A stretch of 64,000 bases of DNA from Daucus carota subsp. sativus (lineage: Eukaryota; Streptophyta; Magnoliopsida; Apiales; Apiaceae): NCBI RefSeq assembly GCF_001625215.2, contig NC_030387.2, forward strand, positions 35,797,606 through 35,861,605, read 5' to 3'. Numbering within the stretch: the first letter of the stretch is position 1; the number at the start of each line of letters is the position of its first letter. The notes under the pieces are model-generated. The model worked only from the letters and a program-made list of their open reading frames with translations. It was not told where the DNA came from and did not search any database. Below are positions 1 through 64,000 of this stretch, in pieces. A program made the position numbers and the translations under genes.

Positions 1-267
1 GTAACCAAATTGCATAATATTCAAAACAGATTAAAGGAACTTTCTTCCTTGTATACAAGGAAATGATAGTGATCCACATCCAAACACAAAATTAAAATGT
101 TGACAGATCTGTTTACAAGTTAAAAAAAAAAAAAAAAACACAGAAGAAAGTTTCAGTATTTGTAACATTAGATGATAGCAGCCTAGATTCTTGTTTTGGT
201 AGGGAAGGAACAGGGTACACCATCAGCTGTCACTAAGCCAGCTCCACTTGGCCTCAGATTTAAAATT

Positions 268-480
268 CTAGTAAGGCCTATACCTCGAATCAGCTCTTGA
301 TGGTGGTCTTCCCCCACCAGTTCCATAACCATCTGGTCTTCCTGCGATTCCATAACCACCCGGTCTCCCCCCACTGATTCCATAACCACCCGGCCGTCCC
401 CCACCAATCCCATAACCCCCAGGCCTTCCGCCATTGATCCCATAAGGACCATAACCACCTGGTCTTCCCTCACCAATTCC
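268..480 (-). repeat. Tandem coding repeat, Gly-Arg-Pro-Gly-Gly-Tyr-Gly
   Basis: The last exon of the RNA-binding protein holds about six imperfect copies of a roughly 33-base unit encoding GGRPGGYGI variants, followed by a short basic tail ending RYRPY. The repeats are similar at DNA level, which suggests recent expansion. Such Gly/Tyr/Arg-rich tails are low-complexity segments typical of hnRNP proteins. Confidence 0.85.
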
Positions 481-3400
481 ATAACCACCCCACTGCAATA
501 AAGAAAATAAACGATCAGTAATTCAGTATGCATTATGGTTTTACATTTGCTACGGCAAACAAGGCTAGATAGCATCTGTTCAGGATTGCATTTCCAAAAT
601 AGGTTGCACTTTTTGTTCGTAAGCCATAAGAGAAGTCGGTTAAGCGTACATTACTACATTGACAGGATTATTTTTAAAAGAGCGAATATGAATGAAGACA
701 CAACATTGTCCTCACATCATTAAAATCCAGGCTTCCATACATCCTCCCGTACGTCCGTGTTGGACCAGCATAATCAGCAAATGGCTCAGGTTCATCCATC
801 ATGTGATGTCCACTGCGACCGGCATCATCAACAGGCGTAGCTGAATCAATTGCAACCTGAGGTGCAAACCATAGAAATTTAATTTATATGAAATATTAAG
901 ATCTCATATACTTCTCCGGCTCGCTTTTCGTCAACGACTTTCCACTTCAATCAAGTCAAAGGATTTTAGTTATGCAAATTTTATGTTTTGTTCTTAAGTT
1001 TGAGATTCTGAGAGGAGGATATCCATCGACATTATCTAAAGAACAATTTCTTGTATCATTGGTTTTAGTTGAAAAATGTGTGCATCGACTCGTGTAATCT
1101 CAACTCAGGTGTAGGGCGTGATAAGATATTCAACATCCTACACCAGAATTCACATATCAACCAAGATGTTGCATACAAACATACAGTTCAAGGGCACCTT
1201 CAATTAATATATATAACCAATTCATGATAACAATAGACAAGACAACAAATAGTTTAACAAAAACTTCACACGATACCTGCTGTCCACAGATCTCATGCGA
1301 CCTTCGAGACACAATATCAGCAACCCCTTCATCAGCAAAGGTCACAAAACCAAAACCCCTGTGACCACTTCTCTTTGGATCCTATATCATGTGTGGAAAC
1401 AGACATTAGATGTGAGTTGAAAAAACATTATATCATTGTTGTAGGTGTATGAAGAAAAATAAAATTTTCATTTTGTAGAGCACATATACCTTTGGAATAT
1501 AAACATCGATAATACGGCCGAATTCACCAAAATGCTGGCGAAGATCTTCAATACTTGCCTCTTGAGGAAGCCGGCCAACAAATATCTTTTTGCTTATTCC
1601 ACGACCAGATTGTCCCCCTAAGCAAATATGTCACATAAAACTGTGCACTTAACGATCTACATAGAAGTTGTACTGATTATAGTCAAACTTACTTCCATAC
1701 ATAGCACCAGGATAATCATATCTAGTTGGTGCACCTAGATCAGCATATCTAGTTGCTGCATTGATGTAGGAATCGTAGGCACCATAACCACCTGGCTGGC
1801 GCTCCAATGGCATTCGACTAACTGGTCTGAAGTCTTCCTCCTGAGAGATGTAATCAAATCTTACTTGAGCAATGCAAGTAATATATAAAGAAGAATTGTA
1901 TCAATGTAATAATGTATAACTAACATTTTCACCTAAACAATATCACAAAGTAAAAAAGAAAATGTTGTGTCTATATTAGCAATCAAGAGTGAAGTCTACT
2001 TATTAAAACTAAGTTTAATAAATGGATGATATTGTGACTTGCCTTAGGAGTTGCTCGGTCCACAACTACAGCAGAACCTCCTAATTCATGACTCTCAGCT
2101 ATCAGATCATCCACGGATTCTGTGACGAGAAAATCACGAGTTGGCATATATAAATTTCTTATAGAGATGTAAGATGCCAACAAATTCAAATAGCGATAAA
2201 AAAAAACTGCAAGAAATGGTTAACAATATCTGCATAGTCACATCACATGTACCAAGTACCAACCCATAAAAGAAACAAGTCTATAGTTTATGTGCAACAT
2301 CAACGCAAAAAAAACAATTACTTTCTCACTCTCAGTTCCTATGTGTACATGTCCTTGTGGCCAAACTTTTGGATCGTCCATACTTTGACTTCAAATTCAT
2401 AATATTTGATTCAAAGCTTCAATATTATATATTTGTAGATGATAATATACAAAATACCATTTCACATTTGTATTTTTTTTTTTTTAAGTTCACGGAACTT
2501 GATGATAACAAATACAACTTTCCTCTTAGGTTAGGTTAGCGTATTACAGAATTCCTTCATCAACTCAGGCATGACGACAACCTCATATTTTTAAAAGAGA
2601 GAGAAGAGGTAGAAAAGTGACTACAGCTCCAGCAGTATATTATTTCTGTGATTTGTACTTACCAGCGGCAATGAGGAACAATATTAGTGTGCTACTACTA
2701 TCAATATCAGTTTATCACTACAGCAGACTTCCATGCATAAAATCATACATCATGTAAATGGACGACTCTTCAACATTGACGACTTACTAATATTAATACT
2801 CCCTCCGTCCCAAAATAGTTGTCACATTTCTATTTTTGTTGGTCAAATTGACTAAGTTTTGACCAAAGATTATAAGTGATTCACTCATTATTTTAAAAAA
2901 CAGAAAATTACATCCTAAAGTAGATTAAAAGTTATTTCTGGTTACATATTTTTTTTTATTTTGTCAATTGATAAAATATTAATAAATTTCAGTAAAACTT
3001 TGGTCAATTTGACCGGCACAAAACCAAATGTGACAACTATTTTGGGACGGAGGGTTTATCATCATAGCGGACTTCTATGAATTACATCATACATTATGTA
3101 ACCCACTTGTTTGACTAAATTCTAGTAATCTGCAGTCAACTAATCACAGTAACGCACATTCTCTGAATCAGGCATGACTTGGGAATTAACAAGTTAGGGA
3201 GAGCAAGTATGCACGAATAGAAGACTTCAGTGCCAGCAGTATACTCTGTCCAAATATTCATACACACACCATTCGAAGAAGATAGTTTGGTCTTCTTACT
3301 ACTTTTAGTATTATTAAAATAGGGTAGCTTCTTGCTGCAACATATAAGCTATAAGTTGGACATTAATTACCATCTGTTCTTAATTTCTACTTGGCTAAGG

Positions 3401-6400
3401 GGACTTCCAGCCTCTAGCTATTGATCAAAAGACGTAAATAATGAGGCTAGGTGCAGAGGAGATTAAAAAAACTAAGTGTTGGTTGATGTTCCACCAATAA
3501 AATAAGAGTAAACTTCAAAGTTGTGGCCAAAGTTTACACCGATTTTTAGAAAATTTGGCCAAAGTTTCAAATTCTCAAAAAGATGGCCAAACTTTGGCTC
3601 CGATTTTTAAAAGTGTGGCTCACGTTAAATGTATTAACGGGAGCCTAACGGGAGCCACATTTTTGAAAAGCGGACCAAAATTTGGCCACTTTTTTGAGAA
3701 TTTGGAATGAACAAAAGCGTAAAAATGAGTTCCAAATTCTCAGGAAATTGGCCAAACTTTGGTTCGCTTTTCAAAAATGTGGCTCCCGTTAGGCTCCGTT
3801 AGTGACATTTAACGGGAGCCACACTTTTAAAAAGCGAAGCCAAAATTTGGCCATCTTTTTGAGAATTTGGAACTCTAGCCAACGTTTTGAAAAACGATGT
3901 AAACTTTGGCCACAACTCTGAATTTTACTCAATAAAATAAAAATCGACTTGAATACCTGGGTTTGCGAAAGTGATGAACCCAATTCCTCGGTGTCCTTTG
4001 GATCTAGGATCCTGCAAATATATTAATGGTAGACATAAATATTACATTGGCAAACCAGACTCTTAAAAGTAAATTTATTTACAGGAATTTTTTAGCAAAG
4101 AACATATATGCATGAAATCAGTTTTATCTGTCAAAGCAGAGATGGACCTTTGGCATATATAGATCTGTTATTTCACCGTATTTCTCAAAGTAACTGCAAC
4201 ATAAAAGAGAGAGCCATAGATACTCAGCAAATAGTAGGCGACATGTATAATATTACAAATACAAAATTCTGATGATTTTTGAATACTAAATATTGCAGGT
4301 AACAATTACCTCCTGAATTCAGCTTCTGTTACAGATGGGAGGACCCGAGCTACAAATATCCTACTGACTTTCTTGGAAGGTACTCGCATAACCTCCTGTA
4401 TATGAATGTTATATACATTAGGCTCGAATTTAAGTACAATTTTTACAGTATGTTTAACCAAGTAAAGAGCATGGAGAACAACCTTCGGAGTAGCAACTTT
4501 TACATCCAGGACTCTATCGCCTAATGAGTGCTCACTAGCCAATGCACTCTGCATGAACAACCAACAAAAATAAACTAGGATACACAAAAGCAAGTAAAAT
4601 AAGATATTGTGCCTGTTTGGCCACCAAGAAATAGAGCTTCTTTTCATAAAAAGTGGGCTTCTACTTTTCTTGACCCATATGAGTAAAAAAGCAAAAGCAC
4701 TTTTAAGAAGCTCGGGAGAGATAAGTAGGAAGTTGAAAAGGCTAACCTTTTTTTGTATAACTTTGACCTCTTTTCTATCTTCTTTCTAGTAACACTCTAC
4801 TTCTTTAAATTACCAAATTATTCAAACACTTAAATAACTTAAACTCCCTCCATCTCATCTATTTCTTTAAACTTTCATTTTTGGGATGTCTCTCTCAATT
4901 CCTTACATTTCAAAACTTTCTAAAAATAATATATTTTAACATTATAAGAATTAATCTCACCAACTACTTTCATCTATTTTTACCGATCTATCAATTAAAT
5001 ATTAAAAGGTCCTCCCACTTTTCTTTCTCTTTCACACTTTTTTATCCATTTTTTTAAACTTCCATACCCAACCCCAATGTAAATAATTTGGGGGGGGGGA
5101 TTACATTTTCCAAACACTTTAATAACTTATAAATCATAACATGCTTATCACATATAATCCACTTCTTTATTTTAAATAATAAGTAACTTCTTTTAAATTT
5201 AGCCATTCAAACCCATTATATTACTGTATTTTGATGTGTCAAAATTAAAACAAAAAAAGTTGAAACTTGAAAGAGACTTGAAGCAAATATTAAATAAAAA
5301 CAAAAATTATAAAAATTGGAAACGTTAACAGGCAGTGATATGAAAAAAGTGAAACTCACCTTAGCATCATCTACACTTGTAAATGTTACATATCCAAAAC
5401 CTCGAGACCGCCCAGTAGACCGATCCTAAATAACAAAATATGTAAGCAGTGTAAGAATCTCTACCGGTTTGTAAATAAGCAAAAGGCAATGTATATATAT
5501 ATTCACAAGAATGATTGATGGGGCTATCACTAAGTACTGAAACAAAAATAGTCATACAAAGATAATATTTCCGATAGATCCTTATCTCTTTCTCATCTCC
5601 CATTGATCTAATTTAATGTTACTTTGTAAGTGCTATGCATTTACAGACATGCCATCCGGAATTTATAAGGGTTGCCTTAGGGCAGTTTTCTCACTAAATA
5701 TTAAGAATTCTAGAAAATTTATTAGTGTTTTTCAATTACCTTCGAAATAGTTTTCATTTATATATTTGATGAATGTTTTTTCAAATATTATAAAGAACAC
5801 GAAGAGTAACTTCAACTAAAATAATACTTGGTGTGTTGACAATTTAGCATAAAATGTTTTATGTTTTCTATTTGAAATGGAAGTAGTCATTTTAAGAAGA
5901 AAGAAAATTCTACTTTTCTTTCAAACCATAATTTCATGAACAATATCTATCTAAAGAAAAAATATATTAGAATCTAAATTCTTTGAATTAATGTTTTGGT
6001 TTATCAACAAAAGTTCATTTTATTATACGTAGTCCAAAAGCATAAATTATAACATAATAATTTTATTTTTTTTAAAACTCCCATCGTCCCACCAATTCTT
6101 TACATTGGGGTCTGGCACAAATATTAATAAAAATGTATAAAATAGTGTGAAAAAGTAAAAAAAAATGTATATATCATCATCCCTCTACTTAGTACTCACT
6201 CTGAATTTCATTGTCGGGCCATAAATTCCAACACATTTCTAGACTTGATTTTAAGTCTCACTTTATGAACCAATTAAGTTGGTAATTTTACTACCCAAAT
6301 GATGATTAAAAAAATATAATTCAAAATTGTTTGCAGCTCCCGCTCTCAATTAAAGGAGTTTAGTTTGACAAAAAGAAGGGAGTTCTTGAATTTAGTTTAA

Positions 6401-8452
6401 TTCATATTCCGATAAAAAGCTTTATTCGTCCTAGAGGAAAGTATGACATCAGTTATTGCCCTTTTACAGATTAGTGATTTATGCTTTACCGGCTATAAAA
6501 TTAATGATTTTCGGTATATAAATGTTACATAAGTTGATGATTCATATATTAAAAGTACTTCTAATGATCGGGAGGAAAATGTATCTCTGATGTAAATTAG
6601 AATGAATGACACTTCAATTATGGTCCGTGATACTACTACGATGATGAAAATGATTTGTAGACGTGGTGTTTTCAGATTGTGGTGCAATTTGTTTGTGATA
6701 GAAAAACTAGGGACGGAAAGAAAAAGAAGTGAATTTGACCAAAGAGAAAGCCATAATGAGAGAAAAGATTGAAATAATGTGTATTTATGTACTAGGCTTG
6801 TTTGTTTTTAATTCACGCTAAAATTTTGTGTATTCCATCGAGACAAGAATAAACTGAAAATATAAAAAGAATTCTAGCTTTTATTATAAAAATGGTTTCT
6901 ATTAAAGTAATATCCTATATGTGTGTGTGTGTATTAGATTAAGGACAGTATCATGTATCTATAATCTCAATAATTTCAATATTATAAAAAAATGAGCACT
7001 ATGTGATGTATGTAAGGGTGACCTAAGGCATGTACCCTCAGTTTAAAAGCTTTTCTTATACAGATGTAGGGGTATTTGTTTAAAATATAAGGAGGTATTA
7101 TATATTTACAAACATGCCATCCAGAATTTATAAGGGTGACCTTAGGGCAGTTTTCTCACTAAATATTAAAAATTCAAGAAACTTTATTAGTGTTTTTTGA
7201 TTATCTTTGAATAGTTTTCATTTAAATATTCAATGAATATTTTTTTCAAATATAATAAAGAACACGAAGAGTAACTTCAACTAAAATACGAAGAAGAATA
7301 TTATGAATTATTGAAGCCATTATTATATTATCATTATGAAGTTGAAGCCATTATTATATTATCATTATGAAGTTTTTTCCGCTATCCATTTTGGAAGTTT
7401 GAACTTTGTTTGTTGCACAGAAACTAATAAGCGATTGAACCATAATCATTTGCATTGTTTAACCTTATGTTTGTATTGTTAAAAATGGCAAAGGGATTTC
7501 ATTCCAAGAATTAATAGAATGTGGAATGAACTAGGAAGAGAAAAAACAATATTCTATCTAGACCAAGTATTATGAGGAATTTAGACAAACATACTCTTTA
7601 CATTATAACTTGACTTATACCTGTTCAAATAAAGGTAATATATTATTGTCCTTTTAATAAATAGCACTTAAAATTATCTTGTGCTAAACAAACATGAGAT
7701 TGGACTATTGGAAGGACTAAGAATCTAATGATTATAGTGTTAAGATTAGAATCCCTTCAGACAAATGCTACACATAGTCACGCGTTTTCTAAGAAAATTC
7801 TAGCAACAGTTGATATTTTGAAGACATCTCTAATAGCAAGTCTAATGGTTGTGCTACAATAGCTAGAGCTATTGCTATATTAACTTATCCTTGAGGACCC
7901 ACTCTTTTAACTACACATTTAATTTTTCAAGCTATGGTGGCAATTATAGCTCCATCTATTATTTGTTCTATATTTAGAACAACTTATAGCATTGTCCGAT
8001 TTTAGTACACACTGCTAGAGTGATGATTTTTAAGTTTTGTTCTATAACATAGCTTCAGAACAAGATATAGCACAACAATGGACTTGCTCTAATATATATG
8101 TCAGACTATGCATCATATATTCACTATATATGATGTTGGAAAGTAAAAATAGCTAGGTAGAAAGGAACCCCAGAACAATAAGCATCAATTTTATGTAAAT
8201 ATAATTATCAGATTGTAAAGAGGAAAAAGGGAGAAAACCTTCATAACAATGCAGTCATCCAAATCCCCAAATTTGGACATATGATCCCTCAATCCATCGG
8301 TGTCGATATCCCAAGGAATACCTAAAACCTAATACACACATAACATTGCAGGCATCGAGTAATTAATTAATTGATCGAAAAGATGAATAATAAACACACA
8401 GATGGATGTGGAAGAAAAAGAAATTACTTACAACAAGCTTCTTGTCAGACAT
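268..8452 (-). CDS. hnRNP-like RNA-binding protein with three RRMs and a Gly-rich repeat tail
   Basis: Thirteen coding exons on the minus strand: 8432-8452, 8239-8328, 5360-5425, 4483-4548, 4310-4395, 4148-4193, 3957-4011, 2043-2119, 1693-1840, 1490-1617, 1277-1381, 716-856 and 268-492. They join in frame to about 417 residues. RRM1 begins at residue 5 (KLVVLGIPWDIDTDGLRDHM) with RNP1 SRGFGYVTF. RRM2 has IFVARVLPS and HRGIGFITF. RRM3 has KKIFVGRLPQ and HRGFGFVTF. The C-terminus is a tandem GGRPGGYGI-type repeat. From memory the order and sequence best match Arabidopsis At4g36960, a nuclear RNA-binding protein of unclear target, so a role in mRNA processing or binding is inferred. Odd points: intron 8 must start with GC rather than GT to keep frame; intron 2 is 2.8 kb and intron 7 is 1.8 kb, both filled with MITEs. 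The 417-residue length is slightly above the Arabidopsis protein because of the repeat tail. Confidence 0.9.
2799..3054. mobile_element. Stowaway-like MITE in an intron
   Basis: The terminal inverted repeats are CTCCCTCCGTCCCAAAATAG at the left and its complement (CTATTTTGGGACGGAGGG) at the right. TIRs of this type mark Tc1/mariner-related Stowaway MITEs. TA precedes the left end; the right flank has drifted. The element sits in intron 7 of the RNA-binding protein gene and has no coding capacity. Confidence 0.85.
3506..3930. mobile_element. Mutator-type MITE with 10-bp target duplication
   Basis: The ends GAGTAAA and TTTACTC begin long inverted repeats (AAGTTGTGGCCAAAGTTTAC on the left, near-complementary on the right). 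The perfect direct repeat AATAAAATAA flanks the element at 3496-3505 and 3931-3940. Target duplications of 9-11 bp fit MULE elements. The interior repeats TTTGGCCA and GGGAGCCACA in both orientations, giving a strong foldback. It is non-coding and lies in intron 7 of the RNA-binding protein gene. Confidence 0.8.
4609..5214. mobile_element. Foldback MITE carrying a nested Stowaway-like relic
   Basis: The left end GTGCCTGTTTGGCC and right end GCCATTCAAACCC are imperfect inverted repeats, flanked by ATT on both sides. Inside, a CTCCCTCCATCTCATC start near 4844 and a run of nine G at 5091-5099 look like worn ends of a Stowaway-like insertion. The host segment CAAACACTTAAATAACTT (about 4824) is echoed by CAAACACTTTAATAACTT just after it (about 5112). 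The family of the outer element (Tourist- or hAT-like) is uncertain. It lies in the long intron 3. Confidence 0.45.
5640..5823 (+). repeat. Direct repeat, copy 1
   Basis: About 184 bases beginning TTTACAGACATGCCATCC are repeated with scattered differences at 7105-7288, the same length and orientation, 1.46 kb away in intron 2 of the RNA-binding protein gene. No coding content. The pair could be a local duplication or the ends of a small worn element. Confidence 0.8.
7105..7288 (+). repeat. Direct repeat, copy 2
   Basis: The second copy of the 184-base repeat. It keeps the block TTTATAAGGG and the terminal block AAAGAACACGAAGAGTAACT. A 31-base tandem duplication follows at 7311-7372. Confidence 0.8.
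7311..7372 (+). repeat. 31-bp tandem duplication
   Basis: The unit starting TTGAAGCCATTATTATATTA occurs twice head to tail (7311-7341 and 7342-7372) with no visible difference, so the duplication is recent. Confidence 0.9.
7835..8088. mobile_element. MITE with AGCAAGTC inverted termini
   Basis: The left end AGCAAGTCTAATGGTTGTGC pairs with the right end GCACAACAATGGACTTGCT. CTAAT flanks both sides (7830-7834 and 8089-8093). Non-coding, about 254 bases, in intron 2 of the RNA-binding protein gene. Family uncertain; Tourist-like is likely. Confidence 0.65.
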
Positions 8453-8633
8453 GATTGAATAAGTAATCCAAGCGCGAAACACTGAAATTATAATCTAGCT
8501 CTAAAATTAAATAGCTCTCGTCGTTTATAAAGAAGTATAGGTTACACTCGAACACTCGGAAGAGGCCTGCACACAATACACACACTTGTTTCTCACACAC
8601 AAGAATCATCGTCGTCGTCGTCGTTAGAGCCAT
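8445..8633 (-). promoter_or_regulatory. Possible upstream ORF overlapping the RNA-binding protein start
   Basis: A 62-codon ORF runs from 8633 to a TGA at 8445-8447. That TGA lies inside ATGTCTGA, the first codons of the main ORF at 8452, so the two frames overlap by 8 bases. A TATA-like TTTATATAAG on the minus strand (8686-8696) would place transcription start near 8655, upstream of the uORF ATG. If the leader is unspliced here, ribosomes would meet the uORF first, and translation of the main ORF would need leaky scanning or reinitiation. A 5'UTR intron removing this ATG cannot be ruled out. Confidence 0.35.
8608..8625. repeat. GTC trinucleotide microsatellite
   Basis: Five GTC units near the presumed 5' leader of the RNA-binding protein gene. 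In the upstream ORF they read as a Thr run. Confidence 0.8.
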
Positions 8634-8685
8634 TTTCTCGGGTTAAAAACGAAGACGAATAACAAATCGAATGGAGAAACGATTG

Positions 8686-8696
8686 CTTATATAAAG
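8686..8696 (-). promoter_or_regulatory. TATA box of the RNA-binding protein gene
   Basis: The minus strand reads TTTATATAAG, about 235 bases upstream of the start codon. A CT/GA-rich stretch lies just upstream at 8730-8765, a pattern common in plant core promoters. Assignment rests on motif and position only. Confidence 0.45.
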
Positions 8697-8836
8697 ATTT
8701 AGAAAAGCGCTCAACTAACCTCGGTACGTATGTCTCTCGTCTCTCCTCTCTCGCTCGCTCTTCTTCCAGTCGCCTCGCCGCACTATCCAAACTCCTCACC
8801 CTAATTTTATTTTTTCCCCATCGCTCCTCACCCAAA

Positions 8837-10256
8837 TTTGTAAATTCACAAGCAGCTCAATTTTGCTTTTTTATTTAAGCATAACCGGTCAAACATCTGA
8901 TTATAATATTTTTCCAAATAAATAAATCTATCTAGGACCAAGGGCAAAAAGAGCAAAAATAATACCCGTGAAATGACGAATATACCATTGATTTTCACAA
9001 AATTTCTGTAATACCATTGCCTCTTCATTTGCTTCTTTCTCTGCGGCAGTTACTCCCTGTGTATATTAGCTCAGCTTTTCTTTCATCGTCTGCGATTTGA
9101 TTGCCTCTCCTCCGATGGGGTTTTCTCCTGATTTGGGTTTTAGAGAATAGGCGGATGGGTCACACCGGAGGTAGGCCATGCTGTGCCTGGAGCATACCAA
9201 GCAAACAAAGGAGCACAGTTATAAACATCAATTTGATTATAATTTGGTTTTCATCTTGTGTTGGTGAAGGCGATTGGATTGTAGGTTTTTGGTTGTGACA
9301 AAGGTAATTTTATTTCCTTTATTATTCGTTGCATCATTTTCAGATAGTGATGGCCAACATTTTTGGTTGCCCAATCAGGTAAATTAAGTATAATGGAGTA
9401 TTATCCTTGTTTTGTAGTCACCTGATTGTGGAGAGGGCGCCAGAATTGATAGTGGAGAGGAAGAAGGGGAGTGGAAGGAGATGAATAAAAGCTGCCACTC
9501 AGATTCATTGAACTTTTCTCATCATCTGGTCTGTGACTAATTTTATTTGTTCGTGATAATACTCTTTTGAATCTTCGATATATGTTTAGTCATGTAACCA
9601 CAAGAGATTGTTTAGTAGATTTTACTTAATCACGAATTTGTATATAGTAAATCATTGATTGACATTTGGAATTGGTGTTCTACGGTGAAGGGTGATCTGG
9701 TGAAGAGTTTTACAAAACATTATATTGAAATATGAAATTGATTATTATTTAGGAACAAATTTTTTTATTTTAAAGAAAAGCTTAATAGAGAAGGGAACAT
9801 TTGATTATGATGTTTTGAGCCATTATCATATTATGGGTCCTTCCATTTATGTGTGCAAAGAGCATCTGGCTGTTATAAGCTTCATCAACCCATTCCCTTT
9901 TTAATTTAGTGAATAACGTTGGTCAAGCTTCTAGAAAGCACTCTACAGAAATGCATGGCTATTTCTATGATCGCATGTAACTTATTTTAAGGTAAGACAA
10001 ATGCTCCTAAGTGATAACAGGTCATTTGTAGAGTCTAAAGTGAAGTTTTTAATCATCTTGTGCAGATTGACCTTTCACTGGTTCTTAGTAAATTGACCTC
10101 ATCTTTTTGTATTTGTGATCTCTAGCTTCACTTTTAATGCCCTCCCCTCCCTCTCCAGTGAGTGCTAAATCACTGTCTATGCTGCATGAATTATGGATTT
10201 TTAATTTGTCCATTATATATGACTACTTTTCTTTTTCGAATTTACTGTGCACGTAG
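8837..10256. other. Region upstream of the gene fragments, no recognisable gene
   Basis: From about 9030 the sequence resembles a gene leader: a pyrimidine-rich stretch, an ATG at 9115, an exon-like block ending in a donor at 9302, and another exon-like block at 9344-9378 between TTTTCAG and a GTAAAT donor. No protein could be recognised in any frame. It may be a further captured fragment of the Helitron-like region, but no Helitron 5' end (A|TC with a family-specific start) was identified. Confidence 0.3.
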
Positions 10257-10532
10257 CTGGGGGACCTGAAACTAGGAGAGCTTTTGGATACACCTCGGCC
10301 AGGTCTTGATGAGGCTCTTGCAATCTTAAAGTCATGAACTTGATTGGCCTCAATTAACTTATCTGTTAGTCATTATAGATTTATGATGCCTAGCCCCAAA
10401 CCTGAAAAATTTGCTCATGTCATATTTATTTTATTCGAAATGATCTTGGAGCTGATTTGTAGGTTATGCAATTTGTCGATTCACAAGAATATAGCAAGTT
10501 CACGCGGATTGTTTTTGATACAACTCCAACAG
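10257..10532 (+). pseudogene. GET3-type (ArsA-like) ATPase gene fragment
   Basis: Two exon pieces of a GET3/ASNA1-like ATPase, which delivers tail-anchored proteins to the ER (plants also have plastid forms). Exon A, 10257-10331, reads LGDLKLGELLDTPRPGLDEA and so on. Exon B, 10463-10532, reads VMQFVDSQEYSKFTRIVFDT followed by TPT. These match adjacent stretches of the family just before the GHTLRLL motif. The P-loop exon and the rest of the protein are absent. The intervening intron (10332-10462) is kept, so this is a DNA-level copy, not a retrocopy. The donor after exon A is worn. Function as an ATPase is not possible. Same orientation as the next two fragments. Confidence 0.8.
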
Positions 10533-10890
10533 TCAGTACATATATCATCAAAGCTGATTGTTCCTTGATCGATATTCACTTACCTAATTGTAAACATTTA
10601 ATAGGGACATACTCTGCGTCTTTTAACACTGCCCGACTTTCTGGATGCTTCTTTTGGGAAGATGATGAAGGTGTGTTCCTGCTTTTTGTTGTTAAATGCA
10701 CTAAATTTTATTTTTGTGAGTTATATTATATATGGTATATATTTAAAATATTACGGTTCTTACATGTGCGCACCACAAACTTATAATTTAAAGCACATGT
10801 CAAAACTTATTGTTTTTTATTTATATTAACTATAGAGAAAAAAAAATCAAGTTAATCGATATATATTTATATGATTTGTATATGCTGTAG

Positions 10891-11136
10891 AATAAAGGGG
10901 ATTGGAAGAAAGTTGCAATGATACGTAAAGTGATGCGAGATAGAGGTGTAAAGAAGGAGATAGGTTTTAGCTCAGCAGATGTAGGCGACACTGATGATTC
11001 CTCGAGTTTACATGGATTTTTATCTGATGGCAAGACTCATAAACAATGGGAGAAGATCTATAAACTGGCAGAAAGCTTAGGATCAGGAATGAAACTAATT
11101 TTGAAGGCTGGGGAAGATGTTGCATTGAAAGTATAA
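10891..11136 (+). pseudogene. C-terminal fragment of a PPR protein gene
   Basis: An 82-codon open stretch, preceded by an AG at 10889-10890, encodes NKGDWKKVAMIRKVMRDRGV, then KKEIGFSSADVG and a hydrophilic tail ending at TAA. The pattern GDW..VA.IRK.MRDRGVKKE.GFSW is the C-terminal extension (E-type motif) that follows the last pentatricopeptide repeats in plant organelle RNA-editing or processing proteins. The usual Trp of GFSW is Ser here. No PPR repeats lie upstream; the neighbouring sequence belongs to the GET3 fragment. It may be spliced into a chimeric transcript but cannot work as a PPR protein. Confidence 0.7.
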
Positions 11137-11417
11137 CAGTTGGTCTGTATATCTTATATTTCTAAAAGGATGGTCCATACATTAATGAATCTGCATGATT
11201 ATTTTTTATTCTTATATGAGGCATTGCAAGAATGAAAATATATGCTATTTTATTACAAGAATGAAAAGATTTGAAAAATCTTGGTAGATTTCTCAGGGAT
11301 TGAAATGAAATATGGTGACCGATAAATTACAAAAAGGCTACATTTTTTTTCTTGGAAATTACTGAAGGTAACGTATTTACTTTACTTCCTTGTGTTGTGA
11401 CATTTGTCATTGCAGAA

Positions 11418-12923
11418 ATGGGGTGGATCGGAGAGCAAGTAGATTCAGTCAAGTCTATTCAATTCATAAAGTTTGCCACTCAGACCATCTCTCTCGGTCA
11501 TCTCTCTCTCTCTCCACATATTTATGTTTTTTGTACGGGATCTTTGATCTCTTTGTCAAGCTTGGAAAAGATAAAGTTTTGGACGTTGACAAGTAATCCT
11601 TTTTACGAATAAGAGATCTATTTTATTTTTCAGCTTCTTGATTTTGCAATTAGAGAATGTCCATTTTTTTTATAGGGCATAGTTTACAGTTCAGAGGTTT
11701 TAGCCTTTTGTTAATTTTTCTTGAACAAAAGGTGTACATTAATTTATTTATATTTTAAATAAATTTATCGTAGTAATTTTGTTTTACTATTTGTGGTGGG
11801 GGAGTAATTAATCTTGCATTTGTTTATCTATAGGCATGATTGTTACATTGGCACTAATTATATGGAAAGGATTGATGTGTGTAACTGGTGGCGAGTCACC
11901 TGTTGTGGTGCTTTCAGGAAGCATGGAGCCTGGCTTTAAGAGAGTATGTGCCTTAATCAAATATTTGCTTTTTAATTTTGACGTAACTGATATTTCTAGG
12001 AGCATATGTAATTTTTAGTGAATTTTCTAATCTGGCTGGCAAGAGGTCGTTTTTACCAGGTGCAAATAATTTGTAAATTACTCAGTATTGATAGGGCAAA
12101 AGTGTTTGTTCAATATGGCATTCTGCTAGCAAGTATTTAGCGTGTTATTGTTTGTTGTTTTAATAAATTTTGTGAATGCGGTGAGAATATCATACATTTC
12201 AACTGAAAATAATGCAGTGCGGATACTTTTGCATATGCTGTCGCAAATCTGGCCAGACAATATTGTGGGAAAACGTCAACTAATACAATTTGCCTGTGGG
12301 GGAGGGGGGATGGGGGTTCACATTTATATGATAGCTTTTTAAAATTCACATTTACATTCACATAATAATTTTTTAGTATTAAGTATATAATAGGTGTTTA
12401 ACATTTCTTATTTACATAAATAAGTCACTTATTTACATAAATGAGTCACTTATTTTCAGAAAAAAGTACTCATTTACATACTTTTGTTAGAAGTAACTAA
12501 TTTATTTCTGGAAAAAAAAAAGATAAGCAAAACGGGGTCATTATTACAATTAATTATACAGATACAAAACTTATCTTACTTCTTATTGTATGTTTTTTAT
12601 ACACAAATCTATGCTTTTGTTGCAGGGTGACATTTTATTCTTGCATATGAGCAAGGATCCAATTCGCGCTTGAGGAAAGTTTTGTGTTCAATATTGATGT
12701 AGGTGCTATCATATAGTTCTTATTTACTTTCTCGAGTGCATAGTTGACTCCTAGAAACATTCCAGTGTTGTCTGTTCAACTCTTCTCACAGTTTATGACT
12801 TTAATAGCAAGACTTTTTTTAGGTTATATATTGATTTCTAGGATATTGATAATAATCTCTATTTTTGGTACCATATTTGTCCTTGCAGGGCGTGAAATTT
12901 CTATTGTCCACCGAGTTATTAAG
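11418..12923 (+). pseudogene. Truncated SEC11-like signal peptidase catalytic subunit
   Basis: Four exons of the ER signal peptidase catalytic subunit: 11418-11496 (MGWIGEQVDSVKSIQFIKFA...), 11834-11943 (the TM segment, then [14 protein letters not shown] with the catalytic Ser), 12626-12702 (GDILFLHMSKDPIR) and 12899-12923 (ISIVHRVIK with the catalytic His). Splice sites are mostly intact. Exon 3 carries a small indel that produces a stop right after DPIRA. The expected C-terminal exons with the Asp-containing GDNN motif are missing; the sequence passes into a MITE at 13007. This is a DNA-level, intron-containing copy, downstream of and parallel to the GET3 and PPR fragments. Confidence 0.85.
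12400..12510. repeat. Short AT-rich repeats in the SEC11 fragment intron
   Basis: Three imperfect repeats of CTTATTTACATAAATGAGTC-like units lie in the intron before exon 3. A similar stretch with CACTTATTTTCAGGAAAAAA occurs near 27612, so both derive from a dispersed element that I cannot classify. Confidence 0.5.
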
Positions 12924-13006
12924 GTGAGCAATTTTGGATGTTTTATTTTATTTTAAAATTAATTCAGATGACATATTAGGAAAAATATCAAATTAAAAAG
13001 TAATTA

Positions 13007-13241
13007 CTCCCTCCGTCCCATTTTAACTGCTTTTGACTTTTTTACACGTATTTTAAGGTGTTAAAAAAATCACATCTAAACATAATTATTTTTTGTAAAA
13101 TTTATATCAAATAAAAGTTTAGAATCTAAACTTTTATTTGAGATAAGAATTGAAATTTTTTATTGAGTGTAGATATTGTTTTTTTACACCTCAATATACG
13201 TGTTAAAAAGTCAAACATCAGTTAAAATGGGACAGAGGGAG
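13007..13241. mobile_element. Stowaway-like MITE
   Basis: TIRs CTCCCTCCGTCCCATTTTAA and the near-complement TTAAAATGGGACAGAGGGAG, with TA at both flanks (13005-13006 and 13242-13243). Non-coding. It lies just beyond the truncation of the SEC11 fragment. Confidence 0.9.
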
Positions 13242-13559
13242 TACTAAATTTCAAATCTCGAAAAATAACAGGGGCCTAATTCCCTTCATTTTAAGTGTGG
13301 GTAACTCCCAATTTGATTTGCATTTAGAAGACAGAAATTTATCACCGAATTTAGAACATACACTAATACTAATGCACACTTTTTCTGGAAAACAAGCCAG
13401 GTTGAGGTGACCCCTAACCCGTGTATTGAGTATTACACAAAAAATACAGAGTCGACCTTGAAATACTACTTATACTCTGCAAACAAAGAAGGGATTAACA
13501 CTATATACGACAAAGACAACATAAGGGATATTATCGGAGAAAAATGTAAAATTTTGGCC

Positions 13560-13986
13560 CGATGCAACTTTAGTTTAGATGCGACTTTCTTTAACTGCTA
13601 GATGGAACTTTAATTTAGATGTGACTTATCGCGAGAGCTCACCTCGCATAACAAAGGATTGTTCAATATATGGGGTATCTGTACCCAGTTGGTGCTGATG
13701 GATATGAACAATGTTCTATCACCGGTTTTTTATGTGCGCAGGTCAATTGTGATTCCACTATTTTCAGTGATGTTGGTGTCGACTGGATTGCTCGAGAAAC
13801 TTTTGTAATCATTTTTATTATCAAGAATATCTATATTCTATCTGTTAAGCAATCTGAAAACAAAGCGGCTATTTGTTTAGCTCGATTTTTGTTTCACAAT
13901 CAGGTTGTAGTTGTCAGTTTGGGGGTTTGTCCCGACTGTGTTCTTATGTTTTATGTTCAATAAAATCTTATTGTTCGTCAAAAAAT
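13560..13986 (+). mobile_element. Probable 3' end of a decayed LINE
   Basis: A short frame reads NKAAICLARF and ends VCPDCVLMFYVQ before a stop, similar to the C-terminus of the RNase H domain of plant L1-type LINEs (N..AH.LAR, then a hydrophobic tail). A short 3' UTR ending TTGTTCGTCAAAAAA follows, the usual oligo-A end of such elements. The 5' part is missing or unrecognisable, and upstream frames are interrupted. No target duplication was found. Confidence 0.45.
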
Positions 13987-13999
13987 ACGTGTCGAGCAC

Positions 14000-15240
14000 T
14001 GCGAAAAAAGTGTAAAGAAATTAGAGGGATAGGAGTATTCTTCACCATATATATGAGCTTTACTTCTACTTATTCAAATTTATTTTTAAATTATATTCTG
14101 TCTCGGGGTTTTGGATCTCGATGTGCAAGACAAGGGTGGCTACTTCAAATTGCTTGTGTTCAACTCGTATATTGAATGTTTATAATGCGCCAGTCCAAAA
14201 AAAAATCTCAAAAGGACGACTCTATCTTCTAATGCTATACTCGAACATATACCGGAAGGGAAAGGAAGGAGTTTGTGTTTAAACTCAATCTAGATAACCA
14301 CAAAATGAGTGGACTCATTTAGAATTATGTTGTTCATGTCATTTTTATATCAAATTCTAATCTGGAAATAAAGTTCCGTCTTTACATGCATATGTATTCT
14401 GATGGTTAACAAGTCCTTTGGACATAGGTATACTATAAAACAAATGGGCATGCTATAAGACAAAGACGACAAGATATTACCAAACTTTTTAATAAGCACA
14501 TACTGAATAAAATATTGCTATTTAAAATTCGAAAGTATAATCTTCTTTGTTATCCATCCACAAAAAGTAAGGTTCTTGCCAATGAGGAGGAGTGTAACAA
14601 TTTCAAGTAAAATGTCAAGGGAATTGCTTCGACAAACGAAGGCAAAGGACACCATCAATGAGTCTGAACTCAACTCAGACGAAATTCTTTTCGTCGACCT
14701 CTTTATCAAACCAAATTGTGGTGATACCTTGCCTGATTGTGAGCTGTTGGACATGGCGAAAGATTAGATCAATGGAGAACCACAAGAGGTGCTACTGGGA
14801 TGGGAAGTGCACATAAGAGAAATGGAAAAATGAGAAATGTGATAAATTAGATGAAGATAGATAAGAAGTAACATTAGAGTTTGAACCTGAGATTTTCACT
14901 TCTTTGGTGAATGATCTCATTGTTAGTTTTTGAAGAAGTGGCTCAACCATACATTTTTTTTTCATAATCAAATAATATTGCCCGCTTGAAAAGTGTCTCT
15001 TCTTGTATATGGTGACTCTGGGTTATTTGCTTATATATATAACGATATATAGTTTTATGATGGTCCAACTTCAGGATAAACATTATTTACAAGTTAAAAT
15101 CTATGTATTAGGTCGTGATTTTTTGATCATCTCATGTTCGTGTCAATCGTTCCGTCCATTCAGCGCATAAGCTAAAAAATATAGCTTCATCGTGTCAATA
15201 CAACAATAACTCTACATGTTAAATAAAAAAAACTTTTAAC
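14000..15240. other. Non-coding stretch before the Helitron-type terminus
   Basis: No convincing gene. A 63-codon open stretch at 14576-14767 and its antisense frame match nothing I recognise. Sequence is AT-rich, and composition does not separate it from the flanks. It probably belongs to the same mobile unit as the captured gene fragments upstream. Confidence 0.4.
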
Positions 15241-15245
15241 ACAGC

Positions 15246-15275
15246 GCCCGTGCCTTGCACGGGCTTCTACGCTAG
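15246..15275 (+). mobile_element. Helitron-type 3' terminus
   Basis: A perfect 8-bp stem GCCCGTGC / GCACGGGC with a CTT loop (15246-15264) is followed 7 bases later by CTAG (15272-15275), then T. A GC-rich hairpin just before CTRR, inserted ahead of a host T, defines the 3' end of plant Helitrons, and the hairpin sequence is close to those I recall from plant Helitron families. Three parallel host gene fragments (10.3-12.9 kb) lie upstream on the same strand, as in gene-capturing non-autonomous Helitrons. No Rep/helicase is present, and the 5' end was not located. Confidence 0.75.
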
Positions 15276-15504
15276 TATTATATTATATTATATCATATTA
15301 TATAATATAATTTTGATCTTGTATCAATAATTTATTTATTCTATTAGATAGATTATCATTCTTTATGAAATATAACATAAAAGTTAGGAATGGAGTCGAA
15401 TCTCAACAAAACAAACGTGTACAAAATATTGTACACGATATATTTAAAATATAATATTATTTATATTTTAAATTAAAATATTTATTATTAATTTATTATA
15501 CACC

Positions 15505-15905
15505 TGATATAGAGAAAATGCCAAAAATAACACTTTTTCAGGGATCAAAATGCCCAAAATGACATCTGCGAAAAAAGATACGCATTTTACCCACTCAAAT
15601 ACGCATCTCACATATACGTACTGTATGTACTTTTTTAAAAAAAATAATAAAGAACGTGTATATATACAATGCGCATGCACTGTGCATAATGGTGGCATAC
15701 GCATTCTCCACAAGCGTGAATGTGCTGAGTCAGCAGCATATACGTATATGGAGAATTTGTTCACTACACACGCATATGGCAAATGCGTGTTTGAGTGGTC
15801 ATTTGAGGCACTGTTCCTGCACATATTCATGACAACACTATTTTGTGAAACTTGGTTATAAAAGGCACTCAATCTTTTTTTTTTTTTTTCGAGAAAGCAC
15901 TCAAC
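15505..15905. repeat. Imperfect inverted-repeat element
   Basis: ACCCACTCAAATACGCAT near 15590 pairs imperfectly with ATGCGTGTTTGAGTGGTC near 15783. The interior is rich in TACGTATA and GCGCATGC motifs. This palindromy yields open frames on both strands (up to 151 codons) with no protein similarity that I can see. Possibly a worn MULE-type MITE. A T-run at 15875-15889 is bordered by near-identical AAAGGCACTCAA and AAAGCACTCAA. Confidence 0.4.
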
Positions 15906-16224
15906 CCTCGATATATACCTCAAATATTTATTTATTTCTAATATAAGTCCTTATTAACGCGTTGTTCTAGTAAATTATACTTTCATAATTTATCTTGATA
16001 ATAACTCATCGACAAATTTGATTGTTTACCAATATAATTGAAGTCATTTTATCAATTTTTTGTTATTAATTGCTTAACCATATTATTTCATATTTTTAAA
16101 ATATATTAATAATTTTATTTATTTATTGATATTTAAAATTAATAAATCTTAAGACATTTCCTCATAAAAATATGTAATATTTTTTAATATAATATATCTA
16201 ACCAATTAGATATCTTTCGTTGTT

Positions 16225-16938
16225 TGAACTCGAGTTCATTAAAAACCGAGCCGCTTTTGAGTTGTTCACGAACAATACAAGTTCGGTCGAGGAGCCTAAT
16301 TCTTGAAAATTAGAAATTTTTAACGATATTTAACCATATAGATGTTCGTATATACTTATTTTAACGATATTACAAAAATATCAACAAAAATAACAAATAT
16401 ATTTGTAGTGTAATTTTAAAAGTCAACAGACGACATTACTATTACTTCAAACAAGTCTGGTCCAGAATTGATATTCTAATTTTTTTAATTATTTCTTAAA
16501 GATCCAACCGTACGGATGTAAAAATTTATTTATTTGATTATGTTAAAACAATATCAAAAAATAATAAATATATTTGATATAAAATTTAATAATTAACTAA
16601 TGAAACTACTACTACTTCAAAGAAATCTGGTCTCAATTTTTTTTTTATTTTTAAAAAAATATTCTTAGACAATCGAACGGTACATATGTAGGGATCTACT
16701 TATATTAATGATGTTACAAAGATATCAAAAATGACATGATCTTTATTTTTTACACATTAAAAGTTAAAAGTTCACACACACACATATATATATTCTATTT
16801 TAACGAGCCAAGCTCGAGTTTAACGAGTCGAACACTAATAATACTCTACTTGAATTTTTTAATGAAAATTTATTATTCGAACTCCATAACAAATCGAGTT
16901 GAGTTTGTTCGCGAACCACTCAACTTGTTTAGAGCCCT
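16225..16938. mobile_element. Degenerate relative of the GAGCCGAG element
   Basis: Starts with CTCGAGTTCATTAAAAACCG and GTTGTTCACGAAC and ends with GTTCGCGAACCACTCAA, then AGAGCCCT. It has the same kind of ends, spacing and interior (GATCCAACCGTACGGATGTA) as the element at 28894-29643, but is much more diverged. Confidence 0.5.
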
Positions 16939-18940
16939 ATTTGCTAGTCCATCTTTCTAAAATCTTCAAACTTTAAATAAGCGATAACTCAATATAATAT
17001 TAAAATTCAAGTTCGAATTCTCTCGGTCTCATTTATTTAAGTCAAAAATAATTTATCATTTGTTATATAAGTGTAGGTTGATGATAATTATGAAGTACGG
17101 GAAACGCATCTATGTACTCGAGCTCACTACCTTAATCCTTATATATAAAATACGTAAACAAAAATCTATACCGATCAACTGACATATTTCCAATACCTTG
17201 ATCCTTATAAATAAAATACATAAACACATAGTTCGGAAATTTGCAATTCTTATAAGAGAATACTTCTGTCCTAATCTCCCGATAATTTCCGCCAAAATCT
17301 AAAATCATAAAATTCTACTCTGCCACCTATCATCGTCAACCATCATTAATTCTAACAACCCTTCTAAACCGTGTTATATCATTGTATATTCCACATTATA
17401 CATCAGAAGAGTCATGATATTTGGTATTTTTTCAAGTTAATCACTTTGAAACCAGCCTAGTAAGCCATAGGCGATGCACTGGCCAAAGACAAGTTATGTG
17501 TTATTGCGTTTGATTTTCCAAGTTCTTTATTTAGTGTACAACTAACGCTATTAATTGTATATATTTTTATTTCATCGTCTTGTCTTTTTCTCTCAATTTT
17601 GAAATAAAGTAATTTTAGACATTGTTAATGTCCAAAATTCTAATACATCCCACCTTGCATAAGGGAACAGATTGTTGTTGGAGATACATTCTGAATCTGA
17701 TCTTCAAGCATCCAATTCTCCTAACTTCCAACCAATTTTGCTATCAAAATCGCACGTACCCCCACGTAGCAAGGTACTTGTCTTAATCATAGAGCTTCTC
17801 CATAATACCAATTAACAATAACATCAGTCCTCTTTCTCCATTCTTCTTAAATATAAATGCATCATTCTATACTTTATCCTCAAGGCTCAATGCATGAAGC
17901 ATGCATTTCAATTGAATCCACACGACTGTATGATAACATTATATATTGATGTATATATAGTTTAATTACGATCTCCTCTTAGCATTATAATATTTTGCGA
18001 AAAAATGTAGACTTGAAGCCTTTTCCTAACATACTTGAATTATGCTGTCAAAAAAAAAAAAAACATACTTGAATTATAAAAAAGTTATGGACGGACTTAG
18101 CAATAACAAGCTATGGACTTAACATAACAGTTAGCCATATAAGATATATGATCAATTAAAAAAAATATTGAACAATGGAATATGTTATTGACACACGACC
18201 ATCAGCTATTTCGCAGAAAGTAGAGAGATGCACTGAACTTTGTTTGAGTAGAGTGGAGCAGGAGTGCAAGGATTGTAATATACCTCTTATTTGATATTTA
18301 ACTAGCTAAAATTTAAAATGTTAGTTTGGAAATTAATCCATGATTAAAAATGTATGATGTTTGGCTTAACTTATAAGTAAAAAAATAGACCTATTTTTCA
18401 CCTTCAAAGCGTCATTGTCAGACACTACCTAGTTAATTTCACTCTGCATACTCTCAGATCGATCAGTTAATCGTATTTAAAGGAGTCCGATCTTAAAAAG
18501 TGATTAATATAATATACAATCAACTTTATTTTTTCTTAGTTTCCAGACAGTTAATCATATTCAGATGAGTTCGACAAGTGATTAATGCGATATACCATCA
18601 ACATAATTTTTTCTTCAGAAAGGCGTTAAGTCCAAATTTTTGATTTGTACTACAGTATCGACCAGCGGAAAATTGACTATTTTAGGGTTTTGCCTACCAG
18701 TTGCTGGTGGGGGAAAAACGCCGGTAACACATCTTTAACAATTAATCGATAGTTCTTGATCAGAGATCAGATGCTTATTGGGATAGAGGATAGCTTGCTG
18801 TTGTTATTTCTAACCCTGTCGAGAGGAACTACAGGAACACACACGGGAGGAAGTAAACTAGGCATTAAGGTACCATAATCTGGGACACCGCATATAATAC
18901 ACACGGGGGACATGTATCTTTGCTTAACAAACACAGAACA
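16939..18940. other. Intergenic, AT-rich
   Basis: No gene recognised. It holds short internal duplications (two CTTGATCCTTATA copies near 17135-17210, two related AGTTAATCGTATT / AGTTAATCATATT blocks near 18465-18560) and a microinsertion at 18028-18077 listed separately. Confidence 0.5.
18028..18077 (+). mobile_element. Microinsertion: oligo-A tail with 16-bp target duplication
   Basis: The direct repeat AACATACTTGAATTAT (18028-18043 and 18062-18077) brackets only GCTGTC plus 12 A (18044-18061). This is what a LINE-type target-primed event would leave if almost all the element was lost at its 5' side. Confidence 0.6.
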
Positions 18941-18949
18941 TTGTTGATA

Positions 18950-19164
18950 CTTCCTCTGTTTTCAAATATTTGACGTTTGATTTTTTGGTACACAATTTTA
19001 AGAGTTTTGACTGCATATTTAGAATTATTATTTTTAACTTTTTTTTTGAATAAAAATATTAATTTTATACTTTAATTCACAAAAAGAAAATTTTAAAAAT
19101 ATTAATTCTAGCACTTAAAAGTGTGTGCACAAAAGTCAAACGTCAAATATTTGAAAACAGAGGA
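18950..19164. mobile_element. Stowaway-like MITE
   Basis: Inverted ends CTTCCTCTGTTTTCAAATAT and ATATTTGAAAACAGAGGA, with matching subterminal TGACGTTTGA / TCAAACGTCA. TA precedes the left end. Non-coding. Confidence 0.75.
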
Positions 19165-19591
19165 ATTAATTCATGAGCAGATCTAGAAAGTCACATGAAA
19201 TGGCTGACATTCAACTTGCTAGTCCAGAATCGGTCTACACATGTTCATTTAAAATTGTATTTTTACATTAAAGTGTGTCGCACTGAAAGTTTTTAACATG
19301 ATATGTTACACAGTAATAATTCAACTGCAACATTACATGCAATCTAAAGAGTCTGACCACATCAAATGCCAAGTACTACTTGCATTTCTCATAAAGATAA
19401 ACTTCAAATCCACAAATTTAACACAGGTTAAAGAAATCCATCAAAAATAAAAAGGGTAAATTTTTTTGCAACTCAAACTGTTGTCTAAGCACTCATAAAA
19501 TTGCCGGAAATAACAAGATTTGGCTGTCATCTTTACAGGTAAGATATTGATATATTATTAGTACATGGAGCATATGTTATAAGTAAGCTTC

Positions 19592-20317
19592 TCAACTAAG
19601 CATCTGCATAGAGCCCACCATATGAGCTGCAGGCTGGCAAGGTCTGGCCAGAGCTGAATAATTCATATTCATCGCAGCTGCAGCCACGGTCCCAGGATAT
19701 CCAGCATTGCCCATTGGCCTATAGCTAGTTGTTGCCGCGCGTTCCAATGATTGCACCTGCTTCTTGAGGAACTTCATGTAATGAACTGCTTCATCCAGCA
19801 TGGATGCTGTATCCATTTTAGTACCTCCTGGAACAAGTCTCTGCAGAATCCTTATCTTTTCGCTGATTCGTTCCCTCCTCTGCCTTGCAGCAATGCTCTG
19901 TGGATCCTTGGATATTTTCACATTCCTTCTTTGTGGTGGCTTCACTGACTCAGGATCTATCTGAATGGGCTGCATGGCCGCCATCCGGAACATCATTTCC
20001 CTCATGGACTCCATGGAGTTTGTTTTCGCCATAACTGCTTCACTCGAATTAAAAGCCTGTGTTGGCATAGGACAGTTTTGTGGTAGAATTTGGGACATAA
20101 TTGTTTCTTGGACAGGGGAGTTTATGAATGAGTTATGAAATAGCGTCGTAGGCGCGGATTCATTGCTGCTGGAACTTCCTCCAGAGAATTCCATTTCAGC
20201 ATAATCATATATTTCCTGGAAATTACTCTGAGGGTATTGGCCTGGAAGCTTATCATGCTGCATTATCATTGTCATTATCTCCACTTGATCTTGTGCTGAT
20301 GCTTTCCCAAAATCCAT
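19592..20317 (-). CDS. HEC1/HEC2-like: HECATE-like bHLH transcription factor
   Basis: A single-exon 241-residue protein. Residues ~105-120 read [20 protein letters not shown], the block preceding the bHLH in HECATE1/2. The basic region and first helix follow ([20 protein letters not shown], then [20 protein letters not shown]). The second helix is [22 protein letters not shown], and the C-terminus ends MVGSMQMLS, like HEC1. HEC proteins are nuclear regulators of gynoecium, transmitting tract and shoot meristem development that dimerise with SPATULA. A SPATULA/ALCATRAZ-type gene lies at the far end of this window, probably by chance. The basic region lacks the canonical E-box Glu, as in the whole HEC clade, and has Gln where HEC1 has His (AARQRRER). 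A TATA-like TATATATA lies about 155 bp upstream. Confidence 0.93.
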
Positions 20318-20470
20318 GTAAGCTAAATCAAGAAGTAATCGAAGAAAGAAACAAAATTACTTAAGAAACCAACAGTTTTGATCAAAATATGTTTGCTTGG
20401 GCAGTGGACTTATTAGCACTGTGATATGAATAGCAAGGCATGGGACTATGTCAGTGGAAGGGTATACGAC

Positions 20471-20478
20471 TATATATA
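20471..20478 (-). promoter_or_regulatory. TATA box of the HECATE-like gene
   Basis: TATATATA about 155 bases upstream of the start codon; the only strong TATA in the proximal upstream region. Position fits a leader of roughly 120 bases. Confidence 0.4.
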
Positions 20479-20671
20479 ACAGATTGTGTTGAATATAAAA
20501 CTATTATAATTTCTATTCAAGTGCTTGTATATTATTATATTAATTACATATCTATCTTTTTCTTCCTCTTTGGGCTTTCTTTTGAAATTGAAGCTCTTGA
20601 ATAGTTGAATCTATCCACCGCCAATTACACGGGAAACATTTAATGGGTTAGTTATCACAAGATTGATTGTA

Positions 20672-21128
20672 GGGGATGTTTGGATCGTGAGTGAGAATGA
20701 GAATGGGTATTCCAAGGGAATGTTAATAAATGATTTACTTTTAGGCTGTGTTCACTTGGAGTGAATGGAATGGAGGGAGAATGAAATGAATTTTGTACTA
20801 TAAAATGGTGTTGATCAAAGAAAATGTATATAGTTTTCATTCCTTCAATCATCCCAACCTTACTATTTTAACTATAATTCTAACCCACATGTTTTGGAAG
20901 GAATGTTCATTCCATTTCAACATCATGTTTCTTCACAACTTTCTTACCAAAAAATTAACTACATTCATATTTTGTCACCATTATCTCATACTTTCTTCTT
21001 TCTCCTTAAAACTTCTATATAATTTTTCATTCTATTCTCTCCTCATTCCATTCCGTGAAGTGAACACAGCCTTAGAGTGGAATTGAAATTCTCATTCATA
21101 TCACAAAATTGCTAATCCAAACACCAAC
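20672..21128. mobile_element. Outer Tourist-like MITE interrupted by another MITE
   Basis: The left end GGGGATGTTTGGATCGTGAG and right end GCTAATCCAAACACCAAC are imperfect inverted repeats, with GAATGAGAAT / ATTCTCATTC as the inner match. The intact element 20744-21071 sits inside it. Confidence 0.55.
20744..21071. mobile_element. Tourist-like (PIF/Harbinger) MITE with TTA duplication
   Basis: TIRs GGCTGTGTTCACTTGGAGTG and CACTT/CTTCACGGAA-type complement ending GTGAACACAGCC, with TTA on both flanks (20741-20743 and 21072-21074). A 3-bp TTA/TAA duplication is diagnostic for PIF/Harbinger. 328 bases, non-coding. Confidence 0.85.
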
Positions 21129-21129
21129 A

Positions 21130-23065
21130 TATGAGTTTGAGATTCTGATTGCCGTTAACAAAGCTCATTAACCATGAATCAAACACTTTCATAGTGACGA
21201 TCACAAATAACAGTATTGGTTAACTCGAGGCAATCTTTGGTGAACTTCAAAAAAGAAAGATTTTTTTTTCAAATTTAAGTTTTTAAGTAAAAAATCAGTG
21301 GGAAAAACGTTTAATGCCTCAACCAACTTGGATAACTAGAGATAAATTTACTAAGCATATGATCTTTTTATCCTTAATTTCATTCAAAGTCATTGAGCGG
21401 CCGAATGGTCCACCTAGTTCAATAATAGTGGATCAATCACCCTTGGAGCAATTCAAGATCTACAATAGAAAGGGTTAAAAGTCAGCTAAGTGCACAAGAA
21501 CAAATCAAAGGTGGTGAACCAGGAGAGGACCTACAGAGATTGAATCAAGGGCTGAGATGAAACAGATAGGGATAGCGTAACGGTGCATGAACCAGTGTTA
21601 TGCTCATCTATGTTATGAGTAAAAAGTGTCCAAGCTTTGGCTTCAAAATTGACCTGCTTTAGAGCTTTAAAACACCAAGTAAACCCCACATTCACATGAC
21701 ATGCGTCAGAAGAGCAACCACCCAATTCAGAAACTGGGACAACCCTTTTAACCTACATTTTTTTAATACTAACCCCTGATCCCACAGGCACAATTCTCAA
21801 GGCAGATGGGGAAGAAGTTTAGATAGCCTTGCTGCTGCCTAGTAATTACACCATATAAGTCCAACTCTAACGAATGTTGCAGCATATTTTATTTTCACAA
21901 GGAGTATCACAATTTTTATGCAAATATATGTAGATTCGACAGGTTTTACCTTTTTATCAATTTTTGAACAAAGAATTCAGAATTTCCAATTTAACAATCT
22001 TAGATTATTTTCCGTAAATTACAACAATCACCTGTCAGCACCACGAACATACTCTATGCTGACCCCTGCAGCCAGCTACTGCACTGGTTAATTTTGATTA
22101 TGTGGTAACTAAATGATCTGCAAGTATGTAATGAATAGTAACTTAGAACGAAAGCGAAAGGACAATCATCTGATTAGGTTCGTTGTGAAACAAAAACATA
22201 AACATCATATCATGAGGTACTAGAATTATAAGATATATCTAATCAAATAATGTGTTTTTAGTCACATCTCTGTGTGTGTCTGGTTGATGCAAACAAACAT
22301 AGTTGATATACTATGTGTTAATCACATGAATCACTATGAATGCTGGCATGCAATCTGGCCTAGATCAACATTAAAACTAATAAACACTTAGTTAGAAAAA
22401 GATCCAGAGTGCCACCAATAATTCATACAACAATGATAAACAATGCTATCAAGATTACACACACCAAAAAATCATGTTTTCTTATAGGGTTTGTTTCAAA
22501 AAAGAACATCCAGAATTCAGACAATTATTATTGGTGTGGGTGTTTATTCCATTTACTCCAGCCATTAGTGGGAGCACCAGCTGTGTGTTTTCTTTACCTA
22601 GAATTCAAATCCATCATCCACCATAATGGAACCCAGCCAAGAAGACTCACACACTCTACACACATGCTCAAATCAATAAATCTATTTCGACTCAGACATA
22701 ATCAAACAGTAATATTTTTAAAGATCTCATCGACATATTAAGGAGAGAAAAGGAATATACATAATTGCATAAATGAAGTTAAGTTTGTGTAGAATTTTCT
22801 AGGAGCAGCAGGATTCCATGCAGCTGATATTTACAGGACTTAAAAAGTGGTCCTCGTTCTTCATGAACACTTTTTTTCAGCTGTTATATTCCTTTTACCT
22901 CATACTTAGGATCTTGTTCTTCTTCCCAAAAATGCACAAACATATAGCAACGCTGGAATTTCATCTGCAACCTGCAAGCTGTCTGGTACCAACTGGTTTT
23001 TCATTTTTTTTGGAAACTATATATCCAGAATCTCTTTATTTCACTGCACAGACATTTAAAGCATA
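21130..23065. other. Intergenic upstream of the HECATE-like gene
   Basis: About 1.9 kb without a recognisable gene. Small open frames (minus 21531-21725, plus 22409-22741, 22818-23120) match no family I know and lack supporting splice or start context. May hold distal regulatory sequence of the bHLH gene. Confidence 0.4.
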
Positions 23066-24580
23066 CACTACAAGAAAAATGGTTAAAAGCAACCGTCAAA
23101 ATATGGTTGCTTTTAGATAAAAGCAACCGAACTGAGTTGCTTTTGACTAAAAGCAACCGACAACTGTTGGTAGCTTATAAAGGGGTTGCTTTTCTCATTT
23201 CCGGTTGCTTTTATATAAAAGCAACCATCTTGTTAGTAGCTTTTGTTAAATTTTGGATTTGTTCACACTATCTCAATTTTTTGGCGAAATTTTGAATTTC
23301 CCGCCGAAAGCAAAGAAATTCTGCCAAAATTGGTGGCATTTAATAAGCTACCATAGTTACTTCCGGTTGCTTTTATATGGTAATTTCATAAAAAAAAATC
23401 CTGCTTATTTTTTGACTACCCCAATCAAAAGCCATTAACTTGTACATGTATATACCCAACAACATCACATTAAGAGGAATGGTATTAATAAAATTAATAT
23501 AATAAATATGCCAAAGCTGCATATATATAAATATAAGATTTTACACAGCATGTCCACAGGCCTATCCATCATCTCCTGTTTGATTTCAATCAAACAGTAT
23601 GTATACCAAAAGATTACATAACCATCCGACAAACTCTAACTAATACTTACTATATAGTTAAACTACTGATTATGGATACAGAGGATAATGAATCAATGTC
23701 CTATCCTCATCCTCCCTGCCGGGCTCCCCATTTAACAAAAAATCAGTCTGCACCGGAACTTCTGGAACATATGGAACTTCCTGAATATTTTCCTACACAA
23801 ATAGAAGTAGTCAAGAAACTATTTTCCGAGTCTTCTCCTAACACATAAATCAGATTACCTGATGTGCATGTATGTAAACCCTTTTTTTCGGGAATTGTTA
23901 AATCCAGAGCTAAAATTTAACTTCCAGAGCAATATATCAGCTAAATACTATATTAACCTTGACATTGACTTTTAAAGTAATCTTAACTTCCGAAGCAACA
24001 GAGCAACATCAACAACTTTACATGGTTAAAAGGTTTAGGGTGGAGAAGAGATTAAATATGCGGGGGAAGAGGAAGGAGAAATAGTGGATAAGAAGGGATG
24101 CTACGGGATGAGAAGAGATAAGGTTTAGGGTTTAAAATCTCCAAATAAAAGCAACTGACCAGTTTTGGTTGCTTTTATAAAAGCAACCGGTTTCGGTTGC
24201 TTTTATAAAAGCAACCGGTTTCGGCGGCCTTTATAAAAGCAACCGGTTTCGGCGGCCTTTATAAAAGCAACCGATGGCGGTTGCTATTATTTACAGAATT
24301 TTTGGGAGCCCTGCGCGGGAATTTTCCCGCCGACGCATACACAACTTAAAAGCAACCACAAGAAACCACCGGTTGCTTTTATAATTAAAAGCAACCACTT
24401 AAAAGCGACCGTATATAAAAGCAACTAAACAAAAGCAACCGACTGTAAAAGCAACCGATCCTGGTTTCTTTTATGCTTTAATCTCTTTAAATTTGAATTG
24501 ACTCTAAAAGCAACCACATTCAGTTGCATTTATAGTTGGTGGCTTTTGATTGGTAGCTTTTGACCATTTTTCTTGTAGTG
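23066..24580. mobile_element. Non-autonomous CACTA (En/Spm) element
   Basis: Termini CACTACAAGAAAAATGGT and the complement ACCATTTTTCTTGTAGTG, with the 3-bp duplication ATA at 23063-23065 and 24581-24583. The subterminal regions are packed with AAAAGCAACC and its complement GGTTGCTTTT (more than 20 copies), the usual transposase-binding arrays of CACTA elements. The right subterminal region holds tandem units of about 28 bases with GGTTTCGGCGGCCTTTATAA (24180-24260). There is no transposase; at 1,515 bases it is a deletion derivative. Clean ends and duplication suggest fairly recent insertion. Confidence 0.93.
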
Positions 24581-24642
24581 ATACTTACAACTTAAAAGAA
24601 AGTGTTTGGAGTTTGGTAGACAGTTAATATGAATGTAATTTA

Positions 24643-24906
24643 CTCCCGTCCCACAATACATGCTTTTTTTTGAAAAAATTATGCATATTAAGGACACATT
24701 AATGAGATAAAAATTTCTCACTTCTACCCCTAATAATAAATGCATGAATGTAGACTATTATTCAATCTTTATTAATTGTTATACAACTTTCAAGAAGGGT
24801 ACTTTTGAAATAATGTCAATTTTTTTGTATTGGAAATCAAAAGTGGACAAGTATTATCGGACAAAAATTTCTTCCAAAAGAGACATGTATCGTGGGACGG
24901 ATGGAG
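24643..24906. mobile_element. Stowaway-like MITE
   Basis: TIRs CTCCCGTCCCACAATACATG and CATGTATCGTGGGACGGATG(GAG), with TA on both sides. It lies 60 bases from the CACTA element. Non-coding. Confidence 0.85.
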
Positions 24907-25222
24907 TAGTATCTGAATCTTTAAAAGTTATTCTCAATTTTTATTTCACAGATCTTAGTTGTGAATGTAGTGACACTAACAATATTGAAATGTCTATGTA
25001 CATAAATCACTCCAGTTATAAGAACAAAATTTGGAGATAAATATTTATCGGGGACCCCTCTTTTCTTATTATTCTCATTTCTCCCGCATTTAACTTTCTT
25101 TAAAAAAAATACTTATTATTTGCAGTAGTCGAAACAATTCGAATGTTATGATCTACCAATATCATAACTTACCGCCATATTTTACCGACTTACAATAATT
25201 TAACTTTCTTGCAAAACAACCA

Positions 25223-25295
25223 GCGCCCATGGCCTAATGGATAAGGCGTCTGACTTCTAATCAGGCGATTGTGGGTTCGAGTCCCACTGGGCGTG
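25223..25295 (+). tRNA. tRNA-Arg (anticodon TCT)
   Basis: A 73-base cloverleaf: acceptor GCGCCCA pairs with TGGGCGT (one G-T), discriminator G. D arm with GGCCTAATGGATAAGGC (box A). Anticodon stem TCTGA/TCAGG-side with loop CTTCTAA, anticodon TCT. T arm GTGGG-TTCGAGT-CCCAC (box B GGTTCGAGTCC). There is no intron. CAA motifs lie just upstream (GCAAAACAACC), as usual for plant tRNA genes, and a T6 Pol III terminator follows at 25303-25308. It reads AGA codons. Confidence 0.97.
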
Positions 25296-25302
25296 CTTAT
25301 AT

Positions 25303-25308
25303 TTTTTA
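25303..25308 (+). terminator. Pol III T-run terminator
   Basis: Six T begin eight bases after the tRNA-Arg 3' end. Confidence 0.8.
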
Positions 25309-26419
25309 CATAGCTATTCGTTTTTCGTTTTTCATAATCAAGCACATGTATATCTGGACCAGGCCCAAGTTAAACTCTTACGCCATTGTAGCCATTTCTT
25401 GCCGAATACTGCTGCTGGGCCTTTAAACTTAAACTACTGAAGTGTGGTATATCTTTCATTTCTCAACTTATTCTCATCTGAAACTTTAGGCCCATTTAGG
25501 TTAATAGTTTCTTGCCATTAAAATTACGAGGAGTGAAGTGGCTTTATTCAATTTTTGATGCCCGGAATTCAAATTTAGAATATGGTTATATGTTGTTTTA
25601 ATTTATAAAAGATTGGCTAGGAGTCACTTTAAAAAAAGGTTTAATTTTCCAAAAAAGTGTCATTTTTCTGCAATATAAAAACAGTGTACCACCTAAATAT
25701 AAATCTAAAATTCTAACCACTAAAATATAATAACGGATAAAGTTCTAACAACACTTTGCACTTTACTCCTAATATTATAGCAATAACTTGTCATGTGCGT
25801 ATTTCTATACAAAAATATAAGACAAATCTACAAAAAAAATTATAATTTTTTCAGGAACTGAGTTAAACATGTATTGAATTTCGATAGAGTACAGAAATAG
25901 GTTGGAGAATTGAGTAAGTTTAATCAGCTAACTAACCCTCTTATTATACCTCTCCTCTAAACAAGTCCTTTTCTTCCCGAACAAATGACAAAAAATATAT
26001 AGAAAACGTGCTTATACAATGGACACATAAAATGAACAAAACTTAAAATGAAATGGCATGTTTAACGTGAACCTGTTATACATATATAGAAAGGAAAATA
26101 AAGGCAAAATGACATGAAGGGAGGGGCCGGAAATTAAAGTGCAAACGCGGTCTTAAAATATGTAAGGTGGCAAAAATAAGCAAAATATTTATTTACAATT
26201 AGTCAAATATTTCATGGTCAATGTGTAGCATATATCACATCTACATGTGCTTCTCACACAACACCACGTGAACTGGGTACATCCCCTGCAGGGCTGTAGC
26301 CTCGGCCCCCTCCTGAACCGTCCTCACCGGTTTCTTTCTCGTTCAGTCGTTCATGTGTTGGGCGGTTCCTCTCAGATTTTCTTTTCTTTTTCCTAGATTT
26401 GATATCCATTTGCAAAGAA
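25309..26419. other. Intergenic
   Basis: No gene recognised. A GC-richer patch at 26120-26370 contains a G-box core CCACGTG (26264) and a pyrimidine-rich run. It resembles promoter/leader sequence, but no coding exon follows before the TRIM relics. Confidence 0.35.
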
Positions 26420-26612
26420 TGGTATCTACTGTATTAGAATATAGCATTAATTATGAGCACGAAGATAAAGTTATGTCTTATAAGATGAGCATCTGTGATT
26501 CATTCTCGATCTAAAAATAGGTTTTTAAATAGGAAAAAATGTTAGAAATAATATGATTATGCTAGACCTTCTTCCAGCACCTCAAGATTCTGAGAGAATT
26601 GATTATTTAACA
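26420..26612 (+). mobile_element. TRIM-type LTR element relic, diverged copy
   Basis: A partial element related to the one at 27110-27450. It shares the interior block GATGAGCATCTGTGATTCAT and a terminal-repeat-like end at 26540-26612 starting TGTTAGAAAT and ending TTTAACA. It has no coding capacity, looks old and broken, and lacks a recognisable left terminal repeat. Confidence 0.55.
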
Positions 26613-27109
26613 TATTTGAAGTACATATTTTTTATTTTATAAAGCAATGGATCAGGTTAGAATTATGAAATCAGAGTCTTTCTCATGGTTGATACTTGAG
26701 ATTCTCATGATTGAATCTTTATTGTTGTTATTATTTGAAATGTCCTTTGTTGCAAAACTTTAACAATAGCAATAACATGCAGATTGCAGTTAGAATGTGA
26801 GAAGGGAACAAAAACATGTTGAGCCGAGTAGAGGCTTCTATTGCATTATTTATGTGTACATGCCAATTAAATTGAATAAGAGAGTGGAAGTTTCCATTTC
26901 CTCACATGCAAATATGCACTATTCTCTTTTGATTGGGCTACTCATTTAGATATATATGATACACGTATATTAAAATTGATGCATGAAATCTTTGCATTGA
27001 CCAAGTATACATGTAAAATAAGGTGAAGTGGAAAACGAGACCCTGATCAAATAGTCACCAACTTATCATTGTTTTATGTGTCCACTTGAGAAAGCAAAAA
27101 GCTGAAACT

Positions 27110-27450
27110 TGTTAGAATATAAGATCCTGGAAAGGGTCATTCTCTAACATCTCGAGGTTTTAGAGTAACTGGTTCCTTAACATGGTATCAGAGCCAGGCT
27201 GGCAGAGGACTCAGGTTCGATCCCTGCCACCCCTAATATTCTCACAATTTATAGTGGCACGAATGGCAAATTAATGCTCCAAAGATGAGCGTCCGTGATC
27301 CACTCTTCGACCCATAAATGGGCTCTCAAGTAACATAAATGGTGTACTCTTTGACCCATAACTCAAGTGAGGGGGAATGTTAGAATATAAACTGGTTCCT
27401 GGACAAAACTAAGTAATTTTAAGAATAAAATTCTTGAATTTTAAAATCCA
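27110..27450 (+). mobile_element. TRIM-type miniature LTR retrotransposon
   Basis: A short left terminal repeat, 27110-27182, starts TGTTAGAATATAAG and ends TTAACA. Next comes a primer-binding-type site TGGTATCAGAGCC (27183-27195), complementary to the initiator tRNA-Met 3' end. The right terminal repeat begins TGTTAGAATATAA at 27378 and is preceded by the purine tract AGTGAGGGGGAA. There is no gag or pol. About 340 bases in all, typical for TRIM. The two repeats have diverged, so the copy is not recent, and its right boundary is approximate. Confidence 0.7.
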
Positions 27451-28019
27451 ACTGATGTGGGAGTCTTTAGTATCCCTATTTAGTTCGTCACTCTACACGT
27501 ATGCATGAGTATGTTTGGTCGAACTTTCCCAAAAAACAAGGATTCATTTGACATATTTATATAATAATTTACAATATTATATATTTAATAAATTTTTAAT
27601 ATTTTATATAAGTCACTTATTTTCAGGAAAAAAATAAATTTACATAGATTTTCAAAAAAAAATTGATATATCTTTAAAAATAAGACAAGTCAAATAAAAT
27701 AATAATATTCATGATTAACTAGTAACAACAATGCATATAAATATCTATATTTCTATAAAAAAAAATTGTCAAGAAAAACGTTTGAGATAAGAGGTGATAC
27801 TGTGATAGGATGCCACTAATGATAAAGGAAGGTATATGTTGCATGCCAACGTCATGTTTTGATTGAATAGGTGAAACAAAGATGTTCAGTGTGTCTCTTT
27901 GGCAAAGTTCTCATCCTAGGGGTGTTGAGATTCCATCTCTCAAATGTTTCTTTTCTTCGAAGAATCAAAGTTTGAGGTTTCTTATATTTCACACCACTCC
28001 ATGTCACGTTTCTTTTACA
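27451..28019. other. AT-rich spacer
   Basis: No gene. Contains ATAAGTCACTTATTTTCAGG-like repeat sequence also present near 12400-12480, and an open frame at 27882 that is probably only upstream read-through of the candidate small gene below. Confidence 0.4.
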
Positions 28020-28489
28020 ATGCTTTCCTTCAAATTGTGGATCATGTTTTCTGCTTATAATGTCTACTTTTTCTCTTTATTTTATCAAAGATTAAATATT
28101 GTTGGTAACAAGGAAAAAGAAATTAACTTGAGCTACACTACACTTCTTGAGGAATGAGGATATACTTGGTAAAAGAAAGAAATGTCATGCTAACACCGTT
28201 CACATTGGTCTGTTTTTATTCTCTTTATGATCATCTAATATTCTTGTGATCACTGAGTTTAATGTATATGGTTACTCATAACCTATAGACTTGCACCGTT
28301 TTTTTTGTTGCATCAACACGCAATTCGTTACTTGTAAAAGATGTGTCAAAGGCTAAATACTAAAAATATTCTTCTAAAATTGCAGGCAAATCACAGACTC
28401 TCAGGATAGTGGTCGGTGGTAAATGCAAGGAGACCTGTCACTGTATCTGTAAAAAGAATTGTCGAGATAATAAATGTATGTTACATTAA
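28020..28489 (+). CDS. Candidate two-exon cysteine-rich peptide
   Basis: A tentative model. Exon 1 (28020-28104) encodes a 28-residue hydrophobic N-terminus, MLSFKLWIMFSAYNVYFFSL... The phase-1 intron 28105-28385 begins GTAACA and ends TTGCAG. Exon 2 (28386-28489) encodes GKSQTLRIVVGG then KCKETCHCICKKNCRDNKC, and ends MLH-stop. Total 62 residues with six Cys spaced C-x3-C-x1-C-x1-C-x3-C-x4-C. The layout (signal-like exon, phase-1 intron, short Cys-rich exon) is that of plant secreted cysteine-rich peptides such as defensin-like proteins, but the Cys spacing is not a standard defensin one and the signal peptide lacks a clear cleavage site. No family assigned. The stop codon lies inside a 61-bp tandem duplication. 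Confidence 0.3.
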
Positions 28490-28589
28490 AAGAATTTGTG
28501 TAACATGTATACTGTGTTTTTGTATTATTAATAAATGTATGTTACATTAAAAGAATTTGTGTAACATGTATACTGTGTTTTTGTATTAT
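28468..28589 (+). repeat. 61-bp tandem duplication
   Basis: The unit starting TAATAAATGTATGTTACATT occurs twice (28468-28528 and 28529-28589), apparently identical. The first copy includes the last codons of the candidate cysteine-rich peptide. Confidence 0.9.
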
Positions 28590-28648
28590 TTTTTTATGGT
28601 CCTGTATGCATTATTAACATTGTATCAATAGTTTGATAAAAAAACATT

Positions 28649-28873
28649 GGAGGCGTTTGGGTTAACTTAGAAGAAGTGACTTCTTGCTTATAGTAAAGAA
28701 GTGGAGTAGAAGTGAGAAGAAAATAAGTTAATAAATTGTTTGAAAAGAAGCTGAAGCTGTGAGACAGAAGTTAGCATTCTCAGTTTCTTAAAAGTGCTTC
28801 TACTTCTTTACACAAACAGGTCAAGAAAAGTAGAAGCAGAAGCATCATTTACTTCTAGTAAACAAACACCACC
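28649..28873. mobile_element. MITE rich in CTTCTACTTC palindromes
   Basis: Inverted ends GGAGGCGTTTGGGTTAAC and AGTAAACAAACACCACC, with ATT on both flanks. The interior GAAGTAGAAG/CTTCTACTTC foldback resembles the element at 4609-5214. Tourist- or hAT-like; family not certain. Confidence 0.6.
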
Positions 28874-28893
28874 ATTGTATGAGTAGTTTGAGT

Positions 28894-29343
28894 AGGGCTG
28901 TTCACGAACCGAGTTTTGACCGAACCGAGCCGAGCTTTAATTTTTTCTCTGACGAGCCGAGCCGAGCCGAGCTTTTTAATCGAACAATAATTGTGTTCAA
29001 GCTCGGCTCGTTAACTAACGAGCCGAACACGAGCTTGTTCGCGAACAAATACGAGCCGAGCCGAGTCGAGTCGAGTCGAGCCGAGCCAGAAAAAAAATAA
29101 GGACTAGTTGACTCTTAAAATAGCTAACCTAATAATTTCAATTTTTTTTGAAACTTTGTTTATATCACTAAAATGTATATTTGTTAACATCCATACGGTT
29201 GGATCGGTAAAGAATATTTTTTAAAATATTGAAACACTAAATTAGGATTAAACACTAGTTAGCGGTACTAGTCAAATTTCTACTTGCCTGTTAAAAACCA
29301 AATAAAATTATTATTTCCTAAAATTTTGTTTACATCACTAAAA

Positions 29344-29393
<50 letters not shown>

Positions 29394-29643
29394 GTTGAAT
29401 TCTGAGTCTAATAACATATATAAATTATAAAAAAACCCCAAAAATATTACATTTTTTCGAGTTTTAACGAGCCGAACGAGCTCGAGCCGAGCATACTAAA
29501 AGCTCGGCTCGAGCTCGTTTTCTTAACGAACAAATTTTGGTGTTCGAGCTCGAGCTCGTTAACTTAACGAGCCGAGCCGAACGAGCTCTTAACGAGCCGA
29601 GCTCGAGCTTGTTCGCGAACAGCTCGGTTCGTTAAACAGCCCT
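28894..29643. mobile_element. Inverted-repeat element with dense GAGCCGAGC motifs
   Basis: Ends AGGGCTGTTCACGAACCGAG and CGGTTCGTTAAACAGCCCT. Flanks GTTTGAGT and GTTTGAGC form an 8-bp (9-bp if one more base is counted) near-perfect duplication, which fits hAT or Mutator. Both subterminal regions carry many CGAGCCGAGC / GCTCGGCTCG units, and the interior holds an (AT)n microsatellite at about 29347-29391. It is non-coding apart from a spurious frame made of the repeats. A diverged relative lies at 16225-16938. Confidence 0.75.
29347..29391. repeat. (AT)n microsatellite
   Basis: About 22 AT units inside the GAGCCGAG element. Confidence 0.9.
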
Positions 29644-29781
29644 GTTTGAGCAAGTCCACTCTGTTTGGGGGCAGTTAAAAGTGTCTCAAGAGTTGTGTGG
29701 AATGTTTCAGTTTAAATTTGCATTTAGCTCATAATATTTAGGTGTATTTAAGATATTATTCTATTCCATAAAAATCTTATA

Positions 29782-30017
29782 CTCCCTCTGTTTGGATATA
29801 TTAGTCTTTTGACTTTTTTGCACGTATATTTAAGAGTTTCGACCGCACATCCAAAATTATTATTTTTAAAATTTTCTTTTTGTGAATAAAAATATTAGTG
29901 ATATATTTTTTTTCACAAAAGAAAAAAATTTAAAAATAATAATTTTTAGAGTGCGGTCAAAGCTTTTAAAAATACGTGCAAAAAAGTCAAACGACTATTA
30001 TATCCAAACAGAGGGAG
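29782..30017. mobile_element. Stowaway-like MITE
   Basis: TIRs CTCCCTCTGTTTGGATATAT and the complement ATATCCAAACAGAGGGAG, with TA on both sides (29780-29781 and 30018-30019). Subterminal GACTTTTTTGCACGTAT pairs with ATACGTGCAAAAAAGTC. Upstream of the MAPKKK-like gene. Confidence 0.9.
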
Positions 30018-30019
30018 TA

Positions 30020-30827
30020 TTAACAAAACTGAGTCCTCCTAGCTCATGTTATATGTGTTTTGTGTATCTATAATTTATATTGATATATATATATTTTATT
30101 TTATTCAAAATTTATCATCATAAATGCATTTTAAACAAATTGTAAAACAAATATATACAGTGTGAAGAAAACTATCAATCTAATTTAGGAAAATGCGAGA
30201 TAGCCCAGAATATATGATTGATTTCACACACAGTAATATATGTTTGTGAAAGAATTTGGGATAGAATTTAGGATATGCAACATTATTTTTTATTTTAAGC
30301 GAATAAATACTTTACTCTTGTGAAATTGGCATAATTAGAAGTTCAAATATAATCAAGTATTACAAATGCATTTATATGTATTCTAAACTAAAATATTATT
30401 TTTTGTAAATATTGTTAATTACAAACACTTTGGAACTTTATTTTTTTGTCAGGGCAAAGACCTGCTTTAATATTAAGATTCTATCACCTTTAAAATCATG
30501 TTCCATAAGTGATATATTTTTTAGTACGCAGGAAAGAAACGGTGGAATCAAAATGTTCACATTTTATTTCGTTCACACTTCTTGATTTATCCCGTTCATT
30601 CTTATTTCTAGGAATTGAATCATGGTTTTAGTATGCGACCTAAAAAAAACATTAAAGTATTGTTAGCTAAAAGTTGTCTCTACGACTCTAGCCTCTGTAT
30701 TTATAGAAGTCTCCTTCACAAGTAAGTAACAGGACACTCTGTTTTCGTTCATCAACATACTCCTTAAACCCTAAACAAAAGCAAGCCAAACAACTCGTTC
30801 AGGCCAAGGATCATCTTCGGATCACAC
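30020..30827. promoter_or_regulatory. Upstream region of the MAPKKK-like gene
   Basis: AT-rich non-coding sequence. A TATA-like TATTTATAG at 30697-30705 lies about 125 bases before the ATG and is the probable core promoter. A reversed LINE-like tail (T7 followed by GTCAGGGCAAAGACC) is visible near 30441-30465. Confidence 0.4.
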
Positions 30828-31889
30828 ATGAACTGGGCACGCGGTGAGAGAATCGGGCATGGGAGCTTCGGCCAGGTGAATTTAGCTGTGTCGACGAGCC
30901 ATGAATTTGCTTCTTTGATGGCGGTGAAATCATGCAGCCTTTTGCACTCTGCTACACTTGTGAACGAGAAGTTGATTTTGGAGGAGTTGAGTGAATGCCC
31001 GGAAATTATTCATTGTTTTGGCGACAATGTGAGTCAAGAAAATGGTGTTAAATTGTACAATGTATTGTTGGAGTACGCTTCTGGTGGTTCTTTAGCCAAC
31101 AAGATCAAGAATTCTGTATTTTCGGAATGTGAAGTTCAGAGATATTCGAGAGATATATTGAAAGGGCTTTATTATGTTCACAAGAATGGCTATGTTCATT
31201 GTGATATGAAGCTTCAGAATGTTCTTTTAGTTGAGGTTGGTGGAAATTATGTGGCCAAAATTGCGGATTTTGGATTGGCGAAAAGAGGTGGAAATTTGGA
31301 GGCTAAGTGTGAGTTGCGAGGTACGCTTATGTACATGTCACCTGAAATGGTGGCTGGAGGTGAACAAGAATCCGCGGCGGATATTTGGGCACTCGGGTGT
31401 TTGGTATTGGAGATGATCACAGGAACTCTGGCGTGGAAATGCCGGAGAAAGTCGGATTTTGGGGGACTAATGATGAGAATTGGGGTGGGTGATGAGGTTC
31501 CTGAGATTCCTAAGAAGTTATCAAAGCAAGGGAAAGATTTCTTGGGTAAATGTTTTCTGAAAAATCCGAGAGAGAGATGGACGGCTGAGATGCTTTTAAA
31601 TCATCCGTTCATTGCTGGTTACAATGAGGCGATGGATGTTTCTTGTGCTTCTCCAACAAGTGCTCTAAATTTTCCACATTGCACCTCTTCACAAACATCC
31701 TTGTCGCCGCAAAAATTTGTACCGGAATTCATTTCACGGGATGAATTTGACTGGAATTTGCGTTCAAGTTCTGCCATTTTGCCGGAGAATAGGATATATC
31801 AGTTGGCGAGTGATCATCAGCGGTTTGATTGGTCTGATTCAGAGAGTTGGGTCCCTGTTAGAGGAGCATACGAGTCAAACTGTTCGTGA
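30828..31889 (+). CDS. MAPKKK20-like: MAPKKK-like Ser/Thr protein kinase (MAPKKK19/20/21 clade)
   Basis: A single-exon 353-residue kinase. Glycine loop IGHGSFGQV (9-17), ATP-binding Lys34 in MAVKS, alpha-C Glu within NEKLILEEL, catalytic loop HCDMKLQN (124-131; His-Cys-Asp rather than HRD, usual for this clade), DFG 147-149, SPE 171-173, and RERWTAEMLLNHPF near the end of the kinase domain. A Ser-rich C-terminal tail of about 85 residues follows. Length, start MNWARGE, lack of introns and the HCD motif match Arabidopsis MAPKKK19/20/21, cytoplasmic or nuclear MEKK-type kinases linked to ABA, stress and cytoskeletal signalling. The exact orthologue is not certain. Confidence 0.9.
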   Translation: MNWARGERIGHGSFGQVNLAVSTSHEFASLMAVKSCSLLHSATLVNEKLILEELSECPEIIHCFGDNVSQENGVKLYNVLLEYASGGSLANKIKNSVFSECEVQRYSRDILKGLYYVHKNGYVHCDMKLQNVLLVEVGGNYVAKIADFGLAKRGGNLEAKCELRGTLMYMSPEMVAGGEQESAADIWALGCLVLEMITGTLAWKCRRKSDFGGLMMRIGVGDEVPEIPKKLSKQGKDFLGKCFLKNPRERWTAEMLLNHPFIAGYNEAMDVSCASPTSALNFPHCTSSQTSLSPQKFVPEFISRDEFDWNLRSSSAILPENRIYQLASDHQRFDWSDSESWVPVRGAYESNCS

Positions 31890-33974
31890 CCATTTCCCGG
31901 TTTCATCTTAGCTACTCGCTCGTCGCAGTTCTTGATTTTTGTAGTATCAAATGTAAATACAGTAAATTTTGATTGTGTCCTGACTTCATTGATGAGGTTT
32001 GTAATTGTTGAGCCAGTTAATCAGGATTAACATAATTCAATTTTGCGAGTCTCATGTCCCTAAATGTTTATGCTTGTTTCTATTTATGATTTCTTTTAGG
32101 AATACAATTATAGGATCATTTAAAATATGCAACAGAATTGGTTGTATGGCAAGCATGAGTTTTACTGAAATTTGAACTAGAGTACTAGACCTTCCACTGA
32201 TGCATACAAGGAGATGAATAACAATGCTGAAACATTGCTCTTGCTAAGATACATCAAAATTTATCACAAGAACACGTGTAAAAAATTACATTAAATATAT
32301 TTTGAACCTTTAAACTCTGTAATTTGGTGTTACCATTTACCAAGTTAGGTTGCATGAATTTGTAATACCATTGTCATTGTTCCTAATTGTCATTAGGAGG
32401 TTGAGGTTATCTGAAGTCTGAATATTTTGTTTTTTTTACATATCAGTTTGCGCCAATTTGTTTCTTGTGAAATTTCTGTGCGCAATAATAATTCAGGATG
32501 ACAATAATAATTCAGGATGTCTGCATGAATTTGGGTCGGAGGCATGACATACGAATGTCAGGGCATATTATTAGCTTAAAAAAAAAGCGGACGACAGAGG
32601 ATAAGCCCTTAACCACTGGGCTATCCGATCGTGCTCAGGTAATCCCTATATTGGTTACCTAAAATATAATAAAATAATAGTTACCTAAAATATAGGTAAG
32701 CAAAAAGTTGTTTTACTCCAATGACATTATCTATATCTGTTACCTATAATTTAAAAATTAGTATTTATTCAATATTTAAGGTAATATATGTGAGAAGAGG
32801 TAGAGTTGGAGTAAATATATGCTATATTATAAGTAATATTGATAATGTGGCATTATAGGGGTTGGCTTTTTCTCTCTCAAATAAGGGGATGAGTTTTCTC
32901 TCCCCTAAAATCTTTAGGGGACAGGGAGTTGCGTTGGAGGACTGATTTTTGATCCTAACCCCTAAATCTTGTCCATCTAGACCAAATATGAGTAAGCAAA
33001 GCTTGCATTGGGGTTGCTTTTAGTACATTAATATACGCGCTTACATATTATGATCAGAAAATAACGTCTGCCAAATCATATTCATATGGGAAAGAAAAAA
33101 TTTAGTACAATATATATGCACATATTTTGCCAAAATAATTATGTTCCCACTAATAAAACTACACATGATGTGATATTTACTTATTATGAGTTATGACTGG
33201 ATTCTCTATATATAGAATGTTGTCTCTTGTGTTCTTTTGTTTGAGGAAAACAGAGTTATTGAATGTTATGCCGCAAATTGTAATGCCATATACAAGCCAG
33301 TTGTGCTTGTCCAATAATAAAATTGTAATGCATCACAAGCTAGATGTTTGTTGGCCTGATTCGAGAGGTTCTGAAAGCTTCTGGAGACCCTTTTATTTGC
33401 ACTTGATCATTGTAGAGCAGGAATGCAGAATGTCTGCGCTTGGTTAAGTTCAGAATATTAAAGATGGTTGTTGTTTAGCCAAAAAAAAAGATGGTTGTTA
33501 CTAAGCGGTTCTGGATCATGAGTTTGATGCAGCAGGAATTATCTACACAAGAATGTTAACAGGAATGCTAAAGAGGGATAAAGAGCTTTCATTCTTGGGA
33601 AAGTATCTCAGGAAGTATGCGCGATGGAACTAAATGTGACTGCTCACAGCAAAATCCTGTCATCGATTTGATGTAATCTAGTACTCCTATTTGATCAGAT
33701 TTCCAAACTCAACTTCTGGTGGGTTGCTCTGCATATTCGTATGAACAATTGGTTTGTTTTGCCCACAATTTGCTTTAAACTGGCAAGCTTAATCAGAAAA
33801 CATCTAACAGAAGTCAAAATTACTTACAAGTGACTACATCCCAGCCATTACAAAAAATCAACAAATGACTTTAAATTACACTGATACGAAAATAAAAATG
33901 TAACATCAAAAGATGACACCAACTGTATAATAACATATAATCTGTCACTTTATTTCAATTATTATTTGTCAAAG
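31890..33974. other. Intergenic between the kinase and the CC-like gene
   Basis: No gene recognised. On the minus strand, 32611-32621 reads TAGCCCAGTGG, a perfect tRNA box A, but no box B follows, so it is only a possible SINE head. A microinsertion with target duplication lies at 33460-33499. The open frame 33193-33447 matches nothing known. Confidence 0.4.
33460..33499 (+). mobile_element. Microinsertion: GTTTAGCC plus oligo-A with 13-bp duplication
   Basis: AAAGATGGTTGTT occurs at 33460-33472 and 33487-33499 and brackets only GTTTAGCCAAAAAA. It has the same structure as the sites at 18028 and 45093. Confidence 0.6.
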
Positions 33975-35206
33975 TCACTTATTGGTACACGAATTCTTCA
34001 ACGAAAGAGGCTTGTTCATCTTCTTTGGGTCCAAAATTATTTTGCACTGGATGGCCTTGTAGAACCTGGGTTTCACCAATTTCCCCAGAACATAGGCCCT
34101 GGCTCGTACGTTGAAGTTGAGAGTCAGTGGCACTGGTGCTGTCAATTTCCCATCTTTGCTGCTCCAATCTACACTTGCTCCGTACAGGGGCACGTAGCCG
34201 CCTTTTAGCGTCACTGCTATGCTTCTCTGGCTTTTTCTTGATTGATAAAATTTCTTTATCTGATCAATTTTTCATTCCATTCAAAACAAGCAAAGGATCA
34301 ATACATATGTAAGAAAAATGCTACTGTAACATATGTAGTGACATTAACTTACAGCTCCGGTGGCCAGGGTTAGATCATTGTAAGAGATATCGATGGATGA
34401 TGATGTCACATGAACCCCGAAAAATGTTCCTGTATTGCGGAAGGTGAACTTCACTGTTGTGTTCATTGTCACCATATCAGTTGCTACCCCTGAACTCCCC
34501 GTTCCTGCTTGGATCTTAAACTCATCATATGATATACTCTGTCGTCAAAAAATCAGCAAAGTATTTGATTCAATCCGAACCATTCAATCCACAAATATAA
34601 AAGAGTAGCGCTAACTGGACAAAATTGGGTACAAAATTTTGCACAAAATAAACGACAAAATGAAAATCCAATCAAAACTTAACGCATATCATTTTTTCTG
34701 TCTGAATCATTTTTCAAAATAAAGTAAAACTAATGTGAAAGGATTGGAATCAAGTTTGCAACCTTCATTGTGACAACGGGCTTCTGAGGTTTACTGGCGG
34801 CATACAAGATAAGAGCAAAGAAAGTGAAGAGAACAAAGAAACCAACAACAAAGGCCGGGAAGTAGCAGCGTCTGGGGAAGCCTTTACTCCGATTCTCCCC
34901 GTCATCTAGAAAGCCTTCTTCCTCGATGGCACCAAAATCCTTATCCCCTTTCCTCTGATGCTGATGATGACGTCCACTCACTTTCCTCGAGCCAGAGAAC
35001 CTGGTCGAGGAAGAGTCTCGCGAGTGATGACCCGGTGATCCCATAGGGCTGAGCACCGGGGTGGAGTGGAACGAGTTAGTCGTCTTCTCACCGTCATGCG
35101 AGTCACGGGAAGGACTCTGCACGTAGTAAGGCCTCCGCGGTGATCTCGTTGGCGATGAAGCCGTCAGGCTCGTTACTTCCGAATCTGTTTTTGCATGCAT
35201 CGACAT
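33975..35206 (-). CDS. CC1/CC2-like: Companion-of-cellulose-synthase-like membrane protein (LEA2 fold)
   Basis: Three exons (34763-35206, 34353-34538, 33975-34259) give 304 residues. The cytosolic N-terminus has TDSEVTSLTASSPTRSPRRP and YYVQSPSRDSHDGEK, followed by a Ser/Gly/basic stretch. One transmembrane segment, FPAFVVGFFVLFTFFALILY (about 114-135), follows a PRRC motif. The outer domain has the LEA14/NHL-like fold with RNTGTFFGVHVTSSSIDISY, KKFYQSRKS and RAYVLGKLVKPRFYKAIQC. This matches the Arabidopsis At1g45688/At5g42860 family, the CC proteins that bind microtubules and the cellulose synthase complex and help sustain cellulose synthesis under salt stress. It is shorter than CC1 because the Pro-rich insert before the last conserved block is missing; it could be a minor paralogue. 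Two in-frame ATGs (codons 1 and 3) are possible starts. Confidence 0.88.
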
Positions 35207-37230
35207 TATGATAAAAATTTCTCAAACTCAATTGATTTTGATGCAATGGAGAAGAGAGGAAAGAGCTAGCTAGTAGCTAAAGGCAAAGACCAGATCTCTC
35301 TTTTTCATATTTTCTTTGTTTGGATCTCTACATGAATAATGCCATAAAAAATTCGAGTCCACGTTGTGGGATGGTTTGTTTATTGTCATGTTTTGTCTAA
35401 CCTTATGATTCAAGACACTGAAATTGTGAAATGAGGCATATTTTAACGGTTGGGAGGTGTAACTTATTTGTATTTATATTTGTTTGGGGACACAATGCCT
35501 CGAAAAGTAATTATAATGATACTTGCCTTGTCGGTGGATAAAAGTATGGGAAGCATTGTACAATTGAGAATGCAGTTTGTATTGTTTTGTGATGCAGAGG
35601 AAAGCTACTGTTTAACCATTGTGTTCATATTTTATTTCAAGTGGTGAGTTGTTTTTCGTCAACTTGACAGGGTTTTATATTTTAATGGGTTGTTTTTCGT
35701 TGTGATTAGGTAATTAGTGGCTTGATTTTGGCTCCTTCAACTAATAATGGACCCCAAATTTCTATATAATCTTTTTTGGTTCAACTAAATAATAGAGATT
35801 AAAGCAAAAACTTTTGCAGCTTTGTGGAAAAATATTTCTTTTAATCATTAAAATGTTAAAAAGACTCGGAAGTAACTGTATAAGTATTTTAATTATAAAA
35901 AATAATATTTTTAGGACATTAATTAAACTGAACCCCTGTGCCTCTATATCTAGGGATCAATGTTCTAATCCACGGCTGGCTCTCCACTTCAAAATTTTCA
36001 AAAGATTCTGGATATATAAACAAATATATTTATATTGAAAACACTTTTATTATCAAATATATAATCTAATAGATAGTGTCACTGTGAAACGGATAATTCG
36101 GATACGGATATGCCTATATCCGTATTCACAATTATCGGGTTCCGATACGGATAATATTAGCTTTACTTCGAGTACGAATAATATCCGTTTTTCTCGGATA
36201 AAAATACGGATATTTTGGACGGATGTCGGATTCCTGGAAAAAAAAATGCAGGTATTAGACCTGCATCAGAAGTTATTAAAATAAAATCATTCCCTATTGT
36301 TATTCAAATTAAACCAACCTTTTTAACTTTCACTAAATTTAACATATATTTTATATTTTTTAATGTATATATAATGTAATAATTATTTAAATCTTATCTT
36401 TTATCTGTAGTTATTAGTAAGTAAGATTGGATATTGTTGGTGATGAAATATGATTTGCTAACAAAATTCGTGTTTGTTTCCGGAATCTAAGATGGAGATG
36501 TGGGAAACAATAAATACCTTACTACTCTGCTCGATCAATAAATACTATCTCAATATATATTTTTATATAATAAACGTAAAAAATATAATTTAGTTATTCT
36601 GTATATTATAGCAGAACAAATACAATTGTTAAACTTTATTATTTGATAAATGATTGAGATTACATAATAATAAAAAATATTTATTTATAAATTAAAACGA
36701 AAAATAAAAATTATATATAGATAATTTTATGCAATTTAAATAGAAGAATTTTTTTAATTAGAATATGACTTTTACTTTTTTTATATTTAAAATCAAATAA
36801 AAGTAGTTTTCTAAATAAATATGATCTTATTATAAAATTCATAACTGTTTTTTTACTTTCCATTTTCTGTTCTGATTCAAATATAATGTTAAATCATCAT
36901 TAAATTCTTTTTTTTTACTCACACAAAATTCTCGACTTTAATCGTGGATATTAGCCAATAAAATATTACTCATATAATCCATAAAGTAAATCAAAGAATA
37001 ATATTTTATTATATATATATATATATTAATGTGAATATATATTTAATAATATTCATAAAACATACGAATGATTTTAAAATAATTTATATTTTCAAAAACT
37101 ATTCACATGATATAGGTTGGTATATAATACTAAGCATAAAAACGTTCTTTTGTCGTCATGGTAACGAAAAATTGATAATTCACATCATTGAAGATGAAAT
37201 TATCTTTCAATATCCTGAATTATTATCGTC
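35207..37230. other. Intergenic, with a CGGATA-rich patch
   Basis: Mostly AT-rich. At 36085-36240 there are about ten copies of GGATA/TATCC in both orientations (GGATACGGATATGCC, ATATCCGTATTC), giving a foldback-like patch. No coding gene seen. Confidence 0.4.
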
Positions 37231-37571
37231 TATTTTTATACCTGCATGTGTGATTGGACTCTCCCGAGGCCCATACAGAAAGTCCATATGGCTCTCTTGT
37301 GCGGCTGTGCCCCAACTGGTACCTCATTTTTAAATCTATCATGGGTGACCCAACTCTCACTTCTTAGGCCATTTCATAGCTCAAGTGAGATTATTACGGT
37401 CTGTAATTCATCATAAATTAAAATTCTGATACCAGTCATTGGGTTTGCTATTCGAACCTAACTCTATAACAGTGTAATATTGTTTGCTTTGAACTTTACT
37501 CAATGATCTTATACCAATGGAGTTATCTACTGCTCCTCCCAATATCAATTTGAGATAACTCCTAACAACAT
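37231..37571 (-). mobile_element. Possible TRIM/LTR-type relic
   Basis: On the minus strand, a segment starting TGTTGTTAGGAGTTATC at 37571 is followed by CTGGTATCAGA (about 37421-37431), like a terminal repeat and a tRNA-Met primer-binding site. A second terminal repeat was not found. The element is old and broken. Confidence 0.3.
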
Positions 37572-39039
37572 GCGTCATTAAAATCTATATAATCGTACGA
37601 ACTAATATCTTGAATTAAAATTTGCAGAAGTCGTAACACACATGTTGCAAATTTTATGAGAAAATCATATAAGCAAGAAATTGCTTATTGCATATCAAAT
37701 CGTTGATGGAAGTACAATAGTTGACTGAATAAGTTCCACAACACAACGGACCCAAATAAATCTTTCAGATTTTATTGAATTTGTCAAACAAAATAAAAAT
37801 AAAATTTCTGCGGGGTTTTGTCAAATGCTAGGGGATGTTATCCCTTGTCGATTACAAATATCATTATTTGTAATCCATCCCACCTGTAACTCGCCGCATC
37901 TTCACTTTTTTCTTCTATATATCTTACCTGTCACATCGTTCAACGCGCTTGTTCGCTCTATTTTCCCTTTTTAAGCATTCTTCTGAAATTATCGACGCCG
38001 CTGAAAAAAATAGAGAAATCATATTTAGTGCATTCGATTATTCCATAAATGTTTATATTCTATAGAGAGGTAAATATAAAATCAATATCATATAAAAATA
38101 GTAACAGATCTAAGTATAAAGAAACAGATCCATCATATTCAAGCTACCGTCACAAATATTTTCTTCATCTTCAGTGTGCTTCCTGATAACTTCTTTGCTT
38201 TTAATTTACAGAAGAATAATTAAATTCATGATAACAATGGATCGTGGTAAGATATATAAGAGAGATGAATATGATGTGAAGTGCAAGCACGGCGGTCACG
38301 GGTGGGACAAAATGTATTACATGATAATCCGGTTTATATAGGGTTTATCACCGATTGTAGAACTTTCTGGATTTGGGCTGATTTTCACTTTCTTCGGCCT
38401 AACTCATAAGTGTCAGAGCCCAAATTTTTGGACCACTATTTTTAAATTTGAAATTTAAAATAAAATATATTTTAAACCAAAAATCGAAAATTTTATAAGT
38501 AGCGACCAAATTTTATAATTTAAAATCATAAGATTGGAGACGCGGCTCCACAAATCCAATAATGGATGGCAAACTCATATCACAAGTTATTCTAGTAATA
38601 CGATAAATCTTTATGCAAAATTCAAATAGCACAAAATTTTAAAAGATCATATCCTTGATCTCACTCGCACTCCATATTGAACGAAGCTGAAATATATGAG
38701 AAATGTGCATAGATCGGCGGGTAAAAATTGACTAATTATTAATCTCCAAAATTATTGGGTGGTTTTAACAAAATATTAATTTTTAAAATAATAATAATTT
38801 ATAAAACATTGGTGAAAACAAACTTACCCAACTTTATATTCAGAATTTAAAACATATATGAAAATGTCATAAATATCACAATTCTGCTCAAGGTCTCCAT
38901 TTTATAAAAATATCATAGAAAGACAAAGACATGCCGCAATGAATTTGATGAATTTTATAAGACTTCTATTTTTTATCCCATGGGTGTTTCATCAGCGAGA
39001 AGCAAGAATGAGAATTGAAACTCTCTTTTCATCCCAAAT
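37572..39039. other. Intergenic, AT-rich
   Basis: No gene, tRNA or clear repeat recognised in this stretch. Confidence 0.4.
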
Positions 39040-39442
39040 GGGTTAATAGAGAAAAAAGATTATTGAAATCATGGTCATGCAGTTGGACCACTAAACTCAA
39101 AAAATTTACAAACAGATCATAAAACTACATTTAATTTGTAGTTAATTAACCGAACTACTAAAAATTTGCATTTAGATAATTGCTTCGTACAGTCGTTAAG
39201 TATCAGTTTACTTTAACGGAATCCGTTAAAAAAATATTGATCATTTTTTTTGACTAATTTCGTTAAAACCAACTAATACTTAACAATTATGCTAACGATG
39301 GTTACCTAAATACAAGTTTTTATAAGTTTAATTAGTTGACTGCAAGTCAAATCTAATTCTGTGATTCATTGCAAATTTTTTGAGTTGAGGGACTAAATTG
39401 TAAATTGGTCATGAGTTTAGCCATCTTTTTACCTATTAACCC
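39040..39442. mobile_element. Inverted-repeat MITE (Mutator-like)
   Basis: Ends GGGTTAATAG and CTATTAACCC; the next block AAAAAAGAT pairs with ATCTTTTT, and further in CTCAAAAAATTTACAA pairs with TTGCAAATTTTTTGAG. Flanks ATCCCAAAT and ATTTAAAAT are only loosely alike, so the duplication is worn. Non-coding, about 400 bases. Confidence 0.6.
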
Positions 39443-39914
39443 ATTTAAAATGATTTAAGATGATTAAATGTCATGTTGCTATGATAAGGACTAATTTTCT
39501 TATAACCAGTGACATAATTGAGGCTATCCAAATTAACAAACTAATTGTTAACTCTTATAATCCTGGTATTGGTTTTTATTGAAATATAGGAAACATAAAT
39601 AAATAAAATAATTTTTAATTTGTTGTATTAGAAAAATAGTATTTAATAAACTTTTAAGAAAGCAAAATAAAAATGTTCCTAATTCTGAAAAAAGAAAGAA
39701 AGGGAGAGAAATGACAAGTCCCGTACAAATTTTGTTGTGTAAAAGATATCATCCTTACCCGTGGTTTGGTTACTTGGTCAAAATCAAACGGAGAAAGCTT
39801 CTTCACCCACTCTGTTATTTGTGTGCATAAATAAAGTATATAAACCCCGTTGTGTGTAATTGCAGAAAAATCCATAGTAAAGTAAAAAAAAAAACATTAG
39901 AAGGGCCATCAGCA

Positions 39915-42615
39915 ATGCAGGTTTCTCATCAAGCTCATCACTGTAAAGCTCATATTTTGATTTGAACCATTGTGTAAAATCCATAACTTCATTTTTCTTG
40001 GGTTTTGCAGGTGACCATTTTTAATCTTATTAAATTTGTGGTCTTAACAGCTAGTCTCATAAGCTATTCATCAAGTCTCAAGGTTTGTTATAGTCTCTTG
40101 CTTGGTTGCTTCTGCTTCCTTAATTTTGTACTTATATAGTTCCCATTGGTCATTTGTGTGTCTATGTGTGTGTATTTGTGTTAATAGATCGGAGAAACAT
40201 GTTCAGATAGCAACAAATGTGACTCGGGCTTTCAATGCAACACTTGTCCTATTAATGGGAACACTAGGCCTAGATGTACCCGTCTTCAACCCTTGAGTCC
40301 TACTTCAAAGGTGAGCTCAATTTACTTTTAAGCTGCTTAAAATGTGATTTATCTTGTGTTTTTGATTGATTTGTGAGGTTGTTGCTGCTTCTTGAGAGTA
40401 AAGTTTGTATCTTTAGTGTTTCTTGTCTTCTGTTTTGATTGAAATGTGAATTTGTTACAACTTGAGTTCTTGACACAGTGGTTACTTTAGTGTTTCTTGT
40501 AGCAATTTGTGATTGAAAATTTAGTGATTTGGACCAGGTTAAAGGTCTGCCATTTAACCGGTATTCATGGCTCACAACCCACAATTCATTTTCCATAGTC
40601 CGTGCTGTGTCGGATACTGGTTCTATAGTTGTTGCTCCAAGGAATCAGGAGGATTCAGTCACTGATCAGCTTCGAGTAAGTCCTTTTTTCACTCACAATT
40701 AGGTGTATGCTGTTGGTATGCTTATTGGTTTCTCAATGGGTTATGATTAAAGATCTTACTAAGTATGACGCTGAGATATTGATTTATGTTGTAGAATGGT
40801 GTTCGAGGGCTGATGCTTGATATGTATGACTTTAACAACGACATCTGGTTGTGTCACTCCTTCGGAGGAAAATGTTTAAATGTTACATCTTTCGTAAGTC
40901 TGTTATGATACTTTTTATCTGTATTCTCTCTGTAGTATTAGAACTTGAGTCTGTCTTTAACTGAACCCTGCAACTTTCTGTGTAGAGACCTGCAAGTAAA
41001 ACTCTTAAAGAGATCCAAGTGTTTCTGGAAGGAAACCCAACAGAGATTGTAACCATTTTTATTGAGGATTATGTTACAACCCCAAAAGGATTGACTAAGG
41101 TCTTTAAAGCATCTGGTTTAGACAAATACATGTTTCCTCTGTCTCGGATGCCTAAAAATGGTAGTGATTGGCCTACGGTGGATGATATGGTCCAAAAGAA
41201 TCAACGGTTGGTGGTATTTACCTCTAAATCATCCAAGGAGGCATCAGAGGGCATAGCTTATGAGTGGAGATATGTAGTGGAAAACCAGTGTAAGTTTGGC
41301 TTTCAATTTTTGCAATCAGATTTAAGAAAAAGCAGCTGTTAGTATAAAATACTCGAAAAATCTCAAGCTTCCGGTCTGTAGGTTTTTAAATTTTTAACGG
41401 AAAACTATAAATGCAGATGGAAATGAAGGAATGGTAGCTGGTTCCTGTCCAAACCGTGCTGAATCCTCTCCAATGAACACTAGTACCATTTCACTTGTTC
41501 TTCAGAACTACTTCCGTACAGATCCAAACTTAACAGCAGCATGCATGGATAACTCAGCTCCATTAATTAGCATGATGGACACTTGTCAAAAAGCAGCTGG
41601 CAAACGATGGCCGAACTTTATAGCTGTTGATTTCTACCAAGTATGTGCAGTCATTGTTCTAGAAAATTTTTAACAGTTGAGCATCTAATAAATGTTATTA
41701 ATTTTTATAAATGCTATACTGTATATCTTTAATTAGAAAAGTGACGGGGGAGGAGCTGCAGAAGCTGTAGATGAAGCAAATGGCCATCTGACTTGTGGAT
41801 GTGGCAGCATAGCCTATTGCAAGGTTAGATAATATCATTATGTTTGTTAATTATAATTTCTGAGGAAAAGATTTTCACTACTATAATTAATTCATATGGG
41901 ACAGGCCAGAGTGATCTCCAGCTGTGTTATATGCTGTTTTCTGGCTTTTCCCAAAATCAATTATTTAACCTTGTTGAAATGCAAGTGTGACCTGGTAATA
42001 TAATCATCATAGACATGTAGTGAATCAATACCATTTTGAGAAAAGTAAGAAATACTCTGATTCTTGGGTGGACAAATTTCATACTTAAAGAGCTTATATA
42101 TACTTACACCTATACCCTTAAAACTTTTTGTAGAAGAAGATGCAAAAAACAAATAAAGTGCAGGAGACAGCAGGAACAACCCCCACTAGAACAGATAATA
42201 TTAACATTATTTCTTACCTAATGCAGATGGCAATAACTACATTTTTGGTCTTCTAACATTTAACCTATAACTGTACATTTTCTGATTTTTACCGCTTCTT
42301 CAGGCTGGGTTAAATTAGATGTTAATAACATTATGTCATTATCCTGGCTGGTACTCTATATATAAAAACTGTCACATGCTCATTCGACACAACTTCAGTC
42401 AGTAGTGATGATTGTTTTTTTTTTTAATACATCAGGAAAACGCAACATTTGGTACGTGCGACACTCCTCCAATTTCTCCACCGCCACCAGCTGCAGCCAC
42501 AGCTGAGCCAACTTCTCAAACTGCCAGCAGCGCTTCCTCTCTAACCACATTTGTGCAATTTCAGTTCTTTTTATGGACTATATTAATTATAACAGTGTTC
42601 TTCTCTAATCTCTGA
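39915..42615 (+). CDS. PI-PLC X-domain protein, secreted and probably GPI-anchored
   Basis: Exons: 39915-39920 (ATG-CAG, tentative), 40011-40082, 40188-40310, 40538-40675, 40795-40893, 40986-41289, 41417-41640, 41737-41823, 42436-42615; 410 residues. The N-terminus [20 protein letters not shown] is a signal peptide. A short Cys-rich segment ([17 protein letters not shown]) follows, then the PLC X-like domain: [52 protein letters not shown]. The C-terminus is Pro/Ala/Ser-rich and ends in a hydrophobic segment ([15 protein letters not shown]), as for GPI attachment. It closely follows Arabidopsis At5g67130. His residues of the X-box (THNSF, LCHSF) are kept; substrate unknown, as in the family. 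All exon phases fit. Only the first mini-exon is uncertain: there is no ATG in frame before the acceptor at 40010. Confidence 0.9.
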
Positions 42616-44821
42616 ACTACATGACTTTATTATATTTTAAAGAGATTGTGTTTTGCCAATTTGTACTTGGCTGGTGGTCACTGAATCATATGATCTTCCC
42701 AGAGAAACATAACTGTTGTATGTATGTTTTTTTCAATGATATTTCTCTCTTAATTAGGCCTGCATGTATTACATAATTATCTTCTAGGGTCTAGCTTGGC
42801 CTGCATGTATTGTTTTTATACATAATTTTGTTCTCATCAGTTCTTTATGACTTTATCCTCGTGATTACCAGCCAACTTCTGCAAGACTGCAAGGCTTTTG
42901 GCCCGGTTAAAATTTTGACTCATTTTACTTCTGCAAGTTGTGAAAAGGATGAGAGATCGAAGTCGAGGAGCTTTGAAATTATCAGAGTTCGTAACAAATA
43001 GACTGGTCGTCTCCATCAAACTACTGCACTCATAAGTGTTCTAATCAAATAAAATACTAGTATATAACTATAGTTTCCGATAATATAAAGACCCTAGTCA
43101 TTTTTCTCTCTTCTTTCTAGCCTTCTCCCTCTTTCTCATTCATTCTTACCGGACTTCCACCAGTTTTCCGACGGAAAAGTCCCAAATCCTTCCGTTTAAT
43201 TGGTTGTTTACTAATTGGTTCCGTTTAATTGGTTGTTTACTAATTGGTTGTTTACTCCTGAGTATATTATTTCATATGCTACTCCTAATAACTATATTAA
43301 ATTAAATTTTGTATGTATATATATATCAGTCGAATATTGAAATTAATTATTCAAGAATATTTTTAGAAAAATCGTTCATATTTGAAAATTAAAAAGGGAA
43401 ACTACAAATATTTTGAAATAAACTCTTTTTAAAAAGAGGAAGAGAAACAAGATACCCTTTTAACTAATAGAATCATTAACAAGGTTCATTTTTTGTGGTA
43501 TTAGTTTGCAGATGCACATGAAAAAAAATATCTTATTTATATATTATATTTTGAAATTATTTTTGAACACACACAACAATGCAAAAAAACATATGTTTAG
43601 ATTTAGATCCTGAAAATTTATGTACAAAATAAGATTTGCAACAGAACTTTAGTGTTTTTATAATTCTATTTTAAACATTGGTTCTCCCTTGAGCACGACC
43701 CTCGTTCCTAAAGTTTATAAAAACATAAAATATAGGGCTTTGCTGCCTCACCCTTATGCAGTTATACGAGGTAATCAGTTGGTTTATGCCATTCAGATTT
43801 TGAACTAAAAGCATCTTCTCTATACATGTATTCGATATAGTTTATTTTTATTTTGAAACTGAGATCAAAATGTTGAGGCTCCCTGCTTATTTTAACTTCC
43901 ATGTACTATATAAGTTGGTATGCATTTCAATACTGTATTTGTTTTCATCTAAAGAGTATGGAGCTCTGGGGTATCACGCCCAGAATTTGAACATACCAGT
44001 AAAGCTCCCCGCCCGGAAAACAAGTATAAAAGGGGGCTTTGGTGGCCCTCAATTGTATGAAATGAACACACCATTATGACCTGCTCAATTCACAATCTAA
44101 GAACCCAGTTGTCAAGAGTGTCACAGGGGACCATTGAACATTTATTTCTAACAACCATGTCTAATGGATCAACCTGGTACTTCTCAACCACACTAACCTT
44201 GCAGGTTTAATAACTAATAAATAGATAAGTGAATTCAGCAGTATAGAGAGTGTGTATGTGTGTGAGTGTACAGATGGATTAATATAATGCATGTGTCCCC
44301 CAAGGAATCAATATGACCTGCACTTCCATGTGGCCCGGGGCAACCAGAGACAGCTATAAATAGGAAGCAGAATTATATCAACTTGACCCTCAAGAGGACT
44401 CGATACTAAATTGAGCAACAGCACATGCCAACTTGGACATACGTGTTATAATTATTAAAGGTGTGTGTGATCAGACATTACTGCTCTTTATAATTCAATC
44501 TAATATATAATTGACTTATATCCCATGTGTGCTTTTATATACATGTTGTCCTTTGAGAGTAACAAGTAGTGTAATAGCAATCTCTTATGATCAAGATGTG
44601 TATGTACATATATGTAACTGAGGCAAAGCAAAACTTCTGATCCCATACATGACAATGACATGCGGGAGGCCGGGAGGGGAAGGGAACATAAAGATGGCCA
44701 GAGCCAATAGTATAGTAGATTTACATCATTCACACATGCTACTATTTGGAAAATGCAGATGGTATATTTTCTTCTTTATCTTGATGTCTTTATCTTGTTC
44801 TATTGGAATGTACTCTAATTC
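42616..44821. other. Intergenic, convergent 3' sides of two genes
   Basis: No gene recognised. It holds a 29-bp tandem duplication at 43190-43247 (unit starting TTCCGTTTAATTGGTTG) and a strong-looking TATAAATAGG at 44356-44365 without a coding exon after it. Confidence 0.4.
43190..43247 (+). repeat. 29-bp tandem duplication
   Basis: TTCCGTTTAATTGGTTGTTT... occurs at 43190-43218 and 43219-43247, and part of the unit is repeated once more. Confidence 0.85.
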
Positions 44822-47532
44822 TTACCTACTGGTTTCACCTGATTCCTTCACAGGCTTCTCTGTAGATTTATCTTTCTGTTCATCACATTGGGAAGAACTT
44901 GGTGCCTTTCCAGCTTTTCGTTCCTAACATAAGATAACAAAACTTCATAAAAGTGATTCCAGAAGACCAATAGCAGCATGTTGAGAATGAATTATGAGCA
45001 GGACGAGCAGTCTTTATAGACATCAGGCAAGACTACCATATAGATATAGTAGATTTGAAAAACAAAATGCAAAAGCAGATTCAGCTACACTAAAAATGAG
45101 GAAATTATAATTTAGCAAAAAAAATAAAATGAGGAAATTATAAAGGCCTGCAAGTTGTGCATAGATGAAATGGATTACATGTGAAACACAAACAATTAGT
45201 CATAACATATACCTATTAGGAAGCATTATCAACATGATAGCCCTTGTTTTCCCAAAGAGTGGTAGTAGGTGCAAGTCTGAAAGTGTGTACTCGACTACTC
45301 AGTCAATTTCAGGCACACAGGTAATCAAAGTGGAATTTTTTTGCCCGTTTATAGTTCTATATTAAATAGTTTACTTTCATTCAGATACTTCCACATTGTA
45401 CTTGTGAAAGTCTTTGACATAACAGCACAAAAGGTAGGCACTGAGTGTTTCCCCTTTAGAATAGAAAAAGACATACATTGTATGAGTCTTCAGCTTCAAG
45501 CATGTGTACCACATGCCCCATTTTTGGCCTCTTCTGAGTATTTGGATCAACACAACGCAAAGCCACTAAAATTGCTCTCCTTAATGACCTCAAAGAAGGT
45601 TTCTCTTGGAGCTTGGGATCCAAAACTCCTTCAGAGTTTCTGCTAGCAACCATCTGCTTCAGCCAATCTACCAAGTGCACCTGAAATATCCAAACTTGAA
45701 ATATAAAGCAACATTCATAAACCAAAAGAAGAGAAAAACACAAACAATTCATTTGTATTAATTTATTTAAGCATATCTTTCATATACAACAAAATAATAT
45801 GAGAAAGACAGACCTCATCTGGAGGCCGACTATTGTCAACTGGGTACCTCCCGCTGATTAATTCCATGACAAGAATCCCAAAACTATATACATCACTTTT
45901 ATCATTCAACATGCCTGTACTGGCATACTCAGGAGCTACGTAGCTGCAAAAATAAAACGCTGATCTCATAACCATCCTTTGGCGAGAGAAACAGATAAAG
46001 AGACAAAGCGGAAACAAGGGCATACCCAAAGGTTCCCATAACACGGGTTGTAGTGTAGCTCCTCCCTGAACCAAGGAGTTTTGCAAGTCCAAAATCTGCA
46101 ACCTTTGAATTCCATTGTTTATCAAGTAGAATGTTGCTTGATTTTATATCTCGGTGAATCACTTTTGGTTCCAGTCCCTCATGAAGGTAAGCTAACCTAC
46201 ACTATTTACAAGTTACCAACTAAAGAATGGAAAAACAAACTCATTAAATACCTTGAACATTTGAACATATCTATACATACCCTTTTGCTGTTCCAAGAAT
46301 GATATTCATCCGAATTTCCCATGTAAGAGGACTATAGGGCCCGACTTCGCCATGAAGCCACTGTTCAAGGTTACCATTATTTACAAACTCATATACCAGC
46401 ATTCTGCATTGAGCAGAAGCATATATTAGTATCACATGTATGAAATCCATTATCTCACAAATGAATGCTTCCTTTAAAAAACATAAACTATATTTATACA
46501 TCATAAATAATCAAAGCAATAAGCGGGCTCAACAATTAAAAGGTATCATAGCACAGCAACAGTACCTATGTGCTCCTTCTGCGCAATAGCCAAGCAACCT
46601 CACCAAATTCTTATGTCTAACACGTCCAATTGCTTCCACTTCAACCTCAAACTCCTTCTCAGCTTGTCCTCTGTTGAATTACATATATCTTTAGACTATA
46701 TTTTCCCCACATAAAACCAGTAAACTAGGATTCACATCATATAATCACTAAACCTATAATCATATCCCTGTACAAAATTGCATAAAGCAGCAATCTTTAC
46801 GCATAACAACCTCTCTACTCTCAACTGCTATCAGCAAACCGTAATGTTCGAGTACATCCTTACATTGATTACAGCTAAAATCTCTTCAAGTAGCTAAAAT
46901 CTAACAAAACAACAATTCAATTCAGTTATAAAAAAGCAAAAGTACCTATTGTTAAGCAAATTCTTGACAGCAACATGAGTACCATCCTGCAAAACACCAT
47001 GGTAAACAATCCCATACCCCCCTTGACCAATCACATTCTCATGAGCAAACCCATTAGTAGAATCCTCAAGCTCCCTCAGTGTATACCAATGTCCCCACCC
47101 CAAATGAGAAACCTGCGGAACAACCTTAGCCACATGATGATGATCACCCTTAGCCTCCCCAGAAGAAGCCCCCCCACCCAATTTCCCAGCAGGGTACAAA
47201 ATCCTATGATCTTTCCCAATATCAATCTGAATTCTTTGATGATACCCAGTTGAACCCTCCTCCTCAGCTTTCAAAAGCAAAGCTTTCTGCTCATTTCTCG
47301 ACAAGCGCTCCGGTTCTTGATTATCCACTTTGATTTCTTGGATATCTCTTGACACATGTGGAATTGAGGGGGCTTTACTAACTGACCCATTCTTGATGCT
47401 CTTTATGTTGTTTCTTTTTGAAGTGAAGCAGATTGAGATTATAAAAAGGACAAGAACAAAAGCAGCTCCGACAGAAACTCCCAGAATAACCCACAAACTT
47501 AGGCCAAAGATTGAGGTTTTCTGATCATTCAT
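44822..47532 (-). CDS. Receptor-like Ser/Thr kinase without a large ectodomain (At1g01540-type)
   Basis: Seven exons: 46946-47532, 46566-46670, 46281-46403, 46026-46196, 45814-45943, 45477-45680 and 44822-44923; 473 residues. A short N-terminus is followed by one transmembrane segment (about 9-33, [20 protein letters not shown]), a juxtamembrane region of about 100 residues with [16 protein letters not shown], then the kinase. Motifs: GQGGYGIVY loop, VAVKNLL Lys, HRDIKSSN (286-293), DFG 306-308, VAPEY 331-335 and [16 protein letters not shown]. The short acidic/Ser tail ends GETSR. Sequence and exon phases follow the Arabidopsis RLCK/RLK group of At1g01540 and At4g01330. HRD and DFG are intact, so it should be active at the plasma membrane; ligand and pathway are unknown. 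Confidence 0.93.
45093..45143 (+). mobile_element. Microinsertion: TTTAGC plus oligo-A with 18-bp duplication
   Basis: AAAATGAGGAAATTATAA occurs at 45093-45110 and 45126-45143, separated only by TTTAGCAAAAAAAAT. It lies in the last intron of the receptor-like kinase gene. Confidence 0.6.
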
Positions 47533-49200
47533 GTTTGATCATCAGACATTAAATCCTGGGATCCTTGGGTTTGAAACTGCTTGCATTGAGAATTGACTGA
47601 TAAATTACAATACTTGTGTGTGTATAATATATAATACTATATACTATATATATAAAGCTTGTGTGTATGTGATGTAGCTGGCGAGAGTAAAGAAGACTGA
47701 TGATGATGGTGGAAAATAAGCAGCTGTATCGATGTGATGTCGCTGTGGACCTTTGCAATCGGGTCCATAGACCCACTAGTTTTTTGTATTTTATATTTCT
47801 AGCGAGTGGTTACAATAAAATTATTTAATTAGATATAAATAGTGGATGGTAAGATTCTAGAATAAAGTATTTTATTTTATTTTAATATTGTCGACCACCG
47901 GAAACTTGTAGATGACACTGCAGGATTATGTAAATATTGACTTCGAGTTTTCAATAAATTAATATAAAACATCACCAAGCGACCAAGATCATTAAAATAC
48001 ATGATAAAACTGAAATTTCAAATGCCATTTCTAGCCAACTTAGTTGATTGCACGTATTTTATTTGATATTGTTTATTATTATAAACAGTATCTTTTGTAA
48101 GCAAATTGATTTTTTTTTTCATAACTCCAACAACCATGTCAAAATACTTTTTTTATCATTTTATATGTAAAACTAAAAATAACACAGATAAGAAAGTTGA
48201 ACGCGGAGTAGGAAGTCTATTTTAATCTAGTTTTTTGTTAAATTGGAAGATCGTATGAATAATTTTTAATAGTAACAACATAATAAAATTTAGTCGTGAT
48301 TTAGTGTTATTAAATATTTGATAGTATATATAAGATTTAATTAGCAAGCATGTGCATTTTGAAATTGTTGATTAACCGACTTAATTTGAAGATGTCGTTA
48401 TTTTCTTTAAGATTGAATAAAAGATAATCCCCACGATTATTCTTGTTGTTTTAACCAGCTTGTATGTTTTATGGCTAATATGATGATCAAATGAAAGACG
48501 GATAATGAGCTATGTTATTATTGTTGTCATCATTATAAAAGTTTTTCGAAATTTTCAAGCTAATGTTGTTAGTATAGAGCACGTCTCCTGCGCTTGTTGA
48601 CGTGTGTCAGAGGTGTTGATAATTAGAGTATGATAAAAGATGTTGTTTTCAAAGTAGAAAAATAATTTTAATTGTCGAAAATGCTGAAAAAAGGAGGAGT
48701 CGCGCGAGCAATTATCACCAAAGAAGAAGTAAAATTCGGCCATATAAGAAGGGTATGAGCACTATTTAGGGTCATTGTTTGTGGTGAAACGGGTCATGTA
48801 CAGATGTTCTGTCCAAAATTTAAATATGACTTGAGATTCTCTAAATAGATGAATGGAAGAATATAATTGATGATACATATTCTACACATGTGTTTGAAGA
48901 TGGAGAGTTCCAGAGGGTGGTGAGTAAGTGTATTGTTCCTAATTTTGTGATGAATAAATAAGAATGGGTGATGGACTAAGTTGCTTCTTTGCTCGCATGT
49001 AAGGATGAGATGATATTTGAAATTTTATGTGCTGATGAAGATCTTGAGAATATCATTATAATTTATGGGGATGATGAAAAAATATTTTTTTTTTTATTTA
49101 AGACAGGGTTAACATAATTCGTATTCTCATTATCCGTTTAACTCTTATATATATCCAGGACTGAGTTTCATATAAAATCAACATGACAAATTTTATTTTT
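47533..49200. other. Divergent intergenic region (receptor kinase / polymerase alpha)
   Basis: About 1.7 kb between divergent genes. AT-rich; 48800-49075 contains a worn open stretch (EFQRVVSKCIVPNFVMN, DEDLENIIIIYGDDE in mixed frames) that could be an old gene remnant but was not recognised. The last 140 bases form the polymerase promoter. Confidence 0.4.
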
Positions 49201-49216
49201 ATATAAATTATTTCAT

Positions 49217-49258
49217 TTGCCGCCAAAATAAGCGCCCCCCTTTCCCGCCATCTATAAA
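49217..49258 (+). promoter_or_regulatory. E2F sites and TATA box of the DNA polymerase alpha gene
   Basis: TTTCCCGCC at 49241-49249 fits the E2F consensus (TTTSSCGC/WTTSSCSS). TTTGCCGCCAAAA at 49217-49229 holds a second one on the minus strand (TTTTGGCGG). TATAAA follows at 49253-49258, about 80 bases before the ATG. E2F control of replication genes at G1/S is well established in plants, so S-phase expression is inferred. Confidence 0.7.
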
Positions 49259-49339
49259 CCCCCAATCCAGACAAAACTCACTCTCTCGCTCACTATTCCC
49301 CCAATTCGCTAACCTAGAGATTCAATCACAAACACAACA

Positions 49340-52300
49340 ATGACAGACGAGCAATCAACACGGAGAAGAGGCAGAGGAGCCGACGCGGAAGCTCGTGCCG
49401 GCGCCCTCGAACGCCTCAAAGCTCTACGCCGCGACGGCCGCCGATCCGACACCAACCAAATCAAAGTAGCCGATCCGATTTACGACACCGTCGACGAAGA
49501 CGAGTACGAGTCACTCGTCGCGAAGCGGCGCCAGGAGGCGGAGGAATTTGTCGTTGACGACGATGGATTAGGGTATTTAGATGAAGGTCAAGAAGAGGAT
49601 TGGTCAAAAGCGTGTGGACCGATGTCTTCGGACGAATTGGATGGTGAGGAGAAGCCAAAGAAGAAGAAGGCGGAGAAGAAGGAAGTCGAGAAGGCGAAGA
49701 AGCCGTCGTCTCTGTCGGCTGCTGCTGCTTTGATGGGGAAGCAGAGGCTGTCGAATATGTTTACGAGTTCGGTGTTTAAGAAGAGGGAGGAAAAGGGGAA
49801 GAGTTTGTTGTCGGATAGTATTGTTGATGATGTTATTGCAGAGTTTGCGCCTGATGAGGGCGATAGGGAGCGGAGAAGGAAGGGGCATTCTAATTTGGTG
49901 AAATGCTTGAATTCGGTTAGTTCGATTGTAAAGGTTAAGAGTGAGAATTTAGGAAGTAATGGCGGGGAGTTGAGGTTGAGGAATGATATTAGTGCTGGTG
50001 GTGGTAATGATTGTGAGAATTTGGGGGTTAATTTATCAAAAGGGAATGTATGTAGGGTAGATAATTTGGAGAGAGTTTCTGATAAGGTGGAAGATATGGA
50101 TACTGAAATGGGGAATGGTTTGGATGTTGGATTGAGTGATTCATTGATGACGGAAAGCGTGGTTGAGGAGAGTTTGTTGAATAACAGTGAAGTGAAAAGT
50201 GAAGTAGAGGTGAAGAAGGAATATGTACTTAATGCAAAAGTGACTAAAGAGGAGAAGGATAAAGCATATAGTGCAACTGCTGGATGGCAGGCAGTAAGGG
50301 CTGCAGGCAATGGGAATGCTGCTGAAATAAACCATAGTTCAAACTCTGATGAGAAACATGAATTTGAAGTAGAATCTGATGGGTCATTGCAGTTTTATTT
50401 ACTTGATGCCCACGAGGAGTTTTATGGTGTCAATGCGGGCAACCTTTATCTCTTTGGGAAGGTAGTTTGATGTTTGCATATTGTCGTAATATATGTTAAT
50501 TATTTGCTGTGATTCTTGTTTTTGTTAGATGCAATATAGTTGACAGTAAGTTCAGAGTGGCAGTACTTGATCTATATAGTGTTATATTTTGGTCCAGATA
50601 TGCTGGGTTTTTCTGGCGATTTGGTTTTGTTTTCTAAAGGGCAATTTACTTTCCTAAATCTGAAAGAGCCTACCTCGATTGAAAGTGGACAAGCCGGAAC
50701 TTGACCAGTGCAGTAAAATATCAGTTTTTGCAGAAGGCACAATTATTTATAATTATATGATTAATTTGTGACCTTTTTTTGGGGATGGGGGTGGTGGGAC
50801 TTGGGAGTGTACTACAACTCTAAATCATACTTCATAGATAGAAGTTTTGTTACACGAAAAGTTTTTTTTGCTACATATGCCCTATACATTCCTGAATATT
50901 ATAGAACTTTTGAAACATATATTTGGATATTATGTTTCCAGAACATGGGGGGCACTTGAAATCATATATATCCAGTAATTATCTTGATGCCTGACATGAA
51001 TGATGTTGATTCAGGTTAAAGTGGGAAAAAGTTATCAGAGTTGCTGTGTTGCGGTAAAAAATATGCAGAGATGTGTATACGCAATTCCGAATAGTTCAAT
51101 TTTTCAAAATGACACAGTTATAAAGCTTGAGAAAGATGTTGAAGAGTCTAAAATTTCTACAACAACTTTCCGTTCTAAGCTGCAGGTAATTTTCGAAACA
51201 CTGGCCTGTGCAACTATATTATTGTTTTACCAGTAAATCATTTGCTTTTTCCCCCTTTCTTAGGAGATGGCGTTAGGATTGAAGACTGATATAGCAAAAC
51301 GGTTACTTGAGCAAAATGTTTCGAGTTTTAGCATGACACCTGTTAAGGTTTGTTCATTAATCTTTTTAATGACAGAAAACTGCAGCTTCTCTTGCTTAAA
51401 TCCTGGCTAATTTGACTTAATTATTTGCCTCTTACTTTATTCTTTGTTTTTGTAATATTGGTGCCTTGTTCATACTGTTGTTTGTATGTCTATACAGAGG
51501 AATTATGCATTTGAGAGGTCTGACATACCTTTGGGGGAGAATTACGCTCTTAAGATAAATTATCCATTTAAGGTAGTATTACACAGCAAGCAATTTTTTT
51601 ATTTGAATAATATGTTTTGTGTGTTACATATACTTTTCCAGATATTCAAATTGATGTTTTAATATCTTGTACTTGCATACTAATTTATTCAGTTTTTGAT
51701 GGGTTCGTATGTTGGGTTATGCTGTTCATTGCTGTGTAGATCGGATTATAGTTTTGTATACTTCAATAATGAAACATTTCCTCCATATCAATAGTTGCCG
51801 TCCCTTGTTATGCAGGATCCACCACTTCCTTCAGATCTTAAAGGAGAGACTTTTAGTGCTTTGCTTGGTACTCATTGCAGGTAGATATCCTAAATTATGT
51901 TGCTCGCCTACATATATGATGTTGGGTCTGTACAAACAACAGTCTATTTTATACAAGAAACTTTTGTCTTGTAAGTCTTGATTGTTGATTATACAATGAG
52001 AGTTCCTGATATCTTCACGAACTTGTAGCCGTGTGCCTAATTGATTAAGGACTTGACCTTAATTTATTTTATCTTCTAATTGACTGCAAATTATCTTTTT
52101 CGATATGCTTGTATATCTTATACAGCTAACATTTCTAGGTTCTTATAAGAACAGAAAACTGATCAGTAACATTATTGCAGCGCCCTAGAGCTTTTTCTTA
52201 TTAAAAGAAAGATAAAGGGACCTTCCTGGTTAACAGCTTCAAACTTCTCTATCTGTCCAGTTCCTCAGCGTGTAAGGCTTTTGAATGAATATTTTAATAT

Positions 52301-55300
52301 TTATAAAACTAATGTAGGAAATGATTCATGACTTCATTGATTGCATTCTTGCAGGTAACCTGGTGCAAATTTGAGTTTATTGTTGACTTACCAAAGAACA
52401 TTCAAGTTTCAAATTCCTCGAAGAGTATTGCAGAGATTCCTCCAGTGGTTGTTACAGCAATAAATCTGAAAACTGTCATCAATGAGAAGCAAGTAAATGA
52501 AATTGTCTCTGCATCTGTCATATGCTGTCACAAGGCAAAGGTAATGAAGATGTAATGTTTTATCGATATATGAGCATGCTGCACTAGTTATATTAATTTT
52601 TAGTTGCGATTTGCTTTCTCAGATTAGCACATCAAGTATAGTGGTATATATAGCAATAATTGTGTAAAAGAAGTTGATCATGCATGATTGAACATTTCAG
52701 ATTGACACCCCCATGTTACCTTCAGAGTGGACAAGAGCTGGCATGCTTAGCCATTTTACAGTTGTGCGTAAGCCTGAAGGCGACATATTTCCAATGGGAT
52801 TTACGAAAGAGGTTACAGAAAGAAATTTAAAGGCTGGATCAAATGTCATTGGCCATGAAAGCAGGCACGTTCAGTTGTAAATTTTGTCCATTATCACACT
52901 GTCTTTAGATTTTTGACTTTTAAACAGGCATAACACAGCAGTCACTTTCACTAAATTCAAATATCGTATCTCACTCTCATCCTTCGCCAAATGTTGCAGT
53001 GAACGGGCTTTATTGAACCGTCTGATGACTGAATTGCACAAATTAGACAGTGATGTACTTGTTGGTCACAATATATCTGGGTTTGACCTAGATGTTCTTC
53101 TTCACAGAGCTCAGGTGGGAGTGTTATGATATGGTACTACAAATTCTTGTATTCATTTCTACCTATAATAGGTATAGTTTCACAAGTTGACCACTACTTA
53201 GTTAAACCTTTATAAGGGGCAGAAGTTAGTACTCCTCTCTATAATTTTTTGTAACTTTTCCTTTTAAAAGCACAAATTGATATCAGTACCTGTATTACCT
53301 TCTGTTTTAACTGGTGTATGGTATCAGTTTAGTATATTATAATGTCAATGAATATCCATGTTAAACTTGTCAAATGCGTGGTTATGCAGGCTTGCAGAGT
53401 ACCCAGCAGTATGTGGTCGAAAATAGGCCGTCTCAAGCGCTCTGTTATGCCTAAGCTTACAAAAGGAAGCACCGTTTTTGGGTCTGGAGCTAGTTCAGGG
53501 ATCATGTCCTGCATTGCGGGCAGACTCTTGTGTGATACTTTTTTGTGCTCGCGTGATCTATTAAAAGAGGTATACCACTTTACTGAAAATATGGCAGATT
53601 CTAATGGTGTGGTTTTACTTATCTTATATGAATTCTGCTTCTTGCAGGTTAGTTATTCTTTGACACAACTGGCTAAGACTCAGCTGAGCAAAGATCGAAA
53701 GGAGATCGCTCCACATGATATTCCTCGGATGTTTCGACAATCTGAATCTCTCATGGAACTTGTAGGTTTTATTGTTCCACTTATCAATTCATGCTTGTAA
53801 AATAAAATATATAAAGATATAAAACTTTGACCTCTATATTCTTCTCATGTCGTAATTTGCTCAGTTGTAGACATGTTGCATCATTTGGTGTCTGTTGTGG
53901 ACATTTAAACTTAGCTTTAAAATTTTTGAGACATGGAGAGTTAAATAATCTATTTGAACATATTAAAAACAATTTTTAATGGTAAACTTCATAGATGCCA
54001 AAAAGGACAACTTTCTAATGCTAAGTGTATCCCTCACTAGTATTTCAGTATTGTCAGCAATAACAGGGTAGCCCTTGAGCTTAACTTGAAACAGGATGTG
54101 TGCAGTTTACTTCTTTTACTAGAGATCTGAGCGAGGCTCTGCATCTATAGCACAGTACCGAGCTTATGATACGGTCACTTTATCAACTCCAGTTAACTTG
54201 GTAACATCATTACTGATCTGCAATATATGTAATTTGACAGATTGAATATGCCGAGACGGATGCATGGTTATCGATGGAACTCATGTTCCATTTAAGTATT
54301 CTTCCCCTGACTCGTCAGCTTACTAATATAAGTGGTAATCTGTGGGGAAAAACTCTCCAGGTAAACTGCTGTGCTTCTATATTGTAGTTTTCTTCAATAT
54401 ATATAATTATATATGTACATATATTTCCTCCTTGAAAATTGTTTCTTATGTTAATATATATTTCAGGGTGCTAGGGCTCAGCGAGTAGAATACCTATTGC
54501 TGCACGCATTTCATGCAAAAAAATTTATTGTCCCAGATAAGCTATCTTTCCAAATGAAAGATGCAAAGGCGCCAAAACGCAAAACGAAAAATGGTGTTGA
54601 GGAAAATGAAAATCCTACTCTTGATCCTGCTGACACTAACATCGATACTGAGTCTCCTCAAACTGACAATGGGAAGTCCAAAAAGGGGCCTTCCTATGCC
54701 GGGGGTTTAGTTTTAGAACCAAAAAAGGGTCTTTATGACAAGTACATCTTACTTCTGGACTTCAACAGTCTCTACCCTTCAATTATACAGGTCAATGATA
54801 CTCCTTATGCCACCTTTCTTCACCTGATGAGAAACTTGTTTCACCTTCCCCAACTTCCATTATGTATTTTTATGTCGTACTGGTGTCTGCATATCTTTCT
54901 TACGACTCATATGCAATTATACTTTTTTGATAGGAATACAATATCTGCTTTACAACTGTTGAAAGACCCGAAGATGGATCAATACCCCGTTTACCATCTA
55001 GTAGAAGGACAGGAGTCCTGCCCGAGGTAAAGCTCCAAAAGTTGTGTTTATGTTGATTCTGACACAATTTTTTTTTTTTGCCAGCAAATTTATAGAAAAG
55101 TTCTTACATTAATATAGACATACACGAGTATAATCAGTCTATGAACGGTTCGTAGGCAAATATTGGGGTTGAATTGTAGCTGTGGTATATTGGCGAGTTC
55201 TTTTATTTATCAGCATATTAATATTTTCACCAGGTTGGCGTCTGTCACACAATATCTAACCATTCAGTTTTCTATAAATATATGGTGTGAGCGGGAAGTG

Positions 55301-58300
55301 AGTCATTTGAATAATGTTTTGATACTGCCTCGACAACCAAATATGTAGTTGCTGAAATATTCTACAACAATCTTTAATAGCATTTTGCTTCTTGTTTTGG
55401 ATAGCTATTTATAATGACCGCTAGTAGCCTAATATTATTTTTTAATTAACATAATATTCTATAATTACTACAATCTCATTCACACTACTACTTATATCCT
55501 AAAACCAAATGGCAAGGTGGGGCCCTAAATGAATTACTGATTGCACTGTCTCTTTATTGTTCTCTACCATATAGGATAATGTGTGTAGCTAGCAGTGTAT
55601 GATACTAGTCAATGAGATGAGAGAACTTTGCAAATTATAGCTGTTCATACTGTATTGTACAGGCCTGGAGCAAGCGAAATGCTGGTCTATATACTTTTGT
55701 CTACAGTATAATATTCATTAAATTAGCGTGAAGTGACGATTTTATGAGAGTTGTTAGCTAGTGTGCTGCAACAACTATGCTGTTGGATGCAGGGGAAGGG
55801 CTACATGCTCCAGTAGGGGCAGATATACTCTCTTAATTCTGATATAAATTCCAACTCGGTTTTTAGAGAACAGTGTTTCTAATTTCACATGCCGCCACAT
55901 CTACTAGGCAGCTGCTAGATGTACTTGTATATTGCCACACATTTCTTTAACATAATCATGTTGACCAATTGAATCCAAAATCGTTCAGTTGCTGAAAAAT
56001 TTGGTTGAAAGAAGGAGAATGGTAAAGTCATGGTTAAAAACTGCAACTGGTCTTAAGGTCCAACAGCTTGACATTCAGCAGCAAGCACTGAAGCTCACTG
56101 CAAACAGGTTTTTTGCTTATAGCTAATTCTAGTTAGTTATATGCCTGACTGGAGTTCCTTTTGTTGTAATAAAGTAATATCAATTTTGCTATTATATGCA
56201 GTATGTATGGATGTCTGGGCTTTTCTAATTCCAGATTCTATGCAAAGCCTCTTGCAGAGCTTATAACATTACAAGTACGCCCCCAGCCTCCAATACTGAG
56301 AATGCAAGAAAATACTCACTCGAGTAACATATTTAAATACTAAATTTATTTCCTTTTGCAGGGAAGAGAAATCTTGCAAAGTACTGTTGATCTAGTTCAG
56401 AACAATCTAAACTTAGAGGTCATATCCCTGATTATGATTTTTGAATTAGTTTTTAATTGCTTCTTTAAGGTTTCCTCCTTATCATACCCGTCGAAGAGTT
56501 TTTGGCTTATAAAATATTGGTGGTTATTTCAAGCAGGTTATATATGGTGATACAGACTCAATCATGATTTACAGTGGACTTGATGATGCAGCAAAAGCTA
56601 AATCAATCTCAGTAAAGGTCATTCAAGAGGTTGGTTATACTTCCATTCTATCTCTGATTAAAATTCTGTATTTTGTATCCTAGCAATGTAATATGGTTTC
56701 TGATGTCTTTTAGGGTAGCATCTGATTTCTTTGTTGAGCTCAACTGAATAAGAAATATTAAATACGAGAAAAATTGGCTGTCAAACTGCTTAAATTAATG
56801 TGGGTTGTTTATTCTAACATTAAAAAAAAATGGTGGTTCATTGACATTGGATAATCTCATGACCCAACTGTATAAAGCTTAATAGCATATTTTTTACATG
56901 GGCCAAACCAGCACTATCTTGTGTGGTACATATGTTGAACTTGTTTACATTTGAGAGGTTTTATCACTTGTTCTTAAGGCTTCTCTTGATATTATGATGT
57001 CATAATGATTTAGTGGCTTGAACAAGAGGATTCTGCTACTGAAGCACTTGTGTTTTCTATCTGATTACAGGTCAACAAGAAATACAAATGCTTAGAAATT
57101 GATCTTGATGGCTTGTACAAGAGGATGCTACTATTAAAGAAAAAGAAATACGCAGCTGTAAAACTGCAGATTAAGGATGGTAAACCTTACGAGGTAGAGA
57201 AATTTTTATTTTCCAATTTTTATTTACTTTGTACTGGTAAATATTCATACTGAAGCAGGTTAAATTTAGGCCTTGTTTTTTCCTGATTAGATTTTGGCAA
57301 TTTTGGTTATTTTACAACAGGTTATTGAACGTAAAGGCCTTGATATGGTTCGACGTGACTGGAGTTTGCTAGCAAAGGAACTAGGAGACTACTGTCTGAG
57401 TCAAATTTTATCTGGGGGGTATGTTGATTCCCTTTTCTCTACTACTTGTAGAACATGCAAAAGAAAGATAGTTTGGTTCTTCCTAACTGAATCATGTTTG
57501 TTTCTCTTGTACATACAGGTCCTGTGAAGACGTTGTTGAGTCAATACATGATGCCCTCATGAAGGTCAGTGCATGTGCCTTTAATATCATGAATCTGATG
57601 CTAAATCTTAATGGATCATATCTGACAACGTATATTCAGAATTGACAATCATGTAGCATGTTTAAACTCAGCTTGAGATTACACTAAAATTGATTCACCC
57701 TATTCCATTTGAGGAGAATAGATGTTCAGATATTTTTATTAAAGTTTTGCAGTTCGAATTCATTTCAAAAGTGATTAGCAAACTATGTCCAGACACGTTC
57801 AACTTGTGTTCGATTTTTTTCTCATATAAACTAATCTTGTGTGGAAACAATATCATTTATTGATTATGGTAAGCACCTTTACACATGAGTTTTAAAAATG
57901 AGGCATATTAACCACAACCATTTCTTTACTTAGCAGTTAATTATTAAAGATAAGCTCAGAATTATGGCTGAACATATACAGGTCCAGGAGGATATGAGGA
58001 ATGGAAGAATAGCTCTGGAGAAATATGTCATCACAAAATCTTTGACTAGAGCTCCCGAAGCCTATCCAGATGCTAGAAACCAACCTCATGTTGAAGTAAG
58101 TCCAAAAGATTTAAAGTATATCCATAACCAAACCAAAAAGATAATTTCCAAAATACTATATATATGGTCTTTTATCATATAAATCTATTAATTAATTCTG
58201 AAATAATGATTAACATAAAACTTGCTAACTCCAGATCAACTTATTATGTTAACCATAAATGCTGCCTCTCTAATTTACTCCGTAAAATTATGCATTTACT

Positions 58301-60909
58301 GAATTAGGTGGCACTTCGCTTGAAGAACAGTGGTTATGTTACTGGTTGCTCTGCTGGCGATACAGTTCCTTATGTGATCTGCTGTGAACAGGTGCCTATA
58401 AAGTTCTTCATGCTCTCTTTTCTTCACTTATATTTTCTGGAGACCCAACAGCTATCTTCCTTTAGTTTTATAATCCTCTTAAAATTTTTAATGACAGGGA
58501 AATGGTTCAACTACCTCGGTAGGTATCGCTCAGCGAGCAAGGCATCCTGACGAGCTCAAGACTGACAGTGGGAACTGGATGGTTGACATTGACTATTACC
58601 TCGCACAACAGGTTTTGTTTTGTATTTTTATCCTTGATAACTATTGATGGCTGCTTTAATAATTCATTCGGATCATTGTTCAAGCTCATAAAAAGTTGGT
58701 TCTGTTTATGCAGATTCATCCTGTGGTATCACGTCTTTGTGCATCGATTCAGGGTACAAGTCCAGCACGCTTGGCTGATTGTTTAGGACTCGACTCATCC
58801 AAGGTTTGGTTTCTCTTCTTTCATTAATCTATTATATTCAAAACAAGTTTTTGCTATGGTGTACCTAATTTACTATGTGCAACACTGAATTTCTTTTAGT
58901 ACCAAAGCAAGTCAATAGAAGCACTCAACAACGATTCTTCCAGCTCCCTTTTGTATGGCGTAGATGATGATGAGAGGTAATCATTTTTCTCTATCGGTGT
59001 TGAAGGTCCTTAGTTTGTAGTGGCTGTTCAAAATAATAACCAATTATCTAGTAAATCTTTTATTTGTCAGTCCATAACAGACTCTGACACTGTCACAGTA
59101 GCATCAGAAACCTTTTTGCTTTGGAATGCTGAAGTGCTTGATAGATTGAGTATTCATTGGCAAAATTGGCATTTAATTTAACTGAAATTGCTTTTGCATG
59201 GAGTTTCTCTCTTTCTTGGCATTATAATACATTTTATTGATATTTTTTTTCATCATCCTGGCATTTCTCGCTACTGTTAAGTTTCAAGAATAACAAGGGG
59301 ATTATATGTAATACTGGCTTATGTTCCTTTTTCTTTTTTGAATTTTAATCATTTATATGGACCAGATTAACTTTTATAGCGTGTTTATGACGTTCGTTGT
59401 CTCATATCCTCGTGTCCAAAAGAATTGATGGCATATTATAGCACGAAATAGGAGATGGTGTATACCTCATCCTCCAGAATGCAGATTTAAGTTGAAACTT
59501 GGGACAAGGCAGGAATAGATGTGATATAGTAGTTACATGTGCTTTTAGTGATCATTTGTGACTAGATTTGAACTGATCACTTTCTGGACAGTAAGCTAGC
59601 ATAATGAATAAATTTGAAAAACTTAATTTCTATCCGGTTTGTGACTCATACCTAACAGGGCGAATGGTCAGTTATCTCCTAATTTCATAATACATTACTG
59701 ATTTTTACCCCTACTTCTGTCCAAAGAAATAAAGCTTATCTGCTCTTGGAATTTGACCTTTCGACTTGGTTTAACGCCAATTGATCCAGTACATAATTTT
59801 GATTAGATACACAAAATTTATCCATACCAATGTTGCAGATATCGAGCTTGTGAACCGCTGGTTTTGTCTTGTCCAAGTTGTTCTGGCTCTTTTGATTGCC
59901 CAACTGTGTTCAATTCTGTATGTTCTACAATCAATGAAAAGCCAACAGAAGTACAAAACAGTCGTTCAAGCATCAATTTTTGGCGTAGTTTGCATTGTCC
60001 ACATTGTTTAGAGGATGATGATCGGGGTAGAATGTCTCCTGGATCAATAGCAAATCAGGTAAAGCCTTGATGTTTTTAAATTGTGCCTTGCCAATTGGAA
60101 TTCTCCGGATATCCACCTAAAATATCTTTAAAACTACAAATATTTTTCATGTGATATTTCACATGTTTGGTTGCTTTTAAATTTTTATCTTGAAGATAGG
60201 TCTAGCAACTAACTATGTTTTTCGTTTTTCTATCAGATGAAACGGCAAGCTGAAGGATATATCTCGACGTACTACAAGAGCTTATTGATGGTAAAGTCGG
60301 CTCTTCTGGCATCTACTACTAGTACTAAATATAGGAGGCTTTTGCTAGACTAACAACATCTTAATTACAGTGTGATGATGATACATGTAAGTATACTACT
60401 CGTAGCCTGAACCTGAGAGTAGTTGGTGAGTCTGAGAGAGGTACTGTTTGTCCAAACTATCCCCGTTGCAATGGGCGCCTTGTGAGAAAGGTATTTTACC
60501 ATCAAATATCGACAATAATAAAACAATTTTTTTTACTCAATTGAGATTTTTTTCCCAGTCACTCTAATTTGGCTGCTATGTGCTATTCCCAGTACACTGA
60601 GGCAGAGCTTTACAAGCAGCTTGCTTATTTTTGCCACATATTGGATACTGTACGTTGCATGGAAAAGGTTAATATCCCACTGCTTTTATGGGCATTCCTC
60701 GTAATTTTGCTTGTACTTGATCTGAATCAAATTAACTTCTTATGCTATGATGATGATTACAGATCGACAGTAAGATCAGAATGCCAGTTGAGAAAGAGCT
60801 AGCAAGGATACGACCTCTAGTCGAATCGGCAGCGTCACAAGTTCAAAAGCTCCGAGACAGGTGTGCTTATGGATGGGTGCAGCTGAGTGATCTTTGTGTC
60901 TCTATCTGA
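49340..60909 (+). CDS. POLA1 (ICU2): DNA polymerase alpha catalytic subunit
   Basis: Thirty-one exons, all in frame, 1,535 residues. Exons 1-16: 49340-50461, 51015-51185, 51264-51347, 51498-51572, 51816-51880, 52181-52271, 52355-52540, 52701-52864, 53000-53114, 53390-53569, 53648-53761, 54241-54360, 54467-54790, 54934-55026, 55989-56107, 56202-56274. Exons 17-31: 56362-56418, 56537-56629, 57071-57193, 57321-57418, 57519-57564, 57982-58095, 58308-58391, 58498-58611, 58714-58803, 58900-58976, 59839-60058, 60237-60290, 60371-60490, 60593-60667, 60763-60909. N-terminal acidic/basic domain; family-B signatures [11 protein letters not shown] (~927-937), KLTANSMYG (~1004) and YGDTDS (~1054); C-terminal zinc motifs CPSC/CPHC and CDDDTC...CPNYPRC. 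It extends RNA-DNA primers with primase at replication origins and lagging strands. The donor after exon 8 must be GC. Length is close to Arabidopsis ICU2. It appears intact. Confidence 0.97.
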
Positions 60910-62123
60910 TTTTTTTTTAATGTACACCTAAATATTTCTTTATTTATATAATGCAATATCAATTGAATTAGTTCAGTATAATTTGGCCATTGTTATGTAG
61001 AGCATCAACTATAGGAATTTGAATGATGTACGTTGTCTGTAAATGGAAGTAAAAATCTAATACGGCTCTTTTAAAGAACTCTACTATATCCAATCAAAAG
61101 TGTTCTTAACTTCGGCTGTCTTGTGAATCTTATAGTCTATTGGTTACAAGAGGTTTAAAACTTTATTCAGGACTTTCATTTGATTTCTCTGAAAAATGAA
61201 TTATATCACAAATTAATAAGAAATTGGGCTAGTTCATAATATACTCGCACATGCTACAGATCTGCAGGAATGTGTATAGCGTGAAAGAGATGTATTGATA
61301 GCTTTACTGCTACTGGTACAAATGGTTAAATATATCATACATCGTATATGTAGGAGTATTCTATCGGAACTTGCAAAATATGGGCTTAACTATATCATAT
61401 TTTTCTTGGACAGTAAATGTTGACCTTTGAAAATTATAAAATGGAGTTAAATTTATAATTCTTCCCATTGCATGTCAGCTAAACTGATTGAAAGTTTTTC
61501 TGCAGTTGTATTATACTGATATCTGGCCAGTGGTTTCATATCCCTTTTGCTAAGTTCACGGTCTTCCGAATCTGTGCTTCCAGTGATGGGTTTAAAAAGC
61601 TTGTCTGGGAACTCAGTTTTTTAATATACCTCACCCGTTGTGGTGCACATTCACACAAGCTAATTTTCAGCTGGTGACTGATTTTTACCATATAGCATTG
61701 TACATTTTGATAGATTACATTTGATAACCGAAAGTCTGCAAAATATATATACGGTTCAGCAAATCTAAGAATACTGCATTCAACATTAAGCAGCTAAAAA
61801 TGTGCCTGATGTAAATTACAAGTCTATCTTCACACAAGCTGCAATCCTAGGGATTCATTTAGGGCCATGAGCAAAAGCTACAAGCATTAGCAGAAATTCA
61901 TTCCATCCATTTCACATTGTTACAACTGAATCGAATTTAACTTGATTCTGTCTAACATCCTACCCTAAAACATGTACAATTGCCTCCGGCGGTCAAAATA
62001 CTTAGCCGAGCATTAGATTACATATCATAAACGAATGCCATTGAATTTCATACATCCAGCTGCCTTCATTCTTGATGCCATTGTTAGAGATGATAGTTGC
62101 ATGGTAGCCGGGACGTAAACTTG
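60910..62123. other. Convergent intergenic region
   Basis: 3' flank of the polymerase gene and of the bHLH gene. AT-rich; no repeat or gene recognised. Confidence 0.5.
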
Positions 62124-64000
62124 TTACAGTTGCAAGCCTCCGGATGAGCCTCTCTTGAGGCTGCTTGTTTCCACCAATTTGTCATCAATACTAGGTGCTT
62201 GTAGATTAAAAGGACCTCTTGAATCTGTAAATTTAACTGTTAATATTCACACAAATGCATGCATTTATATTTAAACTACGTTACTTATTCCTTGACAATA
62301 TTAAACAAATTACACCACTAAAAATTTTAAGAAAACAGAGAACTAAAACACACCCAAGTTGGTTCTTGATGACTCCATATTCAGTGGTTGGGAAAGCACG
62401 TCCTCCCTGCAGAATCCCTTCTAGCAGCAGAAACATTCATAAAGTTCAGCTGGGGTGATGCATAGATTTAAGTATAGAAATGCTGGAGTAGTAGATTTAC
62501 CTCCGAGAATGCGTTATACTTGGATGTTCCATGTTGAGCCTGATTTGATGATTCTAGTCCATATGAAGATTTTGAGTTGGTTATTCTAGACATATTAGTA
62601 ACTGATGGCTGCTTCAGGTTATTGCATTGCTCGGCAAGAGTAAACAAGGAATGCGTTCGGTTTGAAGAAGTGTTTGGAACCGTACTTCCTAGGTTAAGAA
62701 GATCACTCCCCTCGTGGAAACTAATTCTCTTCTCGGAGAGTTGGTTTTGCTGAAGTACATCCGGTAGGCACATAGGATACATACTCAATCCATTCCTCAT
62801 TGTTAACATCTAAGGTACAACATAACACTCAGAATATCAGAAAACATAACATATGACAATTTCTAACACATATTCCAAAATGCTGTAAGCCTGTAAGTTC
62901 AATTTAGCTAGTCTTTCCCATCCTGAAAAATCTGAATTAAGCCCTTTAACTAGCCTGAGACTCTGAGCCAGTCATTTCCAATTACAGTTTTACTATTCTC
63001 TGCCACTAATACACAAAATCAATTGTATAAAGCAGTGAATCATACACAAGTATACATTTACACACTGATTAAACCACAACCATCAAAAAAGGGAAAACTA
63101 GAGGATAGTATTAAATTTTAAGAGGTAAAAAGTGGACCTGTACTTGGAGCTGGAGTTGCTTGAGGTATTCAATGGCTTCATCAAGCATTGAAGCTTTATC
63201 AGTCTATCACAGCCACAACCAAAATAAATCAACATATATTCTAGTAGACCACCAATTTCTTTATCACAAAATCCAACTTTTTTTTAAATAAAATGTGGTA
63301 ATGTACCTTGTTTGAGTTAGGTATGAGATTCTGAAGTGCTTTCATTTTCTCATTAATTCTACTTCTCCTCCTCTGCAGAGCACCGCAGTTCATTATTAGT
63401 TCTAGCAGTGATTCTCAAAAGTAAATTAAAAACAAAATTAAAAAAAGAGGAAAAAAGGGCAAGACCTTTTCAGAAAGATTATGAACTTCAGCAGCTCTGC
63501 TTCTTTTAGAGGAATGCCTAGAACCATTTGTCTTTGCATTGTTGGTCTCCTCCATTAAAGCCTCAAAACCCTCCTCCTATACATCAATAAGTCACTTTTG
63601 TGTAGGCAAATGTAGTAAAAAACAAAAAAAATAAAATCAACATAATATATTGATAAAAATATAAATAAAAACACATTTATTACCTCATTGTCACAGTCAT
63701 AGTCATCAGGATCATTGTCTATGTTCTCCATTGTCTGAAAATAAGGCCCACTGTAGGTGGGGCCGGAGAGGAGAGAAGCGGGTGGGGCCAGGTGCTGATT
63801 CTCCGGCGAGAAATGAGAGAAAGGAGGTAGAGAATGTAGTCTCTGAGACATGAGAGGAGGAGTAGGCATTGGCAAAGAAGAAGATGAAGAAGAAGCACGG
63901 GAGAGAAACTGATGAAGTAAGATAGAAATGTCGTCGTGATCAGCAGGAGCATAAGAAGAAGGATATCTAGTTGTAGTTGTCGTGTTTGAGAGGATGGGAT
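62124..64000 (-). CDS. SPT/ALC-like: SPATULA/ALCATRAZ-type bHLH transcription factor, N-terminus beyond the window
   Basis: Exons: 63684-beyond 64000 (open to the edge), 63466-63576, 63307-63372, 63138-63203, 62501-62809, and tentative 62352-62406 and 62124-62224. The N-terminal part has DHDDISILLHQFLSRASSSS, like ALC's LSSFLRQILSRTP. An acidic stretch DNDPDDYDCDNEEEGFEALM follows, then the bHLH: SKRSRAAEVHNLSEKRRRSR, INEKMKALQNLIPNSNKTDK and ASMLDEAIEYLKQLQLQVQM, continuing LTMRNGLSMYPMCLP, the SPT/ALC hallmark. These nuclear factors act in carpel margin and fruit dehiscence-zone development and dimerise with HECATE proteins. The last two exons are a guess based on phase (donor T|GTGTTT); an alternative donor gives a shorter C-terminus. 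Confidence 0.88.

Follow-up and report, generated by a model that had tools for sequence, protein, structure and literature searches.

The region at positions 10257 to 15275 of the 64-kb window (the whole stretch of DNA that was analyzed) raises the question of whether pieces of unrelated host genes have been carried together by a Helitron. A first-pass annotation had read the region as Helitron gene capture, and this reading was partly supported: a 3′ end and partial gene fragments on the same strand are present, but the search for a 5′ TC end gave no convincing candidate. Three partial genes and a Helitron-type 3′ terminus were directly established. Taken as a whole, the region is probably a non-autonomous plant Helitron with a helA-like 3′ end, which carries DNA-level pieces of three unrelated host genes along with introns. 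The coordinates of the features are given in Table 1.

Table 1. Features located in the region and its surroundings (positions in the window)
Feature	Positions	Strand	Details
Range with three weak 5′ TC candidates	8896-9826	+	8896, 8927, 9826; none above chance
GET3/ArsA-type ATPase fragment	10257-10670	+	Exons 10257-10331, 10463-10531, 10605-10670; two introns
PPR protein C-terminal fragment	10891-11136	+	One open frame; starts inside E motif, ends at stop
SEC11 signal peptidase fragment	11418-12923	+	Exons 11418-11496 (ATG), 11834-11943, 12626-12698, 12889-12923
MITE, presumably Stowaway-like	13007-13241		TA dinucleotides flank the inverted CTCCCTCCGTCCC-type ends; located behind SEC11 exon 4
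Helitron-type 3′ hairpin	15246-15264	+	Perfect 8-bp stem, 3-nt loop
CTAG 3′ terminus	15272-15275	+	T at 15276
bHLH factor piece	19592-20353	-	Pfam
Protein kinase piece	30768-31886	+	Pfam
Kinase piece	45766-46143	-	Pfam
DNA polymerase alpha/B-family pieces	49313-58179	+	Pfam

The terminus consists of a hairpin (GCCCGTGC-CTT-GCACGGGC), 7 nt, CTAG, and T, and it had been placed correctly by the first-pass annotation, downstream of the gene fragments and on their strand. Helitrons are defined by a 3′ CTRR end, mostly CTAG (PMC3288121, PMC6591975), and such an end is present here. The 3′ palindrome of Helitrons is described as 16 to 20 nt long and located approximately 10 to 12 nt before the end (PMC3288121), and the palindrome in this region, 19 nt long and 11 nt away from the 3′ end, falls in both published ranges. 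The T directly after CTAG stands at the 3′ side of the expected A/T insertion position. The published relaxed maize helA 3′ pattern, CCCGT.{6,8}ACG[GA][GA].{6,8}CTAGT, matched positions 15247 to 15276, which do not fit the stricter published helA 3′ pattern. This was the only match on both strands of the window, and the pattern had no match on one strand of 10 Mb of simulated Markov-2 sequence built from the window. When up to three mismatches were allowed, the hairpin pattern was expected 0.03 times per window, and 3 of 100 shuffles had a match. The folding z score of the terminus DNA was -3.3, and only 1 of 200 shuffles folded equally well. Because of the pattern fit, the uniqueness in the window, the zero simulated matches, and the rare hairpin, positions 15246 to 15275 are very likely a Helitron 3′ end. 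Neither a second copy of the terminus nor internal pseudo 3′ ends occurred in the 64-kb window. As a test of specificity, the hairpin and CTAGT pattern was searched in viral and bacterial/archaeal collections, where plant copies are not expected, and showed no exact match. A point against the reading is that Helitron calls based on structure only are prone to sizeable false-positive rates, given as 5.91% and 32.67% for two programs (PMC6591975).

The GET3, PPR, and SEC11 pieces all lie on the plus strand, all are incomplete, and together they span 2.67 kb, in agreement with the earlier description of three same-strand fragments within 2.7 kb, each lacking one or both ends. The joined GET3 exons encode 70 amino acids that matched PF02374 in Pfam (E = 1.2e-14), and the closest solved relative was the ATPase ARSA1 (E = 1.7e-59), which was also the sole match in a single-frame PDB search of 8642 to 15275. 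Because the matched stretch is internal to the protein, both its N- and C-terminal ends are missing. Read without splicing in six frames, the region matched Pfam only weakly (0.23 for ArsA and 0.028 for E_motif), as expected because the exons are short. The PPR piece comprises 81 amino acids up to the stop and matched a synthetic PPR-DYW protein (E = 1.3e-6). Its Pfam E_motif score of 19.3 bits (E = 0.0013) was under the curated cutoff of 27.3, and the PPR-DYW match is the firmer evidence for its identity. The SEC11 piece starts at an ATG and retains four exons, of which the third contains a frameshift and a TGA, and the remainder of the gene is missing. Its joined exons matched SEC11A (E = 2.7e-21) and no Pfam family; a search for SEC11 relatives in viral contigs yielded six pattern matches, none of which was confirmed. 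All three fragments are decaying pseudogenes.

We placed the exon edges of GET3 and SEC11 from the protein matches. With these edges, introns are kept in GET3 and SEC11 but not in the PPR piece, so the earlier statement on introns applies to two of the three fragments. As to the related statement that most acceptors and donors survive, six of the seven GET3 and SEC11 donors carry GT, and GET3 exon 1 is followed by TC. Position 10257, formerly taken as the start of the unit, is the first base of an exon, preceded by a splice-acceptor AG, and not a transposon end. A retrocopy origin of the GET3 and SEC11 pieces was rejected on account of their retained introns; only the PPR piece is intronless. 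If the AG at 10889 to 10890 is used as an acceptor, GET3 exons 2 and 3 and the PPR end stay in one open frame, an arrangement with a chance expectation of one in three. A chimeric spliced mRNA joining GET3 exon 3 to the PPR tail, predicted from the reading frame, could yield a new GET3-PPR fusion peptide, but we regard this outcome as very improbable.

The coding content of the interior was investigated by Pfam searches in six frames of 8640 to 10260 and 10257 to 15200. No Rep or helicase domain was matched, and thus the element would be non-autonomous and moved in trans; a RepHel gene is a trait of autonomous Helitrons only. The same searches found no captured genes beyond the GET3, PPR, and SEC11 pieces, with one sub-cutoff match to Med6 (E = 0.077). 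The MITE that follows the SEC11 piece may be a later arrival or may have come with the donor intron. A degenerate LINE 3′ end, which we had suspected at approximately 13652 to 13990, was dropped because no Pfam match was obtained. Rfam and ARAGORN reported only a tRNA-Arg at 25223.

The 5′ end was sought from 8640, the start, placed by eye, of a neighboring minus-strand gene with an RRM domain. Between this bound and 10257, three candidates within one edit were found, compared with a chance expectation of approximately 1.5 for 1.6 kb. No match to the published helA 5′ patterns occurred anywhere in the window. The helB 5′ pattern, which has a high chance rate (461 per 10 Mb), had matches at 24911 and 36265 alone, both beyond the region. 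Two further 5′ consensus patterns showed 9 and 4 matches (expected, 7.35 and 1.91), and looser forms showed 62 plus-strand matches versus 60.9 in simulated sequence. Thus, no candidate for the TC end stood out above chance with the published, further, or looser patterns in the window. If one of the loose candidates upstream of the fragments holds, the element would be approximately 5.5 to 6.4 kb long.

The extent of the element bears directly on the alternative that survives best, although we consider it unlikely. In this alternative, a short Helitron starting at approximately 13.2 to 15.2 kb owns the 3′ end, and the gene fragments derive from an older, separate event, either a second, now decayed Helitron or the repair of a break with filler DNA. 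Between the last fragment and the terminus lie the MITE and 2.3 kb without a Pfam-recognized gene, which would allow the terminus to be that of a shorter element, and a loose TC candidate at 13830 would leave the gene fragments outside it. However, such TC candidates are expected by chance, and the fragments and the terminus lie close together on a common strand. Far less probable is a segmental duplication that moved ordinary gene remains and left the hairpin and CTAG as a coincidence. The lack of a second terminus copy within the window is consistent with it, but the terminus pattern was absent from the 10 Mb of simulated sequence, and three unrelated partial genes in so short a span are unlike a duplicated block.

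A transposon with terminal inverted repeats (TIRs), whether a Pack-MULE or another Pack-TYPE element, is a very improbable carrier. Capture of host gene fragments is reported for Pack-MULEs (PMC13317346, PMC8903248), and one weak inverted pair of 28 nt with 75% identity (8893-8920 and 12974-13001) encloses the fragments. However, its 21 of 28 matches lie within what 40 simulated runs gave (mean, 20.7; maximum, 22), and the best enclosing inverted matches of 36 in 60 nt and 53 in 100 nt likewise stayed at or below the highest simulated values (38 and 53). Among the best 25 of 31 inverted pairs between 8600 and 18000, this chance-level pair was the only sign of TIRs around the fragments. A long terminal repeat (LTR) carrier was rejected, with enclosing direct repeats at about chance level; over 100 nt, the best direct match reached 54 (54% identity only) against a simulated maximum of 53 (40 runs). 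Both TIR and LTR carriers are therefore disfavored by the chance-level repeats around the fragments. We infer that the gene fragments lie inside the Helitron from their shared strand, their closeness to the terminus, the kept introns, and these chance-level enclosing repeats, with no explanation that accounts for them better.

Other repeats and genes were observed elsewhere in the window. An inverted repeat at 2796 to 3059 has CTCCCTCCGTCCC-type ends like the MITE at 13007, with 111-nt arms that are 71% complementary, and a long MITE-like inverted repeat at 3506 to 3930, which on visual inspection lies in the minus-strand RRM gene, has 165-nt arms that are 87% complementary. One MITE-like inverted repeat family is present in two copies (18941-19168 and 29779-30026). 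Direct repeats include the pair at 5634 to 5823 and 7099 to 7288, which lie 1465 bp apart with two stretches 88% and 98% alike; a repeat at 24158 to 24297 with a 28-bp period, whose four overlapping 56-nt copies are 75 to 100% alike and which also holds inverted repeats; and a perfect 61-bp tandem duplication at 28468 to 28589. The Pfam check of neighboring genes covered 10 frames, of which 6 had a family match and 4 had none. From its gene content, introns, and MITEs, the window is presumed to be nuclear DNA of a plant.

For the preferred reading, a Helitron enclosing all three fragments, we propose that the gene pieces would have been picked up during rolling-circle transposition, stepwise or by read-through, with a RepHel transposase acting in trans. 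The insertion point of the element would lie between an A and a T, upstream of the minus-strand RRM gene. In the reconstructed Helraiser, the 3′ hairpin is described as a terminator whose by-passing transduces flanking DNA (PMC4778049), and capture by maize Helitrons is described as stepwise (PMC3288121); either route could fit what is seen here.

Among the titles and abstract openings covered by a literature search, no Helitron that combines pieces of a signal peptidase and a PPR protein was described. The locus is most likely an ordinary case, a jumping element with gene scraps of a kind already known in quantity. It likely adds another instance of exons from unrelated plant genes being shuffled by Helitrons, and it leaves the picture of how Helitrons work unchanged. 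Host gene fragment capture is shared with Pack-MULE and Pack-TYPE elements, as reported for them (PMC13317346), whereas the enclosing inverted repeats here are not above chance. The gene-capturing Helitrons of Brassica napus likewise carry gene or pseudogene fragments (PMC11986588, PMC5030654), and 35.25% of them are reported to hold two or more (PMC11986588). A B. napus element is described with TC...CTAG ends and an A|T insertion (PMC5030654), whereas the element here is defined at its 3′ end only. In contrast to the maize helA Helitrons as described in PMC3288121, the helA 5′ pattern is not matched here, and multiple termini are present in 28.7% of helAs, whereas this region has no internal hairpin. 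Both have the 3′ hairpin with the CTAGT pattern and fragments of several unrelated genes in common, and more than 90% of the Helitrons identified in maize are stated to carry gene fragments (PMC3288121). Altogether, the locus is a probable further member of the documented gene-capturing Helitrons.
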